Below are positions 1 to 64,000 of a stretch of DNA of 64,000 bases, one piece after another. Each line of letters opens with the position of its first letter. Position 1 is the first letter of the stretch. The stretch covers positions 1,330,501 to 1,394,500 of the forward strand of contig NZ_CP017415.1 in the NCBI RefSeq assembly GCF_001753245.1, in the 5' to 3' direction. The position numbers were made by a program, and so were the translations under genes. Under the pieces are notes generated by a model. That model saw only the letters and a program-made list of their open reading frames with translations. It did no database searches and was not told the origin of the DNA. Origin of the DNA: Acidihalobacter yilgarnensis (GTDB lineage: Bacteria > Pseudomonadota > Gammaproteobacteria > DSM-5130 > Acidihalobacteraceae).

Positions 1-1
1 T

Positions 2-796
2 AATTTCGCGCAGTCGCGCATTGCCGATGCGACGCGCCGTTACTTCGATGTCATCGCGATCAACCTGTGGGGTGATCGCGAGGTAACCGATTTCGATGGT
101 CAGCACACCACGGAAAAGCGTTTTGCCCGCGCACTCAAGGTCATGTTTACCCCCACGGTGCTGTTGCTCGACACGGATGGCAAGGTTGCGCTGCGTATCA
201 ACGGTTATTTCCCGCCGCATCGTTTTCTCGCAGCGATAAGCTATGTAGGGGAAGGGTTGGATGCGAAGGAAAGCTTCCGTGAATACCTTGCCCGTACCTT
301 GCCTGAACCCGCCAGTGGGCGGCTGCATACGGTGCCCGGCGCACTGAAGGCGCCCTATCAGTTACAGGCTGCACTCAAGGCGGATTCCAGACCGTTGATG
401 GTGCTTTTCGAGCAGCAGGAGTGTCGCGACTGTGACGAGCTGCACGAGGTTGTTTTCAGGCGTGCGGAGACGCAGCATTTACTCAAAGACTTTCAGATCG
501 TGGTGCTCGATATGTGGGCACCCACGCCGTTGACCACGCCGGCAGGCAAGGCGAGCACTGCGGCGGATTGGGCCAATGCCTTGGGTATCGACTACGCGCC
601 CAGCATGGTGTTTTTCGACCGAGCGGGACAGCGAGTGTTTTCCACGGGTGGGTACCTGCGTGCGTTTCATGTGCAGTCGGTGCTCGATTATGTCGCATCG
701 GGCGCGTATCGGACGCAACCGGAATTCCAGCGTTATATCGAATCGCGTGCCGATGCCCTGCGGGCACGCGGTATCAAGGTGGATATCTGGCGCTAG
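2..796 (+). CDS. Thioredoxin-fold protein (SoxW-like), 5' end outside window
   Basis: The frame is open from base 2, so the gene starts before the window; 264 residues are visible. Two thioredoxin-like halves can be seen. The first ends with the strand and cis-proline pattern FTPTVLLLDTDGKVALRI. The second carries a CxxC motif (C-R-D-C, cysteine codons at 422 and 431) followed by the usual APSMVFFDRAGQRV strand-turn-strand. The family reduces disulfides in periplasmic proteins, and SoxW of sulfur oxidizers has this type of sequence. The SoxW assignment is inferred from general similarity and from the sulfur genes elsewhere in the window; no sox gene is adjacent. The N-terminus and any signal peptide cannot be judged. 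Confidence 0.75.
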   Translation, partial: NFAQSRIADATRRYFDVIAINLWGDREVTDFDGQHTTEKRFARALKVMFTPTVLLLDTDGKVALRINGYFPPHRFLAAISYVGEGLDAKESFREYLARTLPEPASGRLHTVPGALKAPYQLQAALKADSRPLMVLFEQQECRDCDELHEVVFRRAETQHLLKDFQIVVLDMWAPTPLTTPAGKASTAADWANALGIDYAPSMVFFDRAGQRVFSTGGYLRAFHVQSVLDYVASGAYRTQPEFQRYIESRADALRARGIKVDIWR

Positions 797-815
797 CGGA
801 TCGGTAGGAGGAGAC

Positions 816-1064
816 ATGAAAACCATGACGTGCAGACAGCTTGGCGGGGCATGCGATCAGGTGTTTCGCGCGGCCTCATTCGAGGAGGTGGCAGCATTGA
901 GCAAGCGGCACGGGATGGAGATGTTTCGCCGACACGACGAAGCTCACCTCAAGGCGATGCAGCAGATGCGGGCACTCTTGCAGCAGCCCGAAGCGATGGG
1001 AAGGTGGCTTGAAGACATGAAAAAGGCCTTCGAGGCACTGCCCGAGGACTCGCGCGGTACGTGA
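816..1064 (+). CDS. Small DUF1059-like protein
   Basis: An 82-residue protein beginning MKTMTCRQLGGACD, close to the start of the DUF1059 family (small predicted metal-binding proteins with TCxxLGG.CD). Two cysteines (residues 6 and 14) lie in this motif; the rest is helical and charged, with several histidines that could bind metal. The ATG at 816 was chosen because AGGAGG (806-811) sits a few bases upstream. A longer reading from 576 has no such support and overlaps the thioredoxin gene. It follows that gene by 19 bases, so the two are probably co-transcribed. Molecular function unknown. Confidence 0.7.
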   Translation: MKTMTCRQLGGACDQVFRAASFEEVAALSKRHGMEMFRRHDEAHLKAMQQMRALLQQPEAMGRWLEDMKKAFEALPEDSRGT

Positions 1065-1152
1065 CAGCTCGGATGTGTTCCGGGTCTTGTCAATCGTTAC
1101 GATTCGCGTCTTCGCGTCTTCAGCGAGTTCAGCGAATCCCACCCACCCTGTC

Positions 1153-1923
1153 TTATTGCCTTCCGGGCTGACATTCGATGTCGGTTCCGGAGACGCCTTG
1201 GCTGTCGGGCCCGAGAAAATACAGATAGGGGGCGATGACGAGCTCTGGCTGGGGATGGGCATCAGGCGGTTCGCCGGGATAATGCGCACGTCGCTCACGG
1301 GTCGCTACCGGCCCGGTATCGACGCCATTGACGCGGATGGGATGATTGCTATCGCCGTCGTATTCAGCAGCCAGGATGTCGAGCATCCCCTTTTGCCCGG
1401 CCTTGGCAATGCCGTAGGCACCCCAGTAGGCACGTTGACAGTGATGCGTGGAAAACACGATGGCCGGGTCATCCGCGCGTTCGAGCAGCGGTAGGCAGAC
1501 GCGGGTAAGCAGGAAGGGTGCGTGCAGATTGACGGTCATCACCCTCAACCATAATTCGACGTCGTAGTGCTTGAAGGGCGTCAGCGCACCGACCCAACCG
1601 GCGTTGTTGACCAGGCCGTGCAGTTGGCCGAATTCGCCTTCGATGTTGTCCATCAAGTCGGCATAATCCTTGGCCGTGGCACCCTCCAGGTTCATCGGGT
1701 AAATGGCGGGCTGCGGTCCACCGGTTGCTTCGATGGCGTCGTACACGGCTTCGAGCTTCTTGACCGTTTTGCCAAGCAGGATAACGGTTGCGCCTAGTTG
1801 CGCACAGGCGAGCGAGAGGGCCTTGCCGATGCCGTCTCCTGCGCCGGTGATGAGGATGATCCGCCCGCCGAGCAGCGCGGGGCGGGGTGTGTATTGCCTG
1901 ATCGCAGACTCGTCCAGGGGCAT
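1153..1923 (-). CDS. yciK: Short-chain dehydrogenase/reductase, YciK family
   Basis: A 256-residue SDR oxidoreductase. The N-terminal nucleotide-binding motif is TGAGDGIG (about residues 26-33), followed by NNAG in the central strand and the catalytic YxxxK as YGIAK in WGAYGIAKAG. The nearest serine to the catalytic tyrosine is 12 residues before it. The C-terminal region (SGTDIECQPGRQ) resembles YciK of E. coli and Pseudomonas. Substrate unknown. The start at 1923 overlaps the hpnE stop (TAATG) and has AAGGAG 10 bases upstream, so translation is probably coupled. YciK normally sits next to mupP/gph and ubiG; here hpnCDE lie between. Confidence 0.85.
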   Translation of the reverse strand: MPLDESAIRQYTPRPALLGGRIILITGAGDGIGKALSLACAQLGATVILLGKTVKKLEAVYDAIEATGGPQPAIYPMNLEGATAKDYADLMDNIEGEFGQLHGLVNNAGWVGALTPFKHYDVELWLRVMTVNLHAPFLLTRVCLPLLERADDPAIVFSTHHCQRAYWGAYGIAKAGQKGMLDILAAEYDGDSNHPIRVNGVDTGPVATRERRAHYPGEPPDAHPQPELVIAPYLYFLGPDSQGVSGTDIECQPGRQ

Positions 1924-3224
1924 TAATGCAAACTCCTTATTATTTGTGTGGAACATTCTAACCCACTACGCACGGCACCTTCGAGTGTGGCTGGCAATCC
2001 AGTGGCGGTGTAATCGCCGGCCAGCCAGAGTCCGTTTAGGAGGGTTGCGGTCTTCGGTCTGAGGGATTCATTTGCCGGTGTGGCGAGGAAGGTTGCCGAC
2101 TGTTCGCGGATGATCTGAATGTCGCTTGGCGAACCCCAGTGCGGAAAATGTCGTTGGATGTCTCTTGTGATATGGGTCGCAAGCGTCCCCCGGTCGAGCG
2201 AGGTTGCCGCTCCAGGGCCACTCAAGACGGCAGCCAGTACACCGGGTTCGTGCGCAATACTTCGGTCGAAGAGCCACGCGCCAGTGCCGTCGAGCAGGGC
2301 CTGCATGGGTGGCTCCAACCGCATCTTCGGCTCGTACTTCAGATAGGCCGTGACGATGGGCGATCTATCCAGCGCGCGGAGATCGCTCGCCGTCTGCCTT
2401 GTTTCGTTGTGATCGTCGAGCAAGCGCGCAGCTGCTGCGGGTGCTACGGCCAATATGACCTGCGCGGCGTCGATGCGCTGACCATCGCGTAGCCGAACAC
2501 CCTGTATACGTCCAGCTGTGGCGGTTAATGCCGTGACGCGGGTATTGAATCGAACATCCGCGCCGAGTTGTTCGAGCCGGCGGAGCGCAGGTTCTGGAAA
2601 TAGCGCGCCAAGCGGACATTTCGGGATCAACAAGCGTGAGGTGGCGGGTGTCGCAAAGGCCTCGCGCAGCGTACGTTGCAGTATTCGCGCCGAGGCAATT
2701 TCGGCGGGGAGGTTGAGGGCGGCGAGGCATAAGGGTCCCCAGAGGTGTTCGATGAGCGTTGGCGATTGACCGCGATCGAGCAGCCACTCATAGGCGGTGA
2801 TATCCGGCCGCGGCTCGGCCGATAACAGACGACCCGCGCCAAGCAGAATTACCCTTTGATGCCAGTCGAGACCCGCTGCGCCGATCAACCCTTGCAGCAG
2901 ATGTAGTTTGCCTGGTAACCCTCCGCCTCGGATCCGAATGGCGGGCCGGGGGGGCGTGGGGCGGAGCATCAGGTCGAGAGGACTATCGTGAAAAACCTCA
3001 GTGCGTCGTATACCCAGTTTTTCGATTAGCCCGAGGGTTTTGTGGTAGGCACCGATCAGAAGGTGTTGTCCATTGTCGCGTAGTGGTTGGCCTGGCAGGT
3101 TGCGGGCCCGACCACCGGCATGGCCTGCAGCCTCGATGAGAGTGACCGGCGATCCGGCCTCGCTCAGTGCCAGGGCGGCACTCAGACCTGCCCAGCCGGC
3201 ACCGACTATGATAGTGCGCTTCAC
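1923..3224 (-). CDS. hpnE: Hydroxysqualene dehydroxylase HpnE (FAD-dependent)
   Basis: A 433-residue FAD-dependent amine oxidase/desaturase family protein. It starts with the Rossmann motif GxGxxG (Gly 8, 10, 13), then an acidic residue in LIEA at the end of the second strand and the GGRARN signature. The C-terminus has the FAD-contact motif GLWLAGDYTATGLPATLEGA. In the hopanoid pathway HpnE reduces hydroxysqualene, made by HpnC from presqualene diphosphate, to squalene. The GTG start at 3224 overlaps the hpnD stop as GTGA, which decided the start over the in-frame ATG 60 bases upstream. Placement directly after hpnC and hpnD supports the assignment strongly. Confidence 0.92.
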   Translation of the reverse strand: MKRTIIVGAGWAGLSAALALSEAGSPVTLIEAAGHAGGRARNLPGQPLRDNGQHLLIGAYHKTLGLIEKLGIRRTEVFHDSPLDLMLRPTPPRPAIRIRGGGLPGKLHLLQGLIGAAGLDWHQRVILLGAGRLLSAEPRPDITAYEWLLDRGQSPTLIEHLWGPLCLAALNLPAEIASARILQRTLREAFATPATSRLLIPKCPLGALFPEPALRRLEQLGADVRFNTRVTALTATAGRIQGVRLRDGQRIDAAQVILAVAPAAAARLLDDHNETRQTASDLRALDRSPIVTAYLKYEPKMRLEPPMQALLDGTGAWLFDRSIAHEPGVLAAVLSGPGAATSLDRGTLATHITRDIQRHFPHWGSPSDIQIIREQSATFLATPANESLRPKTATLLNGLWLAGDYTATGLPATLEGAVRSGLECSTQIIRSLH

Positions 3225-4084
3225 GCCACGGCCGTACCGGGCTGGCGACGGCGCTCGCGACGCGCCATGCGCCATGCGATCCATAGCTTACGCAACGGGG
3301 TCAGGCGAATACGATGTTCCAGCACGCGATATCCGTCGCGCTCGATCTCGTCGAGTAGTGTTCGATAAATGGCGGCCATGATCAGGCCGCTGCGCTGAGC
3401 CGGGCGGTCTGCCTCCGGCAGGTGTGCAAAGGCGCGCTGATAGTAACCGCGCGCGCGCTCGGCCTGGAAGGCGAATAGATCGCGTATCCGCTCGTCGGTA
3501 CGTCCATGTCGTAAAGCGTCTGGCTCGACGTTGAAACGTTTCAGCTCGTCGAGTGGTATGTAGATGCGACCGCGATCCGCGTCTTCCCGTACATCGCGCA
3601 GGATGTTGGTCAACTGGAAGGCAAGGCCGAGATCGCTGGCGTAGCGCTCCGTACCGTGGTCGGTGTAGCCGAAGATGGCCGCCGCCATGAGACCGACCAC
3701 GCCGGCGACGCGGTGACAGTAAAGCGAGAGTTCGGTGAAGCTGGGATAGGCATCGTATTCGAGGTCCATTTCCATGCCGGCAATGATCTCGACGAGGTGT
3801 GTCTGTGGCAAATCGAAGCTTCGGATGGGCTCGGCGAGCGCGCGGGTGACGGGGTGGCCGGGGTTGCCTGCGTAGAGGCGATCGAGTTCTTCGCGCCACC
3901 AGCTTAGCTTGGTGCGGGCGATCTCGGGTGACAGCCCATGATCCACGATGTCGTCGACCTCGCGGCAGAAGGCATAGAGGGCGGTGATGGCCCGTCTACG
4001 TTCCTCGCCTAGGAAGAGGAAGCTGTAATAAAAGCTGGAACCACTGCGCGCGGCTTTTTGTCGACAGTATTCGTCAGGGGTCAT
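3221..4084 (-). CDS. hpnD: Presqualene diphosphate synthase HpnD
   Basis: A 287-residue trans-isoprenyl diphosphate synthase (squalene/phytoene synthase fold). The first aspartate-rich motif is DDIVD at residues 44-48. The second is in LTNILRDVREDADRGRIY (about 160-175), and both bind Mg-diphosphate. HpnD condenses two farnesyl diphosphates to presqualene diphosphate. It is told apart from HpnC by context and by the typical YCRQKAARSGSSFYYSF start. The ATG at 4084 lies 51 bases after hpnC, and the stop overlaps the hpnE GTG. Together the three genes make squalene, the precursor of hopanoid membrane lipids; the cyclase (shc) is not in the window. Confidence 0.92.
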   Translation of the reverse strand: MTPDEYCRQKAARSGSSFYYSFLFLGEERRRAITALYAFCREVDDIVDHGLSPEIARTKLSWWREELDRLYAGNPGHPVTRALAEPIRSFDLPQTHLVEIIAGMEMDLEYDAYPSFTELSLYCHRVAGVVGLMAAAIFGYTDHGTERYASDLGLAFQLTNILRDVREDADRGRIYIPLDELKRFNVEPDALRHGRTDERIRDLFAFQAERARGYYQRAFAHLPEADRPAQRSGLIMAAIYRTLLDEIERDGYRVLEHRIRLTPLRKLWIAWRMARRERRRQPGTAVA

Positions 4085-4135
4085 GATGATGTCTGGATTC
4101 GCCCGTTGGCCATGCTAACACAGGGCGAGAGTGGT

Positions 4136-5017
4136 TCAGTGTCGTCTTGATGGTAGGCAGGCGCCACGGACAATCGCCAGGCGGTCTTTCAAGGTCAGGC
4201 GCGGGCGCGAGAAGAGGTCACCGCGCTGGTGTTGCAGGCGATGGAGTATACGCGCACCGCCGACGACGATTGCACGCAATTCCAGACCCATGCGGCCGCG
4301 AAGCCGTCCGCCGAGCGGCGCCCCCGCACGCAGCAGGCGATCGGCGCGCTGATATTGGTGATGCATCAGTTGATGCAATGCCGGGGTACTGTGTCGTGCG
4401 GCGATGTCGCTCTCACTGACATGAAAGTGGGCCATTTCGTCCTGAGGCAGGTAGATGCGGCCGCGTTCGGTATAGTCGCTGTGTAAATCCTGGTAGAAAT
4501 TGATCAGTTGCAGAGCGGTGCAGATGGCGTCTGATTCCGCTAGATTGTCAGGCGTAGCCTGATCGTTCAGGTGTAGCAGCAGGCGACCTACCGGGTTCGC
4601 CGAGTGGCGGCAATAGGCCATCACCTCGCCGAAGTCACGATAGCGCGTTTGTTGCACGTCCTGACGAAAGGCGTATAGGAGATCATGAAACAGATCGATG
4701 GGTAGCCGATGACGTTGGATGGCGTCGCCGAGGGCAATGTAGACCGGGTCGTCGTCGAGCCGGCCGCCGGATGCTGCCTTCGACAGGGCCGCCGCAACGT
4801 GATCCAGACACGCGAGGCGGGTGCTGGCGTCGTCAGTACCTTCGTCGGCGATATCGTCGGCGCGTCGCGCGAAGGCATAGATGGCTGCGACGGGGCGGCG
4901 TAATCTAGCCGGTAGCAACCATGAGGCGACAGGGAAGTTTTCGTAATGTCGCGAGGCGATGGCCAGGCAGTCGCGGTAAGCCTGTTCGGTTTCGGGTGGC
5001 AGCGGAAGCGAGGTCAT
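4136..5017 (-). CDS. hpnC: Hydroxysqualene synthase HpnC
   Basis: A 293-residue squalene/phytoene synthase-fold protein, first gene of the hpnCDE set. The first aspartate motif is DDIAD (residues 54-58, in FARRADDIADEG); the second is in LINFYQDLHSDYTERGRIYLP. HpnC converts presqualene diphosphate to hydroxysqualene. The open frame extends to 5401, but that part runs antisense to the PilZ gene and looks non-coding. The ATG at 5017 starts the typical family N-terminus (PETEQAYRDCLAIASRHYENFP). Start confidence is good; function follows from motifs and order. Confidence 0.9.
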   Translation of the reverse strand: MTSLPLPPETEQAYRDCLAIASRHYENFPVASWLLPARLRRPVAAIYAFARRADDIADEGTDDASTRLACLDHVAAALSKAASGGRLDDDPVYIALGDAIQRHRLPIDLFHDLLYAFRQDVQQTRYRDFGEVMAYCRHSANPVGRLLLHLNDQATPDNLAESDAICTALQLINFYQDLHSDYTERGRIYLPQDEMAHFHVSESDIAARHSTPALHQLMHHQYQRADRLLRAGAPLGGRLRGRMGLELRAIVVGGARILHRLQHQRGDLFSRPRLTLKDRLAIVRGACLPSRRH

Positions 5018-5104
5018 AATCAATGTGGCTGGGTCGGTCCGGATCAGCATACCCTGTTGGGATGTCCCCGGGAATCGATCTATCAACGATTGGGAGAATG
5101 CGGG

Positions 5105-5563
5105 ATGGCTGATCATGAACAGCGTGTGGTGCACAGGGTACGCTTTATTGCCCGGGCCACGCTGAAGACGACCGGGCAGGCGGTCGATGTGCAGATGTTG
5201 GACATCTCGCTCAAGGGCGCCTTGATCGATCTGCCTGCCGGCGCCGACGTACCGCCGCTCGAAAGTCGGGTGGTACTTGATCTTTCGCTGGGTGGCGATG
5301 TCGAGCTGGTGGCGACTGGCCGGGTGGTGCGTCTCTCGGGGCCAAACCACCTGGGTCTGCTCTGGGAGAGTATGGATGTAGACACGGCCACGCACCTGCA
5401 TCGCCTACTGGTCCTGAACTTGGGGGGGAGGCGATGTTCGAGGCGGATCTTGACGCGATGCTTGCCGCACAGGTGGATCGATAGACCCTTGGATGGATCG
5501 CCTCTGCGGTTCAGTCCGTTATGGCGAGAGTTCGGGGAGCGATGTATCCAGCCAGTCGAGTAG
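5105..5563 (+). CDS. PilZ-domain protein, C-terminus frameshifted at a G7 run
   Basis: As read, 152 residues. The N-terminal 100 residues match the PilZ c-di-GMP receptor fold: an Arg-rich start (RVVHRVRFIARATL), the D-x-S-x-x-G motif as DISLKGALIDL, and GLLWESMDVDTATHLHRLLVLNLG. After a run of seven Gs (5422-5428) the reading becomes Arg/Cys-rich and overlaps the convergent gene at 5519. One extra G would give LNLGGEAMFEADLDAML and stop at 5484, which resembles a normal PilZ C-terminus and removes the overlap. The intended gene is probably 5105-5484 (126 residues). GGGAG lies upstream of the ATG. Likely a cytosolic c-di-GMP effector; partner unknown. Confidence 0.75.
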   Translation: MADHEQRVVHRVRFIARATLKTTGQAVDVQMLDISLKGALIDLPAGADVPPLESRVVLDLSLGGDVELVATGRVVRLSGPNHLGLLWESMDVDTATHLHRLLVLNLGGRRCSRRILTRCLPHRWIDRPLDGSPLRFSPLWREFGERCIQPVE

Positions 5564-6217
5564 GTCTTGCGGGCGGGACAGCGACCCATCCGCGCCCCAA
5601 TCGTTCGGGCACTGACTGGCATCAATGTAACCCCAGCCCGCGATCAAGGTCTGCATGCCGGCGGCCCGCCCGGCTGTGATGTCGCGCTCGGCATCGCCGA
5701 GATAACAGAAATTGTCCGGGTCCAGTTTGCAGCACTCTGCGGCATATAGCAGCGGTGCGGGATGTGGCTTTCGCTGGGGCAGTTGATCGCCACTGACCAA
5801 GCAGGCGATACGCGATTGTAGGCCGAGTGCACCGATCAATGGTGTACTTAGAAAGCCGGGTTTGTTGGTGACGATGCCCCAGACGAGTCCGCGTGCCTCG
5901 ATGGCGTCGATGAGCTCGGGCATGCCTGGGAAGAGACGAGTCTCGAGCGCGAGGCTGGCGGCGTATATTTCTAGAAACCGTGCGCGTAGCGCCTCGAAGC
6001 GATCTTCCGGCAAGTGTGTGCCGAAACCGATACGCACCATTGCGGTACTGCCGTGCGAGACGTGGTCGCGTATCTCGGCAAAGGGCAGTGCGGGCAGCGC
6101 ATTTTCGCGCCTGAGTGTATTGAGGGCTGCGGCCATGTCTGGCGCGGTATCCGCCAGCGTGCCGTCGAGATCGAACAGGATACCCCGAATGGACGGCGAG
6201 TTATTGGCTAACGGCAT
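5519..6217 (-). CDS. mupP: HAD phosphatase, MupP or phosphoglycolate phosphatase (Gph)
   Basis: A 232-residue HAD superfamily hydrolase. The nucleophile motif DLDGT is at residues 16-20 (Asp16 and Asp18), motif II in GIVTNKPG and motif IV in YLGDAERDI. Similar proteins are often called Gph (phosphoglycolate phosphatase). In Pseudomonas the copy between yciK and ubiG is MupP, which removes phosphate from N-acetylmuramate 6-phosphate in cell-wall recycling. Position next to ubiG and near yciK favours MupP, but sequence alone does not separate the two. It overlaps the end of ubiG by 17 bases, so they form an operon. Confidence 0.8.
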
Positions 6218-6911
6218 GGACGAGGTAATTTACCGAGACGTCGCCCGAGAGCGCGTAGGTCTGGGTCAATGGATTGAAGTGCATGCCTGCGATATCAGCC
6301 AGTGTCATGCCAGCCTGTCGGATCGCGCCGTCAAGTTCCGAGGGGCGAATGAAGCGTTGATATTCATGGGTGCCGCGCGGTAGCAACTTCAGTAGATATT
6401 CAGCCCCGACAATGGCGAACAGAAACGATTTCGGGTTGCGGTTGAGTGTGGAAAAGAAAACATGACCTTCCGGCTTGACCAGTGCGGCGCAGGCGCGCAC
6501 CACTGATTCCGGGTCGGGCACGTGTTCGAGCATTTCCATACAGGTCACCACGTCGTAACGGCCGGGTTCCTGTGCGGCGAGTGCCTCCACCGTGATCTGT
6601 CGATAGTCGACGCTGACGCCGGTTTCCAGCCCATGCAGGCGCGCGACCGACAGCGGGGATTCACCCATGTCGATACCGGTGACATTGGCGCCGCATGCGG
6701 CCATCGACTCAGACAGGATGCCACCGCCGCAGCCTACGTCGAGTACGGATTTGCCGGCCAGTGTACCGGCATGCGATTCGATGAAGGCCAGACGCAGAGG
6801 ATTGATTTCGTGCAGCGGGCGGAACTCGCCGTCGGTATCCCACCAGCGGTGGGCCAGCTCCTCGAATTTACCAATTTCGCGAGGATCGACGTTGCTGTGT
6901 ACTTCGCTCAT
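6201..6911 (-). CDS. ubiG: Ubiquinone biosynthesis O-methyltransferase UbiG
   Basis: A 236-residue class I SAM-dependent methyltransferase. The SAM motif is [13 protein letters not shown], followed by [15 protein letters not shown]. The N-terminus has the UbiG pattern [29 protein letters not shown], and the C-terminus has [22 protein letters not shown]. UbiG carries out both O-methylations in ubiquinone synthesis at the membrane. Length matches the family (about 240). The downstream phosphatase overlaps its stop. A 140-base region divides it from the divergent oxidoreductase at 7052, so its promoter should lie there. Confidence 0.95.
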
Positions 6912-7051
6912 GAGGCGCCGTTCGGTATGCGTGTCCGGTGCAGTTTAGCATCGCCCGCCTCTCGGCGGCATGCGTGCGGGGCAAACGGGCAGTTTATAGT
7001 GTGGCGCCGCCCCGGTTTTCGCCGGCGGCCAAACGACCGGGAGGAACGGCG

Positions 7052-8026
7052 ATGTCTCAAGCCATACGTATTCATCGGCACGGTGGTCCGGAAGTCATGC
7101 GTCTGGAAACGCTCGAAATAGGCAAGCCGGGAGAGGGTGAGGTTTTGCTCAGGCAGCGTGCAATCGGTCTCAATTACATCGATATCTACCACCGTACAGG
7201 CCTGTACCCCGTCGCGCTGCCCGCCGTGCCAGGCATGGAGGGCGCTGCCTGCGTCGAGGCCGTCGGGCGCGGTGTGGTCGATCTGCAGGTAGGCGATCGA
7301 GTGGCCTACGCCGGTGGCCCGATTGGTGCCTATGCGCAAATGCGGGTGATGCCTGTCGATCGTCTGGTCAAGTTGCCGGAAGGTATCGATGACTGTACGG
7401 CGGCGTCGATGATGCTCCAGGGGATGACGGTGCAATACCTGATACGACAGGCTTATCGGGTGTCGCCTAGCGAAACGGTGCTTTGGCATGCTGCCGCCGG
7501 CGGGGTCGGTTTGATCGCCTGTCAGTGGCTGCGGTCGCTGGGCGTGACGGTTATTGGCACGGTAGGTACCGACGAAAAGGCCGCGCTGGCGATGGCGAAC
7601 GGTTGCTCGCATGTGATCAACTACCGTCGTGAGCATTTCGTCGAGCGCGTACGCGAGCTGACGGACGGGGCCGGGGTGCCGGTGGTGTACGACTCGGTGG
7701 GTAAGGATACCTTCGAGGGCTCGCTGGACTGTTTGCAGCGGCGTGGTCTACTGGTCTCCTTCGGCAATGCCTCTGGCGCGGTGCTGCCCTTTAGCCTCGG
7801 TGTGTTGGCGCAAAAAGGTTCCTTGTATGTCACGCGCCCCAATCTTGCCGGATATACCGCGACGCGTGACGAGCTTCTGAGCTGTGCCGGCGAATTGTTC
7901 GAACAGGTGCTGTCGGGGGCGGTGAAGATCACGACGAACCATATCTATCCACTGGCCGAGGCAGCGCAGGCGCATCGGGATTTGGAGGCGCGCAAAACGA
8001 CGGGTTCCATCGTGCTCCTGCCGTGA
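7052..8026 (+). CDS. qorA: NADPH:quinone oxidoreductase (zinc-independent MDR family)
   Basis: A 324-residue medium-chain reductase of the QOR type. The N-terminal domain has the family pattern GLNYIDIYHRTGLYPVALPAVPGMEGA; the cofactor domain has the Rossmann glycines in HAAAGGVGL (AAxGGVG). No structural zinc cysteines are seen, as expected for quinone oxidoreductases. It reduces quinones with NADPH by one electron. The ATG at 7052 was chosen for the GGGAGG (about 7038-7044) upstream; the longer frame to 6938 lacks support. It stands alone, divergent from ubiG and convergent with mtaD. Confidence 0.88.
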   Translation: MSQAIRIHRHGGPEVMRLETLEIGKPGEGEVLLRQRAIGLNYIDIYHRTGLYPVALPAVPGMEGAACVEAVGRGVVDLQVGDRVAYAGGPIGAYAQMRVMPVDRLVKLPEGIDDCTAASMMLQGMTVQYLIRQAYRVSPSETVLWHAAAGGVGLIACQWLRSLGVTVIGTVGTDEKAALAMANGCSHVINYRREHFVERVRELTDGAGVPVVYDSVGKDTFEGSLDCLQRRGLLVSFGNASGAVLPFSLGVLAQKGSLYVTRPNLAGYTATRDELLSCAGELFEQVLSGAVKITTNHIYPLAEAAQAHRDLEARKTTGSIVLLP

Positions 8027-8075
8027 ACGTTGCCCGCAGCGAGTTTGATAAACAGGATGCCAGGATATTAGGGGG

Positions 8076-9410
8076 CTAGGCTTGTTGTGGGTCGGCAGCA
8101 ACGATGCGTGCGGCCCATGCGGCGGCATTTGCCATCACCTCGTCGATATCGATCTGCGTCAACTCGCCCTCGACGAGTTTTGCCTGTCCGGCAATCCAGA
8201 CATGGCTGACGGCCTCGCGGCCAGCTGCATAGACTAAGTGGGAAACTGGCTCATAAACGGGTTGGGTTTCGATGCGTCCGAGATCGACCGCCACCAGGTC
8301 GGCGGCCTTGCCGACTTCGATCGATCCAATCTCGTCGCCGAGCCCGAGCGCTCTGGCGCCGGCCAGGGTGGCCATTTTCAGGGCGCTGTGCGCGGGCACC
8401 GCGTCTGCGCGCCCAGCTACTCCCTTGGCGAGCAGGGCGGCTGTGCGCATTTCGTCCCAGAGATCCAGGTCGTTATTGCTCGCCGCGCCGTCGGTGCCCA
8501 GCGCCACGTTGACGCCTGCCTCGATCAGTTGGGCGACCGGGCAAAAGCCGCTGGCGAGTTTGAGGTTCGACTGCGGGCAGTGCACCACACTGGCGCCGCG
8601 CGCGGCGAGTAAGGCGATTTCGTGGTCCTCGAGCTGGGTCATGTGCACCGCGACGAGGTTGGGGCCGAGCAAGCCGAGGCCGTCGAGCCGGGCAAGCGGC
8701 CGCAGTCCGTGCTTGGCAACGTGCTCGTCGACTTCGTGGCGGGTTTCGTGGACGTGGATATGTACCGGTCGGTCGAGTTCGTCGGCGAGATTGCGGATGC
8801 GCGCAAGTGGGGCGTCGGAGACGGTGTAGGGTGCGTGCGGGGCGAAGCAAGTGCTGATCAGGCCCTCGCCCTTGTGGGCGTCGAGCACCTCTTCGAGCCC
8901 GCGTGCAATGTATTCGTCGGCGTTGCGCGCCCAGGCCGAAGGGAAGTCGACGACGATCATGCCGATGCTGGCGCGCATACCGAGGGTCGTGGCGACGCGG
9001 GCGGTGACTTCTGGAAAGAAGTACATGTCATTGAAGCAAGTGGTGCCGCCGCGCAGCATCTCGGCGATGGCCAGCCGCGTGCCATCGCGCACGAATTCGG
9101 CACCGACCCAGCGCGCCTCCGTTGGCCAGATATGTGCCTGCAACCAGGTCATCAGCGGTAGATCGTCGGCGAGCCCGCGCATCAGGCTCATCGCGGCGTG
9201 GGTGTGCGCGTTTACCAAACCGGGGATCAGGGCGTGACGCGGAAGGTCCTGGCGTTCGGCGGAGGGATATTTCTGGAGCGCCTCGGATGTGGGTAGAATA
9301 TCCACGATACGGCGTCCGCGCACCGCAACGGCGTGATTTTCTAGCACAACGGCGTCGGGCTCCACTGGGATGACCCAGCGCGCGCTGATCAATAGGTCGA
9401 TTTCGTTCAT
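8076..9410 (-). CDS. mtaD: 5-methylthioadenosine/S-adenosylhomocysteine deaminase (MtaD)
   Basis: A 444-residue metal-dependent amidohydrolase of the TRZ/ATZ type. Metal ligands: HTHA after PGLVNA, HIHVHE in the central strand, a His in CPQSNLKLASG, and the Asp in LGTDGAASNNDLDLWDEM. MtaD of Pseudomonas aeruginosa deaminates methylthioadenosine to methylthioinosine. The gene is divergent from mtnA (68 bases between starts), an arrangement also known in that genus's methionine salvage locus, which supports MTA as substrate. Length fits the family (about 440). Confidence 0.88.
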   Translation of the reverse strand: MNEIDLLISARWVIPVEPDAVVLENHAVAVRGRRIVDILPTSEALQKYPSAERQDLPRHALIPGLVNAHTHAAMSLMRGLADDLPLMTWLQAHIWPTEARWVGAEFVRDGTRLAIAEMLRGGTTCFNDMYFFPEVTARVATTLGMRASIGMIVVDFPSAWARNADEYIARGLEEVLDAHKGEGLISTCFAPHAPYTVSDAPLARIRNLADELDRPVHIHVHETRHEVDEHVAKHGLRPLARLDGLGLLGPNLVAVHMTQLEDHEIALLAARGASVVHCPQSNLKLASGFCPVAQLIEAGVNVALGTDGAASNNDLDLWDEMRTAALLAKGVAGRADAVPAHSALKMATLAGARALGLGDEIGSIEVGKAADLVAVDLGRIETQPVYEPVSHLVYAAGREAVSHVWIAGQAKLVEGELTQIDIDEVMANAAAWAARIVAADPQQA

Positions 9411-9478
9411 GCGGGCGACAATAACCGCGCGATGCGCTGCACCGCAAGCACACTCACGTTAGCTTGGAGCTTCATCCG

Positions 9479-10513
9479 ATGACCACCCGCGAGAACGACG
9501 GCGTGCGTGCCGTGATTTGGGCAGGCGATTGCCTGCGGCTGCTGGATCAACGCAGATTGCCGAGCGATACCGTCTGGATTGAGGCGAGCACCGTTGATGA
9601 AGTGGCCTCCGCCATCCGCGATATGGTGGTGCGTGGGGCACCGGCTATTGGTATTGCTGCGGCCTATGGCGTGGCGATGGCGGCCCGGGCCTGCGGCTCG
9701 GACCCGGATGCGCTGGATGCCGCACTGGCGCGTTTGGCGGCGGCGCGACCGACCGCGGTCAATCTGCGCTGGGCAATCGAGCGTCAGCGGGGGCGTATCG
9801 CCGAGGGCGCGGGCGATCTGGCAGCCGTCTTGCTGGCGGAAGCTGTGGCCATTCATGAAGAGGACGTGACCGCCAACCGTCGGATGGGCGTTCTGGGCGG
9901 TGCCCTGATCGAATCCGGCGATGTCCTCACGCACTGCAATACAGGTTCGCTGGCTACCGGTGGTTATGGTACCGCCTTAGGCGTGATCCGCAGTGCCTAC
10001 GCCGATGGCCGCATCGGACGCGTTTATGCAGACGAAACCAGGCCCTGGTTGCAGGGCGCGCGACTGACCGCGTGGGAGCTTGTGCAGGATGGCATTCCGG
10101 TTACGCTGCTGTGCGAGGGTGCTGCGGCCACATTGCTGGCGCGCGGCGAGGTCAGTTGGGTCGTCGCCGGTGCGGATCGTATCGCCGCCAACGGCGATGT
10201 CGCGAACAAGATCGGTACCTATAGTCTGGCTGTGCTAGCGCGTTATCACGGTGTGCGTTTCATGGTCGTCGCGCCGACCAGCACGATTGACATGAATACG
10301 CCCGATGGTGCGGCCATACCCATTGAGGAACGCCCCGCCGATGAATTGCTGTCGCTGGCAGGCCAACCCGTGGCCGCCGCTGGCGCTGGTGCCTGGAATC
10401 CGGTGTTCGATGTAACGCCAGCAGGGCTGATCGATGCGATCGTTACCGAGGCGGGTATCGTTGAGCAACCGGGGTTGGCTGGCATGCACGAGCTGATGGG
10501 GTGGCGTGCCTGA
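9479..10513 (+). CDS. mtnA: Methylthioribose-1-phosphate isomerase MtnA
   Basis: A 344-residue member of the eIF2B-alpha-like isomerase family. Seen are the motif [32 protein letters not shown] with the catalytic Cys, and the Asp in [21 protein letters not shown]. MtnA turns methylthioribose 1-phosphate into methylthioribulose 1-phosphate in the methionine salvage pathway. The ATG at 9479 is preceded by GGAG (9466-9469) with a 9-base gap; a TTG at 9464 is also possible but leaves no ribosome site. It is followed by gyrA after 75 bases, as in Pseudomonas. Confidence 0.93.
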
Positions 10514-10588
10514 ATCCTGTACCGCACAGGCGAGTGGGGCGTGTGGTATTATTGGGCGATTATTTTTCATCTAGGGCTCCCCATCTGA

Positions 10589-13201
10589 ATGGCTGATTTC
10601 GCCAAAGAACTGCTCTCGGTCAATCTCGAAGACGAAATGCGCCAGTCCTACCTGGATTACGCCATGAGCGTGATCATCGGGCGGGCGCTCCCCGATGTGC
10701 GTGACGGACTCAAGCCTGTCCATCGTCGTGTGCTGTTCGCCATGAGCGAACTCGGCAACGACTGGAACAAGGCCTACAAGAAATCCGCGCGCGTCGTCGG
10801 TGATGTCATCGGTAAATACCACCCTCACGGCGACACGGCGGTCTACGACACCATCGTGCGTATGGCGCAGCCTTTTTCGATGCGTTACATGCTCGTCGAC
10901 GGGCAGGGCAACTTCGGTTCGGTTGATGGCGACGCACCCGCCGCAATGCGTTATACCGAGGTGCGCATGGCGCGCATCGCACACGAGTTGCTGGCCGATC
11001 TCGAAAAGGAAACCGTCGACTTCAATTCCAATTACGACGGTTCCGAGCGCGAGCCGGCGGTGTTGCCTGCCAAGATTCCAAATTTGCTAATCAACGGCTC
11101 GGCCGGTATTGCGGTTGGCATGGCGACCAACATCCCGCCACACAATCTTTCAGAGGTAATTGCCGCGTGTCTTGCGTTGATCGACACGCCGGAAATCGAT
11201 ATCGACGGTTTGATGACGCACATGCCAGGCCCGGACTTTCCCACTGCGGCGATCATCAATGGCGCCCAGGGGATCAAGGAGGCCTATGCCACCGGTCGCG
11301 GACGGATTTATGTGCGTGCTCGCTCGCATGTGGAGACCGACGAGCGTAACGGTCGTGAGAGCATTGTGGTCACAGAATTGCCTTATCAGGTCAACAAGGC
11401 GCGTCTGCTGGAAAAAATTGCCGAACTGGTTAAGGAAAAGAAACTCGAGGGGATTTCCGAGCTGCGTGATGAGTCCGACAAAGACGGCATGCGCATGGTC
11501 GTTGACCTCAAGCGTGGCGAAATGGCCGAGGTGGTGCTGAATAACCTGTATCAGCATACCCAAATGCAGAGTGTTTTCGGCATCAACATGGTTGCGCTGG
11601 TGGATGGGCAGCCTCGTCTGCTCGATCTCAAGACGATGCTCGATGCCTTCTTGCGGCACCGCCGCGAAGTCGTAACACGCCGCACGCTCTTCGACCTGCG
11701 CAAGGCGCGCGATCGTGCGCACGTATTGGAAGGTCTGGCCGTGGCGTTGGCCAACATCGACGAGGTGATCGCGTTGATCAAGGCATCTGCCAGCCCGGCG
11801 GAAGCGAAGGTTGCTTTGGTCGCGCGGGCCTGGGCGCCGGGTGTCGTGAACCAGATGCTGGAGCGTGCGGGCGCGGAAGCTTCACGCCCGGATGGGTTGG
11901 ATGTCTCACTGGGTCTGGGTGCCGATGGCTACCATCTGTCCGAGGCGCAGGCGCAATCCATTCTCGATCTTCGCCTGCACCGACTGACCGGTTTGGAGCA
12001 GGATAAGATTGTGGCCGAGTACCGCGAATTGTTGAGCAAAATCGAGGATCTGCTCGACATCCTGTCGCGGCCGGGGCGCCTGATGCAGGTGATCAGGGAT
12101 GAACTGATCGCCGTACGCGAGCAGTTCGGCGATGTTCGCCGTACCGAGATACTGAATCGCCGGCTCGATCTTTCGCTCGAAGATTTGATTTCCGAGCAGG
12201 ACGTAGTGGTAACGCTATCGCACGCAGGCTACGCCAAGGCCCAACCGCTGGATGTGTACCGCGCGCAGCGACGCGGTGGGCGTGGGAAGGCGGCGACGAC
12301 GATGCGTGAAGAGGACTTCGTCGACACCTTGTTCGTGGCCAATACCCACGACACGATTCTGTGCTTCTCCAGCCATGGCAAGGTTTACTGGCTCAAGGTT
12401 TATGAACTGCCGCAGGCGGGCAGGAACGCGCGTGGTCGGCCAATCGTCAATCTCTTGCCGCTGGAGGAGGGCGAGCGCATCAATGCCGTCCTGCCCGTGA
12501 AGGTATTCGAGGCGGATCGCTATGTCTTCATGGCGACGACCAAGGGAACGGTCAAAAAGACGCCGCTTGTGGATTTCTCTCGCCCACGCAGTACCGGCAT
12601 CATCGCCGTGGACTTGCGAGACGGTGACCGATTGATCGGCGTCGCGATGACCGATGGACAGCGCGATGCCATGTTGTTGACCAGTGCTGGCAAGGCGATC
12701 CGCTTTGCCGAGCACGAAGTTCGTGCGATGGGTCGTACGGCGTGTGGTGTGCGTGGTGTTCGCCTCGGCGAAGGGCAAAGCGTGGTGTCATTGCTGATTC
12801 TTGACGAGGCCGCGCAGGTACTGATCGCAACAGAACACGGTTATGGTAAACGTACCGATTCCAGTGAGTTCCCGCGTCATGGGCGCGGTGGCCAGGGCGT
12901 GATCGCGATTCAGCCCTCGACACGCAATGGCCAAGTGATCGGCGCCGTGCAGGTTGCCGATGGCGATGAGGCAATGCTCATCACCGACGGAGGCACCCTG
13001 GTACGCACGCCGGTCGACGACGTCTCTGTGATTGGACGTAACACGCAAGGCGTGACGCTGATTCGCCTGGGCGAGGGTGAGCGGCTGGTGCAGATCGAGC
13101 GGGTCGAGTCTCTCAACGGGGATGACGCGGACGGTGTGCTTGACGATGATCCCGATGCCAGCGCTACCGATGATGAGCCGGATGGCGCAGACACGGTTTG
13201 A
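10589..13201 (+). CDS. gyrA: DNA gyrase subunit A
   Basis: An 870-residue type II topoisomerase A subunit. The catalytic Tyr122 is in [10 protein letters not shown], and the quinolone-resistance region reads [18 protein letters not shown]. Residue 83 is Thr, where E. coli has Ser; Asp87 is kept. The C-terminal beta-pinwheel has a GyrA box, QRRGGRGK, needed for negative supercoiling, and an acidic tail ([19 protein letters not shown]). It acts with GyrB (elsewhere) in replication and transcription. Length and order (mtnA-gyrA-serC) match other gammaproteobacteria. Confidence 0.98.
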
Positions 13202-13225
13202 GGTGCGATGAGCTGAGGAGGCGCT

Positions 13226-14305
13226 ATGGGACGCGTGTATAACTTCAGCTCCGGGCCGGCCATGTTGCCGCAACCGGTGCTCGAAAAAGTGCAGTCCGAG
13301 CTGTTGGACTGGCGCGGAAGCGGCATGTCCGTCATGGAGATGTCCCATCGAGGGGATGACTTCACCGGTATTGCAGAACGGGCCGAGGCGGCGCTCCGTC
13401 GCCTGCTCGATATCCCGGATGGCTATCGGGTGTTGTTCCTTCAGGGCGGGGCGACCGCGCAATTTTCGATGGTGCCGATGAACCTGCTGCGGGGCAGCAG
13501 TGCCGATTTCATCGATACTGGTATCTGGTCTAAAAAGGCCATGGCCGAGGCCGCGCATTATGGCAAGGTGCGCCTCGCGGGTACCGGCGAGGCGCAGGGA
13601 TTCACTCGTGTGCCAGCGCAAGAAGTGCTCGATTTCGATCCCGCCGCGGCCTATGTTCACTACACGCCTAATGAGACCATTGGTGGTGTCGAGTTTTCCT
13701 ATGTGCCGGATAGCGGGAGCGTGCCCTTGGTCGCAGACATGTCTTCGACCATACTCTCGCGTCCGATGGATATTTCGCGCTTCGGCCTGATCTACGCCGG
13801 TGCGCAAAAGAACATCGGCCCCGCCGGGCTCACCTTGGTCATTGTGCGGGAGGACCTGCTTGGCGAACCGATCACCGGGACACCAACAGTTTTCGATTAC
13901 CGCGTATACGCGGACAATGCCTCGATGTACAACACGCCGCCGACCTTTGCTTGGTATATCGCAGGCGAGGTGTTTGCCTGGATAGAGGGCGAGGGTGGAC
14001 TCTCGGCGATGGGTGAGCGCAATCAGCGCAAGGCAGCGAAGCTCTATGCGCTGCTCGACGCCACGGGTTTCTATCGTGCGCCGGTGGCGCAGGACAGCCG
14101 CTCCTGGATGAACGTCACGTTCTCGCTTGTCGACGAGGCGCTCGATGCGACGTTCTTGGCCGGTGCCGAGATGGTGGGTCTGAAGAACCTCAAAGGCCAT
14201 CGCACGGTCGGCGGCATGCGGGCAAGTCTGTACAATGCGATGCCGGAGGCGGGTGTCGATGCATTGGTCGAATACATGCGTGAATTCGAACGTACGCACG
14301 GATGA
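13226..14305 (+). CDS. serC: Phosphoserine aminotransferase SerC
   Basis: A 359-residue PLP-dependent class V aminotransferase. It begins VYNFSSGPAMLPQPVLE, the usual SerC start. The PLP lysine is in YAGAQKNIGPAG. It makes phosphoserine from 3-phosphohydroxypyruvate and also acts in pyridoxal phosphate synthesis. GAGGAGG lies just before the ATG. It is 24 bases after gyrA and 64 before pheA, at the head of a serine/aromatic amino acid block. Confidence 0.96.
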   Translation: MGRVYNFSSGPAMLPQPVLEKVQSELLDWRGSGMSVMEMSHRGDDFTGIAERAEAALRRLLDIPDGYRVLFLQGGATAQFSMVPMNLLRGSSADFIDTGIWSKKAMAEAAHYGKVRLAGTGEAQGFTRVPAQEVLDFDPAAAYVHYTPNETIGGVEFSYVPDSGSVPLVADMSSTILSRPMDISRFGLIYAGAQKNIGPAGLTLVIVREDLLGEPITGTPTVFDYRVYADNASMYNTPPTFAWYIAGEVFAWIEGEGGLSAMGERNQRKAAKLYALLDATGFYRAPVAQDSRSWMNVTFSLVDEALDATFLAGAEMVGLKNLKGHRTVGGMRASLYNAMPEAGVDALVEYMREFERTHG

Positions 14306-14369
14306 TCCCGTGGCCGTTTCGTACTTGAGCAAGTTATCTGAGTGATCACCCAAGCAGCAGGTCGTAGCC

Positions 14370-15458
14370 ATGTCTGAACAAGAACAATTGCGATCCATCC
14401 GCGAGCGCATCGATGGGATCGACCGGGAGCTGATGCGGCTCATCAGTGAGCGGGCCGGCTGCGCGCAAACCGTGGCACAAATCAAGCGAGCGGGGGGCTC
14501 CGGAGATGACTTTTACCGCCCAGAGCGTGAGGCTCAGGTGTTGCGCCAAGTTAAGGATGCCAACCCGGGTCCGTTGGACGGTGAAACCCTAGCGCGTCTG
14601 TTTCGCGAAATCATGTCCGCCTGTCTAGCTCTGGAGGCACCGCTCAAGGTGGCCTTTCTGGGGCCGGAGGGCACATACACCCATGCTGCGGTACTCAAGC
14701 ACTTCGGACAGGACGTGCAGTTGGCGCCGATGGCTTCGTTGGGCGAGGTGTTTCGCGATGTCGAGGCGGGTAGTTGCCCCTATGGGGTGGTACCCATCGA
14801 AAATTCGACCGAGGGCGTAGTCAATCATACCCTCGACCTGTTTGTGCAGTCGCCATTGCATGTTTGTGGCGAAATTCTGCTGCGGATTCACCATCACTTA
14901 CTGTCGCGCGAGACGACCCTGGGTACGGTACGACGTGTCTATGCGCATCAGCAGGCGCTCGCACAGTGTCGCCGATGGCTGGACGCAAATCTGCCCCAAG
15001 CCGAGCGTGTAGCACTCAGTAGCAATGCCGAGGCTGCACAACGCGCCTCGCAGGAGGCAGGCGCGGCGGCCATCGCCGGCGATACCGCCGAAGCGCTGTA
15101 TGACCTGACCGGACTTAAGCGAAATATCGAAGATCATCCCGACAACACGACGCGCTTCCTGGTGATCGGCCGGCAGGCGGTGATTCCGCCGAGCGGCGTG
15201 GATAAGACCAGCGTGTTGGTGTCGACGTCCAACCGGCCTGGCGCACTACATCGTTTGCTGACACCGCTGGCACACAATGACGTGAGTATGTCGCGTATCG
15301 AGTCGCGTCCCTCGCGCTGTGTCAATTGGGAGTATGTGTACTTTCTGGATATCGAGGGGCACAGCGAGGATCCCAAGGTGAAACAGGCGCTTGCAGGATT
15401 GAGGCAAGAGTCCGAGCTCTTCCGTATTCTAGGCGCCTATCCGCGCGCGGTACTCTGA
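14370..15458 (+). CDS. pheA: Bifunctional chorismate mutase/prephenate dehydratase (P-protein)
   Basis: A 362-residue protein with three parts: AroQ chorismate mutase helices (about 1-90, from LRSIRERIDGIDRELMRLISERA), prephenate dehydratase (about 93-275, with FLGPEGTYTHAA, the VPIENSTEG motif and the DNTTRFLVIG segment), and a C-terminal ACT domain (NRPGALHRLL and ESRPS), which binds phenylalanine for feedback control. It converts chorismate to phenylpyruvate. hisC, found next in Pseudomonas, is absent here, and tyrA follows after 49 bases. Confidence 0.96.
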   Translation: MSEQEQLRSIRERIDGIDRELMRLISERAGCAQTVAQIKRAGGSGDDFYRPEREAQVLRQVKDANPGPLDGETLARLFREIMSACLALEAPLKVAFLGPEGTYTHAAVLKHFGQDVQLAPMASLGEVFRDVEAGSCPYGVVPIENSTEGVVNHTLDLFVQSPLHVCGEILLRIHHHLLSRETTLGTVRRVYAHQQALAQCRRWLDANLPQAERVALSSNAEAAQRASQEAGAAAIAGDTAEALYDLTGLKRNIEDHPDNTTRFLVIGRQAVIPPSGVDKTSVLVSTSNRPGALHRLLTPLAHNDVSMSRIESRPSRCVNWEYVYFLDIEGHSEDPKVKQALAGLRQESELFRILGAYPRAVL

Positions 15459-15507
15459 CGCCCATGACCTGGTTCGTTTCCCATGCCCTCGGCGGGGTGA
15501 ATCCGTC

Positions 15508-16374
15508 ATGGCAACCGTGATCAATCGTCTGGTTATCATCGGCGTAGGCCTGGTCGGCGGATCCCTGGCCCTGGCCTTGCGCCAATCCGGGTATTGCCGT
15601 GAGGTGATCGGTGTGGGACGCGACCGGAGTAGCCTCCAGCGTGCGCAGGCACTGGGCGTCGTCGACCGTTCCGAACTCGACGCTTGTGCTGCCGTGCGTG
15701 GCGCGGACATGGTGGTGCTGGCGACGCCAGTGGGCGCGATTGAATCCGTGTGTCGTTCCTTGCGTGGTTGCCTGGACGAGAAGGCGATACTCACCGATGT
15801 GGGAAGCGTTAAGGGGGCGGTCGTAGAGGCGGTACAGGCGGGGCTGGGCATGCTGCCGGCCCGCTTCGTCCCTGCGCACCCGATCGCCGGGCGCGAACGC
15901 TCCGGCGTGGAAGCGGCCACTGCCGAGTTGTATCAGGGGAGGCGGGTGATCTTGACGCCGTTGCCGGGAGGCGATCCGGAGGCATGCGAGTCGGTGCGGG
16001 GCATGTGGGAGGCAGCTGGCGCCGTGGTTGAAAATATGGCGGTTGGCCACCACGACGAGGTGCTGGCCGCGACCAGTCATTTACCGCATCTGCTCGCCTA
16101 TACCCTGGTATCGAGCCTTTCTCGTCTGGATGAGCAAGAGGAAATATTCCGCTACGCTGCGGGAGGCTTTCGGGATTTCACGCGCATTGCGTCGAGTGAT
16201 CCAGTCATGTGGCGAGACATCTGCCTGCACAATAAAGGTCCGATCCTGGACATGCTGAAGCACTTCGGGCGAGATCTGGCGACGTTGGGCGAGGCGATCG
16301 ATGCAGGCGACGGTGATCGATTGTTGTCGATCTTCCAGCGCGCCAAGCAAACGCGCGATCGTTTCTGCGATTGA
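15508..16374 (+). CDS. tyrA: Prephenate (arogenate) dehydrogenase TyrA
   Basis: A 288-residue dehydrogenase. The N-terminal NAD-binding motif is GVGLVGGS in LVIIGVGLVGGSLALALRQ, followed by the TDVGSVKG loop. Substrate residues are in PAHPIAGRERSGVEAA, and the C-terminal helical dimer domain has THLPHLLAYTLV. It oxidatively decarboxylates prephenate or arogenate towards tyrosine. In Pseudomonas tyrA is fused to aroA as one protein; here the two are separate, with 47 bases between. Confidence 0.94.
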   Translation: MATVINRLVIIGVGLVGGSLALALRQSGYCREVIGVGRDRSSLQRAQALGVVDRSELDACAAVRGADMVVLATPVGAIESVCRSLRGCLDEKAILTDVGSVKGAVVEAVQAGLGMLPARFVPAHPIAGRERSGVEAATAELYQGRRVILTPLPGGDPEACESVRGMWEAAGAVVENMAVGHHDEVLAATSHLPHLLAYTLVSSLSRLDEQEEIFRYAAGGFRDFTRIASSDPVMWRDICLHNKGPILDMLKHFGRDLATLGEAIDAGDGDRLLSIFQRAKQTRDRFCD

Positions 16375-16421
16375 CGCAAATCTTATAGAACAAGCTTCCA
16401 TCGTATGGACATCCGATAACA

Positions 16422-17751
16422 ATGCAATCGAAAGAGCTACGTTTCCACGTCCGTCCCGGCGGATGTATGACCGGACGTGTACGCGTGCCGGGTGATAAAT
16501 CGATCTCACACCGCGCCATCATGCTCGGCGGGCTCGCCGATGGTGTAACCGAAGTGTCCGGTTTTCTGGAGGGCGCCGATTGCTTGGCTACCCTGACGGC
16601 GATGCAGGCGATGGGTGTCGAGCTTGAGACCTTAGGGCCGGGGCATATACGCGTACACGGCGTGGGCATGGACGGTCTGAAACCGCCGCCCGCACCGCTC
16701 GACCTTGGCAATTCCGGCACCTCGATGCGTCTGATGGCCGGTATCCTTGCCGGCCAGGATTTCGATAGCATCCTGACCGGCGACGCCTCCCTGTCGCGTC
16801 GCCCGATGCGTCGGGTAACTGATCCTTTGGCATCCATGGGCGCGAAAATAGAATCTACGGTGGCGGGTACACCCCCCTGCGCGTCTCCGGTGGGCGTTCG
16901 CTCTCGGGCGTCCATTACGATATGCCAGTCGCGAGCGCTCAGGTTAAGTCCGCGCTGTTGCTTGCCGGACTATTCGCCAAGGGTGAGACCTGTGTGACCG
17001 AACCGGCGCCGACGCGCGACCATACCGAGCGCATGTTGTCTGGTTTCGGGTACCCGGTCGTCCGCGAAGACAATCGGATCTGTTTGCAAGGCGGCGGCCG
17101 CTTGCGTGGCGCGCGCGTCGACGTGCCAGCGGATATTTCCTCGGCCGCTTTTTTTCTGGTGGCAGCGAGTCTGGCGCCGAATTCGGACCTGGTACTCGAA
17201 CATGTGGGCATCAATCCGACGCGTACGGGGGTGATCGACATTCTGCGTCTGATGGGGGCTGACATTGAATTGATGAACGCGCATACGGTTGGTGGCGAGC
17301 CGGTTGCCGATCTGAGGGTGCGTCACGCACTGTTGCAAGGCGTGGAAATACCCGAGCATCTGGTTCCATTGGGTATCGATGAATTTCCGGCGATTTTCAT
17401 TGCCGCAGCATTTGCTCGGGTCAGACGAGACTTACAGGGGCCGAGGAGCTGCGGGTCAAAGAAAGCGATCGTATTCAGGTCATGGCCGACGGTTTGGCCG
17501 CGTGCGGCGTCGACGCGGAACCGACCTCCGATGGCATCGTGATCCAAGGTGGGGCGGGCCGGATGCGGGGTGGTGAGATCGATAGCCATGGCGATCACCG
17601 TATCGCTATGGCCTTTGCTGTAGCCGGTCAGTGCGCAGAATCGGCGGTGACGATCGACAACTGTGCGAACGTCGATACCTCGTTCCCCGGTTTCGTGACA
17701 TTAGCAGCCCAGGCAGGCCTTGCGATCGAGGTTTGGGGGGGCAGTGCATGA
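16422..17751 (+). CDS. aroA: EPSP synthase AroA, frameshifted twice in this sequence
   Basis: The gene is spread over three frames: 16422 to about 16860, about 16862 to 17418, and about 17422 to 17751. Joined, they give a normal EPSP synthase of about 443 residues: PGDKSISHRAIM, NSGTSMRLMAG and the SRRPMRRV loop in part one; GGYTPLRV, AQVKSALLLAGL and DISSAAFFLVAA in part two; EELRVKESDRI and GDHRIAMAFAVAG in part three. Each break is repaired by adding one G, at a GG near 16859-16861 and in the GGG at 17418-17420. AroA makes the shikimate intermediate EPSP and is needed for aromatic amino acids, so sequencing error is more likely than loss. The stop overlaps the cmk ATG. Confidence 0.9.
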
Positions 17752-18425
17752 TCGATGTGCCGGTTATTGCGGTGGACGGCCCGAGTGGGTCTGGTAAAGG
17801 TACGGTTAGTCGGTTGCTGGCGGAGCAGCTGGGTTGGCATCTGTTGGATAGCGGCGCCCTCTATCGTCTGACCGCGCTTGCGGCGCAGCGTCGAGGTATG
17901 GCGCTTGATGATGAGGCGATGCTTTCGACATTGGCAAGCAAGCTGGATGTGCGCTTTGCGAGCGAGGCACAGGGTGCGAGCGTGTTGTTGGAAGGTGACG
18001 ACGTCAGCTTGGCTATCCGCAACGAAGACTGCGGAATTGCCGCCTCTAAGGTGGCGATTTTACCCTCGGTGAGGGCCGCGTTGCTCGACCGACAACGGGA
18101 TTTCCGCGTGACGCCTGGGCTAGTGGCGGATGGGCGTGACATGGGCACGGTGGTGTTTCCAGACGCGTCTCTCAAGATATTCCTGACAGCCAGTCTGGAA
18201 GAGCGTGGCGCGAGACGACTCAGGCAGTTGAAGGATCAGGGGGTTGGTGCTAATCTGCCTAGCCTTTTACGTGATCTTGCCGAGCGGGATGCGCGGGACG
18301 CGCGTCGTGCCGTTTCGCCATTGAAGCCTGCAGACGATGCTTTAACGGTCGATTCCAGCGGGCTGGATGTGCGGGGTGTCCTGGATAGGATACTGACGTT
18401 TGCGCGGGAACGTAATCTGGTTTGA
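17748..18425 (+). CDS. cmk: Cytidylate kinase Cmk
   Basis: A 225-residue nucleoside monophosphate kinase. The P-loop is GPSGSGKGT near the N-terminus, followed by [10 protein letters not shown], the CMP-binding region [12 protein letters not shown] and the lid [10 protein letters not shown]. It phosphorylates CMP and dCMP. The ATG overlaps the aroA stop (ATGA), which chose this start over the longer frame to 17631 and shows translational coupling. rpsA follows after 121 bases, as in most gammaproteobacteria. Confidence 0.95.
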
Positions 18426-18546
18426 TGTAAATTTTTGTTTTGATTTTGAAAAGGCGCCAACGGCTTGGCCTTGGCAATGTATCAACCGCAACCCGCCGTA
18501 CGGGCAATCGGGCCCTGCTGCGGTAAATCGTGAGTTTAATCAACCT
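18426..18546 (+). promoter_or_regulatory. rpsA leader without a clear Shine-Dalgarno site
   Basis: This 121-base gap between cmk and rpsA begins with an A/T-rich stretch (about 18426-18450) and ends GAGTTTAATCAACCT before the ATG, with no purine-rich ribosome site. In E. coli the rpsA leader also lacks a strong site and folds into a structure through which protein S1 represses its own translation. The same mode here is inference; I did not fold it. Confidence 0.4.
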
Positions 18547-20226
18547 ATGAGCGAAAGTTTTGCGCAGCTGCTAGAAGAGAGCATGGCCTACACGGAGATG
18601 AAGCCCGGGGCCATTCTCAATGCCACCATCCTCGAGATCAAGTCCGACGTTGTTGTAGTAAACGCGGGCCTGAAATCCGAGGGCGTCATTCCCGTCGAGG
18701 AATTCTACAACGACCGTGGCGAAATCGAAGTCTCGGTCGGTGATGTGGTCGAGGTCGCCCTTGATGCGGTAGAGGATGGGTTCGGTGAAACGCGGCTGTC
18801 GCGCGAGAAGGCCAAACGGGCGAAGGCCTGGAAGGTACTCGAAGACGCCTTCGAGAAGAACGAAATCGTCAACGGCAAAATCAGCGGCAAGGTCAAGGGC
18901 GGCTTTACCGTCGACATCAACGACATTCGCGCCTTCCTGCCAGGTTCGTTGGTGGACGTGCGGCCGGTCCGCGATACGGCCTACCTCGAGGGCAAGGACC
19001 TCGAATTCAAGGTTATCAAACTGGATCGTCGTCGCAACAACGTGGTGGTTTCCCGCCGTGCGGTGGTTGAGTCCGAGTACAGTGCGGAGCGTGAGGCGCT
19101 GCTTGAAAGTCTTCACGAGGGTCAGGTGCTCAAGGGCATCGTCAAGAATCTTACAGACTACGGCGCCTTCCTCGACTTGGGTGGCATTGATGGCCTGCTG
19201 CATATCACCGATATGGCTTGGAAGCGTGTCAAGCATCCGTCGGAAGTGGTCAACATCGGTGATGAGATCGAGGTCAAGGTCCTCAAATTCGATCGTGAGC
19301 GTAACCGCGTATCGCTTGGCCTGAAGCAGCTGGGCGAAGATCCGTGGGTCGATATTGCGCGTCGTTACCCGACCGGTACCCGTTTGTTCGGCAAGGTCAC
19401 TAACATCACCGACTACGGCTGCTTTGTCGAAATCGAGGATGGTGTCGAGGGTCTGGTGCACGTTTCCGAGATCGACTGGACCAACAAGAACGTCAATCCA
19501 GCCAAGGCTGTGACCATCGGTGAGGAAACCGAGGTCATGATCCTGGATATCGATGAGGAACGTCGCCGTATCTCACTGGGCATGAAGCAATGCATTCCCA
19601 ATCCGTGGGACGAGTTCGCGCAGAACTTCAACAAGGGCGATCGTGTCACAGGCGTCATCAAGTCCATCACCGATTTTGGTATTTTCGTAGGTCTGGATGG
19701 TGGTATCGACGGTTTGGTGCATCTTTCCGATATTTCCTGGCATGTCCCGGGCGAAGAGGCGGTGCGCAATTACAAAAAGGGCGATGAGATCGATACCGTT
19801 GTCCTGGCCGTCGATCCTGAACGCGAGCGTATTTCACTCGGCATCAAGCAGATCGAAAAGGATCCGTTCTCGAATTTCGTTGCAGAACACCCGAAAGGGA
19901 CGATGCTCAAGGGAATCGTGGTCGAAATCGATGCCAAGGCAGCGAGTATCGACTTGGGTGATGAAATCATCGGTACGTTGCGGGCCTCTGAACTTTCGCG
20001 TGATCGGATCGAGGATGCGCGAACGGTGTTGAAAGTGGGCGACGAAGTCGAAGCCAAGTTCATGGGTGTGGATCGTAAAAACCGTACGATCACGCTCTCG
20101 ATCAAGGCCAAGGAATTTGCCGAAGAAGCCGAGGTGCTGCAGGATTACAGCAGTGGCAGCGGCGGTGCGACGACCTCTTTGGGCGAATTGCTCAAGGAAA
20201 AGATGGACGCCAATAATCGGTCCTGA
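18547..20226 (+). CDS. rpsA: 30S ribosomal protein S1
   Basis: A 559-residue protein with six S1 (OB-fold) repeats. The last four are clear from repeated phrases such as [45 protein letters not shown] and [23 protein letters not shown]. The first two are the less conserved ribosome-binding repeats. S1 brings mRNA to the 30S subunit. The start [13 protein letters not shown] at 18547 matches the family; the frame extends upstream to 18400 without sense. A hairpin follows at 20253. Confidence 0.97.
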
Positions 20227-20252
20227 CTTTCAAGTGTCTTGCTAGGCGCATC

Positions 20253-20290
20253 ATGGGCGGTACCTAAACGGTGCCGCCCATTTCTGTCTA
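20253..20290 (+). terminator. Hairpin after rpsA, probable terminator or attenuator
   Basis: A 12-base stem, ATGGGCGGTACC and GGTGCCGCCCAT (one G-T pair), with a five-base loop (TAAAC), spans 20253-20281. TTCTGTCT follows, a weak T-run. It lies between rpsA and ihfB, so partial termination there is plausible. Confidence 0.55.
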
Positions 20291-20321
20291 GTGCGTAATG
20301 GGAAGCATAACGGGTTGCTTC

Positions 20322-20609
20322 ATGACAAAATCAGAACTCATAGAGGCGCTGGCCAAAAAGCACGACCACTTGCACTATCGTGACGTCGAGCTCTCGGTCA
20401 AAGGACTTCTAGAACAAATGAGCACGGCTCTTGCCTCTGGTGAGAGAATCGAGATCCGAGGGTTCGGCAGTTTTTCTTTGCATTATCGACCACCGCGCGT
20501 CGGACGGAATCCGAAAACCGGCGATACGGTTCCCCTGCCTGGTAAGCATGTTCCACACTTCAAGCCTGGCAAGGAGCTTCGCGAACGGGTGAACAGCAGC
20601 ATCGGCTGA
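20322..20609 (+). CDS. ihfB: Integration host factor subunit beta
   Basis: A 95-residue HU/IHF-family DNA-bending protein: [14 protein letters not shown] at the N-terminus, the core [25 protein letters not shown], and the proline-tipped arm. IHF-beta pairs with IHF-alpha (ihfA, not in the window) and bends DNA at specific sites, including sigma-54 promoters. That is of interest given the sigma-54 promoter at 38.5 kb. The internal ATG at 20322 matches the family start. Gene order rpsA-ihfB-lapA is conserved. Confidence 0.96.
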
Positions 20610-20679
20610 ATCTTGTGATGTGCTGCCGGGCGTGTGGGCAAGGGCGCGAGCCCTGCTGAATCGACAGAGGCAAGACCGT

Positions 20680-20973
20680 ATGCGTAAGCTGCTTTCGATC
20701 ATCCTAATCCTGCTCATGATGCTGTTGGCGGTGGCCTTTACATCGCTAAATCTTGGCGCCATGACCATCAATCTGTATTTTACTCGCGTCGATTTGCCGA
20801 TCGGTGTTGCGGTATTTCTGTTTCTTTTGCTTGGTGCAATGCTTGGTGTCATTGCCAGTAGTGGGCTCTGGCTTCGGCAGGCCCGTACCAACCGGAAGTT
20901 GCGACGCCGTCTGGAAAGTTGTGACAAGGAATTGGCCACTCTGCGTAATTTGCCGGTCAAGGATCCCTCTTGA
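20680..20973 (+). CDS. lapA: LapA family inner-membrane protein (DUF1049)
   Basis: A 97-residue protein with two membrane segments (about residues 4-23 and 43-66) and a charged, helical C-terminal tail (RQARTNRKLRRRLESCDKEL). This is the LapA/YciS plan. LapA works with LapB in regulating lipopolysaccharide synthesis via LpxC turnover. Its stop TGA overlaps the TTG start of lapB. Confidence 0.88.
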   Translation: MRKLLSIILILLMMLLAVAFTSLNLGAMTINLYFTRVDLPIGVAVFLFLLLGAMLGVIASSGLWLRQARTNRKLRRRLESCDKELATLRNLPVKDPS

Positions 20974-22166
20974 TCCTGGATTTATTGTGGCTGCTTCTAC
21001 CTATTGCAGCCGCAACCGGTTGGTGGTCGGGTCGACGCAGTACGCGGGGCTCCGACAAGAGCAGACCGTGCCCTGCATTACCCGGCGATTACGTAAAAGG
21101 ACTCAACTATTTACTTAATGAGCAGCCGGACAAAGCACTCGAACTCTTCGTGCGTGTCGTAGAGGTTGATTCAGATACCGTAGAAACTTACCTGTTGCTC
21201 GGTAGCTTATTTCGACGCCGGGGTGAGGTTGATCGAGCGATCCGGATCCACCAGAATTTGATTGCACGTCCACATCTCGAGGGACAACATCGCGCAACTG
21301 CCCTGTTGGAACTGGGTAAAGACTACACCCGCGCGGGTTTGCTTGACCGTGCAGAGGGTTTGTATAAGGAGTTGCTGAGTACGCGTTATCTTAAAGGTGA
21401 GGCGTGCTATGAACTTCAGAAAATCTACGAGCAGGAAAAGGACTGGTTGGAGGCGATTCGCTCCGCAGAGGCATATCAGTCCACCTCAGGTGATTCTCAG
21501 CAAAGTGTCATCGCGCATTATTGGTGCGAGGCTGCCGAGCAGCAACGCCAGGCAGGTCGTCCCCGGCTGGCCTCGGATTATGCCAAACGCGCATTGGTTC
21601 GTGATCCCGGCTGCGCGCGTGCCAGTATTCTGCTGGGCGATATCGCATTGGCGGGACGCGACAGTGCTCAAGCGGTGAAACACTACGCGCGGGTTGCCGA
21701 ACAGGACCCGGATTTCCTGCCGGTTGTGCTTCCAAAGTTACGTGCGTCCTATGCTGGTCTGGGTGACCAGAGTGGCCTTTCGAAGCTTCTGTCGCGCTTT
21801 CGTGGCCGTAAGCACGATAGCGAAACTATTTTACAAGTTATTCGCGATCTTCTGGAGCGCGGAGAGGAGCCTGCTGCGCGCGAAGCCTTGATCGAGGAAA
21901 TAGGCAAGCAAGTAGCGCCGGTGCGGTTATTACGCGAGTACGTAGCTCTTGAACAGACACGCTTTGAAGGGGAGGCGGCAGCCAGTCTGCGCCTTGTCGA
22001 GCGGGTGTTAGGTGAACATCTACAGCAATGGTTTGCTTACCGATGTAATCACTGCGGATTCCGCGCTAAAAATTTGTTTTGGCAGTGCCCAAGTTGCCAT
22101 CAATGGGGCACTATAAAACCCTATGACTCACCGGATGACAACCTTTCAGGAGGCAGGTATGTATAG
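20970..22166 (+). CDS. lapB: Lipopolysaccharide assembly protein LapB
   Basis: A 398-residue protein. An N-terminal membrane helix ([17 protein letters not shown]) is followed by TPR helices ([19 protein letters not shown] onward). A C-terminal rubredoxin-like metal site with two CxxC pairs is seen as YRCNHCGF and [12 protein letters not shown]. LapB (YciM) acts at the inner membrane with FtsH to control LpxC and so LPS level. The start is TTG at 20970, overlapping the lapA stop (TTGA); no ATG fits. pyrF starts inside its last codons. Confidence 0.93.
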
Positions 22167-22878
22167 GCAGCGAATAGTTGCCGGGCCAAGGATAATCGTG
22201 GCGCTGGATTTCTCTGATGCCGCCGAGGCCTTGAAACTGGTTGCGCTGCTTGATCCACGGCTTTGTCGCCTGAAGGTGGGTTTCGAGCTTTTCGTGAGGG
22301 CAGGGCGCCCACTGGTCGATACATTGGTCGCGCGCGGTTTTGACGTGTTTTTGGATCTTAAATTTCATGATATTCCGAATACTGTAGCGGCAGCCTGCCG
22401 CGCGGCAGCCGAGCTCGGCGTCTGGATGCTGAATGTCCACGCAAGCGGCGGCGCCACGATGATGCGTGCCGCGCGTGACGCATTGATGGAACTGGATTCG
22501 CCACCCATGCTGATTGCAGTCACGGTGCTGACTTCCATGGATACCTCGGATCTCAAGAGCATCGGGATTGATCGCTTGGCGCATGATCAGGTGGTCGAAT
22601 TGGCGAAATTGACCCGATCCTGCGGGCTGGATGGTGTCGTCTGTTCTGCACATGAGGCCGAATTGTTGAGGGCCGTCATTGGTGAGGATTTTGCTTTGGT
22701 CACGCCAGGTATTCGATTGCCAGCGAGTACCGGCGACGACCAGAAACGCGTTCTGTCTCCGGTGGATGCCGCGCGGGCAGGCGCGGATTATCTTGTGATC
22801 GGCCGCCCAATCACGCGAGCACCTGATCCCTTGGCGAGTTTGCACGCCATTCACGAATCCTTGTTGGAACAGGCATAG
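22159..22878 (+). CDS. pyrF: Orotidine 5'-phosphate decarboxylase PyrF
   Basis: A 239-residue TIM-barrel enzyme. Catalytic residues are in [12 protein letters not shown] (D-x-K-x-x-D) and phosphate-binding residues in TPGIRL and DYLVIGRPI. It makes UMP from OMP, the last step of pyrimidine synthesis. The ATG at 22159 is preceded by AGGAGG (22149-22154) and overlaps the end of lapB by 8 bases; an in-frame ATG at 22123 lacks such a site. Order lapA-lapB-pyrF is as in E. coli. Confidence 0.95.
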
Positions 22879-23074
22879 GGCGGATCATTAGAAAATGAAT
22901 GGTGATGGCGCCTGTAACGAGGGATGAAAATTTTAGGTCTGGACGCCTTTGCTGCGGTTTGCTCGATTGCGAATTGCACGATTGATAGGCATATTCGGAA
23001 TCATTGGGGTAAATTCTCAAAGTCAGAGTTTTGCCCATCTTCGTCGTTTAACCGCAATCATGGAGTGAGCATCG

Positions 23075-23980
23075 GTGTCTAGGATCAGCAAACCGGTACG
23101 GAAAGCGGTCTTCCCGGTGGCCGGCATGGGTACGCGCTTTCTTCCCGCGACAAAGGCTAACCCGAAGGAAATGCTGCCGATTGTCGACAAGCCGTTGATT
23201 CAGTATGCGGCGGAAGAAGCGGTAAAGGCGGGTATCGAGGTGCTGATATTCGTCAATGGACGGAGCAAGCGTGCGATTCCAGATCATTTCGACAAAGCCT
23301 ACGAGCTAGAAAAGGAACTTGAGGCACGAGGCAAGCATAAACAGCTTGAATTGGTGCGCAACATCTTGCCGCCTCAGGTGAGTGCAGTCTATATCCGTCA
23401 GCCGGAGGCGCTTGGGCTTGGTGATGCCGTGGCTCGGGCGCAGGCAGTCGTCGGGGATGAACCGTTTGCAGTCATCCTGGCCGATGATTTGATCGATGCA
23501 GGTAGTGACGGGGTACTTAAGCAGCTGGTCGATGTCTATGCCAGTGAACAATGCAGCGTGTTGGGTGTCGAGAAAGTCCCCATGAGTGACATCCATCGCT
23601 ATGGCGTCGTCGCCGGCCGTGCGATTGGAAATCGTTTGTGGGAGGTCGACGGTATTGTCGAGAAGCCGTTGCGTGAGGATGCGCCTTCGGATGTTGGCGT
23701 GGTTGGACGTTATATCCTGACCCCTGCTATTTTTGAGATGCTCAAGCATACCCCGCGGGGTGCGGGTGGCGAAATTCAGCTCACTGACGCGATTGCGTCG
23801 CTGTTGAAGCATGAACGGGTGCTCGGCTGCGAACTCGAGGGCGTGCGTTACGATTGCGGCGATAAACTCGGCTACCTTAAGGCAACCATTCAATACGCGC
23901 TCAAGCACCCGGAGCTGAGCAAGGATTTCCGTGCTTATCTAGAGAGTCAGTTCGCCACGCCCGCACGATCCGCATCTTGA
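23075..23980 (+). CDS. galU: UTP-glucose-1-phosphate uridylyltransferase GalU
   Basis: A 301-residue nucleotidyltransferase. The nucleotide-binding motif [32 protein letters not shown] and the metal Asp in VILADDLID are all seen, and [12 protein letters not shown] near the C-terminus is typical of GalU. It makes UDP-glucose for envelope sugars. The GTG start at 23075 has GGAG about 9 bases upstream. A 196-base gap before it shows no gene. It converges with, and overlaps by 34 bases, the ABC-F gene. Confidence 0.95.
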
Positions 23981-25876
23981 TCTGCCTGCTGATTATCGAG
24001 GCGTTCGCTGGCTTCAAGCCAGGACGCCTCGACCTCCGACAATGTTTTGTTGAGAATCGACTGCTGCTTGAGCAACGTTTCCAAATGCGTGGCCTCCCCA
24101 GGCTCGTATAGCGACTGGTCAGCCAGTTTTTCGAGTAGGGCTGTTCGTTCAGCATTCATTCGCGCATGTTCGCGTTCCATGCGCTTGACCTGATCCTCCA
24201 AGGTCTTGAGGCGCTGGCGTTGTTCCGCAGCCAGTCGCCGTCGCTCCTTGGGCGAGGTGGTGACGTCTATTTGAGATGGGATGCCTGAAGTTTTAGTCTT
24301 GCTCGGTGCCGATGCGTCACGGCGACGGCGTGCCAACCAGCGTGCGTAATCTTCCTGATCCCCGTCGAAGGGTTTGGCGTATCCGTCCGCAACGAGGATG
24401 ATGCTGTCGCAGACACTGCTGATCAGATGGCGGTCGTGACTTACGAGCACGACTGCTCCATCGTAACGGTTGAGCGCGAGCGCAAGCGCTCTGCGCATCT
24501 CCAGATCAAGATGGTTGGTCGGTTCGTCAAGCAGTAGAAGATTAGGCCTGCGGTAGCAGAGCATGGCGAGGACAAGCCGCGCCTTTTCACCCCTGAAAAC
24601 TGTCCTGCGTGGGCCAGCGCTTGATCGCCGCTGAAGGCGAATTTTCCGAGGTGGTTGCGCAGCGATTGCTCGCCTGCTCTTGGGTCGAGTCGTCTGAGGT
24701 GCGTGAGTGGGCTGGCCGCGGGGTCGAGCTGTTCGAGTTGGTGCTGGGCAAAATAGCCGACAACGAGATGCGGCGAGGGTGAGCGCTCTCCCGCCAGTGG
24801 TGCGATTTCATCGGCAAGGAGCTTGATCAGGGTGGATTTCCCCGCACCATTGGGACCGAGCAGACCAAGTCGGTCGCCAGGACGGAGGCCTAGATTCACC
24901 TCTTGTACGAGTGTGCGTCCTTCGTAGCCGATGACAATGTCATCTAGCGAAAGTAGTGGGTTGGGTAGTTTTTCTGGTACTCCGAAATCGAAATCGAATT
25001 CGCTGGCTTCGTGAACTGGCGCAACCAGTGCCATACGTTCGAGCGTTTTGAGTCGACTCTGGGCTTGTCGGGCCTTGGTTGCCTTTGCCCTGAACCGTTC
25101 CACAAAGCTGTTGAGGTGCTCGATCTGGCGCTGCTGGCGGGTATGCGCTGCCTGCTGCTGAATTAAGGCTTGGGCACGAGCCTGTTCGAAATCGGAGTAG
25201 GTGCCGGTGTAGAGGGTCAGAAGTTTCCCATCTAGATGGGCGATATGGGTCACGATGTGGTCTAGAAATTCGCGGTCGTGCGAGATCAGCAGCAGCGTGC
25301 CTGGGTAGCCGGCAAGCCATTGCTCAAGCCAGAGTACCGCATCAAGATCGAGGTGGTTGGTGGGTTCATCTAGAAGCAATAGATCGGAACGGCACATCAG
25401 TGCCTGGGCCAGATTCAGGCGCATGCGCCAGCCGCCCGAGAACTCACGGACTGCACGGTTTTCCTCGCCGGGCGCGAAGCCTAGGCCATGGAGCAGCCGC
25501 GTTGCCCGGCTTTCGGCCGTGTAGGCGTCGATATTGTCCAGTTCGCTATGCAGATCGGCGATCCGCGCGTCATCAGCGGTGTCGATTTCCGCCTGCAAGC
25601 GTCGCAGTTCCGTGTCGCCATCCAAAACATAATCGAGTGCGGATGTTTCGACCGGAGGGGTTTCCTGGGCGACGTGCGCGATTGTCCATTCGGGGGGAGC
25701 CGGCACTCCCCTGTATCTGCGCCGAGTTGGCCTTGTATCAACGCAAAGAGGCTTGATTTTCCGGTGCCGTTGATCCCGACGAGGCCGACACGCCACCCGG
25801 CGTGAATGGTGAGGTCTGCGGATTCGAGGAGGAGGCGTGGGCCTCGGCGTAGAGATAGTTCAGTCAGACGTAGCAT
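23947..25876 (-). CDS. yheS: ABC-F family ATPase (YheS/Uup type), frameshifted twice here
   Basis: Three frames join into one ABC-F protein of about 643 residues, the size of YheS. Part one (25876 to about 25697) has Walker [10 protein letters not shown]. Part two has the signature [17 protein letters not shown], Walker [14 protein letters not shown], the interdomain linker and the second Walker [10 protein letters not shown]. Part three (about 24590 to 23947) has the second [13 protein letters not shown] and a C-terminal coiled coil. Each break is repaired by one base in a run: six Gs at 25692-25697 and four Cs at 24590-24593 on the plus strand. ABC-F proteins act on the ribosome and have no membrane domain. 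It follows the ParA gene by 39 bases. Confidence 0.88.
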
Positions 25877-25915
25877 GGCGCAGAGTGTACCAAGCTTCCA
25901 GCCACAGGTGCGTCT

Positions 25916-27313
25916 TCAGGAGGCACTTCCGTGTGAAGGAGTGGCAGCGATTCTGTCGTGATTTGCTTGCGGGCCGGCCTGTAGCGCTACTTCTATGGCA
26001 TGTTGCATGCGCATTAGGGTTTGTGGGGCATGCTGTCCCAGCTCGATGGATTCAATCATGGCTGCGCCGGAGAGGGGTGGTGGACGGTTGAATTGGCGTT
26101 TGAAGCTTGAGGCGACGTGGAGCGCGAGCGCGGCCATGCGGGGCTCGTCATCGTGGGCGTCTGCCATCAGTTTGGCAACCGATGATTCGATGTCGCGCAG
26201 GGGCTGGTGTTCGTGACGCTCATACAGATTCTCGAGTGTCAGGACGATTGATCGACAAAGATCGGCGGGATAGCCGTTCAGTTCAAGATACTGATAAAGC
26301 GTACGATCCAGTGGAAATGGCATGACGCCAAAGCGCTGGGTAAAGGCGTTCATCAGCGCATTGATCCCGGCAGCCATGTCCTCTTGCCTGAGATTGGATG
26401 CGGTTCTCAGCGCTTCCAGGGTGTGTGCCATCAAATTGTGGACACGTTCATGGTCGAGTGTGTGAAGTTCTGCCATACCTGCGGTGTCGAGCTTCGCCGT
26501 GGAATGGCTGACGGCGGCCGAGAGACTCCCAGTGTTGATCGGCAAATGGTCGGTAGCGAGGCGATCGAGTTGCTGAGCGAGCTCGTAAAAACACAGGCTT
26601 GCAGGCGCGTCGTAGCGCAGGAATATGACGGGTCTCTGGATACGCACGGCGGTGCCGACCGTTTCGTCCGTCACGATGTGTCCGAGTGCATCGACGTGAC
26701 ATTGCAGATATTTTTCCACGGCTCCCTTGAAGCGTCTGAAGACGGCACGGAATTCGTGTGCGTCGGCGACTTGATTCACGATCACCTGAATCGGGGTATG
26801 AATATTTTCTCTTCGCATGACGCGAATCAGCGAAAAGGCATTGGTCAGGGAGGTGGGTTCCGGTGTGATGACCAGCAGGACCAGTGCCGCCGCTCGTAGA
26901 AAAAAAATGACATCGCGGCTGGAGCCGGCAGCAGTGTCGACGAGCAGGTAATCAAAGTCGTGTTCCAGGGTGATAAGTGCGTCGGTCAGACGTCCCCGTC
27001 GGGCCTCATCCAGATCGGTGCCGTCTGCGATACCTGAGGCGGCCGGTACTACTGAAATGTTGCCCGGTGCCTTGAGCAGAATGTCATCGATGCGCTGACG
27101 ACCATCAAGTACCTGTTCGAGTGTCAGCGTCGGTCTGAGCCCAAGCAGGATGTTGACGTTGGCTTGGTTGGTGTCAGCGTCGAACAGGCAGACCCGTCGG
27201 CGACGGCTAGCCAGCGCCACCGATAGGTTGACACTAATATTGGTCTTGCCGACGCCGCCTTTGCCGCTGGTGACGGCGATCACCTTCGCACGGGTAGGGG
27301 GCGATCCACTCAT
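25916..27313 (-). CDS. FlhG/FleN-type ParA/MinD ATPase with long C-terminal extension
   Basis: About 465 residues. The first 260 are a ParA/MinD ATPase: deviant Walker A GKGGVGKT at residues 17-24 (signature Lys18), FDADTNQANVNILLG in switch I, and LLVDTAAGSSRDV in switch II. The wording is closest to FlhG/FleN, which set flagellum number and place. FleN is usually near 280 residues; the extra 200 or so here are mostly helical, have no motif I recognise, and contain TRFGVMPFPLD-like and LELNGYPADLCRS phrases. No flagellar gene is nearby. It sits 8 bases after a REC-PAS-GGDEF-EAL gene, suggesting a link to c-di-GMP control. ATG at 27313 preferred over TTG at 27319. Confidence 0.8.
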   Translation of the reverse strand: MSGSPPTRAKVIAVTSGKGGVGKTNISVNLSVALASRRRRVCLFDADTNQANVNILLGLRPTLTLEQVLDGRQRIDDILLKAPGNISVVPAASGIADGTDLDEARRGRLTDALITLEHDFDYLLVDTAAGSSRDVIFFLRAAALVLLVITPEPTSLTNAFSLIRVMRRENIHTPIQVIVNQVADAHEFRAVFRRFKGAVEKYLQCHVDALGHIVTDETVGTAVRIQRPVIFLRYDAPASLCFYELAQQLDRLATDHLPINTGSLSAAVSHSTAKLDTAGMAELHTLDHERVHNLMAHTLEALRTASNLRQEDMAAGINALMNAFTQRFGVMPFPLDRTLYQYLELNGYPADLCRSIVLTLENLYERHEHQPLRDIESSVAKLMADAHDDEPRMAALALHVASSFKRQFNRPPPLSGAAMIESIELGQHAPQTLMRMQHAIEVALQAGPQANHDRIAATPSHGSAS

Positions 27314-27321
27314 GAACAAAT

Positions 27322-29502
27322 TTACTCTCGTCCTACGCCAGGAAGCACGGCATCCAGGCTTTGGCGCGTGGCGGTTGCCTCTAGCAGGCGCGCCACGTCT
27401 TCCGTTGGTAAGGGGCGGCTGAAGAGGTAGCCTTGCATGCCATGGCAGCGCCGTTGGGCCAACCAGTGGCGCTGTGCCTCGGTTTCGACACCCTCCGCCA
27501 CGATTGTGAGTTCCAGGCTGTGACCCATCGCGATGATGGCATCGATGACCGAGCGACCAGAGCGTTCGGGGACGATATCCTGCACAAATGAGCGGTCGAT
27601 CTTGAGTGTATGAATCGGCAATTGATGCAGGTAACTCAGTGAGGAGTATCCGGTCCCAAAATCGTCAATGGCGATGCTGATGCCATGACGCGCGAGCGCG
27701 GTCAGGCGCTGAGTGGCGATGTTGATGTCCTGTACGATCAGGTTTTCGGTGATCTCGAGTTCGATATATTGACCCGCTAGTTGATGCCGATCCAAGGCCT
27801 GGGTGATCTCCTCGACGAGATTGCTGCGCTTGAGGTCCAGCGCGGAAAGATTGATGGCCATGCGAGCCGGCGCGATACCGGCATCGACCCATGTCTTCAT
27901 CTGCCGAATGCTGGTGTCGATGACCCATTCGGTCATGTAACCGATCAATCCAACTTCCTCGGCGAGATGAATGAAATCACCGGGATAGAGTAGACCACGC
28001 TCGGGGTGTTGCCAGCGCAATAAAGCTTCGATGCCGCAGATGGCATGCCCATCGGTGTCGAATTGAGGTTGGTAATGAATCACGAACTCGTGATTTGTGA
28101 GCGCCCGCCGCAGGCCCATTTCTAGATCGAGGTGTTGTGAGAACTTCGTTTCCATCTTGGGGGTGTAAAACGAATACCCGCCACGCGTGTCGTTTTTGAC
28201 GCTGTACATCGCGATATCGGCGTTCTTGATCAACTCCTCATCCGTGTTGCCGTCGCTCGGAAAAATGGCGATGCCAATACTGGCACCCACGAATAGCTCA
28301 TGCTGATCGACTACGAAGGGTGGTGTAAGCGCGTCGATGATCTTTCGGCCGACGGTAGCTGCGCTTTCGCGGTTGGCAATTTGAGGCAGTAATACGACGA
28401 ATTCGTCACCGCCCAGGCGGGCAAGCGTGTCCCCCTCGCGTAGACAAGTTTGTACACGCCGCCCAACTGCGCGCAGGAGTTGATCGCCGATCACATGTCC
28501 GAGGGTGTCGTTGACGATCTTGAATCGATCGAGGTCGATAAACATCACGGCGACCATCTGGCCGACGCGTTTGGCCTGTGCAATGTCCATACTAAGACGA
28601 TCTTTGAACAGCGTCCGGTTTGGCAGGCCGGTCAGCAGGTCATGGTAGGCCTGATAGCGGATGATCGCCTCGGCCTGCTTTCGGCCCGAAATATCGCGTG
28701 CCACGCCATAGGTGCCAAGATGGCGGCGCTCGTTTTCGCGGGTACCGCCGGTGTTCGAATATAGCCCGGTAGCGTTGAGCTCCACGCACATCGCGCTGGT
28801 CGAAAAACTCTTGTGGGTATGCCCGTTGTTGTCCTTGGTGCGTAGACGAAGTTCAAGGTTATGAGTGGCGCGTGTACCCGTACGTCTTTCATTGAAGGCA
28901 TAACGCGCCAGTTCCAGATCGTCATCGTGAACCAATGTGGTGTAGTGCTTGCCGATCAGTTCCTCGCGGGTGAAGCCAAGTAATTGTTGAATTCGCTGGT
29001 TAACGAAGGTGAAGCAACCCTCTCCGTTGAGGACGTAGATGACGTCCGGCGAGGTGTTGACCAAGAAGCGGTGCAGTTTTTCAGAATTCTTGAGACGTTC
29101 CTGGATGTCGATGGCATTGGATTGAAGGCGTCTTCGCTCGATGGTGTTGTCGATGCGCTTGAGAAGCTGCTCTGGGGCATAGGGCTTGAGCAGGAAGTCA
29201 TGCGCGCCGAGCCTGAGTGCTTCGACTGCTGTCTCAAAGGAGGCTTCGCCGCTGATGACGATGATATCGGTGCGGATATCGTTTTCGGCGACGTAGCGCA
29301 TGATGCGCTGCCCGTTGATGTCGGGCATTTTCAGGTCGATCAGAGCGAGATCGTAGCTGTTCGTGCGCAGTTGCTCGATCGCGGTGCGGCCGTTGCTAGC
29401 AGTGGTGATCTCATAACCGTTGAGCGCTAGCAGCTGCTGTAGGCTGGCAAGTAGTCGGGGTTCGTCATCGACGGCGAGTATCTTGGGGGGCTGAGATGGC
29501 AT
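27322..29502 (-). CDS. Response regulator with PAS, GGDEF and EAL domains
   Basis: A 726-residue protein. Domains in order: REC (about 5-120; phospho-acceptor Asp56 in LIDLKMPD, Lys in LLKPYAP), PAS (about 140-290), GGDEF (about 300-460; intact RLGGDEFVVLL) and EAL (about 480-720; intact EALLRW, DDFGTGYSSLSYL and VAEGVET). Both output motifs are intact, so it may make and break c-di-GMP, with phosphorylation choosing the direction. The gene just upstream is a histidine kinase without a receiver, the likely partner. Acts in the cytosol; no membrane segments seen. Confidence 0.92.
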   Translation of the reverse strand: MPSQPPKILAVDDEPRLLASLQQLLALNGYEITTASNGRTAIEQLRTNSYDLALIDLKMPDINGQRIMRYVAENDIRTDIIVISGEASFETAVEALRLGAHDFLLKPYAPEQLLKRIDNTIERRRLQSNAIDIQERLKNSEKLHRFLVNTSPDVIYVLNGEGCFTFVNQRIQQLLGFTREELIGKHYTTLVHDDDLELARYAFNERRTGTRATHNLELRLRTKDNNGHTHKSFSTSAMCVELNATGLYSNTGGTRENERRHLGTYGVARDISGRKQAEAIIRYQAYHDLLTGLPNRTLFKDRLSMDIAQAKRVGQMVAVMFIDLDRFKIVNDTLGHVIGDQLLRAVGRRVQTCLREGDTLARLGGDEFVVLLPQIANRESAATVGRKIIDALTPPFVVDQHELFVGASIGIAIFPSDGNTDEELIKNADIAMYSVKNDTRGGYSFYTPKMETKFSQHLDLEMGLRRALTNHEFVIHYQPQFDTDGHAICGIEALLRWQHPERGLLYPGDFIHLAEEVGLIGYMTEWVIDTSIRQMKTWVDAGIAPARMAINLSALDLKRSNLVEEITQALDRHQLAGQYIELEITENLIVQDINIATQRLTALARHGISIAIDDFGTGYSSLSYLHQLPIHTLKIDRSFVQDIVPERSGRSVIDAIIAMGHSLELTIVAEGVETEAQRHWLAQRRCHGMQGYLFSRPLPTEDVARLLEATATRQSLDAVLPGVGRE

Positions 29503-29613
29503 GGCGTATTTGCTTCAGGTGCCCCAGGGCATGGTCATAAGTTTATGGATGGGTGTATGAGTATCGAGGTCGATGTTCGCACTGAGCGATGAGGCCTCAA
29601 ACAGACAAAGAGG

Positions 29614-31761
29614 TCAAGTATCCGGGAGCCGCCTGGGTAGCAATATCTGTATATGTGTGCCTTGTGAGGCGGTGCTGCGGCAGGTGATGGTGCCATGCAG
29701 TTTGTCCACGAGCTTTTTGGTGATCGAGAGCCCGAGCCCGGCATGGCCGCTGCCTTTGGTGCTGGAGACGGGTTCGAATAGAGTCGCGAGAACTTGTGGT
29801 GGGAGTCCCGGGCCGTCGTCAATGATCTCAACGCCGACATAAGCCTTGTTGCCGATATAAATGTAGTCGGCGGTCGTGACCGAAATGGTCTGCCCAGTCC
29901 CCAAGGCTTCCGCTGCGTTCTTGAGTAAATTCACCAGTATCTGTTTGACACTGTTACGTGCAACGTCAATTAACGGAATCGAGTCGTCCAGCTTTACGAG
30001 CAGTTGAATATCGCTCGGTGAGATCAGAGTGGGTTTGAGTAGGCTGATCACGTCTCGTACCAGCGCATTGACGTCGGTATATTCGCCGTTTTCGTGCGGG
30101 TCAGCCGCTTCTGTCAGACTGCGGATGATGGCGCCGACCCGGCTGATTTCTTCATCGATGATCCGCAGATCACCAGACACATCTGGGCTGGCATCGGCGA
30201 CGCGGCGGCTGAGTATGCCGAGATAGTTCTTGATGATACTCAATGGATTTTTGACTTCGTGTGCAATGCTGCTCGCCTGCAAATGGTACTCGTCGGCTTG
30301 GGTCTGCAAGGCTTGATTCAGAGATTCCTCGCGTTGCCGGAGGGTCGTAATCGAGTGGCCGAGTTCGCGGGCGAATAGTTCGAGCAGGGAGCGTCTTGAG
30401 GACACGCGCGCCTCATCTTCGGCATTGAGACCGACCAGGACGGCGCCTGTGATTCGCCGTTCAGTCCATAGCGCTAGTATCAGCATTCCCTGTGTGCCGA
30501 GTGAGCCGAGGATTTCCAGGTCGATGACGCTCGCATGGCGATCTTCAACGTGATGGCCCAGTTTCCAGGGATAATGGGTGGCGGTTTGTCCTTCACTGAG
30601 GGCTTGGCCGATCAGGCTCCGGTTTGAGGGCAGTGATAAATTCAATTCATCCCACCCTTCCATCGATGCCGTATTGGCAGCGTATCCTGATGCGGAGCCA
30701 GTCGTGTGATCGACCAAGAAATAGCCGATTCGACCGAGGCCGAAGAGTAGTTGACATGCCAGATTGGAGGCGGCGAGCAAGCTGCGGATGTCATCGTTGT
30801 CAGCGAATTGGCGACGTACCGCAGCGATGACGTTCATATCGCCTACACGCCTCGCCAGTTCAGCAGCCGCTCCGATGGGGTGAGGTGCCGTTTCCGTCAC
30901 GGCTGGGGTGCGGTGATCAATGCCCATTATGCTCGTCGTTTCAAGGGTTTGTGCCGCAGCGGAGGCGTGGAGTTCCTCCAGCAAGCTGGGGATCAGGCCA
31001 AGGGTCCGATCCGCAGCGACCAAGCCGGCAGTCGGTGGCATGCGAGCGTCGGCACTCAGCCGGTTTGCAACCGCGACCAGGCGCACCAGGTGATGGGCCT
31101 CCGTCAAATCATCGGTGCTGGCATGGTGAAATCGGACGGCGTCTTCTAGTATGCCGCGTCGCCCCGCGCGCTGGAGCATTAGCGCCCCTAGGCTCGCGTG
31201 ATCGATGCCGAAAAGGCTGGTTTCATGCTGTGTCAGCCCGTCTGGCTCGTCGGTGGCTCGATTCAGAACCGCGTCATAGCGTTCGGGATCGACCGTGAGT
31301 AGGGCGATTTGGCCGATGCCGCTGAGTAGTCCACCCAGATACGCTTCGTGGGGTGATGGATAACCGCTGAGTTCTGCGAGTTTACTGGCAAGTGTTGCGG
31401 TTAATAGAGCGTCATGCCAGAACTGGTGATGGCGGTGGGAATGTGTGCTAAGCGATTGGTCGACGAACTGGTAGACTGCTGCGGTTAAGGCCAGCGTTCT
31501 CAGGGTATTGACCCCGAGCAGCATCAGGATCTGTTCGAGATTTAGCCGCCGATCAGTCTGGTGCTGCCCGTAGGCTGGGCTGCAGGATAGCACGAGGACG
31601 CGCGCAGAGAGGGCGGCATCCTGACGGACCAGACTGGCAATTTCGTTGATGCTGCGCTCACTGGACTCACAGGCATCCAGCAGGCGAAAAAGAATTTGCG
31701 GCAAGGTGGGCAGACAGGTGATGTCGATCGCATTAATCTGCGGTGTCTGCACACGGTTCAT
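29614..31761 (-). CDS. HDOD-domain sensor histidine kinase
   Basis: A 715-residue protein without membrane segments. An N-terminal HDOD domain (about 10-260, starting LPTLPQILFRLLDA) is followed by a GAF-like region (about 310-470), a dimerization/phospho-acceptor segment with His501 in SSIAHEVKNPLSII, and an HATPase domain with the N box NLLKNAAEAL and G boxes DDGPGLPP and GHAGLGLSI. HDOD is known as a signalling domain of uncertain ligand; joined to a kinase it probably acts as input. The next gene (112 bases on) begins with a receiver domain. Confidence 0.9.
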   Translation of the reverse strand: MNRVQTPQINAIDITCLPTLPQILFRLLDACESSERSINEIASLVRQDAALSARVLVLSCSPAYGQHQTDRRLNLEQILMLLGVNTLRTLALTAAVYQFVDQSLSTHSHRHHQFWHDALLTATLASKLAELSGYPSPHEAYLGGLLSGIGQIALLTVDPERYDAVLNRATDEPDGLTQHETSLFGIDHASLGALMLQRAGRRGILEDAVRFHHASTDDLTEAHHLVRLVAVANRLSADARMPPTAGLVAADRTLGLIPSLLEELHASAAAQTLETTSIMGIDHRTPAVTETAPHPIGAAAELARRVGDMNVIAAVRRQFADNDDIRSLLAASNLACQLLFGLGRIGYFLVDHTTGSASGYAANTASMEGWDELNLSLPSNRSLIGQALSEGQTATHYPWKLGHHVEDRHASVIDLEILGSLGTQGMLILALWTERRITGAVLVGLNAEDEARVSSRRSLLELFARELGHSITTLRQREESLNQALQTQADEYHLQASSIAHEVKNPLSIIKNYLGILSRRVADASPDVSGDLRIIDEEISRVGAIIRSLTEAADPHENGEYTDVNALVRDVISLLKPTLISPSDIQLLVKLDDSIPLIDVARNSVKQILVNLLKNAAEALGTGQTISVTTADYIYIGNKAYVGVEIIDDGPGLPPQVLATLFEPVSSTKGSGHAGLGLSITKKLVDKLHGTITCRSTASQGTHIQILLPRRLPDT

Positions 31762-31882
31762 GTCGCCAAAACCTCGCCGCTTTTGCGGCTAATTATAAAT
31801 TTCGCCCCTAACTGTCCTGATTATATGGCATTTATTGTCGTGTAAGAAGACCAGTCGAATCGGGTTTCCGAAGCCCTGGATT

Positions 31883-32602
31883 TTAGTTGAACCAATTGTC
31901 GCGCCGGCGCTTTGCAATCTTGGGCAGCAGCAGACCGATCAATAGACCACCAAACAATACCCCACTCCCGGCTAGAAACCACTGGACGCCCGTACGCTGG
32001 CTTAGTTCGGCGTTTGCATGGTCGAGCGTCTTGATTCGTTCTTGATTATTTTTTTGCTCTTTAATCAATAGATTGTTCTGTTTCTCTAATGTGATTGCAT
32101 GCTGAGAGGCAATGACAAGTGCGCGGTATTTTTGGTCGAGGGCACTGTAGCTGGCCTGCAGTTGCTGTTTGCTCTGTTGTAGTTGGGACAGCTGGGCCTG
32201 ATTCTGCGAAAGTCCTTGGCGGGTCGTGCCCAATACCTGTTTGGCCTGCGCCAGTTGTTGTTTCATGCCAGCGAGCTGCATGGCTGCAGGTGGTGTGGCC
32301 ATCAGATAGCGACTAAGCACCCAACCCTCCACGCCGGATAGTTGAACTTGGGTATAACCGTTGGCGGTTGTTTTGACCACCGTAACCCGGTCGCCGGTAG
32401 TGAGCATCTTGATTATCTGGTACTGCAGCCCAGGGCCGGAACGCAGCGTGACCTTGATTTGATCCGTGATGTACATCGGGCCGCTGGCGGGCGCAGTGAT
32501 TGAAGTAGCGGTTGGTGGGCTACTCGGCGTCGCAGCCATGGCATCGCTGATGGGTAGAGTTGTGGCGATCAGAAAGCAGATGGTGATCAGGCCGAGGCGC
32601 AT
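31883..32602 (-). CDS. SH3-domain protein, TIGR04211/YgiM type
   Basis: A 239-residue envelope protein. A signal peptide (about 1-23, ending AMAA) is followed by a bacterial SH3 domain (about 45-100: YITDQIKVTLRSGPGLQYQIIKML to GWVLSRYL), a long Gln-rich coiled coil (about 110-200), and a C-terminal membrane helix (VQWFLAGSGVLFGGLLIGLLL) with a basic tail. This is the YgiM plan, anchored in the inner membrane and reaching into the periplasm. Role unknown, probably in the cell wall. It stands alone, upstream of the signalling operon. Confidence 0.85.
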   Translation of the reverse strand: MRLGLITICFLIATTLPISDAMAATPSSPPTATSITAPASGPMYITDQIKVTLRSGPGLQYQIIKMLTTGDRVTVVKTTANGYTQVQLSGVEGWVLSRYLMATPPAAMQLAGMKQQLAQAKQVLGTTRQGLSQNQAQLSQLQQSKQQLQASYSALDQKYRALVIASQHAITLEKQNNLLIKEQKNNQERIKTLDHANAELSQRTGVQWFLAGSGVLFGGLLIGLLLPKIAKRRRDNWFN

Positions 32603-32715
32603 TCAATGTCTCTCCCGGGAGGTTGTGACGTCCGGCAAGTGTTGAAGGTAGAGGACGATACTAGCATAGCCGTTCGTCTGTTTTGGTGATGCCGCTGTGC
32701 TAGAATTCGCCCACC

Positions 32716-32792
32716 GCCCCGGTGGCGCAGCTGGATAGCGCGGCCCCCTCCTAAGGGGCAGGTCACAGGTTCGAATCCTGTCCGGGGCACCA
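32716..32792 (+). tRNA. tRNA-Arg (anticodon CCT), CCA encoded
   Basis: A 77-base cloverleaf can be read: acceptor stem GCCCCGG pairs with CCGGGGC (32782-32788), then ACCA. The D arm is GCGCAGCTGGATAGCGC. The anticodon loop CTCCTAA is closed by CCCC and GGGG, giving anticodon CCT. The T arm is ACAGG-TTCGAATCC-TGT. TAGAAT at 32701-32706 could be the -10 box of its promoter. It is a lone gene, not in a cluster. Confidence 0.95.
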
Positions 32793-32878
32793 TTCACTTC
32801 CCCTGATTTGCCGGCTCGATACGGTTCGCGCGGTGATGGCCGTGTGGTCCGGATCACACGCACTGGGCGCTCTCTGGA

Positions 32879-33568
32879 TCATCGGTGCGGGTTTTCGTGC
32901 CTGGTCTCGTGCCGAAAATAAGCGATCAGAGCGGCAATTTGTGCTTCGTCTAGCGGGTTCTGCAGCGAGATCATCGGTGTGCCGTGAATACCCGTGATCA
33001 TGCGTGCGGCGAATTCACGCGGGTTCATCTTGTGTGCCCAGGTAAACAAATCTGGCGTGGGGAATTCGGACTGCGGATTGTGGTAGCGATGACAGGCTGC
33101 ACAGCGTTCGGCATATAAGCGACCGGCCCAGCGTATTTGATCTGGGGTGGCAGCCGTGCCGTTGATGTCGTGCAGGTACAGTGGGAAGGCGATGGTCAGT
33201 TTTTCGAGCACACGAGAGAACACGTGCCATCGCCTAGCGGTGAACGCACTGCGCAAGGTCTGTATCTGGCCGACCACACGTGTTTCAGCAGCTGCTTCGC
33301 CTTGCAGATAATGTCGCGCCAACAAGGGCAATACGTTCAGATCGGCTTTGATTTTCTGGTGCAAGCCCTGTTGTTCCTTGGGCGGGTACTTGGGTGTGCG
33401 TAGACGTTCGAAATTACCTTTGAGGACGAGTAGTTCGGCTGCGAAATCGCGTGCCTGGACGCCGCTGCGAAGGATGTCGGCATGGGCGGCGCCCAGTATT
33501 ATGGACGCCGCCATGAGCAAGCTCAGGAGCAGCCGGCGTGTGGATACCTCAAGACTTGGGTGAGGCAT
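32879..33568 (-). CDS. Periplasmic monoheme c-type cytochrome
   Basis: A 229-residue exported protein. A signal peptide (residues 1-30, ending GAAHA) precedes a helical region of about 110 residues and a C-terminal cytochrome c domain with one heme motif, CAACH at 156-160. A methionine in HGTPMIS is a likely sixth heme ligand. The ATG at 33568 starts the signal peptide; the longer frame overlaps the upstream gene. It lies 17 bases after the periplasmic rhodanese at the end of the sulfur series, so it may take electrons from sulfur oxidation there. That role is inferred from position. Confidence 0.8.
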   Translation of the reverse strand: MPHPSLEVSTRRLLLSLLMAASIILGAAHADILRSGVQARDFAAELLVLKGNFERLRTPKYPPKEQQGLHQKIKADLNVLPLLARHYLQGEAAAETRVVGQIQTLRSAFTARRWHVFSRVLEKLTIAFPLYLHDINGTAATPDQIRWAGRLYAERCAACHRYHNPQSEFPTPDLFTWAHKMNPREFAARMITGIHGTPMISLQNPLDEAQIAALIAYFRHETRHENPHR

Positions 33569-33585
33569 TCTGGTCGTGCGTATTT

Positions 33586-34536
33586 TCAGTTGGCCTGCGT
33601 GAGTTTGATCTTGGTTTCCATCGGCAGGGCCGGGTTGCTCGACCATTGGGCCATCGATCCGTCGTAGACCTTGGCCTGCTTGTTATGTAACAGCTCATAA
33701 CTCACGAACCAGCCGAGTGAGGCCCAGTGGCCGGTATTGCAGAAATTGATCTGTTCGCCCTGTGTCCCGACGCCGGCTTGTTTGTAAAGCGCCTTGAGCT
33801 GTGCGATCGAGCGAAATTCGCCGCCGTCGTTGACGGTGAACCAACCCTGAGGCAGGTTCGCGGCACCTGGAATGGTACCCGCGCGCTTGTCCATGGGGGG
33901 CTTGGTGACGCCGAGATATTGTGACATGGGACGGTTGTCGACGAGCTGGATTTTGTTCCCCGATTTCATGGCCTGTTCCACTTCGGACTCACTGGCCAGC
34001 AGATTGTGGTCGAGGTGCCCGCTGAACTGTGCGGCGCTCGCGGTTTGCATGCCGCGCTTGATGGGGTACTTACCGGCGACATAGGCCTTGTAACCGCCAT
34101 CCATGATGGAGACGTTTTTGTCGCCTAGTACTTTGAAGGTCCAGAACACGCGTGTAGCGCTGCCCATGTCGAGGGCATTCGTGCCCGCCGAGTAAATCAC
34201 GACATGTGTATGGTTATCGATCCCCAGCCCCCCGATCAGCTTATCGAGCTGCGCCACGGGCGGTAGCATGCCGGGTATGTCTTTTTCCTTGATGCGCCAG
34301 CCGGCCTTGGCGTAATTACTGTAAACGGCGCAGGGGACATGTCCGCTCATGTAGGTGAACTTGTCGCCACCACCGCCGACCGGACTGCGCACGTCGACGA
34401 CCACGATGCCGGGTTTGCAGGTATGGGCGGCGACCCAGGCAGGGCTGACCAAGGGCGGCGACGTATCCTGCGCGCCGAATGCGGCACCGGCCATCGCCAA
34501 CAATGTCGATCCGACTACGATTTTTTTAATGTTCAT
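33586..34536 (-). CDS. Periplasmic tandem-rhodanese sulfurtransferase
   Basis: A 316-residue protein with a signal peptide (about 1-22, ending AAFGA) and two rhodanese domains. The second carries the active-site Cys266 in NFCNTGHWAS; the first has no cysteine at the matching place, as is normal in tandem rhodaneses. It would transfer sulfane sulfur from thiosulfate or a persulfide to a thiol or cyanide in the periplasm. GGAGAG lies 7 bases before the ATG. It sits between small DsrE-like genes and a cytochrome c in the sulfur locus. Confidence 0.9.
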   Translation of the reverse strand: MNIKKIVVGSTLLAMAGAAFGAQDTSPPLVSPAWVAAHTCKPGIVVVDVRSPVGGGGDKFTYMSGHVPCAVYSNYAKAGWRIKEKDIPGMLPPVAQLDKLIGGLGIDNHTHVVIYSAGTNALDMGSATRVFWTFKVLGDKNVSIMDGGYKAYVAGKYPIKRGMQTASAAQFSGHLDHNLLASESEVEQAMKSGNKIQLVDNRPMSQYLGVTKPPMDKRAGTIPGAANLPQGWFTVNDGGEFRSIAQLKALYKQAGVGTQGEQINFCNTGHWASLGWFVSYELLHNKQAKVYDGSMAQWSSNPALPMETKIKLTQAN

Positions 34537-34560
34537 ACGAGACTCTCCAGCGCTGGTGGT

Positions 34561-34743
34561 TCAGATCGTGATGACACGATCCGACGACAGGATTTCGTCC
34601 AGAAGACGATCCCATTGTGCTTCGCTCCGCGCCTCACGCAGATCGCTGCGATGGACGGAATGTGATGATGAGGAATCGGCTAGCGCATCCCGCAGGAAAT
34701 TTTGATCGGGAAACAGACCGGTTTCGAGAATGACGATATTCAT
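34561..34743 (-). CDS. 60-residue protein of the sulfur locus, function unknown
   Basis: A short cytosolic-looking protein: a beta-strand start (MNIVILETG), a polar, Ser/Asp/Glu-rich middle, and the end LLDEILSSDRVITI. There are no cysteines. AGGA lies 8 bases before the ATG, and the gene fits tightly between a DsrE-like gene (27 bases) and the rhodanese gene (24 bases). Its last strand resembles those of the two DsrE-like neighbours (AVLSI, KVISL), so it may be a reduced relative, but I do not recognise a family. Confidence 0.6.
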   Translation of the reverse strand: MNIVILETGLFPDQNFLRDALADSSSSHSVHRSDLREARSEAQWDRLLDEILSSDRVITI

Positions 34744-34770
34744 ATGCGGTTCCTGCTCGCGGGTGTCGTG

Positions 34771-35043
34771 TCAAATGCTCAGTACGGCGTCCGCTTCCAG
34801 GCACATGACCTGGAGTGCGGTGGGCGGCACATACGGCAGATCCGAATCCATCAAGGTGCTCAAGGGTTCGATGTCGGACAGTTCCAGCAGCTCTGCTTGA
34901 GCGCGGTTTTCGGGTGTGTCCTCGACGTCCCGCCCCATGAAGACGAGATTGACCGTATGACCGAAAATGGTCAGGCCTGCGGCCACACGCATCGCCTCGG
35001 TCTGGTCGCGCCGACCGAGCAGTAGGATATTTTTGGTGTTCAT
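34771..35043 (-). CDS. DsrE-like small protein
   Basis: A 90-residue protein with the alternating strand/helix pattern of the DsrE/DsrF fold: KNILLLGRRDQTEAMRVAAGLTIFGHTVNLVFMG at the start and ALQVMCLEADAVLSI at the end, with one cysteine (in VMCLEAD). DsrE/TusD-type proteins carry or hand on sulfur on a cysteine in the cytosol. GGAG precedes the ATG at 35043; the longer frame has no ribosome site. It is 22 bases after another DsrE-like gene. Confidence 0.7.
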   Translation of the reverse strand: MNTKNILLLGRRDQTEAMRVAAGLTIFGHTVNLVFMGRDVEDTPENRAQAELLELSDIEPLSTLMDSDLPYVPPTALQVMCLEADAVLSI

Positions 35044-35065
35044 ATGAAGCGATCTCCGTCGAATG

Positions 35066-35356
35066 TCAGAGGCTGATGACCTTGCTGGCGTCGGCAATCA
35101 TTGCGCTGTGATCGGTCTGGCTGCCGAGCTCGACGGGGCAGGGCGTGCCGTCGCAGTGGCGCAGCCATGAGTGTTCGCATACGACTGCCCGCCCGGCCTC
35201 CGCGACCAGGGTCGCGAGTTCGGGGTCGCGCAATACCGCTACGCCTTCGCCGGTGAAAAAGACGCTCCAGCCCGCGCCACGGCGGCGAGTTGCGCGTAGC
35301 AGGGGAGGCAGCAGCGTTTGCGCATCGCGCGAAGAAACCACGTACATCAGTTCCAT
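35066..35356 (-). CDS. DsrE-like small protein with three cysteines
   Basis: A 96-residue protein starting MELMYVVSSRDAQTLLPPLLRATRRRGAGWSVFF in shortened view, with a DsrE-type strand-helix-strand plan. Its C-terminal half has three cysteines (in VVCEHS, LRHCDG and TPCPVEL) and ends DASKVISL. The ATG at 35356 is preceded by AAGGAAGG and overlaps the upstream gene by 10 bases. A much longer frame (to 36292) is antisense-like and Arg-rich, and was rejected. Probable sulfur carrier, by fold and company. Confidence 0.68.
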   Translation of the reverse strand: MELMYVVSSRDAQTLLPPLLRATRRRGAGWSVFFTGEGVAVLRDPELATLVAEAGRAVVCEHSWLRHCDGTPCPVELGSQTDHSAMIADASKVISL

Positions 35357-36318
35357 GAGACCTTCCTTGTCGTGAGATACAGCGTGGTAAAGGCAATGGC
35401 GCCGCCTGCGAGCCCTGCCAGCAGTGCTACCAGGAACCAGCGCCAAGCGGGGGCGGCTGGATGATCCGTTGTGTGGCCGATCGCCGGACGGGTGGCGTAG
35501 GTTTCGTCCGCGACGGGCAGCGCCGTGTGTGCCGCCCAGGCTCGCCAACCCCCCGGATAGATCCTGACTCTGGCGCCTAAACCAGCGCGTAATGCGGCGA
35601 AATAGGCGATACCGCGCATCGGATCGGCGGCATAGGCGATGGCACCCTCGAGTGCGTCGGCGGATGGGCGGGTGGGTGGGTGTTCGGATAGCGAGTCGGC
35701 AGGTAGCGACTGCGCGCCGGGGATGTGCCCGCCGCGGTAGGCGTCGATACGCATGCCGCGATAGGCATCCAGCCCGCGGCCATCGACAAGCAGCGGTGGA
35801 TTCGGTTGCGACAGCATGCGTGCGAGTTCTTCGCGCCAGACGATCAAGTCTGCGCGCACACGCCCTTCGTAGATGGGATCGGCCACGAGCGAGCGAGGGC
35901 GTCCGCGGGCTTCGCCAATGGTGGGGTCGTGCAGGACGGTGCGCAGCGAGCGTTGCAAAATGAGCACTCGGTGTTGACCGGCGAGATAGAGCACGCCGGC
36001 TACGAAGTCTCGCCGCAATGCGTGGTCGCCCGCGACCAGTACGGTTTCGCGACCGGATAGCCCCAGTGTGCCGAACAGCCACATGATCTGCCTGAAATCG
36101 GGTAGCCGACCATGCGGCCCCAGCAGTTCGCTGGCAGGCAGGCACCGGGCGTCGGGTACGCTCGCATGTTCGCAAACCGCGAGCGGTCTGACGTCGAGGG
36201 TGACGATGGCGGTTTGGTGCAGCAGGCCCAGGTCGTCGGTGTAGGCGAGTCCGTCCGTCGCCCCTGCCGTCAGCGGAGCGATGAGCAGGCATGCGGCGAT
36301 GGCCAGCCGGGGTGTCAC
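35347..36318 (-). CDS. Membrane-anchored rhodanese-fold protein lacking catalytic cysteine
   Basis: About 323 residues. A signal peptide (to about residue 20, TAGATDG) leads two rhodanese-like domains: the first near VTLDVRPLAVCEHASVPDARCLPASELL, the second near LLVDGRGLDAYRGMRIDAYRGGHIPGAQSLPADSL. A C-terminal membrane helix follows (WRWFLVALLAGLAGGAIAF). Where the second domain should have Cys, the sequence reads IAYAADPMRG (Ala); the first domain (VLVAGDHALRRD) has none either. It may bind sulfur compounds or hold partners at the membrane instead of catalysing transfer. The GTG at 36318 has GGAGG upstream; it is 4 bases after the previous stop. Confidence 0.75.
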   Translation of the reverse strand: MTPRLAIAACLLIAPLTAGATDGLAYTDDLGLLHQTAIVTLDVRPLAVCEHASVPDARCLPASELLGPHGRLPDFRQIMWLFGTLGLSGRETVLVAGDHALRRDFVAGVLYLAGQHRVLILQRSLRTVLHDPTIGEARGRPRSLVADPIYEGRVRADLIVWREELARMLSQPNPPLLVDGRGLDAYRGMRIDAYRGGHIPGAQSLPADSLSEHPPTRPSADALEGAIAYAADPMRGIAYFAALRAGLGARVRIYPGGWRAWAAHTALPVADETYATRPAIGHTTDHPAAPAWRWFLVALLAGLAGGAIAFTTLYLTTRKVSWN

Positions 36319-36322
36319 AGGC

Positions 36323-36604
36323 TCAGCAGCCTCCGAACTGCACCGGCGCGGTGCCGTCGGTGAGCGTGGCCGCATGTACCTTGGGCGGGTGCTCGATGTA
36401 ATACTCCATCAATTGCGTCACGCTCATTTGGCCGTGCCGGTGGCCCACGTCGATGGCTTGCTCAAAGGTATCGAGCGGCATCGGGATGGCAGCCTGTTGC
36501 AGGGTATCCGGGGACACCGAGGCGAGCGGCGTCAGCCCAATGGCAAGCCCCAGGCTCACGAGCAAGGTCAGGGCGCAAAAGGTCAGAACCTTGGCGTTGT
36601 TCAT
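36323..36604 (-). CDS. Small exported/membrane protein ending in Gly-Gly-Cys
   Basis: A 93-residue protein. A hydrophobic segment at about 8-26 acts as signal or anchor. A polar middle follows (FEQAIDVGHRHGQMSVTQLMEYYIEHPPKVHAA), and the last residues are PVQFGGC, with Cys93 as the C-terminus. SoxY, the periplasmic sulfur carrier of the Sox system, ends GGCGG and holds substrates on that Cys; a similar arm role here is an analogy, not homology. The other Cys (10) is inside the hydrophobic segment. It lies between small membrane proteins and the rhodanese-fold gene. Confidence 0.7.
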   Translation of the reverse strand: MNNAKVLTFCALTLLVSLGLAIGLTPLASVSPDTLQQAAIPMPLDTFEQAIDVGHRHGQMSVTQLMEYYIEHPPKVHAATLTDGTAPVQFGGC

Positions 36605-36623
36605 CGGTGTGCTCCCGTACGCG

Positions 36624-36716
36624 TTACTTGCCGAATGGGTCTTGGGTGAAGGCCACCCACATGATGTAGAAGGCGACGCAAAACATGCCGATCTGAATCA
36701 GGGTCGAGAGGGTCAT
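36624..36716 (-). CDS. 30-residue single-pass membrane microprotein
   Basis: A short frame with ATG at 36716 and TAA at 36624-36626. The peptide is one membrane helix (about residues 5-22, IQIGMFCVAFYIMWVAF) with a polar end TQDPFGK. GGAG lies about 10 bases upstream, and the gap to the upstream gene is 5 bases, as expected inside an operon. No family recognised. Such peptides often stabilise a membrane complex; the split YeeE transporter or the rhodanese-fold protein are possible partners (inference). Confidence 0.55.
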   Translation of the reverse strand: MTLSTLIQIGMFCVAFYIMWVAFTQDPFGK

Positions 36717-36721
36717 GGCGT

Positions 36722-36931
36722 TTACTCTCCGAGGTAATGGCGCACCAGCGTGTTCACATCGACAGGCTGGCCGGTTACAGGGTTAATGACGGCAGGCGTG
36801 TAGTAGGGCACGCCATAACGTGTGGCCTTGAGGTAGGCCGGCGGGGCCGATGTGATGTAGCCGAGCCCACCCAGGGTCAGCACGCTGGCGATTATCGCCA
36901 GCCCCGACATCTGTATCTGTCCGCGCGTCAT
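36722..36931 (-). CDS. 69-residue membrane protein of the sulfur locus
   Basis: One hydrophobic segment (about residues 9-28, GLAIIASVLTLGGLGYITS) near the N-terminus is followed by a proline-rich soluble tail (YYTPAVINPVTGQPVDVNTLVRHYLGE) that is probably periplasmic. No cysteine. The start at 36931 is one base after the tusA-like stop, showing co-translation. Family unknown. It is one of three small membrane proteins in a row. Confidence 0.65.
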   Translation of the reverse strand: MTRGQIQMSGLAIIASVLTLGGLGYITSAPPAYLKATRYGVPYYTPAVINPVTGQPVDVNTLVRHYLGE

Positions 36932-36932
36932 C

Positions 36933-37238
36933 TCAGTTTCTCCGGATCACGACCTGCCAGCCGCGATCACCCTTGGGCGAGCCGAGCAGGGTGCCGTTGA
37001 GCTCTGGCAACATCGCCAGCACGGCCTCGAAGGAGGTGGGGTTGTCGATTTTCACGCCCACCACTTGCCCGGAAGACGCCTTGCCCAGGGCTTTTTTGGT
37101 CATCAGCTGCGGGCGTGGGCAGGAGTCACCCAAACAATCGACCCATTCGTCGACTGCCACCGAACTGCCGTCTTCGAGCGCCACCGAGGCGGCGCCACTC
37201 GATGCTGCAGCCTGCTTCTTTCCACCGAACAATCCCAT
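36933..37238 (-). CDS. TusA-family sulfur carrier protein
   Basis: A 101-residue protein. A short Gly/Ala/Lys-rich start (about 1-25) is followed by a TusA (SirA-like) domain with the CPxP motif, DSCPRPQL, Cys40. A second cysteine is at 35 (WVDCLGD). TusA proteins carry sulfur as a persulfide on this Cys in the cytosol and are often encoded beside YeeE/YedE transporters, as here. AAGGAG lies 6 bases before the ATG at 37238. It follows the transporter genes by 57 bases. Confidence 0.88.
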   Translation of the reverse strand: MGLFGGKKQAAASSGAASVALEDGSSVAVDEWVDCLGDSCPRPQLMTKKALGKASSGQVVGVKIDNPTSFEAVLAMLPELNGTLLGSPKGDRGWQVVIRRN

Positions 37239-37295
37239 TGCATGCTCCTTGTGTGAAGTGCCATGAGCAAAGGCTCGCGGCACGATCGTGAGTGT

Positions 37296-38006
37296 TTAAC
37301 CTTTGCCTGCGGTAGCCAGCGTGTCTGTGTCGTCACCTTCCGCGCCGGTGGGCGAGGCGATGGTTGCGGATGCTGTTTTGGCAGTCTGCTCAGCGGCACG
37401 GACGGCGGCCTCGCGGGCTGCAGCCATGGCGCGTTCCTTACGGACGATGGCGTAGTAGATGCCGCCAAGTACCAAGCTTTGTATCAGGCCGAAGAAAATC
37501 GCCGGGATGCCGGTTTGCTGCTGCAGGGTCTGGGCGTTGGCGAAGCCAAGCTGCAATCCGGCCAGATCGACGCCGCCGGTCATGGTCTGCGGCGCGGGCG
37601 GCCACCAGGTGGAGGACCAGAACAGCGAGAACAGGAACATGCCGATGAAGGTGAACAACAAGGCCCACATCGCACCGACGTTGCCTTCACCGGATTTGAC
37701 CCAGGTGGATACCGTGCAGGCACCCGCCAAGACCATGCCGATGCCGAACAGAAACAGCCCAATTACCTGATTGAGTCCGACCTCGAAATGCATTGGGTGT
37801 CCGCCGCCAACGCTGATGAAGGCGGTGAAACCGATGGTCAGGATCATCATGCAAACCAGCAGCGCTTTGGTGTTGCGATAACTCTTGAACAGCATGGCGT
37901 CGCGCAGGGCCGCGGTGTTGCAGAAGCGAGAGCGTTGTACCAGGAATCCGACCACCGAGCCGAACAGGAAGGCGGCCAGACATTGTGTCAACGATGACAT
38001 TTCCAT
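37296..38006 (-). CDS. YeeE/YedE-type thiosulfate transporter, half 2
   Basis: A 236-residue membrane protein with about five helices and a charged Ala-rich cytosolic tail. Conserved cysteines are in QRSRFCNTAALRD and GMVLAGACTVSTW, the pattern of the YeeE/YedE family. YeeE takes up thiosulfate by passing it along cysteines through the membrane and works with a TusA-like protein (YeeD). In E. coli the protein is one chain of about 350 residues; here the preceding gene holds the other part. They are 3 bases apart. Confidence 0.88.
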   Translation of the reverse strand: MEMSSLTQCLAAFLFGSVVGFLVQRSRFCNTAALRDAMLFKSYRNTKALLVCMMILTIGFTAFISVGGGHPMHFEVGLNQVIGLFLFGIGMVLAGACTVSTWVKSGEGNVGAMWALLFTFIGMFLFSLFWSSTWWPPAPQTMTGGVDLAGLQLGFANAQTLQQQTGIPAIFFGLIQSLVLGGIYYAIVRKERAMAAAREAAVRAAEQTAKTASATIASPTGAEGDDTDTLATAGKG

Positions 38007-38009
38007 GGC

Positions 38010-38501
38010 TCAGGCCTCCATCACGCGCTTGTAGATCAGCGAGCCAACCCAGGCGCCGACGATGATGCCGCTTACTGAAAGATAACCGCCGAGATTCATT
38101 TCCGGCGTCAGGCCGAAGAAGGTGCTGACATTGCAGACAAAGGCCAGTCGGATGCCGATGCCCATCAGCAGGCCGCCGATGGTGATCATGATCCATTCGC
38201 TGAGATGCCGCGGGACGCGCCAGTAGAATTCCTTGCTGCCGACGGCGGCAACGATGGCGCCGAAGAACATGCCGAGGCTGATGTAAATCTTCCAGTAATA
38301 CGGGGTCGGTTCGAAGGCGAATTTCCAGAATGGAATCCGATAGATCTGGTCACCCATGAACAGTTTGGCGACCAGCCCGGTGATCATGGTTTCGCCACCG
38401 CCCACGGTCCAGGCGCCGACGACCAGGAATAGAAATATGTCGAGCAGCGCGATGATACTCAGCGCGACGATCGGATCGATGGTCTTTTTGAATAACTGCA
38501 T
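38010..38501 (-). CDS. YeeE/YedE-type thiosulfate transporter, half 1
   Basis: A 163-residue protein with about four membrane helices. Family marks are the helix ending LFLVVGAWTVGGGE and the cysteine in GIRLAFVCNVSTFFGLTPEMNLGGYLSVSGIIVGAW. It is the first gene of the sulfur series. AGGGAGAGG lies just before the ATG at 38501, and a sigma-54 promoter lies 31 or so bases upstream of it. Half-size YeeE pairs occur in several proteobacteria and are taken to form one transporter. Confidence 0.86.
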   Translation of the reverse strand: MQLFKKTIDPIVALSIIALLDIFLFLVVGAWTVGGGETMITGLVAKLFMGDQIYRIPFWKFAFEPTPYYWKIYISLGMFFGAIVAAVGSKEFYWRVPRHLSEWIMITIGGLLMGIGIRLAFVCNVSTFFGLTPEMNLGGYLSVSGIIVGAWVGSLIYKRVMEA

Positions 38502-38542
38502 GGCCTCTCCCTGCCGGATCTGCGGATGTGCAGATAGAGGAG

Positions 38543-38559
38543 AGCAATGCTCATGCCAG
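38543..38559 (-). promoter_or_regulatory. Sigma-54 (-24/-12) promoter of the sulfur operon
   Basis: On the minus strand, CTGGCATGAGCATTGCT matches the sigma-54 consensus (TGGCAC, five bases, TTGCW) with one change. The invariant GG (38557-38556) and GC (38545-38544) are exactly 12 bases apart. Transcription should start near 38532, about 31 bases before the first gene. The gene just upstream encodes a GAFTGA-type activator that works only with sigma-54. Confidence 0.82.
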
Positions 38560-38620
38560 CATTAAAAATAACTATGATTCAGTCTCTTGCGTATTAGTCA
38601 TCGGATTTCGACATCGTCGT

Positions 38621-38637
38621 CGTCTCGTTTTGAGACA
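38621..38637. promoter_or_regulatory. Enhancer-like dyad 1 upstream of the sigma-54 promoter
   Basis: CGTCTCG-TTT-TGAGACA is an inverted repeat of two 7-base arms. It shares its arms with the next dyad (TGTCCCG-AAA-CGAGACA) 23 bases away. It is about 90-105 bases upstream of the predicted start of transcription, the usual distance for an NtrC-type activator site. Binding by the regulator encoded at 38664-40004 is inferred. Confidence 0.65.
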
Positions 38638-38643
38638 ATCGTG

Positions 38644-38660
38644 TGTCCCGAAACGAGACA
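38644..38660. promoter_or_regulatory. Enhancer-like dyad 2 upstream of the sigma-54 promoter
   Basis: TGTCCCG-AAA-CGAGACA, an inverted repeat with one mismatch between arms. Its centre is 23 bases (about two helical turns) from that of dyad 1, so two activator dimers could sit on the same face. It ends 3 bases before the stop of the regulator gene. Confidence 0.65.
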
Positions 38661-38663
38661 GGG

Positions 38664-40004
38664 TCAGTCGAGACCGAGCTTGCGCCGCAGTGTGGACCGG
38701 CTGATGCCGAGCCGCTTGGCGGCGGCCATCTGGTTGCCGTCGCAGGCCGCCACCACCCGACGGATATGATCGAGCTCCACTTCAGACAGCGATTTGAGCG
38801 CGGTGCCAGTCGGCACTGCTTCATGCGCCGGCGGTGAAGGACTCAGGTTGTCGAACAGAATGGCTTCGGCATCGAGGGTTTCGCGGTCGCTCAGTGCGAA
38901 GCTGCGTTCGAGTACATTGCGTAGCTGGCGTACGTTGCCAGGCCAGTCGTAAGCGACGAGCTTGCGGCGGGCCTGGGTGTCCACCGTGAGCCCCGGCCGG
39001 TCGGTTTTGTGGCGCAACAGTTCGATGAAGTGATCGATCAGTGGCGTGATGTCGTCGCGTCGCTCGCGCAAGGGAGGGATCGTTAAAGGTAGTACGTTCA
39101 GGCGGAACAACAGATCGGCGCGAAAGGCTCCGCTGTGAACCAAGCCGGCGAGGTCTCGGTTGGTCGCCGCGATTACGCGCACGTCGACCCGAGTACTGCC
39201 GGTGCCGCCCACCGGGCGTACTTCGCCCTCTTGCAGGACGCGCAGCAGCTTCGCCTGCAGGCGCGGGCTGACATCGCCGACCTCATCCAGAAACAGGGTG
39301 CCGTGATCGGCCTGCCCGAACAATCCTTCGTGCTGGGCGACGGCGCCGGTGAAGGCGCCCTTGACGTGACCGAACAGCTCCGAGTCGAGCAGGTCCTCGG
39401 GCAGAGTGGCGCAATTGACCGCAACGAAGGGCGCCGATACACGCAGGCTGGTTTGATGGATGGCGCGAGCGAGTACTTCCTTGCCGACACCGGTCTCGCC
39501 GGTAATGAGCACGGGGACGTCCTGACTGCGAATTCTCTGAACCAGCTCGGAAATGCCGCGCATCGCGGCACTCTCAGCGATGAGAGGGGAGTCGGGTCGG
39601 CCATCGAGCTGCGCACGTAGCCGGCTGACTTCCTCACCGAGCAGCTTGCGCTCAAGTACCTTGACCACGCGCATCAGGAGTTCGTCGGGATTGACCGGTT
39701 TGGTCAGATAATCGTAGGCGCCCAGGCGCATGGCCTCGACGGCATTTTCAATGGAGCCGAAGGCGGTCATCACGATGCTTTGGGTCTCGTCACCCCGTTC
39801 GCGCAGCGATTCGATGATTTCAAGGCCATTACCGTCGCCCAGGCGCAGATCGGTGATTACCAGATCCATCCGGTGGCGATCGATTATGGCTTTGGCCTCG
39901 GCGACGGATCCGGCCTCGATCACCTGGTGGCTGCGCGCCTTGAGCATCAGCCCGAGCGTGGTTCTCACCGCGTATTCGTCGTCCACGATTAATATGGTGG
40001 CCAC
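38664..40004 (-). CDS. Sigma-54-dependent response regulator (NtrC family)
   Basis: A 446-residue protein. The receiver domain (about 1-120) has DD at 8-9 and phospho-acceptor Asp52. The AAA+ domain (about 140-370) has Walker A GETGVGKE, the sigma-54 contact loop GAFTGA and TLFLDEVGD. A Fis-type helix-turn-helix ends the protein (MAAAKRLGISRSTLRRKLG). It should bind the two dyads just past its own stop and turn on the operon at 38501. It is 4 bases after the kinase gene. The set resembles TspSR-type regulators of sulfur genes in Acidithiobacillus by role, not by proven homology. Confidence 0.93.
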   Translation of the reverse strand: MATILIVDDEYAVRTTLGLMLKARSHQVIEAGSVAEAKAIIDRHRMDLVITDLRLGDGNGLEIIESLRERGDETQSIVMTAFGSIENAVEAMRLGAYDYLTKPVNPDELLMRVVKVLERKLLGEEVSRLRAQLDGRPDSPLIAESAAMRGISELVQRIRSQDVPVLITGETGVGKEVLARAIHQTSLRVSAPFVAVNCATLPEDLLDSELFGHVKGAFTGAVAQHEGLFGQADHGTLFLDEVGDVSPRLQAKLLRVLQEGEVRPVGGTGSTRVDVRVIAATNRDLAGLVHSGAFRADLLFRLNVLPLTIPPLRERRDDITPLIDHFIELLRHKTDRPGLTVDTQARRKLVAYDWPGNVRQLRNVLERSFALSDRETLDAEAILFDNLSPSPPAHEAVPTGTALKSLSEVELDHIRRVVAACDGNQMAAAKRLGISRSTLRRKLGLD

Positions 40005-40008
40005 AGGT

Positions 40009-41439
40009 CTAAAGCGTCTCCAGTTCGAATGCGACCTCGGTGCCCCTGCCGGGTTGGCTGATCATGTGCAGGCTGGTCCCATGTTGCATGAGTATGCGCT
40101 GAACAATGGCCAGTCCGAGGCCAGTGCCGCCCTTGCGGCCGGACACGAACGGGCGCCTGACCTTGTCCAGCAGGTCCGGGGCGATGCCCTCCCCGTTGTC
40201 GCCAATCGCAAGGCGCAGACGGTGCCCGCCAGACGATTCGAGGGCGACGACGATGCGCCCATGTCCTGCCATTGCCTGCACGGCGTTGCGCATCAGATTC
40301 CACAACACTTGACGCATCTGGTCCTGGTCGAAGACCGCCAGGTGTGCCGGCGTGTCGATGCGTCGGACAATTTCGATATCACCGGCGACATCGGGGTCGT
40401 TGGCGAACAGTGTGACGACTTCGTCGATCAGCACCAGCAGGTCATGGCGTTCGAGGCAGGATTCACGGACGCGCGAGAAGTCGAGAAAGCTCTCGAGAAT
40501 ACGCTGCAAACGACCCGCTTCGTCGTTGAGTATCCGGCGTACCTTGATCTGGTCCTCGGCGTCCAGCTCCGATTGCCCTATGAGGCTGACGGAGTTGATC
40601 ACCGCCGCCAGCGGATTGCGGATTTCATGGGCGATGCTGGCAGCTAGCTCGCCGACGCAGGCCAGTCGCTCCGCATCCATGCGCTTCTCGTGCTCACGTA
40701 CGACGGCCTGCGAGGTTTCACGCAAGGAGTCCAGCATGCCATTGAAGGCTTTGGCCAACACGCCGACCTCGTCGCGGCGGCGGACATCCACGCGAGCCCC
40801 GAGATCGCCATCTGCGATGCGCTGCACGGCCGTGCCCAGACGATGCAGATTGCGCGTGATGGCGTAGGACAGCAGCCAGGCGGCACCGCCGCCAATGAGC
40901 AATGCGGTGAGGATGAACAGTAACCCCTCGTTACGTATGCGTTGTAGTTCACGATGCATCCCGGCGGTGGATAGGCCTAGGTAGACGGTGCCGACTACAC
41001 GCCCCGCCACGCGCACCGGTTCATCAAGTCGCATGAGTCGGGGATGTCGCTGGGCGATATCGGGGCGTACCGTGACGAGCGAACGGCCGACATCGCTGCC
41101 CGAGGTGCTGGCCAGCACTTCACCGCGCTCGTCGACGATCAACCCGTAGGCCACATCCGGCTGCTGGCGTACCCGCGCGGTGACCTCTCCCAGCGAGGCC
41201 AGATCCTCGGACAGCAGCGCATTGGTGCTCGCTACCGCCATCAGATTGACCAGCGAATGCCCGCGACTTTCCAGCTCGGCTCGGATTCCGGCCGATTGTT
41301 CGTTGACGGCATCCCAGATGAATCCGCCCATCAGAATCACGTGGACCAATGACACGGACAGGATCAGGCGCACGCGCAGCGTCGACAGCCACGGAATGCG
41401 TTCGCTGCTGCGCAAGGTCCAGCCAGCTGCCGGTTTCAT
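40009..41439 (-). CDS. Membrane sensor histidine kinase
   Basis: A 476-residue kinase. TM1 (about 23-42), a periplasmic sensor region (about 43-170), TM2 (about 172-193), HAMP (about 194-245), a phospho-acceptor domain with His271 in ASIAHEIRNPLAAV, and HATPase (NLMRNAVQAM, GDNGEGI, GGTGLGLAIV). It has its own sensor region but is also 3 bases after a periplasmic PhnD-like binding protein, which may bring it the signal. Output is the NtrC-type regulator downstream. Confidence 0.92.
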   Translation of the reverse strand: MKPAAGWTLRSSERIPWLSTLRVRLILSVSLVHVILMGGFIWDAVNEQSAGIRAELESRGHSLVNLMAVASTNALLSEDLASLGEVTARVRQQPDVAYGLIVDERGEVLASTSGSDVGRSLVTVRPDIAQRHPRLMRLDEPVRVAGRVVGTVYLGLSTAGMHRELQRIRNEGLLFILTALLIGGGAAWLLSYAITRNLHRLGTAVQRIADGDLGARVDVRRRDEVGVLAKAFNGMLDSLRETSQAVVREHEKRMDAERLACVGELAASIAHEIRNPLAAVINSVSLIGQSELDAEDQIKVRRILNDEAGRLQRILESFLDFSRVRESCLERHDLLVLIDEVVTLFANDPDVAGDIEIVRRIDTPAHLAVFDQDQMRQVLWNLMRNAVQAMAGHGRIVVALESSGGHRLRLAIGDNGEGIAPDLLDKVRRPFVSGRKGGTGLGLAIVQRILMQHGTSLHMISQPGRGTEVAFELETL

Positions 41440-41442
41440 GGT

Positions 41443-42303
41443 TTATTTCACCTGTCTGTACTCGGCATCGCTGGTGCGGATGAAGCCCTGCGGAAAGCCG
41501 AGATGTCGGAGTATGTCGTCGTCGTGCGGGTGTTCGTGCAAGGCCAGCAGGCTGGCGGCGATAGTCTCGCGCAGCTTGGACGGCAGGGTGTCGAGCACGG
41601 CGATGGGCATCTGCGGCTGCGGCGGGGTTTCCGCGATCACACGCAGGTTCCCGCGCACTGCACGAGGCATCGAGCGCAGCGATGGCCACCAGGTGCCGGC
41701 GACGTTGACTAATCCGGAGTTCAGGGCCATCAGCACCGAGTCCTGCGAGCCGAAGTAGCGCACCTTGCAACAGCGCTCAAGGTCGACGCCGTGCGTGCGT
41801 AAATAACTGCGTGTCATTACCGTGGCCGCATAGGCACGGGGATCGGGGAAGCCGATGACCAGTCCCCGCCGCCATTGTGCGGGGTCGATGCCGTGGAGCG
41901 GGCTGTCTTTGCGCACCACCAGGATACCGGTGAAGGGTTCGCCGAGGACCTTGACGACGGCGGTATAACCGGCCCGCTTGGCCTGGGTGAACAGCAGCGG
42001 ATTCAGATACACGATGTCGTAGTCGTGATGCATCACGCGTTGCATGAAGACCGAGAAGCTCGGGGCGGTAACGAACTGTACCGGCCGGTGCAACGAACGC
42101 TGTAGGTATTCGGCCAGCGGTATGAACATGTCGGCCAGCTTGGTCGGGCTTTGCAATGGCAGCACGCCAAAGCGCAACCAGTGTCCATGCTGTGCCAGGA
42201 CCGGGGGCTGTGCCTGTCCAGGTGGCGCGAGGGCCAGCAGGATGAGCAGGCAGCAGGCACCGATCAGTCGATGCGGCATACGCGGGCTGGGTGCTGTGCT
42301 CAT
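41443..42303 (-). CDS. PhnD-like periplasmic binding protein, likely sensor partner
   Basis: A 286-residue exported protein of the phosphonate/phosphite-type binding family. Signal peptide to about residue 31 (PGQAQ), then LRFGVLPLQSPTKLADMFIPLAEYL, the family phrase DYDIVYLNPLLFTQA, and FTGILVVRKDSP. No ABC permease or ATPase is nearby; a histidine kinase follows at once. The tetrathionate sensor kinase TtrS carries a PhnD-like sensor domain, so sensing of a sulfur oxyanion such as thiosulfate or tetrathionate is a fair inference here. Cys pair CC in LERCCKVRYFG. Confidence 0.85.
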   Translation of the reverse strand: MSTAPSPRMPHRLIGACCLLILLALAPPGQAQPPVLAQHGHWLRFGVLPLQSPTKLADMFIPLAEYLQRSLHRPVQFVTAPSFSVFMQRVMHHDYDIVYLNPLLFTQAKRAGYTAVVKVLGEPFTGILVVRKDSPLHGIDPAQWRRGLVIGFPDPRAYAATVMTRSYLRTHGVDLERCCKVRYFGSQDSVLMALNSGLVNVAGTWWPSLRSMPRAVRGNLRVIAETPPQPQMPIAVLDTLPSKLRETIAASLLALHEHPHDDDILRHLGFPQGFIRTSDAEYRQVK

Positions 42304-42594
42304 GACTGACCTTGGGTGGACGAGTGAATTTAGTCGAAATCAAGGTATAACGTGGGCCTATCGGTGCGCAATGCGAAGTGTCTGTCTGCGCCGGTTCAAT
42401 GACTACCGCGTATGCGGTAAGCTACGCGCCCTTGTGCCGATGCGCAGAATGATCGACACGCGCGCCGCGACGTTTCATGTCCAGACCCGACAGATGACGG
42501 GTCTCTCGCCGAACACCACTCATATACCCGTCATATCACATACCGTGCGGCGCCGATGTCGCGCGGACCATCGGATTTGCCCCGGAGATTACGC
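42304..42594. other. Divergent control region between sensor genes and SulP gene
   Basis: No gene is seen in these 291 bases. Elements: a possible sigma-70 promoter for the sensor genes on the minus strand (-35 TTGCGC at 42371-42366, 16-base spacer, -10 TATACC at 42349-42344). A perfect dyad TACCGC-GTAT-GCGGTA lies at 42404-42419, and a hairpin AGACCCG...CGGGTCT at 42483-42504. The two repeats could be operators or an RNA structure for the SulP gene. None is proven. Confidence 0.35.
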
Positions 42595-44121
42595 TTGATT
42601 CCCACCTTGTCTCGCTTCGAAGAAACGAAAATCAATGTTCTGAGCGGTATTACGGTCGCTTTGGCACTCGTGCCAGAGGCAATTGCCTTTGCCATGGTCG
42701 CGCATGTCTCGCCGCTGACCGGGCTCTACGCGGCCTTCATCCTCGTGCTGATCACCTCGATATGGGGTGGGCGACCGGGGATGGTCTCCGGGGCGAGCGG
42801 GGCAACCGCGGTGGTCATGACCGCGCTGGTGGTGTCGCACGGTGTCGAATACCTGTTCGCGGCGGTGGTGCTCATGGGGTTGCTGCAAATCCTGTTCGCC
42901 GTAGCCAAACTGAGCAAGTTCGTACGCCTGATCCCACACCCAGTGATGTTGGGCTTCATCAATGGTTTGGCGATCGTGATCTTCCTGGCCCAGCTCGACC
43001 ACTTCAAAATCAAGACACCGCAGGGTGTCGAGCAGTGGATGCCGGACAGTGCGCTGCTGATCATGCTCGGTTTGGTCGCGCTGGCCATGCTGGTGATCTA
43101 CCTAACGCCGCGCGTGACCCGCGCGATCCCAGCTACGCTGTCCGGTGTGTTGGTGGTGACTGCGTTGGTGGTCATTTTCAAGATTCCAACGGTCACCGTG
43201 GGTGATATCGCCTCACTGTCGGGTTCGCTGCCAAGCTTTCATTTGCCCGAAGTCCCCTGGACATGGCATACGCTGGCCATCATCTTTCCCTATTCATTGA
43301 TTATGGCGGCCAACGCGCTGGTCGAAACGCTGCTCACGCTCAACCTCATCGATGAGATGACCGATACGCGCGGGAAACCCAATAAGGAATCGCTGGCCCA
43401 GGGGATCAGCAACGTCGCCTGCGGATTTTTCGGGGCGATGGGAGGATGCGCGATGCTGGGCGAGAGCATCATCAACGTCAGCAACGGCGCGATCCGGCGC
43501 CTATCGGGGATTACGACTGCAATTTTCCTGATCTCGTTCATCTTGTTCGCTTCAAAGCTGATCGAACAGATCCCGGTCGCGGCGCTGGTCGGCGTGATGT
43601 TCGTTGTGGTCGAGAAGACCTTCGAGTGGAGCAGCCTGCGCTTCTTCGGCAAGCTGCCCGTGGCCGATATCTTCATCGGCATACTGGTGGCGGGTATCAC
43701 CGTGTTCGTGGACATCACCGTGGCAGTGGCCGCGGGCGTGGTCGTTGCCGCATTGGTTTTTGCTTGGGAACACGCAAAGGAGATTCGGGTCAAGATTGCG
43801 CTTGATGCACAGGGCAACAAGATCTACGAGCTTGAGGGCACGCTGTTTTTCGCCTCGGTGGCGCAATTCAATGCCTTGTTTACACCTCGGGAAGACCCGG
43901 AGACGGTTATCGTCGAATTCCGCAAGGCACGCATCGTCGATCATTCAGCCATCGAGGCGATTGACGCCTTGGCGGCGCGCTACGAGCGCAACGGCAAGAA
44001 GCTCTACCTGCGCCATTTGAGCGTTGATTGCCGTGACTTGCTCGACAAGGCCCGCGACCTGGTCGAATTCAATGTGGCCGAGGATCCGCACTACCGCGTC
44101 GCCGACGACAAAATCAACTAG
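42595..44121 (+). CDS. SulP family anion transporter with STAS domain
   Basis: About 508 residues. Ten or more membrane helices (about 15-400) begin with the SulP signature GITVALALVPEAIAFAMVAHVSPLTGLYAAF, and a C-terminal STAS domain (about 415-500, with VDHSAIEAIDAL) follows. SulP proteins move sulfate, bicarbonate or other anions. Sulfate is suggested by the sulfur locus opposite, but bicarbonate cannot be excluded. The TTG at 42595 is preferred because GGAG (42584-42587) lies 7 bases upstream; the alternative is ATG at 42556 (521 residues). Confidence 0.88.
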   Translation: MIPTLSRFEETKINVLSGITVALALVPEAIAFAMVAHVSPLTGLYAAFILVLITSIWGGRPGMVSGASGATAVVMTALVVSHGVEYLFAAVVLMGLLQILFAVAKLSKFVRLIPHPVMLGFINGLAIVIFLAQLDHFKIKTPQGVEQWMPDSALLIMLGLVALAMLVIYLTPRVTRAIPATLSGVLVVTALVVIFKIPTVTVGDIASLSGSLPSFHLPEVPWTWHTLAIIFPYSLIMAANALVETLLTLNLIDEMTDTRGKPNKESLAQGISNVACGFFGAMGGCAMLGESIINVSNGAIRRLSGITTAIFLISFILFASKLIEQIPVAALVGVMFVVVEKTFEWSSLRFFGKLPVADIFIGILVAGITVFVDITVAVAAGVVVAALVFAWEHAKEIRVKIALDAQGNKIYELEGTLFFASVAQFNALFTPREDPETVIVEFRKARIVDHSAIEAIDALAARYERNGKKLYLRHLSVDCRDLLDKARDLVEFNVAEDPHYRVADDKIN

Positions 44122-44141
44122 CGTCGGTCCTCCGGCAGCGA

Positions 44142-44642
44142 TTAGCGAGGCAGTCGCGCTGCTGCGATCAGATGGCGCGACCAGAAGCGGCTGTTAAGGC
44201 GCTCAATACTGACGTGGTCGCCGGTGGCGGGCGAGTGGATGAAGCGTCCGTGGCCGATATAGATACCATCGTGCGTAGGCGGTCCCCGACGAAAGCGGAA
44301 AAACAGCACGTCTCCCGGGCGCAGCTGGTTGAGCGGGACGTGGCGCAACTGGCGATATTGTTCCCGGACCGTGCGCGGAACGCCGGCATATCCAGCCTCA
44401 CGACTGGCCCAGTAGACCAGCCCGCTGCAATCGAATCCGCTACGCGGTGTATCCCCACCGTAGCGGTAGGGTGTGCCAACGGCTTCGTGCAACAATCGGA
44501 CAAGGCGCTGGCGGTCGCCGTGCCCATGCGGTGTGGACGAAGGCGCCGCGCGCATGTTGAGCGGGGGTGTCGTTGCGCAGCCGCCCAGGAGTAGGGCGAC
44601 TGCGAGTAACGAAAAGGCTGCTAACGGGGCACGTCGCGTCAC
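44142..44642 (-). CDS. NlpC/P60 family lipoprotein peptidase (Spr-like)
   Basis: A 166-residue lipoprotein. The lipobox LLGGC has Cys22, then an NlpC/P60 domain with catalytic Cys72 in GFDCSGLVYW, His in THDGIYIGHGRF and a third polar residue in GDHVSIERL. It cuts peptide cross-links in the cell wall, held at the outer membrane (no Asp at lipid +2). The GTG at 44642 begins a normal signal peptide; the longer frame to 44816 is Arg-rich and overlaps the next gene. Confidence 0.87.
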   Translation of the reverse strand: MTRRAPLAAFSLLAVALLLGGCATTPPLNMRAAPSSTPHGHGDRQRLVRLLHEAVGTPYRYGGDTPRSGFDCSGLVYWASREAGYAGVPRTVREQYRQLRHVPLNQLRPGDVLFFRFRRGPPTHDGIYIGHGRFIHSPATGDHVSIERLNSRFWSRHLIAAARLPR

Positions 44643-44707
44643 GGGTGATCCGAATGGCGGTGATGTCCCGGAGTCTAGCAACCCTGGTCGAGCACGGTTA
44701 CGCCTCC

Positions 44708-46258
44708 TCAGAGCCCGAGGCGCGTGCGCAATGCATCCGTGGGTAGCGGTTCGTGATGGTGGACCTCGATCCTGGGCTCGGCGGCGTCCAGCGGCTCGGC
44801 ATGCCCGATTTGCCATCCGAGCACATCCGGGGTGGCCTCGGAGGCATCGCCCTGACGCTGTTCGATACGTGCGCGCAGACTGGGCTCGGGGGCCTGCACG
44901 TCGAGTATCAGGTAAGGCAGATCATGCCGCGCGGCGAGTTCGGCGAAGCGCTTACGCTGGTGGCGCGCGAGAAAGCTCGCATCCACTACGACGGGAAAGC
45001 CGCCATCAAGGGCGAGTTCGGCGCGATCTTCCAGGGCGGCATAGGTGCGTTCGGTCACATCCTCGGCATACAGTCCGGTGCCGATGCCCGAGCCGCTGCG
45101 TGCCTCTGGTGCGAGTCCATGCAGGCGCTTGCGCTCGACATCCGAGCGTAGACGAATCATGCCGATCAACTCTACTGCCTGAGTGCTGAGCGTGGTTTTG
45201 CCCGCGCCGGCGAAGCCGTGGGTTACGAGCACGGCGCCGTGCATGCCTGCGGTGTAGTGCTCCGCGAGATCGGCGTAGCGTTGATAGGCTTCGAGCACCG
45301 CTTCACGCTCGGTGTCGGCCAATCCAGGTTGGCCGAGCCGGATGCTGGCGACCTTGGCGCGGACCATCGCGCGGTAGGTTTGGTAGAAGCGCATCAGGCG
45401 CAGTGCCTGATGGTCTCCGCTCAGTTCTACCCAAGCATTGAGCGCACGATGCGCCAGCGCGCTGGCGCCGCGACTTTCCAGGTCCATCACGAAAAAGGCG
45501 ATTTCGTTGGCAACGTCGATCCAACGGAAGTCATCGTTGAATTCGATGCCGTCGAAGATGGCGATTTCGCCTTCGATACGGGCCATGTTGCCCAGATGCA
45601 TGTCGCCATGACACTCACGAATGCAGCCGTTTTCGCGGCGTTCGGCGAGGAGTGGCGCGAGGCGGTCGTATTCGGCGCGGGTCCAGCGTTCGAGTCGCTC
45701 AAGCTGCGCCCGACGTGTGGGCTGGTCGATCAATGGGTGTAGCTGATCGAAGTTCTGCTGCATGGGTGCGAACACGGCCTCGGGCTGACCGAGCGGGCTG
45801 GCGAGGTCGACCTGTGCGGTCTGTGCATGGAAGGCCGCGATACGTGCGATCAGCGCATCGATGTGAGCGGCCGTCAGTTCGCCGCGTGCGAGTAGTTGAT
45901 CGAGCTGCTGATCGGGGTCGAACTGGCGCATGCGCACCAGATATTCGATGGGCGTGCCGCTACCGCCGATCACGGGTGATTCCGGGCTGCCCGTGACGGC
46001 TAGGCTGTCCAGATACAGATCTGGTGCAAGCCGTCGATTGAGTCTGATTTCCTCTTCACAGAAGTGCTTGCGACGGGCAAGGGTGGAAAAGTCGAGGAAG
46101 CCCATGTCGAGCGGTTTCTTGAGCTTGTACGCGAATTCGCCGGTGAGTAGGACGGCTGAAATGTGCGTCTCGATTACGCGGATGGTGGATACAGGATGCG
46201 GATAAGCGGCAGGATTCTGTAATCCCTTGAGTAGATTGCTGAAATCAGATGGTTCCAC
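44708..46258 (-). CDS. Fusion of APH-like kinase and P-loop kinase domains
   Basis: About 516 residues. The N-terminal half is aminoglycoside-phosphotransferase-like, with the catalytic loop ECHGDMHLGN and metal site IFDGIEFND. The C-terminal half (from about 335) is a P-loop kinase with Walker A GFAGAGKTT and VVVDASFL. This two-domain plan is a known COG2187/COG0645 fusion of unknown substrate. The frame runs to 46333, but the GTG at 46258 starts the likely natural sequence (EPSDFSNLLKGLQNP). It is divergent from mrcB. Confidence 0.82.
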   Translation of the reverse strand: MEPSDFSNLLKGLQNPAAYPHPVSTIRVIETHISAVLLTGEFAYKLKKPLDMGFLDFSTLARRKHFCEEEIRLNRRLAPDLYLDSLAVTGSPESPVIGGSGTPIEYLVRMRQFDPDQQLDQLLARGELTAAHIDALIARIAAFHAQTAQVDLASPLGQPEAVFAPMQQNFDQLHPLIDQPTRRAQLERLERWTRAEYDRLAPLLAERRENGCIRECHGDMHLGNMARIEGEIAIFDGIEFNDDFRWIDVANEIAFFVMDLESRGASALAHRALNAWVELSGDHQALRLMRFYQTYRAMVRAKVASIRLGQPGLADTEREAVLEAYQRYADLAEHYTAGMHGAVLVTHGFAGAGKTTLSTQAVELIGMIRLRSDVERKRLHGLAPEARSGSGIGTGLYAEDVTERTYAALEDRAELALDGGFPVVVDASFLARHQRKRFAELAARHDLPYLILDVQAPEPSLRARIEQRQGDASEATPDVLGWQIGHAEPLDAAEPRIEVHHHEPLPTDALRTRLGL

Positions 46259-46345
46259 GGGCGACCTGCTTGTGATATCGGGGACACCGAAGGATAATGA
46301 AAACCCCTCGCGGCCACAAACCCCGCGTCTCATAGCCCGCTTTCG

Positions 46346-48670
46346 ATGGCCAGATCCTCCACCCGAGCCCCCCGGCGTTCACCTGCTCGCGCTAAACGCC
46401 GCCCGGACCGCCGAAGGCGCTGGTTGGCAGGGATAACCGCTCTCTTTTTGCTGGTTGGCGCGGGCTATGTCGCCTACCTCAATCACGTCATCGTCAGCCA
46501 GTTCGAAGACAAGCGCTTCGAACTGCCGGCGCGTGTCTTCGCAAGCCCGGTGCAGCTTTACGCTGGCCGACGTATGTCGTCGGCGGATCTTGCTCAGGCG
46601 CTCGCGCTGCTGCACTACAGCGCGCATTCAGGGGCGCCACGGGCGCATACCTATCAAGTCTTGGGCGACGGTTATCTTGTGCATACCCGCGGTTTCGATT
46701 CGCCGGATGGGAACGAGCCTTCGCGTTTGCTGCGCGTGCGTTTCGACGGCGGACGTATTGCCTCGCTGGACGATGCCACGAGCGGTCAGCCGGTAGCGCT
46801 TGCCCGCTTGGCACCGTTGCTGATTGCCAAGATCTATCCGCGTAGCCACGAAGACCGGATTCTGGTGCGCATGAGCGAGATGCCGCCTCTCTTGCCCAAG
46901 GCGCTGGTGGCGGTGGAAGATCGGCGTTTCTACGAGCACCACGGCGTCGACCCGGTGGCCATCGGGCGGGCATTGGTGGCCGATATTCGCGCGCGGCGCT
47001 TCGTGCAGGGCGGCAGTACGCTGACGCAACAACTGGTCAAGAATTTCTTCCTGAACAACCAACGTAGCCTCTGGCGCAAATTCAACGAGGCGATCATGGC
47101 CGTCCTGCTGGAGACGCATTACAGCAAAGCGGAAATCCTTGAAACTTACCTCAACGAGGTTTATCTGGGGCAGCAGGGCAGTCGCGCGATACACGGCGTG
47201 GGACTGGCCAGCGAGTTCTATTTCGATCGACAGGTGCAGCAGCTCGACACGGCCCAGGTTGCCCTACTGGTGGCAATGGTGCGTGGACCGACCTATTACG
47301 ATCCTAGGCGGCATCCGCAGCGTGCGCTCAAACGTCGCAATCTGGTACTCGCGGAAATGGCCGAGGCGGGCCTTCTCAGCCCCGCACAAGCGCAGGCGGC
47401 GCAAGCGAGTCCGTTGGGCGTGGTGACCGAACCGGTGTCGGGGATCACGCCGTTTCCCGCCTTTCTCGATCTGGTTGAGGCGCAGCTCGCCCGCGACTAC
47501 CGTGCCGAGGACCTGCGTACCGAGGGTCTGCTGATCTATACCACCTTGCGTCCGTTGGTCCAGCTACGTGCGCAGCAGGCCGTGAGCACCGGGCTCCGGC
47601 GTATCGAGCATGGTCGTGACCTGCGCCCTGACACCCTGGAGGCCGCCGCCGTGATTACCTCGGTTGCGGATGGCGAGGTACTGGCGCTGATTGGCGGGCG
47701 TCGTGACGTGGCCGGATTCAATCGTGCCCTGGATTCCCGTCGCTCGATCGGTTCATTGTTCAAGCCAGCCATCTATCTGGCGGCGCTCGAACGTCCTCAG
47801 CGGGATACGCTTGCAACGTTGCTTGACGACAGCCCGTTGACCGTCACCTACGGCAACGGTCAGCAATGGTCGCCGGTGAACTACGATCGTCGATACCACG
47901 GCAAGGTCACGTTGATGGATGCGCTGGTCCACTCCTACAACGTCCCGAGTGTGCGCCTCGGCCTCTCGGTCGGCCTTGGCAAGGTCATCGACATGGCCCA
48001 TCGGCTGGGTATCACACAGCCCATCGACGCCTATCCAGCCGCCTTACTGGGAGCTGCCGCCGTACCGCCGATCGAGATGGCGCAGATGTACCAGACCATC
48101 GCCGCAGGCGGTTACCGGGCACCACTGCGCGCGATTCAGACGGTGGTCAATCCCCGTGGTGAGAAGCTTCAGCGCTATCCTCTGCACATCGAGCAGGTGG
48201 CCGACGGCAAGTCCGACTATCTGCTGATCGCAGCGCTGCACGAAGTCACGCGCAGGGGCACGGCGGCATCGTTGCAGACCTTGTTGCCGGGCCTGGCGCT
48301 GGCGGGCAAGACGGGTACCACGAATGACCTGCGCGACAGCTGGTTTGCAGGTTTCGGTGGGCGCGAAGTCACCGTGGTCTGGGTGGGACGCGACGACAAT
48401 CAACCGACCGGACTGACAGGATCGACCGGCGCGCTGCCACTGTGGGCGGGTATCATGGGCGCTATACACGCCTCGCCATTACAGATGACCCAACCGACCG
48501 ATGTCGAATGGCAAACTATCGACCCCGTGAGTGGGCAGCGCCTTGCCGCGACTTGTCCGGGTGCCGAATGGATGCCCTTCGTCAAGGGTAGCGTGCCGAG
48601 CGGTGAAGCTCAGTGTCGGGCAGGCGCATTACGCCAGGCTATCGAATGGTTCAAGGGATTGATGCAATGA
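46346..48670 (+). CDS. mrcB: Penicillin-binding protein 1B (bifunctional)
   Basis: A 774-residue class A PBP. A basic cytosolic start and one membrane helix (about 27-46) lead a UB2H-like region, the glycosyltransferase domain (EDRRFYEHHG, GGSTLTQQLVKNFFL) and the transpeptidase domain with SLFK in RRSIGSLFKPA, SYN in HSYNVPS, and KTGTT. It polymerises and cross-links peptidoglycan in the periplasm. Length matches PBP1B. The next gene overlaps its stop (ATGA). Confidence 0.95.
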   Translation: MARSSTRAPRRSPARAKRRPDRRRRWLAGITALFLLVGAGYVAYLNHVIVSQFEDKRFELPARVFASPVQLYAGRRMSSADLAQALALLHYSAHSGAPRAHTYQVLGDGYLVHTRGFDSPDGNEPSRLLRVRFDGGRIASLDDATSGQPVALARLAPLLIAKIYPRSHEDRILVRMSEMPPLLPKALVAVEDRRFYEHHGVDPVAIGRALVADIRARRFVQGGSTLTQQLVKNFFLNNQRSLWRKFNEAIMAVLLETHYSKAEILETYLNEVYLGQQGSRAIHGVGLASEFYFDRQVQQLDTAQVALLVAMVRGPTYYDPRRHPQRALKRRNLVLAEMAEAGLLSPAQAQAAQASPLGVVTEPVSGITPFPAFLDLVEAQLARDYRAEDLRTEGLLIYTTLRPLVQLRAQQAVSTGLRRIEHGRDLRPDTLEAAAVITSVADGEVLALIGGRRDVAGFNRALDSRRSIGSLFKPAIYLAALERPQRDTLATLLDDSPLTVTYGNGQQWSPVNYDRRYHGKVTLMDALVHSYNVPSVRLGLSVGLGKVIDMAHRLGITQPIDAYPAALLGAAAVPPIEMAQMYQTIAAGGYRAPLRAIQTVVNPRGEKLQRYPLHIEQVADGKSDYLLIAALHEVTRRGTAASLQTLLPGLALAGKTGTTNDLRDSWFAGFGGREVTVVWVGRDDNQPTGLTGSTGALPLWAGIMGAIHASPLQMTQPTDVEWQTIDPVSGQRLAATCPGAEWMPFVKGSVPSGEAQCRAGALRQAIEWFKGLMQ

Positions 48671-49155
48671 GAAATACCAGAATCGTGGTGATGCTGTCGG
48701 CACTGACCCTGTTGGGCGGTTGCGCGACGCCTACGCTCAGGACAGGGCAGCCGCCTGCGCTCCCGCCAGCGGAACGCGCCCCCCCGGGCGGTATGCGCAC
48801 ACCACAGTCAGCGGCAGCACCGGCCGCATTACCGCCCGCGGCGTTGGCTCTGGCACGGGATGCCGATCGAGCAGCCGATCGGCGCGACTGGGGAGTAGCC
48901 GCGCGCGATCTTGAACGGGGACTCAACATCGCACCCCACAGCGCGCTGTTGTGGCAGCGGTTGGCGGCGGTGCGTTACAGCCAGGGGCACTACAGACAGG
49001 TTGAGGCACTGGCGCACAAATCGAATGCGCTGGCCGGCGAAGATGTGGCTATCCGGCGCATCAACTGGCGCATGATCGCCGCCGCGCGTGTGGCCCTGGG
49101 TGATCGCCGAGGTGCCGAGGAGGCCACGCGCCGTGCCGCCACACTCAGACCTTGA
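48667..49155 (+). CDS. TPR-like lipoprotein next to mrcB
   Basis: A 162-residue lipoprotein with lipobox LLGGC (Cys19), a proline/alanine-rich linker (about 20-65) and a short helical repeat region (ALARDADRAADRRDWGVAARDLERGLNIAPHS in part) like tetratricopeptide helices. The ATG overlaps the mrcB stop. The position recalls lipoproteins that help PBP1B, such as LpoB or CsiV, but I see no LpoB domain. Probably at the outer membrane, aiding the synthase; inference only. Confidence 0.7.
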   Translation: MRNTRIVVMLSALTLLGGCATPTLRTGQPPALPPAERAPPGGMRTPQSAAAPAALPPAALALARDADRAADRRDWGVAARDLERGLNIAPHSALLWQRLAAVRYSQGHYRQVEALAHKSNALAGEDVAIRRINWRMIAAARVALGDRRGAEEATRRAATLRP

Positions 49156-51121
49156 GGCCGTTGTGCAGGCCGTAACGTCAGAAGCGCTGCGTCAGACAGT
49201 CGGTGCCCTGTTCGAGGCGAATGGAGCGTTGGCCGCCGCGATGCCAGGCTTCGTGCCTCGACCGCAGCAGCGGACGATGGCGGAGGCCGTGGCCGAAGCG
49301 CTGAGCGAGAACGAAACACTGGTGGTTGAGGCCGGGACGGGCGTCGGCAAGACCCTGGGTTACTTGCTTCCGGCGGTAGCCAGTGGCGGCAAGGTCATTG
49401 TTTCCACCGGCACCAAGAACCTTCAGGATCAACTCTTTCGCAAGGATCTGCCGGTGGTGCGCGGTGTCCTGAGGCGGGAAGTGGATGCCTGCCTGCTCAA
49501 GGGGCGGGCGAACTACCTGTGCCTCTACCGGCTCAAGCAGTACGCCGACTTCAGTGCGGGGCAGGGCAATGCCGATGCCGGCGACGTGCAACGCATCCAG
49601 TCCTGGTCGCATCGCACGCGCGATGGCGATATCGCCGAACTGGCTAGCGTGCCGGAGGAGGCTCTGGTCTGGTCGCGCGTGACTTCAACCGCCGATAACT
49701 GCCTCGGGCAGGAATGCCCCGATTACAGCGAATGCCACGTCGTGCAGGCGCGTCGGCGGGCGCAGGAAGCGGATGTGGTGGTGATCAACCATCATTTGTT
49801 TTGTGCCGATCTGGCGCTTAAGGAAGAGGGCGTGGGGGAGATTCTGCCGAGCGCCAATGCCTTCATCCTCGACGAGGCGCACCAGCTGCCGGAAGTCGCG
49901 ACCCAGTTTTTCGGTATGAGCGTGGGCAGCCGCCAACTGTCAGAGCTGGCCCGCGACGCGATCGCCGCGCAGCTGGCCGAGGCTTCCGATCAACCGGAGC
50001 TGCGCGAGCGCGCCCAGGCGCTCGAATATGCCGTGCGTGGTCTGCGTGCCTTGCTCGGCACCGAGGGGCAGCGTGGCGGCTGGGATGCGATTGCCGGAGA
50101 GGAGGCGAACGCGGGGTTGTCGGCCGTGATCGAGGCCCTCGCAGTTTTACAGGCGGGTCTGGAGCAGATAGCCGAACGCGGCAAGGCGTTGCAAGCCTTG
50201 GCGCGGCGTGCCCAGGCGCTGCACGAGCGTATCGAGTTGTTTCTTGAGCCGGATGATGCCGTGATCCGTTGGTATGAGACCTATCAGCGCAGCTTCGCGC
50301 TCAATCTCACACCGCTGGATATCGCCGGCACCTTCGCCAAACACAAGGCGCGCTATCCGGCAGCCTGGATCTTCACCTCGGCGACGCTGGCCATTGGCGA
50401 GGATTTCCGCCACTTTACCGCCCAACTCGGTCTGGGCCAGTCGAAGACCCTGAGACTGGGTAGCCCTTACGACTTTGCTCGTCAGGCCTGTATTTATCGC
50501 CCCGAGGGGTTGCCGGCGCCTAATGCGCCGCATTATACCGAGGCCATGGTGCGTGCCGTCAGACCGGTGATCGATGCGAATCCGGGCGGGACCTTCATCC
50601 TATTTACCAGTCACCGGGCGTTGCAGATTGCCGCCGGCCTGCTGCAGGACTTGGGCGAGCGGCCCTTGCTGGTACAGGGTAGTGCCTCGCGACGCGAGCT
50701 GATCGAGCGCTTCCGCGAGGCGGGTAACGCGGTGCTTCTGGGCGCACAGAGTTTCTGGGAAGGCGTCGATGTACAGGGGGCGGCCCTGTCGTGTGTGGTC
50801 CTCGATCGTCTGCCCTTCGCCGCGCCCGATGACCCATTGCTCAAGGCGCGCGCGGAGGCGATCACTGCGCGTGGCGGCAATCCCTTTCGTGAACAGCATT
50901 TGCCGCGTGCGGTGATCGCCTTCAAACAGGGTATCGGCCGGCTGATCCGTGACAGCCATGATCGCGGGGTACTCGTGCTCTGCGATCCTCGGCTCGGACA
51001 GATGAGTTATGGACGGGTATTTCTCAACAGCCTGCCACCGGCACCGATGGTGCGCCGGATCGAGGCGGTGCAGGCTTTTTTTGCCGCGAGCGATCCGGTT
51101 CAAGCGGAGATCTGTCAGTGA
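49133..51121 (+). CDS. ATP-dependent DNA helicase, DinG/YoaA family
   Basis: About 662 residues. Superfamily 2 XPD-like helicase: Walker A EAGTGVGKT, the iron-sulfur cysteines in NYLCLYR, ADNCLG, QECPDY and SECHV, DEAH box ILDEAHQLPE, and motif VI in QGIGRLIRD. It unwinds DNA 5' to 3' in repair. The GTG at 49133 was chosen for GAGGAGG (49117-49123) upstream; it overlaps the lipoprotein gene by 23 bases. YoaA is the closer match by neighbour, since tsaB follows, as in E. coli. Confidence 0.9.
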   Translation: MPPHSDLEAVVQAVTSEALRQTVGALFEANGALAAAMPGFVPRPQQRTMAEAVAEALSENETLVVEAGTGVGKTLGYLLPAVASGGKVIVSTGTKNLQDQLFRKDLPVVRGVLRREVDACLLKGRANYLCLYRLKQYADFSAGQGNADAGDVQRIQSWSHRTRDGDIAELASVPEEALVWSRVTSTADNCLGQECPDYSECHVVQARRRAQEADVVVINHHLFCADLALKEEGVGEILPSANAFILDEAHQLPEVATQFFGMSVGSRQLSELARDAIAAQLAEASDQPELRERAQALEYAVRGLRALLGTEGQRGGWDAIAGEEANAGLSAVIEALAVLQAGLEQIAERGKALQALARRAQALHERIELFLEPDDAVIRWYETYQRSFALNLTPLDIAGTFAKHKARYPAAWIFTSATLAIGEDFRHFTAQLGLGQSKTLRLGSPYDFARQACIYRPEGLPAPNAPHYTEAMVRAVRPVIDANPGGTFILFTSHRALQIAAGLLQDLGERPLLVQGSASRRELIERFREAGNAVLLGAQSFWEGVDVQGAALSCVVLDRLPFAAPDDPLLKARAEAITARGGNPFREQHLPRAVIAFKQGIGRLIRDSHDRGVLVLCDPRLGQMSYGRVFLNSLPPAPMVRRIEAVQAFFAASDPVQAEICQ

Positions 51122-51798
51122 AATTGCTCGCCATCGATACATCAACCGATGCCTGCTCGGTGGCTCTCGGGCTGGGTGAGGCGGTACTCGAACGGCATCA
51201 GGTGGCGCCTCGCGAGCATACCAAGCTGGTATTGCCGATGGTTTCGGAACTGCTTGCGGAGGCGGGTATCGGGCTGGTTGATCTCGATGCCTTGGTGCTT
51301 GGCCGCGGGCCGGGTGCCTTTACCGGTCTGCGTATCGCCGCTGGTGTGGTGCAGGGGTTGGCATTTTCCGCCGATCGCCCGGTTGTTCCGGTATCCACGC
51401 TGGCGATGCTGGCCCAACCCTGGATCGAAAAAGGGCATGCGGCCGTGATTGCGGCGCTGGATGCGCGCATGGGTGAGCTTTACTGGGGAGGCTTCAAAGC
51501 CGATGCGCAGGGTTTGGCGGTACTGGCTGGCGAGGAGGCGGTGTTACCGCCTTCCGCGGCGTATCTGCCCGAGGCAGGGCACTGGGTCGGCGTTGGACCG
51601 GGGTTCGCCGCTTATGCAGATGCCTTGTCCGGATGGGTGGGTGTCGAGGTCGTCGATAGCCTCGCGTTGCCGCGCGCGCGCCACGCTTTGCGGCTGGCCG
51701 CGCGCGACTTCGCTGCAGGTCTTGCCGTGCCGGCTGAAGGTGCGCAACCGGTTTATCTACGTAATCGCGTGGCGCAGACCATAGCGGAACGCGGTTAG
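51118..51798 (+). CDS. tsaB: tRNA threonylcarbamoyladenosine protein TsaB
   Basis: A 226-residue ASKHA-fold protein starting LLAIDTSTDACSVAL, with REHTKLVLPMV and the GRGPGAFTGLRIAAGVVQGLA motif. TsaB forms the complex with TsaD and TsaE that makes t6A37 in tRNAs reading ANN codons. It lacks the metal site of TsaD. The GTG start overlaps the helicase stop (GTGA), showing coupling. Confidence 0.94.
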   Translation: MKLLAIDTSTDACSVALGLGEAVLERHQVAPREHTKLVLPMVSELLAEAGIGLVDLDALVLGRGPGAFTGLRIAAGVVQGLAFSADRPVVPVSTLAMLAQPWIEKGHAAVIAALDARMGELYWGGFKADAQGLAVLAGEEAVLPPSAAYLPEAGHWVGVGPGFAAYADALSGWVGVEVVDSLALPRARHALRLAARDFAAGLAVPAEGAQPVYLRNRVAQTIAERG

Positions 51799-52244
51799 AG
51801 CGCGATCAGAGCGCGCCCGGCACTGTGTAGCAATCCGCGGTGGCGTAGTTCGTTCAGACAGGTTTCCACCGAATACAAGGAACCAATCAGCAGATAACGG
51901 CCCTCGGCGTTTAGCGCATGTACGTCGACATCGGCCGGGCAGTGCGGATGGGCACCATCGGTCAGCTGAATGGTCGTGGTGGCTCGTAGCGTGGGTTCGT
52001 CGTGCGGTAGCAGAACGATTTCGCGGACCGACTCCAGGCGGCGCAGATGTCGCATCAGCAGCTTCGCCTTGCGCTCAGAGGCGGCGAATCCAAGCAGGAT
52101 GGCGGCTTCACCCGGTTGCTCGGTCTCGCTGTTCTGCACAAGCTGCAGGGAAATCGCCCAATAGGTGCAGACAGCGCTGATCCGCGCCAATACGCCAGTG
52201 CGGTCCTCCACGCGTATGCGCAGTACCCAGCGGATCGTGCTCAT
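51795..52244 (-). CDS. ACT-domain protein, possibly regulatory
   Basis: A 149-residue protein with an N-terminal ACT domain (about 4-75: WVLRIRVEDRTGVLARISAVC) like that of the acetolactate synthase small subunit or other ligand-binding regulators, then a second region without known motif. The ATG overlaps the stop of the dehydrogenase gene before it (ATGA), so the two work together or are co-regulated. It could sense an amino acid. It converges with tsaB and overlaps it by 4 bases. Confidence 0.65.
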   Translation of the reverse strand: MSTIRWVLRIRVEDRTGVLARISAVCTYWAISLQLVQNSETEQPGEAAILLGFAASERKAKLLMRHLRRLESVREIVLLPHDEPTLRATTTIQLTDGAHPHCPADVDVHALNAEGRYLLIGSLYSVETCLNELRHRGLLHSAGRALIAL

Positions 52245-53299
52245 GCTGCGGCCTCCCATTCACGCAATTTATCGGTGACACCGCGACCCACGGCGCAGAG
52301 TTGGGCATGTTCGTCGTCGTCGAGCGGTAGCGGATTGACCGTCACCCAACCCTGATGGCCGACCAGTACAGGTACCCCGATCACGGTGTCGAGTCCAAGC
52401 CATTCGCCCTTGAGGGCCACCTGGGCAGCCATCACGGTTTGATGCCCTGAAAGCACTACACGCAGCATGTCGACGGTGGCGTTGGCCGTGGCGACGGCGG
52501 TTTTGGCGCCCGAATAGTGTGTGGCGAAGGGGCCGAGCCCGACCCGCAGGTCGGCGGGCAGCGTGCCGATATGGCGAAATGCCTCGCCCAGATCGCCTGC
52601 CTCGATCAGTGCACGTATGCCCTTCGTCTCATTTGCAAGGGTATCGGGGTAACCGGCAGACGTAAGGCCACGGCGCAGTCGCCTACGCAGCTGATCGGTT
52701 TCCTCCGGGTCGAAACCGTGCAAGCGTAGTGATGACCAAGTGGGTACAAGACCGCTGCCATGCTCGCCGAGCATATAGGCCTCCACGCGTTGACGTGCGA
52801 GCCCGAGTTCGCCAGCGATTTCGCGTCGAAAGCGGAGGGTGTCCTGATAGGCGCCCATGCCGAAGACACGACGTCTGCCCAAGTGATGAGCGAAGATCGA
52901 CACGCCCAGCTCCACCGGATTACTGACCACGATGACCAGTTCATGACCGTGGCCGTGACGTGCGATTGCCTGCGCGTAGGTTTCGAACAAGGTGCGGTTG
53001 GCGATTGCCAGTGCGTCGCGCGTCATGGGCGTGCGACTATCCGTTGGCAGGGTGACGCCAGCGGCAAATACGATGACTTCCGCTGCGATTTCCTCTGGCG
53101 ACAAGGTAATGTCGAGCTCGGGTGCCGCTTCGAAGAAGGCATCGCGAATATCGGCTACCATGCCGCGAAGGCGGGCTTCGGCAGGCGGTCGCCCGACCAG
53201 TTGGACACGATCCATAGGACCGACAAGCCCCTTGAGTATGAGTTGTACCACGACCTGGTGTCCGGTGAGGCCGGTGGCCCCAATCACGGCGATATTCAT
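52241..53299 (-). CDS. Lactate/malate dehydrogenase family protein
   Basis: A 352-residue NAD-dependent dehydrogenase. The Rossmann motif is GATGLTG (residues 7-13), with VVSNPVEL after strand five, the catalytic His in LGEHGSGLVPTW, and Arg residues for substrate carboxylate. The order of motifs is that of LDH/MDH, but the loop reading TDSRTPMTRDAL is not a standard LDH or MDH specificity loop, so the substrate is open. AAGGGGG precedes the ATG at 53299. It forms an operon with the ACT-domain gene. Confidence 0.78.
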   Translation of the reverse strand: MNIAVIGATGLTGHQVVVQLILKGLVGPMDRVQLVGRPPAEARLRGMVADIRDAFFEAAPELDITLSPEEIAAEVIVFAAGVTLPTDSRTPMTRDALAIANRTLFETYAQAIARHGHGHELVIVVSNPVELGVSIFAHHLGRRRVFGMGAYQDTLRFRREIAGELGLARQRVEAYMLGEHGSGLVPTWSSLRLHGFDPEETDQLRRRLRRGLTSAGYPDTLANETKGIRALIEAGDLGEAFRHIGTLPADLRVGLGPFATHYSGAKTAVATANATVDMLRVVLSGHQTVMAAQVALKGEWLGLDTVIGVPVLVGHQGWVTVNPLPLDDDEHAQLCAVGRGVTDKLREWEAAA

Positions 53300-53550
53300 T
53301 TTGATGCGCCCCCTTGCGACAGGTCCGCTATATAGCAATATGCGGGCCAAGCTGGGAAGTCAGTGGGCGGGTGCCGAATGAGATCTCGGCGGTGGAGGGT
53401 GCGCTGCAGGTGCTTGTTTTCAGGGCGCGCGCGCCAAAATCGTGCGCAGCGATGAATTGACTCACTGGAATAAGCCCGTTCACCGGGCGTCTTTAAGCTA
53501 TGCCGGTCGTTAGATAAACCGCCCGGCCTTACCCACCGATGGAGAATGTC

Positions 53551-54060
53551 ATGAAGCTGTTCGTATCCATGGCCCTTCTGGGCTTCACCTTGGTCGTGGC
53601 CACCGTCGCGCGTGCTGATAATTTGCCGGAGTTCCCCGGTATCGAATCGGTGCCTATCACACCCGATATGAACTACGGTGGTTTCTTCAAATCGCATCAG
53701 CCGGTCAAGCTGGTGTTCGGTGTGGCAAATCCAGGTGCCCAGCTCAAGGAATCACTGATCAATACCGCAGCGACGGTACGCTATCTCAAGAGCAAGGGCT
53801 ACCGTTACGAGATTCAGATCGTGCTGTACGGCCGGGCGGTGCTGACGGCGGATCAATGGAAGCAGGAATACAGTAGTTACAGTGCGCAGTTCCAGGCACT
53901 GCACGAGCAGGGTGTGCAGTTTCGCGTCTGTCACAATTCGATGTATAGCCTGCACGTCAAGGCCGACGACATCTACCCGTACATGAAAATCGTACCGGCC
54001 GGCATTCTGCAATTGACCAAAAAGCAGATGCAGGGCTTTGCCTATATCAGCAATCGCTGA
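53551..54060 (+). CDS. Periplasmic DsrE-family protein
   Basis: A 169-residue exported protein. A signal peptide (about 1-22, ending ARA) leads a DsrE/DsrF-like domain: KLVFGVANPGAQLKESLINTA, YEIQIVLYGRAV, and one conserved Cys in VQFRVCHNSMYS. DsrE-like proteins bind sulfur on this Cys; a periplasmic form would belong to the sulfur metabolism seen at 33-42 kb. GGAG (53541-53544) fits the ATG at 53551 better than the ATG at 53539. It is a single gene, followed by a strong hairpin. Confidence 0.8.
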   Translation: MKLFVSMALLGFTLVVATVARADNLPEFPGIESVPITPDMNYGGFFKSHQPVKLVFGVANPGAQLKESLINTAATVRYLKSKGYRYEIQIVLYGRAVLTADQWKQEYSSYSAQFQALHEQGVQFRVCHNSMYSLHVKADDIYPYMKIVPAGILQLTKKQMQGFAYISNR

Positions 54061-54075
54061 ACGTTATCCGCTGTT

Positions 54076-54110
54076 ATGTCGGAATCGCCGGGCGGGGGCG
54101 GTTCCGACAT
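54076..54110 (+). terminator. Strong hairpin after the DsrE-like gene, no T-run
   Basis: ATGTCGGAATCGCC pairs with GGCGGTTCCGACAT (14 pairs, one T-G) around a 7-base G-rich loop. It begins 15 bases after the stop. The lack of a T-run argues against a simple intrinsic terminator; it may protect the mRNA 3' end. Confidence 0.5.
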
Positions 54111-54361
54111 GCATCCCATGACGAGCTCCCCGATCTGGGCCAACGCCACAATTTCGCGTTAGCTTGGCACTAAAAACCTTGTAAACTCCGCAATGGGGTC
54201 GATAAGCCGGCCAGGCCTGTCAGGCTTGGAGTACCTGCATTTGCGCACGTATTCTGGCAAGGTTTTGAAACGTACTCGGGTTATATATAAAGGTCGATCC
54301 TGATGACTGGGTACCCCGCCAGACCGTCACGGAGTGTCCTGATAACGAGCCATAAATAATC
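54111..54361 (+). other. Leader region of the HDOD-GGDEF gene
   Basis: No gene seen. The region has an AT-rich part (GTTATATATAA near 54280-54290) that could hold a -10 box, and G/C-rich inverted pieces around 54200-54235 (GCCGGCC, AGGCC, GGCTT). I checked by eye for the c-di-GMP riboswitch core and did not find it. Confidence 0.3.
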
Positions 54362-55885
54362 ATGGACCATGATGTTGCTCCCGCTCTGGCTGCTTTGCTG
54401 GGTCGTGTGAACAAGCTGCCGACGTTGCCTTCGGTAGCCTTGCGTGTGCTGGAACTCGGTGAGGATCCCTATGCCGGTATTGGCGAAATCACCGAGGTGG
54501 TGGCCAATGACCCGGTACTCAGCGCCAAGTTGCTCAAGGCCGCGAACTCGCCACTTTATGCGATGCGTCGCCAGGTCGACAATCTCCGACAGGCGATTAG
54601 CGTGCTGGGCTTCAATGCGGCACTGACGTTGGCACTGTCGTTTTCGCTGGCCCCCGAATCCGACGCTGGCCCGCTTGACAAGCTGGCCTACTGGCGACGC
54701 TCGCTGCTCGCTGCAGTAGGGGCGCGCGTGATCGCCGAACAGGCGCATATCAACGAGGCAAGCAAATGTTTTGTCGGCGCATTGCTTCAAGATATCGGCA
54801 TGCTGGTACTGGAGAAGGCCCATACGGAAAGTTATGCAGACATGCTTGTCGCGTGCGACAGTCATGAGGCGCTGGTGTTGGCCGAGCGTCAGGCCTTTGG
54901 CTTCGACCATGCGGTGGTGGGAGCGGCTCTGCTGGAAAATTGGCGCTTGCCTGAGTGTGCCTGGCGCGCGGTTGCCGGTAGCCACGATCTGACCCTGAGT
55001 AGCAAGGCTGCGCAGCCTTCTGGCATTGCCTGTTGTGTCTATCTATCCGGTTTGTTATCCGACCGCTGGATTCACTCCGATCGGGTCGATACGCTGGATG
55101 AGCGATTTGCTGATCAGGCCCATGTGGTATTGGGTCTGGATCAGGCCGCCTGCGAGGCCGTTATCGCTCATATGGATGAGGTGCTCCCGCATTACGCCGG
55201 GTTGTTCGAGGTGGAGCTTGTCCTCAACGAGGATCGCGCATCGTATCTGATCGATGAGGCACGCGAGGTTTTGGTGTTACGCAATCTCCGCACCCTCCAG
55301 GAGGCGTCCGAATATAAACAACGCACGGAGATGCTGGAGTCGCGGAACCGTCAGCTTGAGGCGCGCGCCTATATCGATCCACTGACGGGCCTGCTCAATC
55401 GTGCCCGACTCAATCAAGTACTTGAACAGGAATTCCATGCAGCCATTGCCGGTGGCTGGCCCTTGTCGCTGGGATTCGTCGATCTCGACCATTTCAAGCG
55501 GATCAACGATACCTATGGACACCAGATTGGCGATCAGGTGCTGATCACCGTATCGCGGGTTTTGCAGGCACAGGTACGTCAAGCGGACATTGCGGCGCGT
55601 TACGGCGGCGAGGAATTCGTGCTGGTGTTTCCCGGAACCGAGGAGATCAAGGCCTTCGATCTTCTGGAACGCTTGCGTAGGACGGTGGCCGCCGAGATAC
55701 ATCGGGCCGACGGCGCCGATATCGTGGTCACGACCTCTCTGGGTCTGGCCACCTTCTCGGGCAATTTGGCCGATAGCGAGTTCGGCACGCCGGAGGAGCT
55801 GATCCGAGCAGCCGACCGCGCGCTCTACGCGGCTAAACGCGAAGGGCGCAATCGCACGGTAATCTATCGCCGAGCCGAGGATTGA
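54362..55885 (+). CDS. HDOD-GGDEF protein (probable diguanylate cyclase)
   Basis: A 507-residue protein. An N-terminal HDOD domain (about 10-260, with KLPTLPSVALRVLELGEDP and VVANDPVLSAKLLKAAN) is followed by a short coiled coil (about 310-335) and a GGDEF domain (about 335-500) with the active signature RYGGEEFVLVF. It should make c-di-GMP in the cytosol; no receiver domain or membrane helix is seen. It is the second HDOD protein in the window, with a different output from that at 29.6 kb. Confidence 0.9.
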   Translation: MDHDVAPALAALLGRVNKLPTLPSVALRVLELGEDPYAGIGEITEVVANDPVLSAKLLKAANSPLYAMRRQVDNLRQAISVLGFNAALTLALSFSLAPESDAGPLDKLAYWRRSLLAAVGARVIAEQAHINEASKCFVGALLQDIGMLVLEKAHTESYADMLVACDSHEALVLAERQAFGFDHAVVGAALLENWRLPECAWRAVAGSHDLTLSSKAAQPSGIACCVYLSGLLSDRWIHSDRVDTLDERFADQAHVVLGLDQAACEAVIAHMDEVLPHYAGLFEVELVLNEDRASYLIDEAREVLVLRNLRTLQEASEYKQRTEMLESRNRQLEARAYIDPLTGLLNRARLNQVLEQEFHAAIAGGWPLSLGFVDLDHFKRINDTYGHQIGDQVLITVSRVLQAQVRQADIAARYGGEEFVLVFPGTEEIKAFDLLERLRRTVAAEIHRADGADIVVTTSLGLATFSGNLADSEFGTPEELIRAADRALYAAKREGRNRTVIYRRAED

Positions 55886-55914
55886 GTACGGATATCAAAG
55901 CTCCCAGCGATGTT

Positions 55915-57030
55915 TCAGGTCGAGCGGTGCCTGAACAGCCAGCCGGCACCGGCCAGGCAGCCCACGCCAATCAACGCCATCGGCCAGAACTGATTCCATA
56001 GCAGTGAGAATGAGGCACCTTCGAGAAAGACGCCGCGCAACACGGCCATGAAATAGCGCAGGGGGTCGAGCAGGGTGATGTATTGCACGGCCAGCGGCAT
56101 ATTGGCGATGGGGGTGGCGAAGCCAGAGAGAATCACGCCCGGTACCAGGAACATGAAGGCGCCCAGCAGCGCCTGTTGCAGCGTGGTCGCTAGCGAGGAA
56201 ATCATCAGCCCCACGCCACTGGCCGAGAGCAGGAACAGGAACAGACCGGTATAGAGGGTCAACAGATGGCCACGCAGCGGCACACCGAACCATACGATCG
56301 CGACGATCACGATCAGAGTCGCCTCGAACAGTCCGATGAGCAGGCCGGGAAGGGCCTTGCCGATGAGGATTTCAATGGGGCGAAGTGGCGTGACCAGTAA
56401 TTGATCGAAGGTCCCTTGTTCACGTTCGCGCGCTACGGATAGAGCGGTGACCATCATCACGACCACCATCATCAGCAGACCCACAATGCCGGGGACGATG
56501 AACCACCGGCTTTCGAGATTCGGATTGAACCAAGCACGTGTCACGAGTCGGAGCGGCATTTGTGCGTGCGCATGCGTTCGCAACCAGTCGCGATTGAAGG
56601 TGTCGACAATGCCGCGAGCGTAGTTCAGGGCGATCAATGCGGTATTCGAATTGCGCCCATCGATGATGAGTTGCACATCGGCTGGTCGTCCGCTGAGCAG
56701 TTTGCGCGAAAAATCTGCGCCGATGTTGAGTACCATGAGGGCTTGTTCGCTGTCGACCAGGCGCGCCAGCGCGGCGTGATTGTGAGGTCGGGCGACGATC
56801 TGGAAATTCGGCGAACCGCTAAAGCGTGCGATCAGCATCTGGGCCGCATGTCCCCCATCCTGGTCATATACGGCCAACTTCACATGATTCAGGTCAAAGG
56901 TGGCCGCATAGCTGAATACGATCAGCTGAATCAGTGGTGGAATGACGATAAGCGCACGTTCCCTAGGATCGCGCAGAAGCGTCAGAAATTCCTTGATGAC
57001 CAGGGCCAGAATCCGATTCCACATGCTCAC
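55915..57030 (-). CDS. ABC-2 type exporter permease (YbhR/YhhJ-like)
   Basis: A 371-residue membrane protein. TM1 (about 28-46) is followed by a large periplasmic domain (about 50-170) and five helices (about 175-365) with the ABC-2 pattern REREQGTFDQLLVTPLRPIEILIGKALP and GVILSGFATPIANMP. It is the last gene of a HlyD-ATPase-permease-permease operon; the start overlaps the preceding stop by 4 bases. Such systems export drugs, dyes or lipids. Confidence 0.88.
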   Translation of the reverse strand: MSMWNRILALVIKEFLTLLRDPRERALIVIPPLIQLIVFSYAATFDLNHVKLAVYDQDGGHAAQMLIARFSGSPNFQIVARPHNHAALARLVDSEQALMVLNIGADFSRKLLSGRPADVQLIIDGRNSNTALIALNYARGIVDTFNRDWLRTHAHAQMPLRLVTRAWFNPNLESRWFIVPGIVGLLMMVVVMMVTALSVAREREQGTFDQLLVTPLRPIEILIGKALPGLLIGLFEATLIVIVAIVWFGVPLRGHLLTLYTGLFLFLLSASGVGLMISSLATTLQQALLGAFMFLVPGVILSGFATPIANMPLAVQYITLLDPLRYFMAVLRGVFLEGASFSLLWNQFWPMALIGVGCLAGAGWLFRHRST

Positions 57031-58166
57031 TCCAGCCGCTTATTCATGCGCAGTCGACTCACGCCGATGAAAAATGTCGCCATGATCGCCAGGGCCAGGG
57101 CATTGGGCAAAATGACGGACCAGACGTTGCCGGCGAGAAACAGGGTTTGCAGGATGGCGACGAAGTAGCGGGCCGCGACCAAATGGGTGAGCCACTGCAG
57201 CCAATTCGGCATGCTGTTGATGTCGAAGATGAAACCCGAGAGCAGAAAGGCCGGTAGAAAGGTCGTGATGATGGCCACCAGCGCAGCGACGAACTGGTTG
57301 CGGGCAATCACGGAAATGAGCAATCCCATGCCGAGTGCGGCCAACAGGAAGAGCGCTGCGCAGAACACCAAAACGATCAGGCTGCCGCGAAGCGGTACGT
57401 TGAACAACCATAATGCCATGACCAGCGAGAGGACCATGCCGCCCATGCCGAGGATGAAGTAGGGGATCAGCTTGCCCAACAGGATTTCGCGCAGGTTGAC
57501 GGGCGTGACCATGAGCGCTTCCAGCGTGCCGCGCTCCCATTCCCGAGCCATGACGAGGGCGGTGAGCAGCGCGCCGATCAACGTCATGATGACGGCCACC
57601 AGTCCGGGTACGAGATAGTCGCGACTGCGTACCTCGCTGTTGAACCAGATCCTGGGTATCAGGGTGACCGGCATGCTCGATTCCCGGCCATGGATCTGCT
57701 GGTAGCGGGTCAGCCAGTCCTGTACGGTGGCGCCGACGTAACCTTGGACGATACGCGCCTTATTGGCGTCCACGCCGTTGACGATGAGCTGTATGGCAAG
57801 TGGGCGATGGGTCAGCAGACGCGCTGGAAAGTCGTCCTGGAGGTGCACGATGGCATCGATGCGGTGCGCCATCAGCGCCTCGCGCGCGCGCGCCATGTTT
57901 GCGTACTGGGTGGGTTTGAAATACGCGGAATGGCGGAAGGCGCCGACGAGGCTTTCCGACTGTGGCGTAGCCGCTCCGGTCACGAAACCGATCGGCACGT
58001 GATTGGCGTCGAGGGAAACGCCGTAGCCAAACAGCAGCAGTAGCACGATCGGCATCAGAAAGGCGATCGCGATGCTCGACGGGTCGCGCAGAATCTGCAG
58101 GCTTTCCTTACGGATCAGGCCGCGCAGGTGCATGCGTCGTTGCGAGCGTCTGCTTTCAGGCGCCAT
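57027..58166 (-). CDS. ABC-2 type exporter permease (YbhS-like)
   Basis: A 379-residue membrane protein, same plan as its neighbour: cytosolic start, TM1 (about 30-50), periplasmic domain, then five helices with REWERGTLEALMVTPVNLREILLGKLIPYF and PAFLLSGFIFDINSMP. The two permeases probably form a heterodimer. It overlaps the ATPase gene by 11 bases and the next permease by 4. Confidence 0.88.
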   Translation of the reverse strand: MAPESRRSQRRMHLRGLIRKESLQILRDPSSIAIAFLMPIVLLLLFGYGVSLDANHVPIGFVTGAATPQSESLVGAFRHSAYFKPTQYANMARAREALMAHRIDAIVHLQDDFPARLLTHRPLAIQLIVNGVDANKARIVQGYVGATVQDWLTRYQQIHGRESSMPVTLIPRIWFNSEVRSRDYLVPGLVAVIMTLIGALLTALVMAREWERGTLEALMVTPVNLREILLGKLIPYFILGMGGMVLSLVMALWLFNVPLRGSLIVLVFCAALFLLAALGMGLLISVIARNQFVAALVAIITTFLPAFLLSGFIFDINSMPNWLQWLTHLVAARYFVAILQTLFLAGNVWSVILPNALALAIMATFFIGVSRLRMNKRLE

Positions 58167-59907
58167 CGCGGTGCCCTGCGGTTAATTGGGTGAGGGTAAT
58201 AAAGGCGTCTTCCATGCTCGGTTGCGGGTGTTGAGGCGTCGCTGCACGGGCGCGGATCGCCTGCGGCGTCCCGGCAGTCAGAATGCCACCCTGCGCCATG
58301 ATGATCAGGCGGTCGCAGTATTCCGCTTCGTCCATGAAATGGGTGGTCACCATAATGGTTACACCGCTGTCGGCGAGTGCGTTGATCCGTGCCCAGAAGG
58401 CGCGTCGCTCCAGCGGGTCGACGCCCGAGGTGGGTTCGTCGAGAAACAGAATATCGGGTTCGTGCATCAGGGCGCAGGCCATTGCCAGACGCTGTTTGTA
58501 ACCCAATGGCAGGTCACGCGCCGAGGCCTGCCGCCAATTATCCAGGCGGAAATCCTCAATGGCCCAGTCGATGCGTGTCCGTTGCCTGTTTCCGCTCAGG
58601 CCATAGCTGCGTGCGAAAAACCGAAGATTTTGCATCACGCTCAGTTCCCCGTAGAGGGAGAAGCGTTGGGCCATATAACCGATGCGTGCACGCGCTTCGG
58701 CTGCCGCATGCCTCAGGTTCAGGCCGGCAACCGCAAGCCGCCCCCCGCTGGGCGGGAGTAACCCGCAGAGCATGCGAAAAGTTGTGGACTTGCCTGCGCC
58801 ATTGGCGCCGAGGAGACCGAATATTTCCCCTCTATGCACTTCGAAATCGATTCCGCGAACCGCATAAAAGTCACCGAAGCGACGGGTGAGCCCACTGACC
58901 GAGATCACGGCATCATGGGTTTGCTGCTTGGATTGGAGATTCGGTATGGGTAGTTGACTCACGGCCTTCCGGCCACGGCTCAGACGTTCAATGAAGGCGT
59001 CTTCGAAGCGGGGAGGAATCGGTTCCCAGCTAGCATCGGGAATTATCGGCGGTCTGTATCCTTGCGCCATAATGACCCGCACGCCATCGCGCTCGATGAC
59101 GGCATCGATGACATCCTCGCGCCTTTGCAGCATGACCTGCAGGTGACGCCTAAGCATATTAGGGCGTTGTACGAGGAAGGTACGGTCCTTGAGCTGGTCG
59201 CTGAAGCTCTGGGGTGTTCCCTGTCCGAGTATTTGCCCTTCGTGCAGCAGGACGACTTCTGCGCAGCGCTCGGCTTCGTCCAGATAGGCAGTGGACAACA
59301 GCATGCTCATGCCGTGAGTTTCCACCAGCTTGTATACGATGGCCCAGAGTTCGCGGCGGGAAACGGGGTCCACGCCCACGGTGGGTTCATCGAGCAGCAG
59401 CAGCGCGGGTGGGCGCAGCAGGGTACAGGCCAACCCCAGTTTCTGTTTCATACCGCCCGACAGCTTGCCGGCGAGCCGCTGCATGAAGGGCGTCAGCCCG
59501 GTCATGCCGAGCAGCTCTTCGTTACGCGCGGCGCGCGCCTGTTCGGGCACGCCTTGCAATTCGGCATAGAGTTGCAGGTTTTCGGCGACCGTCAGATCTT
59601 CGTAGAGGCCGAAACGTTGTGGCATGTAGCCGATCGTTGCCTGTACGGTGAGCGGGTCGCGAACGACGTCGATGCCGAGCACTCGGATCTGTCCCGCATC
59701 TGGTCTGAGCAGTCCTGCGAGCAGACGCATCAGGGTAGTCTTGCCGGCACCGTCTGGGCCGATTAGGCCGATAATGCGCCCGCGCGGCAGTTGCAGCTTG
59801 ATGTCGCGCAGGGCTTCGACGATTTGGCCGCCGGAGATGAAGCGCTTGCTCACGCCGACCAGCGAGAGCGCCTCTTCGGCATTCAAGGTTTGGCCGATTG
59901 CTGGCAC
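58156..59907 (-). CDS. Tandem ABC transporter ATPase (YbhF/RbbA-like)
   Basis: A 583-residue protein with two ABC domains. The first has Walker A GPDGAGKT, signature KLSGGMKQKLGLA and Walker [14 protein letters not shown]. The second has Walker A GANGAGKST, a changed signature DLPLGYKQRLAMA (no LSGG), and ILFLDEPTSGVDP. Both should bind ATP; one site may be weak because of the changed signature. It powers the two permeases downstream. Start overlaps the HlyD gene by 25 bases. Confidence 0.9.
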   Translation of the reverse strand: MPAIGQTLNAEEALSLVGVSKRFISGGQIVEALRDIKLQLPRGRIIGLIGPDGAGKTTLMRLLAGLLRPDAGQIRVLGIDVVRDPLTVQATIGYMPQRFGLYEDLTVAENLQLYAELQGVPEQARAARNEELLGMTGLTPFMQRLAGKLSGGMKQKLGLACTLLRPPALLLLDEPTVGVDPVSRRELWAIVYKLVETHGMSMLLSTAYLDEAERCAEVVLLHEGQILGQGTPQSFSDQLKDRTFLVQRPNMLRRHLQVMLQRREDVIDAVIERDGVRVIMAQGYRPPIIPDASWEPIPPRFEDAFIERLSRGRKAVSQLPIPNLQSKQQTHDAVISVSGLTRRFGDFYAVRGIDFEVHRGEIFGLLGANGAGKSTTFRMLCGLLPPSGGRLAVAGLNLRHAAAEARARIGYMAQRFSLYGELSVMQNLRFFARSYGLSGNRQRTRIDWAIEDFRLDNWRQASARDLPLGYKQRLAMACALMHEPDILFLDEPTSGVDPLERRAFWARINALADSGVTIMVTTHFMDEAEYCDRLIIMAQGGILTAGTPQAIRARAATPQHPQPSMEDAFITLTQLTAGHRDGA

Positions 59908-60935
59908 GGGTCGCCGTGACTGCTCACGCTGGGTGCGCCGGGTAGGATATGTACCGTTGTGGGCATGCCGAGGCGGAGCTGGTTATCCGGATTACAGACG
60001 AATACCCTGACCTGATAGACGAGGGAAGTCCGTAATTGTGGGGTTTCAACCGTCTTGGGCGTGAATTCGGCGGTAGGTGAAATATAGCCGACCCAGGCCT
60101 TGAATCGCTTGCCTGGGAAGCTGTCGCTGCTGACCCATGCCGTCTGTCCCGGATGCACCTGGCCGAGGTTGGGTTCGTCCACGTAGGCCCGTACCCAGAG
60201 TGGCCGGGTCAGTGCGAGTGCATAAACGGGTTGTTGTGGCGAGGCCATGTCGCCGGGCTCAAGAATACGGGTACGGATGATGCCATCCGCCGGCGCCAAC
60301 AGGCGCGTGTCGGTGAGCTGCTGCTGGGCGAGCGCTTCGCCCGCCATGGCGGCGTTCAAGGTGGCTCTGGCGGCGCTGATCGTCTCCGTACGCGGACCTG
60401 CGAGCGCCAGGTTCAGAGAGGCCTGCAGCGCCTGGAGTTGGGCGGTGGCCGCTTGGTAGGCGGCACGAGCGGTGTCCAGATCCTGAGGCGGACTGGCCTT
60501 TTGGCGAGCCAGGCGGACGATACGATCGTAAGTGCTTTTGCGCAGCTGCAGGGTTGATTTGGAGGAGGCGACCTCCGCCTTGAGTTTGGCAATGTCTTCG
60601 TGACGGCTACCGGCGAGCAGACTGTTGAGGTGGGCGTCGGCCTCTTGCACCAGCGCGTGCGCGCGATCCACCGCGAGCCGATAGCGACGGTCGTCCAGGG
60701 TGCCGAGCACCTCGCCCTGCCGTACGGCCTGACCTTCGAGGGCGGACAGGTTCTGGATGCGGCCCTCATCGTTGAAGGCGAGCTGTACTTCTCGGATATC
60801 GACGTTGCCGTAGAGCGTGAGCCCCTCTTGTGCAGCGGAGGGATGCTCATAGGTTTTGATGACGAATAGTGCGATAACCACCAGGAGCAACAGTGCGAGG
60901 ATCACTCCCCATCGCATGGCTCGAATCGCGGGCAT
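59883..60935 (-). CDS. HlyD-family membrane fusion protein (YbhG-like)
   Basis: A 350-residue periplasmic adaptor. One membrane helix (about 7-24, WGVILALLLLVVIALFVI), then LYGNVDIREVQLAF (biotinyl-lipoyl start), two long helices forming a hairpin (about 80-190), the second lipoyl half and beta-barrel (APADGIIRTRILEPGDMA, TRPLWVRAYVDEPNLGQV). It joins the inner-membrane ABC exporter to an outer-membrane channel; none is in the window. First gene of the four-gene operon. Confidence 0.9.
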   Translation of the reverse strand: MPAIRAMRWGVILALLLLVVIALFVIKTYEHPSAAQEGLTLYGNVDIREVQLAFNDEGRIQNLSALEGQAVRQGEVLGTLDDRRYRLAVDRAHALVQEADAHLNSLLAGSRHEDIAKLKAEVASSKSTLQLRKSTYDRIVRLARQKASPPQDLDTARAAYQAATAQLQALQASLNLALAGPRTETISAARATLNAAMAGEALAQQQLTDTRLLAPADGIIRTRILEPGDMASPQQPVYALALTRPLWVRAYVDEPNLGQVHPGQTAWVSSDSFPGKRFKAWVGYISPTAEFTPKTVETPQLRTSLVYQVRVFVCNPDNQLRLGMPTTVHILPGAPSVSSHGDPCQQSAKP

Positions 60936-61018
60936 ATCATGGCTCCAAGTGATCGGGTACGGTCACTATATAAGATATTCGGGCGACTGCGGGCAATCCT
61001 GCCTCTTCGTGGATGTGT

Positions 61019-61849
61019 TTAGTCAGGGGTTTGTTCCGATTGGCTGATGACGCGACGTCCAGCCCATTGCATTAAAAGTAGTATGCTCATGAGCGCCAAT
61101 CCATAGGTCAGTATCTGGATGCCCATCGGGCGGTCATTGTAGCCGACCAGTATATGAAGCAGTGTGCCTGCCCAACTGCCTTGATTCAGCCAGCCGGAGC
61201 TGTCCCAGATTTGTTGTCCCAATGCAGGCAACAGACCTGCCTGGTTCAGCAACCCTGCGGCATTGGCTGCCAGCCCTGCAGCCAACAACAGGATCATCCA
61301 GCCGGTGATACGGAAAAAGTGCCTGATCGGGATCGCTAGCAGACCTCGGTATAGCGTGAGGCCGAGCAGCATGCCGCCGCCGAGGCCGAGTAGCGCGCCG
61401 CCGGCAAGCAATCCAGTCGAACTGCCACTGACCGATAGGCTGTATAGGAACAGCGCAGTCTCCGACCCCTCTCGCATGACCGCGAGGCCGGCCACCAATG
61501 CAATTGCGGATAACGGCTTGAGTCCCACTCCGACGTCGTGTCCGAGCCGTTTCATCTGCTTCGAGAGCGTCTTGCCATGGGCACTCATCCATACGTTGTG
61601 CCATGCCAGCATGATCACTGCGGACAGTAGGATTGCCGCGTTGAGCAACTCCTGTCCACGGCCCTCGACAGCATTGGCAATACTGCCAGCAAAAGTGGCA
61701 ACGCAAACGGCGCCGAGCAATCCTCCGAGCAGTCCGCCCATGATCCAGCGGCCGCGATTGGCGACGCCACGGCTGGCACTCATGATGATAGAGACGACCA
61801 GCGCGGCTTCGAGCACTTCTCGGAATACGATCAGAGCAGCGGCAAGCAT
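61019..61849 (-). CDS. FTR1 family iron permease (EfeU-like)
   Basis: A 276-residue membrane protein with about seven helices. Two iron-binding REXXE motifs are seen: REVLE at residues 10-14 and REGSE in VMREGSETALFLYSL. FTR1/EfeU takes up ferrous or ferric iron. TAGGAGG just before the ATG is also the true end of the cupredoxin gene, so the two are coupled. No EfeO or EfeB follows. Confidence 0.92.
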   Translation of the reverse strand: MLAAALIVFREVLEAALVVSIIMSASRGVANRGRWIMGGLLGGLLGAVCVATFAGSIANAVEGRGQELLNAAILLSAVIMLAWHNVWMSAHGKTLSKQMKRLGHDVGVGLKPLSAIALVAGLAVMREGSETALFLYSLSVSGSSTGLLAGGALLGLGGGMLLGLTLYRGLLAIPIRHFFRITGWMILLLAAGLAANAAGLLNQAGLLPALGQQIWDSSGWLNQGSWAGTLLHILVGYNDRPMGIQILTYGLALMSILLLMQWAGRRVISQSEQTPD

Positions 61850-61858
61850 GAAAACCTC

Positions 61859-62181
61859 CTAACGGACTATAAGGGTACCTTGAGCGGTATCCTCGTGAAA
61901 TTCACCAAAGAATCGATAGCGGCCTTCGCGCAGGGGCCGATCCATACACTGGCTTTGGTGTGTCCGGGAATTATTTTTTCACGTTTGAGATCATGGCTTT
62001 CGAACTCTTCGGCAGTCGCGTCACGATTATCGATGATTAGCTTGATGCGCTCGTTCGCAGGGATGCTTATCTCCGTAGGATGGAAGCGATGCTGCTCAAT
62101 GACCAACGTGTATTCGGAAGTGGCCGCGTAGATGGGAGTAGCGAAGGCGAGCAGGATCATATATAGGAGCGATTTATTCAT
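61859..62181 (-). CDS. Cupredoxin-like protein of FTR1 operon, frameshifted here
   Basis: Signal peptide (about 1-20, ending IYAAT), then a cupredoxin_1 domain: YTLVIEQHRFHPTEISIPANERIKLIIDNRD and FESHDLKREKIIPG. As read it stops at 61867 (104 residues) with a non-family tail. One extra C in the run read as GGGG at 61933-61936 (plus strand) gives GPLREGRYRFFGEFHEDTAQGTLIVR and a stop at 61859, the usual end of this family. True length is probably 107 residues. It likely binds or oxidises metal for the FTR1 permease in the periplasm. Confidence 0.82.
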
Positions 62182-62222
62182 CGGTAAGATCTCCGGCGTG
62201 ATTTATTGGTGGAAATACATAA

Positions 62223-62259
62223 GATAATGCAAATAAGAATGATTCGCAATAATGATTTT
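62223..62259. promoter_or_regulatory. Fur-box-like A/T-rich site upstream of cupredoxin-FTR1
   Basis: GATAATGCAAATAAGAATGA (62223-62242) followed by TTCGCAATAATGATTTT has the GATAAT hexamer pattern of Fur sites; the first 19 bases agree at about 13 with the consensus. It is about 40-75 bases upstream of the cupredoxin start, suited to iron repression. Counted by eye. Confidence 0.5.
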
Positions 62260-62394
62260 GGGCTATTCAGAACTGAACGGTCGTATTGGGTGCCTCGTGG
62301 ACGGGGCAGCGCACGTTCAGGCGTGACGTTTCTCAAATAGTCAGACAACGGCAGATGCGCCAAGGCATAGGGATACTCAAGGCAGGAGGTTAAG

Positions 62395-63003
62395 GTGATC
62401 GAGGCACAAATCGACACGGGTTTTGAGTCGCCAAGTGCATTCAGAGGGGCCTTCGCGAAGTTGCTTGGCCAGGCGCCGGGTGATTTCGCGCCCAACGCCC
62501 GCCTCCTGGCCGATTGGATCGAGACGCCACTGGGTGCCATGGTTGCGGTCAGCGACAGGCATAGTCTGCAGCTGCTTGAATTCGTCGATCGCCGGGCGTT
62601 ACCGAGCGAATTACGACAATTGAGGAACCGGGTAAACGGATCGCTTGGTTTTGGCCGACCAGACCCGACGGAGCAGGTGGCCGATGAACTTGGTCGCTAC
62701 CTGGTCGGGGAGGGTGCCGAGTTTACGACGCCGATCAGCCTGCACGGCAGTGCGTTTACCCAGCGGGTTTGGCGTGTGTTGCAGGAAATTCCGCCAGGTC
62801 ACACCCGTAGCTACAGCGAGGTGGCTCGCATAATTGGGCAACCGACCGCGATTCGTGCAGTCGCGCGCGCAAATGGGGCAAATCAACTGGCAATCGTCAT
62901 CCCGTGCCATCGGGTGATCGGGGCCGATGGCTCACTGACCGGGTATGGCGGCGGACTATGGCGAAAGCAACGATTGATCGAGCTTGAACGGGCCTATCGC
63001 TGA
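62395..63003 (+). CDS. Methylated-DNA-protein cysteine methyltransferase, truncated Ada type
   Basis: About 202 residues. The first 35 (VIEAQIDTGFESPSAFRGAFAKLLG) are the second half of an AraC-type helix-turn-helix, as in Ada. The rest is a methyltransferase domain (about 45-200) with the active Cys in VIPCHRVIG, and RAVARANGANQ. It takes methyl groups from O6-methylguanine. A GTG start with AGGAGG 5 bases before it is present. Upstream (62283-62390) broken pieces of the first HTH half can be read, so the regulator part seems decayed. Confidence 0.85.
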   Translation: MIEAQIDTGFESPSAFRGAFAKLLGQAPGDFAPNARLLADWIETPLGAMVAVSDRHSLQLLEFVDRRALPSELRQLRNRVNGSLGFGRPDPTEQVADELGRYLVGEGAEFTTPISLHGSAFTQRVWRVLQEIPPGHTRSYSEVARIIGQPTAIRAVARANGANQLAIVIPCHRVIGADGSLTGYGGGLWRKQRLIELERAYR

Positions 63004-63180
63004 GTTTGCCGGTGCTCGGGCAAGGGCATAAGCCTGCGTATTGGGCGCAAGACTGAAAACGCGAAGGTCGGTGCATTTGCCCATATTTTGGTGTGCCCGT
63101 TACCGATTTTCTGTCCGTCGGTACTTCGGCCTGCGCGCCTATCGGGAGCCCACCCCGGAGGGCGGGCGTGGGAAGTGCGC

Positions 63181-64000
63181 TTATTGCGAGATAAGGCCGG
63201 CAGCCTGGCGCTGGTCGGCGGCGATGCCGGTCCAGTCAATGTCGCCCTGGCCACCGGCGAGCATGCGCAGGAATCGGTCACCGAGCAGGGACGCTAGCGG
63301 CATTGGCATTTCGGCCGCGCGCGCGGCGTCTTGGACCAGGCGCATGTCCTTGGCGCCGAGGCGTAAGGTGAAGCCGGGTGGCGTGAAGCGCTGCTCGACG
63401 ATGGCCTTGCCGTAATTTTGATAGATCGGGCAGGCAAACAGTGTTTGCGTGAGCAACTGATGGACGGCATCAGCGTCGACGCCGTGTTTTTCGGCCAACG
63501 AATAGGCTTCGCTCATCGCCTCGATGGCCGAGGCGATGAGGAAATTGCCGGCGAGCTTGGTGACGTTCGCGGCAGCTGGGTCATCGCCGAACTCGTACAC
63601 CCCCTGGCCCATGGCTGCGAGCAGGGTTTCGAGTCGTGTGCGTGCCGAGGCGGGGCCGGAAAGGCAGAGCCAGAGCTTGCCGGCGCGCGCGGCGTCTGGC
63701 CGGCCGAATACCGGGCAGGCGACGTAGTCCACGCCGTGGGCCTTGTGCCGTTCGGCGAGGCGGGTTGCGGTGGCCGGGCCGAGCGTGCTCATCGACAGAT
63801 GGAGTCCACCTGGCCCCAGGCGCGCCAGTAGCTGATCGTCGAAAAGGCCTTCGACTGCGGCATCGTCGGCCAGCATGCTGATCACGATGCCGCCTTTGGT
63901 GGCGGTGTCGGCTGGATGGTTTGCGATACGGGCGCCCGCGTCGGCAAGCGGGCGCGCCTTATCCTGCGTACGGTTGTAGACGACGAGGGACTGGCCGGAT
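63181..64000 (-). CDS. Beta-hydroxyacid dehydrogenase family protein, 5' end outside window
   Basis: The frame is open to the window end; 272 residues are seen. 3-hydroxyisobutyrate dehydrogenase family: SLVVYNRTQDKARPLADAGA (after the missing Rossmann start), the substrate-binding stretch DYVACPVFGRPDAARAGKLWL, catalytic Lys in VTKLAGNFLIASAIEAMSEA (N-x-x-K region), and a helical C-terminus ending GIAADQRQAAGLISQ. NAD(P)-dependent oxidation of small hydroxy acids or reduction of semialdehydes. The exact substrate cannot be told. Confidence 0.82.
   Translation of the reverse strand, partial: SGQSLVVYNRTQDKARPLADAGARIANHPADTATKGGIVISMLADDAAVEGLFDDQLLARLGPGGLHLSMSTLGPATATRLAERHKAHGVDYVACPVFGRPDAARAGKLWLCLSGPASARTRLETLLAAMGQGVYEFGDDPAAANVTKLAGNFLIASAIEAMSEAYSLAEKHGVDADAVHQLLTQTLFACPIYQNYGKAIVEQRFTPPGFTLRLGAKDMRLVQDAARAAEMPMPLASLLGDRFLRMLAGGQGDIDWTGIAADQRQAAGLISQ

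Follow-up and report, generated by a model that had tools for sequence, protein, structure and literature searches.

A small membrane protein ending in Gly-Gly-Cys, encoded within a sulfur-oxidation cassette of Acidihalobacter yilgarnensis, is probably a periplasm-facing, membrane-tethered thiol arm that passes sulfane sulfur to a YeeE-type channel for TusA. The window, by which we mean the whole stretch of 64,000 nucleotides analysed, belongs to a genome of 3.57 Mb on a single contig (G000). A profile of the C-terminal half of the transporter (E≤1e-40) found 11 of 369 genomes, and a small protein of this type was present in all 11, ending in GGC in ten and in TGC in G269. The two genes were seen side by side in nine of these genomes and lay on separate contigs in G157 and G211. 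This co-occurrence is the strongest functional tie of the GGC protein. The original prediction had seen a sulfur-carrying arm serving the adjacent rhodanese or cytochrome; the arm is kept here, and the main partner becomes the split YeeE-type transporter with its TusA, the constant companion in 11 of 11 genomes. The features of the region are listed below in the order of transcription.

38664 to 42303, minus strand: flank of the cassette, named by eye; genes which we take to encode a PhnD-like binding protein, a histidine kinase and a response regulator
38010 to 38501, minus strand: YeeE/PmpA-like half transporter, C-terminal half of Sulf_transp, with the conserved FVCNVS cysteine (Pfam PF04143, 7e-22)
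37296 to 38006, minus strand: YeeE/PmpB-like half transporter, N-terminal half, with the conserved RSRFC and AGACTV cysteines (Pfam PF04143, 1.1e-24)
36933 to 37238, minus strand: TusA-family sulfurtransferase, starting MGLFG, with the SCPRPQ active-site cysteine (Pfam PF01206, 7.6e-14)
36722 to 36931, minus strand: 69-aa single-TM protein with a similar LVRHY motif
36624 to 36716, minus strand: 30-aa single-TM peptide (MTLSTLIQIGMFCVAFYIMWVAFTQDPFGK), present in most cassettes
36323 to 36604, minus strand: 93-aa single-TM protein with terminal FGGC, candidate periplasmic sulfur-carrier arm
35347 to 36318, minus strand: two-domain rhodanese-like protein with an apparent signal peptide and a C-terminal TM helix, catalytic cysteine lost (YAAD), with a C-x9-C pair (Pfam PF00581, 5.3e-12)
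35066 to 35356, minus strand: 96-aa DsrE-like small protein with an invariant CEHSW cysteine, candidate DsrE type II
34771 to 35043, minus strand: 90-aa conserved protein, candidate DsrF type II
34561 to 34743, minus strand: 60-aa conserved protein, candidate DsrH type II
33586 to 34536, minus strand: two-domain rhodanese with an apparent signal peptide and an intact catalytic cysteine (FCNTG) (Pfam PF00581, 6.1e-19)
32879 to 33646, minus strand: c-type cytochrome (CAACH) (Pfam PF13442, 2.2e-6)

The gene of the GGC protein runs from 36604 down to 36323 with an ATG start and a TGA stop, and its product reads MNNAKVLTFCALTLLVSLGLAIGL...APVQFGGC. The layout is that of a short N-terminus with one Lys, a helix (residues 6-24), a conserved middle (G54, G58, Y69 and P73-P74), a variable linker and the FGGC end, as expected of the small protein with a C-terminal Gly-Gly-Cys that had been predicted. 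Cys93 is the final residue and the sole other cysteine, C10, lies within the hydrophobic helix, which is also the best 19-residue hydropathy window (mean KD 2.39; runner-up 0.43). The predicted export is plausibly read as an N-in, single-pass topology with the tail in the periplasm, and the net charge is +1 ahead of the helix and −1 over the 15 residues past it. Across 12 family members the charge bias was weaker (0 to +3 on the N-side and −1 to +2 on the C-side), and a positive-inside bias that is weak or absent in several of them counts against a periplasmic arm. The proposed membrane tether is thus plausible from the single N-terminal helix and qualified by the weak charge bias of the family. 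The anchor is presumed to stay uncleaved, and removal by signal peptidase may also occur. A single-sequence AlphaFold2 model (pLDDT 57.8, with the tail at 76-93 below 50) was neutral on docking.

Searching the draw of 369 genomes of the class with a two-sequence profile yielded matches at E≤0.01 in 13 genomes, one of them that of the window. Ten of these held clear full- or near-full-length matches, and G020, G172 and G205 (E 0.003-0.009) showed partial matches in long open frames that were dropped as chance by score and length. The phylum draw (398 genomes) returned the own genome and G621, one order (40 genomes) returned G337, already known, and G800, and the G269 member, which the profile had missed, was found through synteny. 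In the order of G129 the protein occurred in 1 of 20 genomes, G129 itself. The family thus defined has 13 members including that of the window, with pairwise identities of 15-96% (median 35%) and 74% in a relative of the same genus. A single copy is held by the own genome, where the next match was at E 0.62; homologue scans of genome contigs gave no match for the protein, and on plasmids there was only a chance-level match (E 0.1), among the matches listed mostly under integrase genes.

The tail reads [F/I]GGC in 12 of the 13 members and TGC in G269, so that the double Gly is not absolute, and GC stands at the end of all 13. In the alignment the two final columns do not vary and the one before them is conserved in 12 of 13, as against a mean conservation of 0.32 over the 14-column linker directly before FGGC; a naive column permutation for the terminal conservation gave p = 0.0007. 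The position of the cysteine at the very end after a flexible segment is borne out by this pattern, and a homologue without the terminal Cys, the case named beforehand as evidence against a functional tail, was not found in the family.

The common gene order, established by tblastn with the neighbours in the window, was YeeE C-half, YeeE N-half, TusA, the 69-aa protein, the 30-aa protein and the GGC protein, followed by the rhodanese-like protein, three small proteins, the rhodanese and the cytochrome c. From the YeeE C-half to the third small (60-aa) gene the order was the same in 9 of 9 loci that hold the run complete, and the C-half of the window was 67-98% identical to those of seven relatives. 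The cassettes of G157 and G211 were split over contigs. G210 and G269 gave no match to the 30-aa gene. G210 also gave none to the active rhodanese, which in G129 and G800 lies upstream in divergent orientation. In G269 the cassette cytochrome was not detected, and a 442-aa ORF with five CxxCH motifs lies downstream of this divergent cassette (L054, about 5921-7249, minus strand); its DsrE-like gene was missed by tblastn and an ORF with CELSW sits in its place. In G159 the 69- and 30-aa proteins form one continuous frame (L035, about 10052-10387, minus strand), which suggests that the two membrane proteins work as one two-helix unit. Close homologues of the PhnD-like, kinase and regulator genes flank the cassette in 8 of the 13 genomes; G211 had kinase and regulator only, PhnD not being on the contig. 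This set (38664-42303) may be a system for sensing sulfur compounds. Elsewhere in the window, a 715-aa protein (29614-31761) appeared by eye to join an HDOD domain to a histidine kinase.

The cysteines along the presumed route are conserved. The AGACTV motif of the YeeE N-half was kept in 12 of 12 loci, FxCNxS of the C-half in 11 of 12 (all but G621) and SCPRPQ of TusA in 13 of 13. The C-x-x-SW motif of the DsrE-like protein was found in 12 of 13 frames; the thirteenth frame (L055) was matched by chance and lies outside the gene. The cysteine of the DsrE-like protein is invariant in the 11 aligned rows.

In G269 the GGC homologue and the 69-aa homologue both end in ASAKAISAPTGC (L054, 11683-11976 and about 12102-12368, both minus strand). 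At the DNA level, 39 of the last 40 nucleotides of the two genes are identical, and of the preceding 20 only 6. The near identity implies that a local duplication or conversion put the Cys tail on a second small membrane protein. Such copying would be expected if the tail itself were the working part, as if the arm were transferable. Except in G269, the 69- and 30-aa proteins had no terminal Cys in any locus read. We do not claim that the 69-aa neighbour is homologous to the GGC protein: with G269 left out, hhalign gave a probability of 2.1% (E 0.022), and the 86.7% obtained with G269 included is due to the shared tail, which inflates the score.

No domain above cut-off was found in the 93-aa protein by Pfam or NCBIfam, and a profile search of solved structures gave no relative up to E 10. 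A PDGLE domain was rejected, since it scored 16.6 bits against a gathering cut-off of 27 and appeared in 1 of 12 members. The arm nevertheless has counterparts. Like SoxY of SoxYZ, whose Cys carries sulfur, the protein has its Cys on a C-terminal Gly-rich arm in hydrophobic-Gly-Gly-Cys surroundings. Unlike SoxY, whose tail is GGCGG ([ILV]GGCGG at 17 of 19 loci in the family genomes), its chain stops at the Cys, it has an N-terminal membrane helix, and the absence of a SoxY domain was confirmed (PF13501, no match at E≤0.1 in the window's protein or any of 12 members). The same model found SoxY in 11 of the 13 genomes, all except G059 and G210, so that the GGC protein is not a stand-in for SoxY. 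No SoxZ was found among the ten proteins of the region that were scanned.

The second counterpart is LbpA of the sHdr system, which has a near-C-terminal, often Gly-flanked Cys that has been likened to SoxY in the part of the source available (PMC6067878). In G000 and G001 the LbpA candidate is a 145-aa GcvH-like protein (PF01597 at about 9e-38 in both) and ends in FGGC, as the GGC protein does; the two lie at L059 4392-4829 (minus strand, in the sHdr region of G000) and at L060 4799-5236 (minus strand, in the matching region of G001). Unlike LbpA, the GGC protein has no GCV_H domain (no match at E≤0.1 in 12 members, against 1e-25 or better in the LbpA candidates). In a count over 13 loci, 30 of 883 mechanical ORFs with a length of 80 aa or more ended in Cys. 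GGC was the ending of 12, of which 10 belong to the GGC family and 2 are the LbpA candidates. Every GGC-ended ORF in this count therefore belongs to a sulfur-handling gene set, and no unrelated one was present in the 13 loci. The FGGC end shared with the LbpA candidates slightly raises the support for a carrier and slightly lowers that for a mere transporter subunit. LbpA is presumably cytoplasmic, so the ending alone is no argument for the periplasm.

A C-terminal Cys arm is also used in sulfur metabolism by DsrC, which is soluble, resides in the cytoplasm and has two cysteines in its tail. The GGC protein differs from DsrC/TusE in having one tail Cys (12 of 12 members examined), behind a membrane helix, and no DsrC domain was matched at E≤0.1 in Pfam (the window's protein and 12 members) or in NCBIfam (the window's protein). 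The best-supported reading of these comparisons is that the protein would work like the arm of SoxY or LbpA and is neither, its family being nameless in the libraries searched.

The proposed mechanism is as follows. The N-terminal helix would anchor the protein N-in, the short conserved part (G54 to P74) would dock it on the transporter, and the variable linker would let the terminal Gly-Gly-Cys swing. Sulfane sulfur would be loaded onto Cys93, in persulfide (or thiosulfonate) form, by donors in the periplasm; the likeliest of these are the cluster's active rhodanese and/or SoxYZ. The arm would then offer the sulfur to the split (PmpAB-type) YeeE transporter at its outer opening. From there the sulfur would pass over the channel cysteines to TusA and on to the DsrEFH-type-II-like trio, the final acceptor being Dsr in most genomes and sHdr-LbpA in that of the window. 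In the published model, SoxY-bound sulfur is passed along three cysteines of a YeeE-type channel (PMC11582611), and the TusA relative YeeD binds to the concave surface that YeeE exposes to the cytoplasm (PMC11073785), as far as the available parts of these papers go. SoxYZ, present in 11 of the 13 genomes, could itself do the hand-off, which argues against a dedicated carrier arm.

The cassette resembles the yeeE-tusA-dsrEFH type II (YTD) cluster (PMC13293266, PMC13047784) in its YeeE-like transporter and TusA, and may also correspond to it in a DsrE-like protein with a conserved Cys and two small conserved proteins. A YeeE/YedE-family transporter beside tusA is present (PF04143 in both halves, PF01206), in the same order in the relatives. 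The 96-aa DsrE-like protein has no sequence match to DsrE in Pfam, NCBIfam or PDB, and the PDB sequence search gave no relevant match for it or for the 90-aa DsrF candidate; its single-sequence AlphaFold2 model (pLDDT 47.5) was too poor for a fold search. Two further conserved small ORFs (90 and 60 aa), compared by place and size, sit where DsrF and DsrH of type II would, and the trio at 34561-35356 resembles DsrEFH type II by place, size and the DsrE Cys. In vitro, DsrEFH type II is described as a sulfur transferase that hands sulfur to DsrC in one direction only (PMC13293266). According to the available part of the same account, the YTD cluster occurs in 985 genomes, mainly of Desulfobacterota and Nitrospirota, 73.9% of them with reductive dsrAB, one subtype includes Pseudomonadota (21%), and five genes are listed. 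The cassette differs from the cluster so described in its split transporter, extra small TM proteins, GGC protein, pseudo-rhodanese, rhodanese and cytochrome c, and also in its setting, with SoxY in 11 of 13 genomes and, in the genome of the window, sHdr and no full-scoring dsrA. That YeeE-TusA pairs elsewhere manage without such a small protein, as far as the available account goes, weighs against the carrier arm. Among the literature matches listed, with most subscription papers outside the scope of the search, no C-terminal GGC protein was tied to YeeE. The nearest arrangement is the SoxT1A locus of Hyphomicrobium denitrificans (PMC11582611), where the neighbours of a YeeE-type sulfane-sulfur importer are Hden_0678, a short single-TM protein of 56 aa left without an assignment in that work, and a DsbA-like protein of the periplasm whose chain finishes in Cys-X2-Cys. 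In the available description, however, Hden_0678 is free of Cys, and the protein next to it is of the thioredoxin-like type and no short arm.

The half-size YeeE-family proteins are reminiscent of PmpAB, although those of the window, at 163 and 236 aa, exceed the roughly 130 aa of PmpAB and belong to a sulfur-oxidation cassette. The split transporter and the small TM genes that adjoin it raise the question of whether the 30-, 69- and 93-aa proteins simply assemble with the PmpAB-type halves and replace the missing central helix, the GGC tail being a plug or gate whose Cys would form a mixed disulfide with a channel Cys. Helix H7 is indeed uncovered by PmpAB in the part of the source consulted (PMC11582611), and the 69- and 30-aa proteins, which lack a terminal Cys except in G269, demonstrate that small membrane parts free of a Cys tail exist. 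We nevertheless consider such a non-carrier subunit rather unlikely, since it accounts neither for the strictly terminal Cys after Gly-Gly, as in the tails of SoxY and LbpA, nor for the copy of the tail that the adjacent protein carries in G269.

The rhodanese-like protein encoded next to the GGC gene lacks the Cys of the catalytic loop, expected as [YF]C..G, in 11 of 11 readable GGC loci (G621 was unreadable), and this neighbour, one of the two partners named originally, can therefore not be charged with sulfur in the usual way. The loop of the G269 rhodanese at this position reads YCQTG. Together with its equivalents in 10 further loci, the protein at 35347-36318 forms a conserved pseudo-sulfurtransferase with the C-x9-C pair kept. 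A second rhodanese with a loop Cys (FCNTG, YCNTG or YCDSG) was present in 11 of 12 GGC loci and not found in G210; this active enzyme could be the sulfur donor. The adjacency of the genes and the missing Cys would also fit an arm that enters the vacant pocket of the pseudo-rhodanese, the pair making up a split sulfurtransferase, and G269, where the arms end in TGC, is the genome that keeps YCQTG. We regard this as improbable, because the rhodanese with its loop Cys makes a split enzyme unnecessary in 11 of 12 loci and because the G269 rhodanese may be a different orthologue. Similarly improbable is a combination in which the membrane-anchored arm provides in trans the Cys that the pseudo-rhodanese lacks, loads in its pocket, swings and threads sulfur into the split YeeE channel; if true, it would amount to a periplasm-to-cytoplasm persulfide conveyor with a transplantable Cys tail.

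The C-x9-C pair of the pseudo-rhodanese, found in 11 of 11 GGC loci checked and by pattern in G800, and a cytochrome c match in 12 of 12 GGC loci (the haem motif was not read in L037) would be in keeping with a redox role, with Cys93 acting as the reductant of the C-x9-C disulfide or as an electron relay towards the cytochrome; G269, which is without that cytochrome, has the other ORF with five CxxCH motifs. Cys93 is a lone thiol without a CXXC partner, and such a thiol makes a poor reductase, which renders this role still less probable than the split enzyme.

An origin of the terminal GGC from a Shine-Dalgarno sequence, or a spurious ORF, can practically be dismissed: the GGA GGC codons of the window do form GGAGG 11 nt before the likely GTG start of the next gene, yet 10 of 11 loci examined have no GGAGG at that spot and retain GGC, and the protein has homologues across 13 genomes. 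The codons at both tail Gly positions vary (GGA, GGC, GGT and GGG), from which, with GGAGG in the window only, it follows that the tail is selected as protein.

Returning to the thiol arm, the cytoplasmic routes that it would feed differ between the genomes. DsrA was above cut-off in 10 of the 13; the match in G211 was partial (model positions 190-402) and below cut-off, and in G000 and G001 there were only weak matches in 841-aa frames. In G000, where alone the sHdr set was checked, Pfam detected at C1 2.860-2.866 Mb a run with the make-up of sHdr (Fer4, CCG, FAD oxidoreductase, unknown, Fer4 and CCG) and, behind it, a GcvH-like and a DsrE-family protein; the LbpA candidate with the FGGC end follows. 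The cassette accompanies either cytoplasmic oxidation route, Dsr in most genomes or sHdr-LbpA in G000, and with SoxY in 11 of 13 it neither requires nor replaces SoxYZ. The DsrEFH-type-II-like trio likewise occurs together with SoxY (11 of 13 genomes), and the genome of the window combines it with sHdr and has no full-scoring dsrA. In a Thiohalobacter genome, dsrEFH was reported absent although rDsr was present, in the part of the report available (PMC6504805). Type-II-like genes of the present kind might fill such gaps.

The transfer of sulfur to the cytoplasm has been described as taking place "by unknown means" in the available part of one account (PMC11582611). If the present reading is true, a tethered thiol arm encoded with a YeeE-type transporter is a concrete candidate for the hand-off from periplasm to cytoplasm, here in 13 genomes, with Dsr in most and sHdr-LbpA in that of the window. 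An ending shared, within one genome, by a membrane-anchored protein and an LbpA candidate would then extend the Gly-Cys pattern noted for LbpA and SoxY (PMC6067878) to a third kind of carrier.
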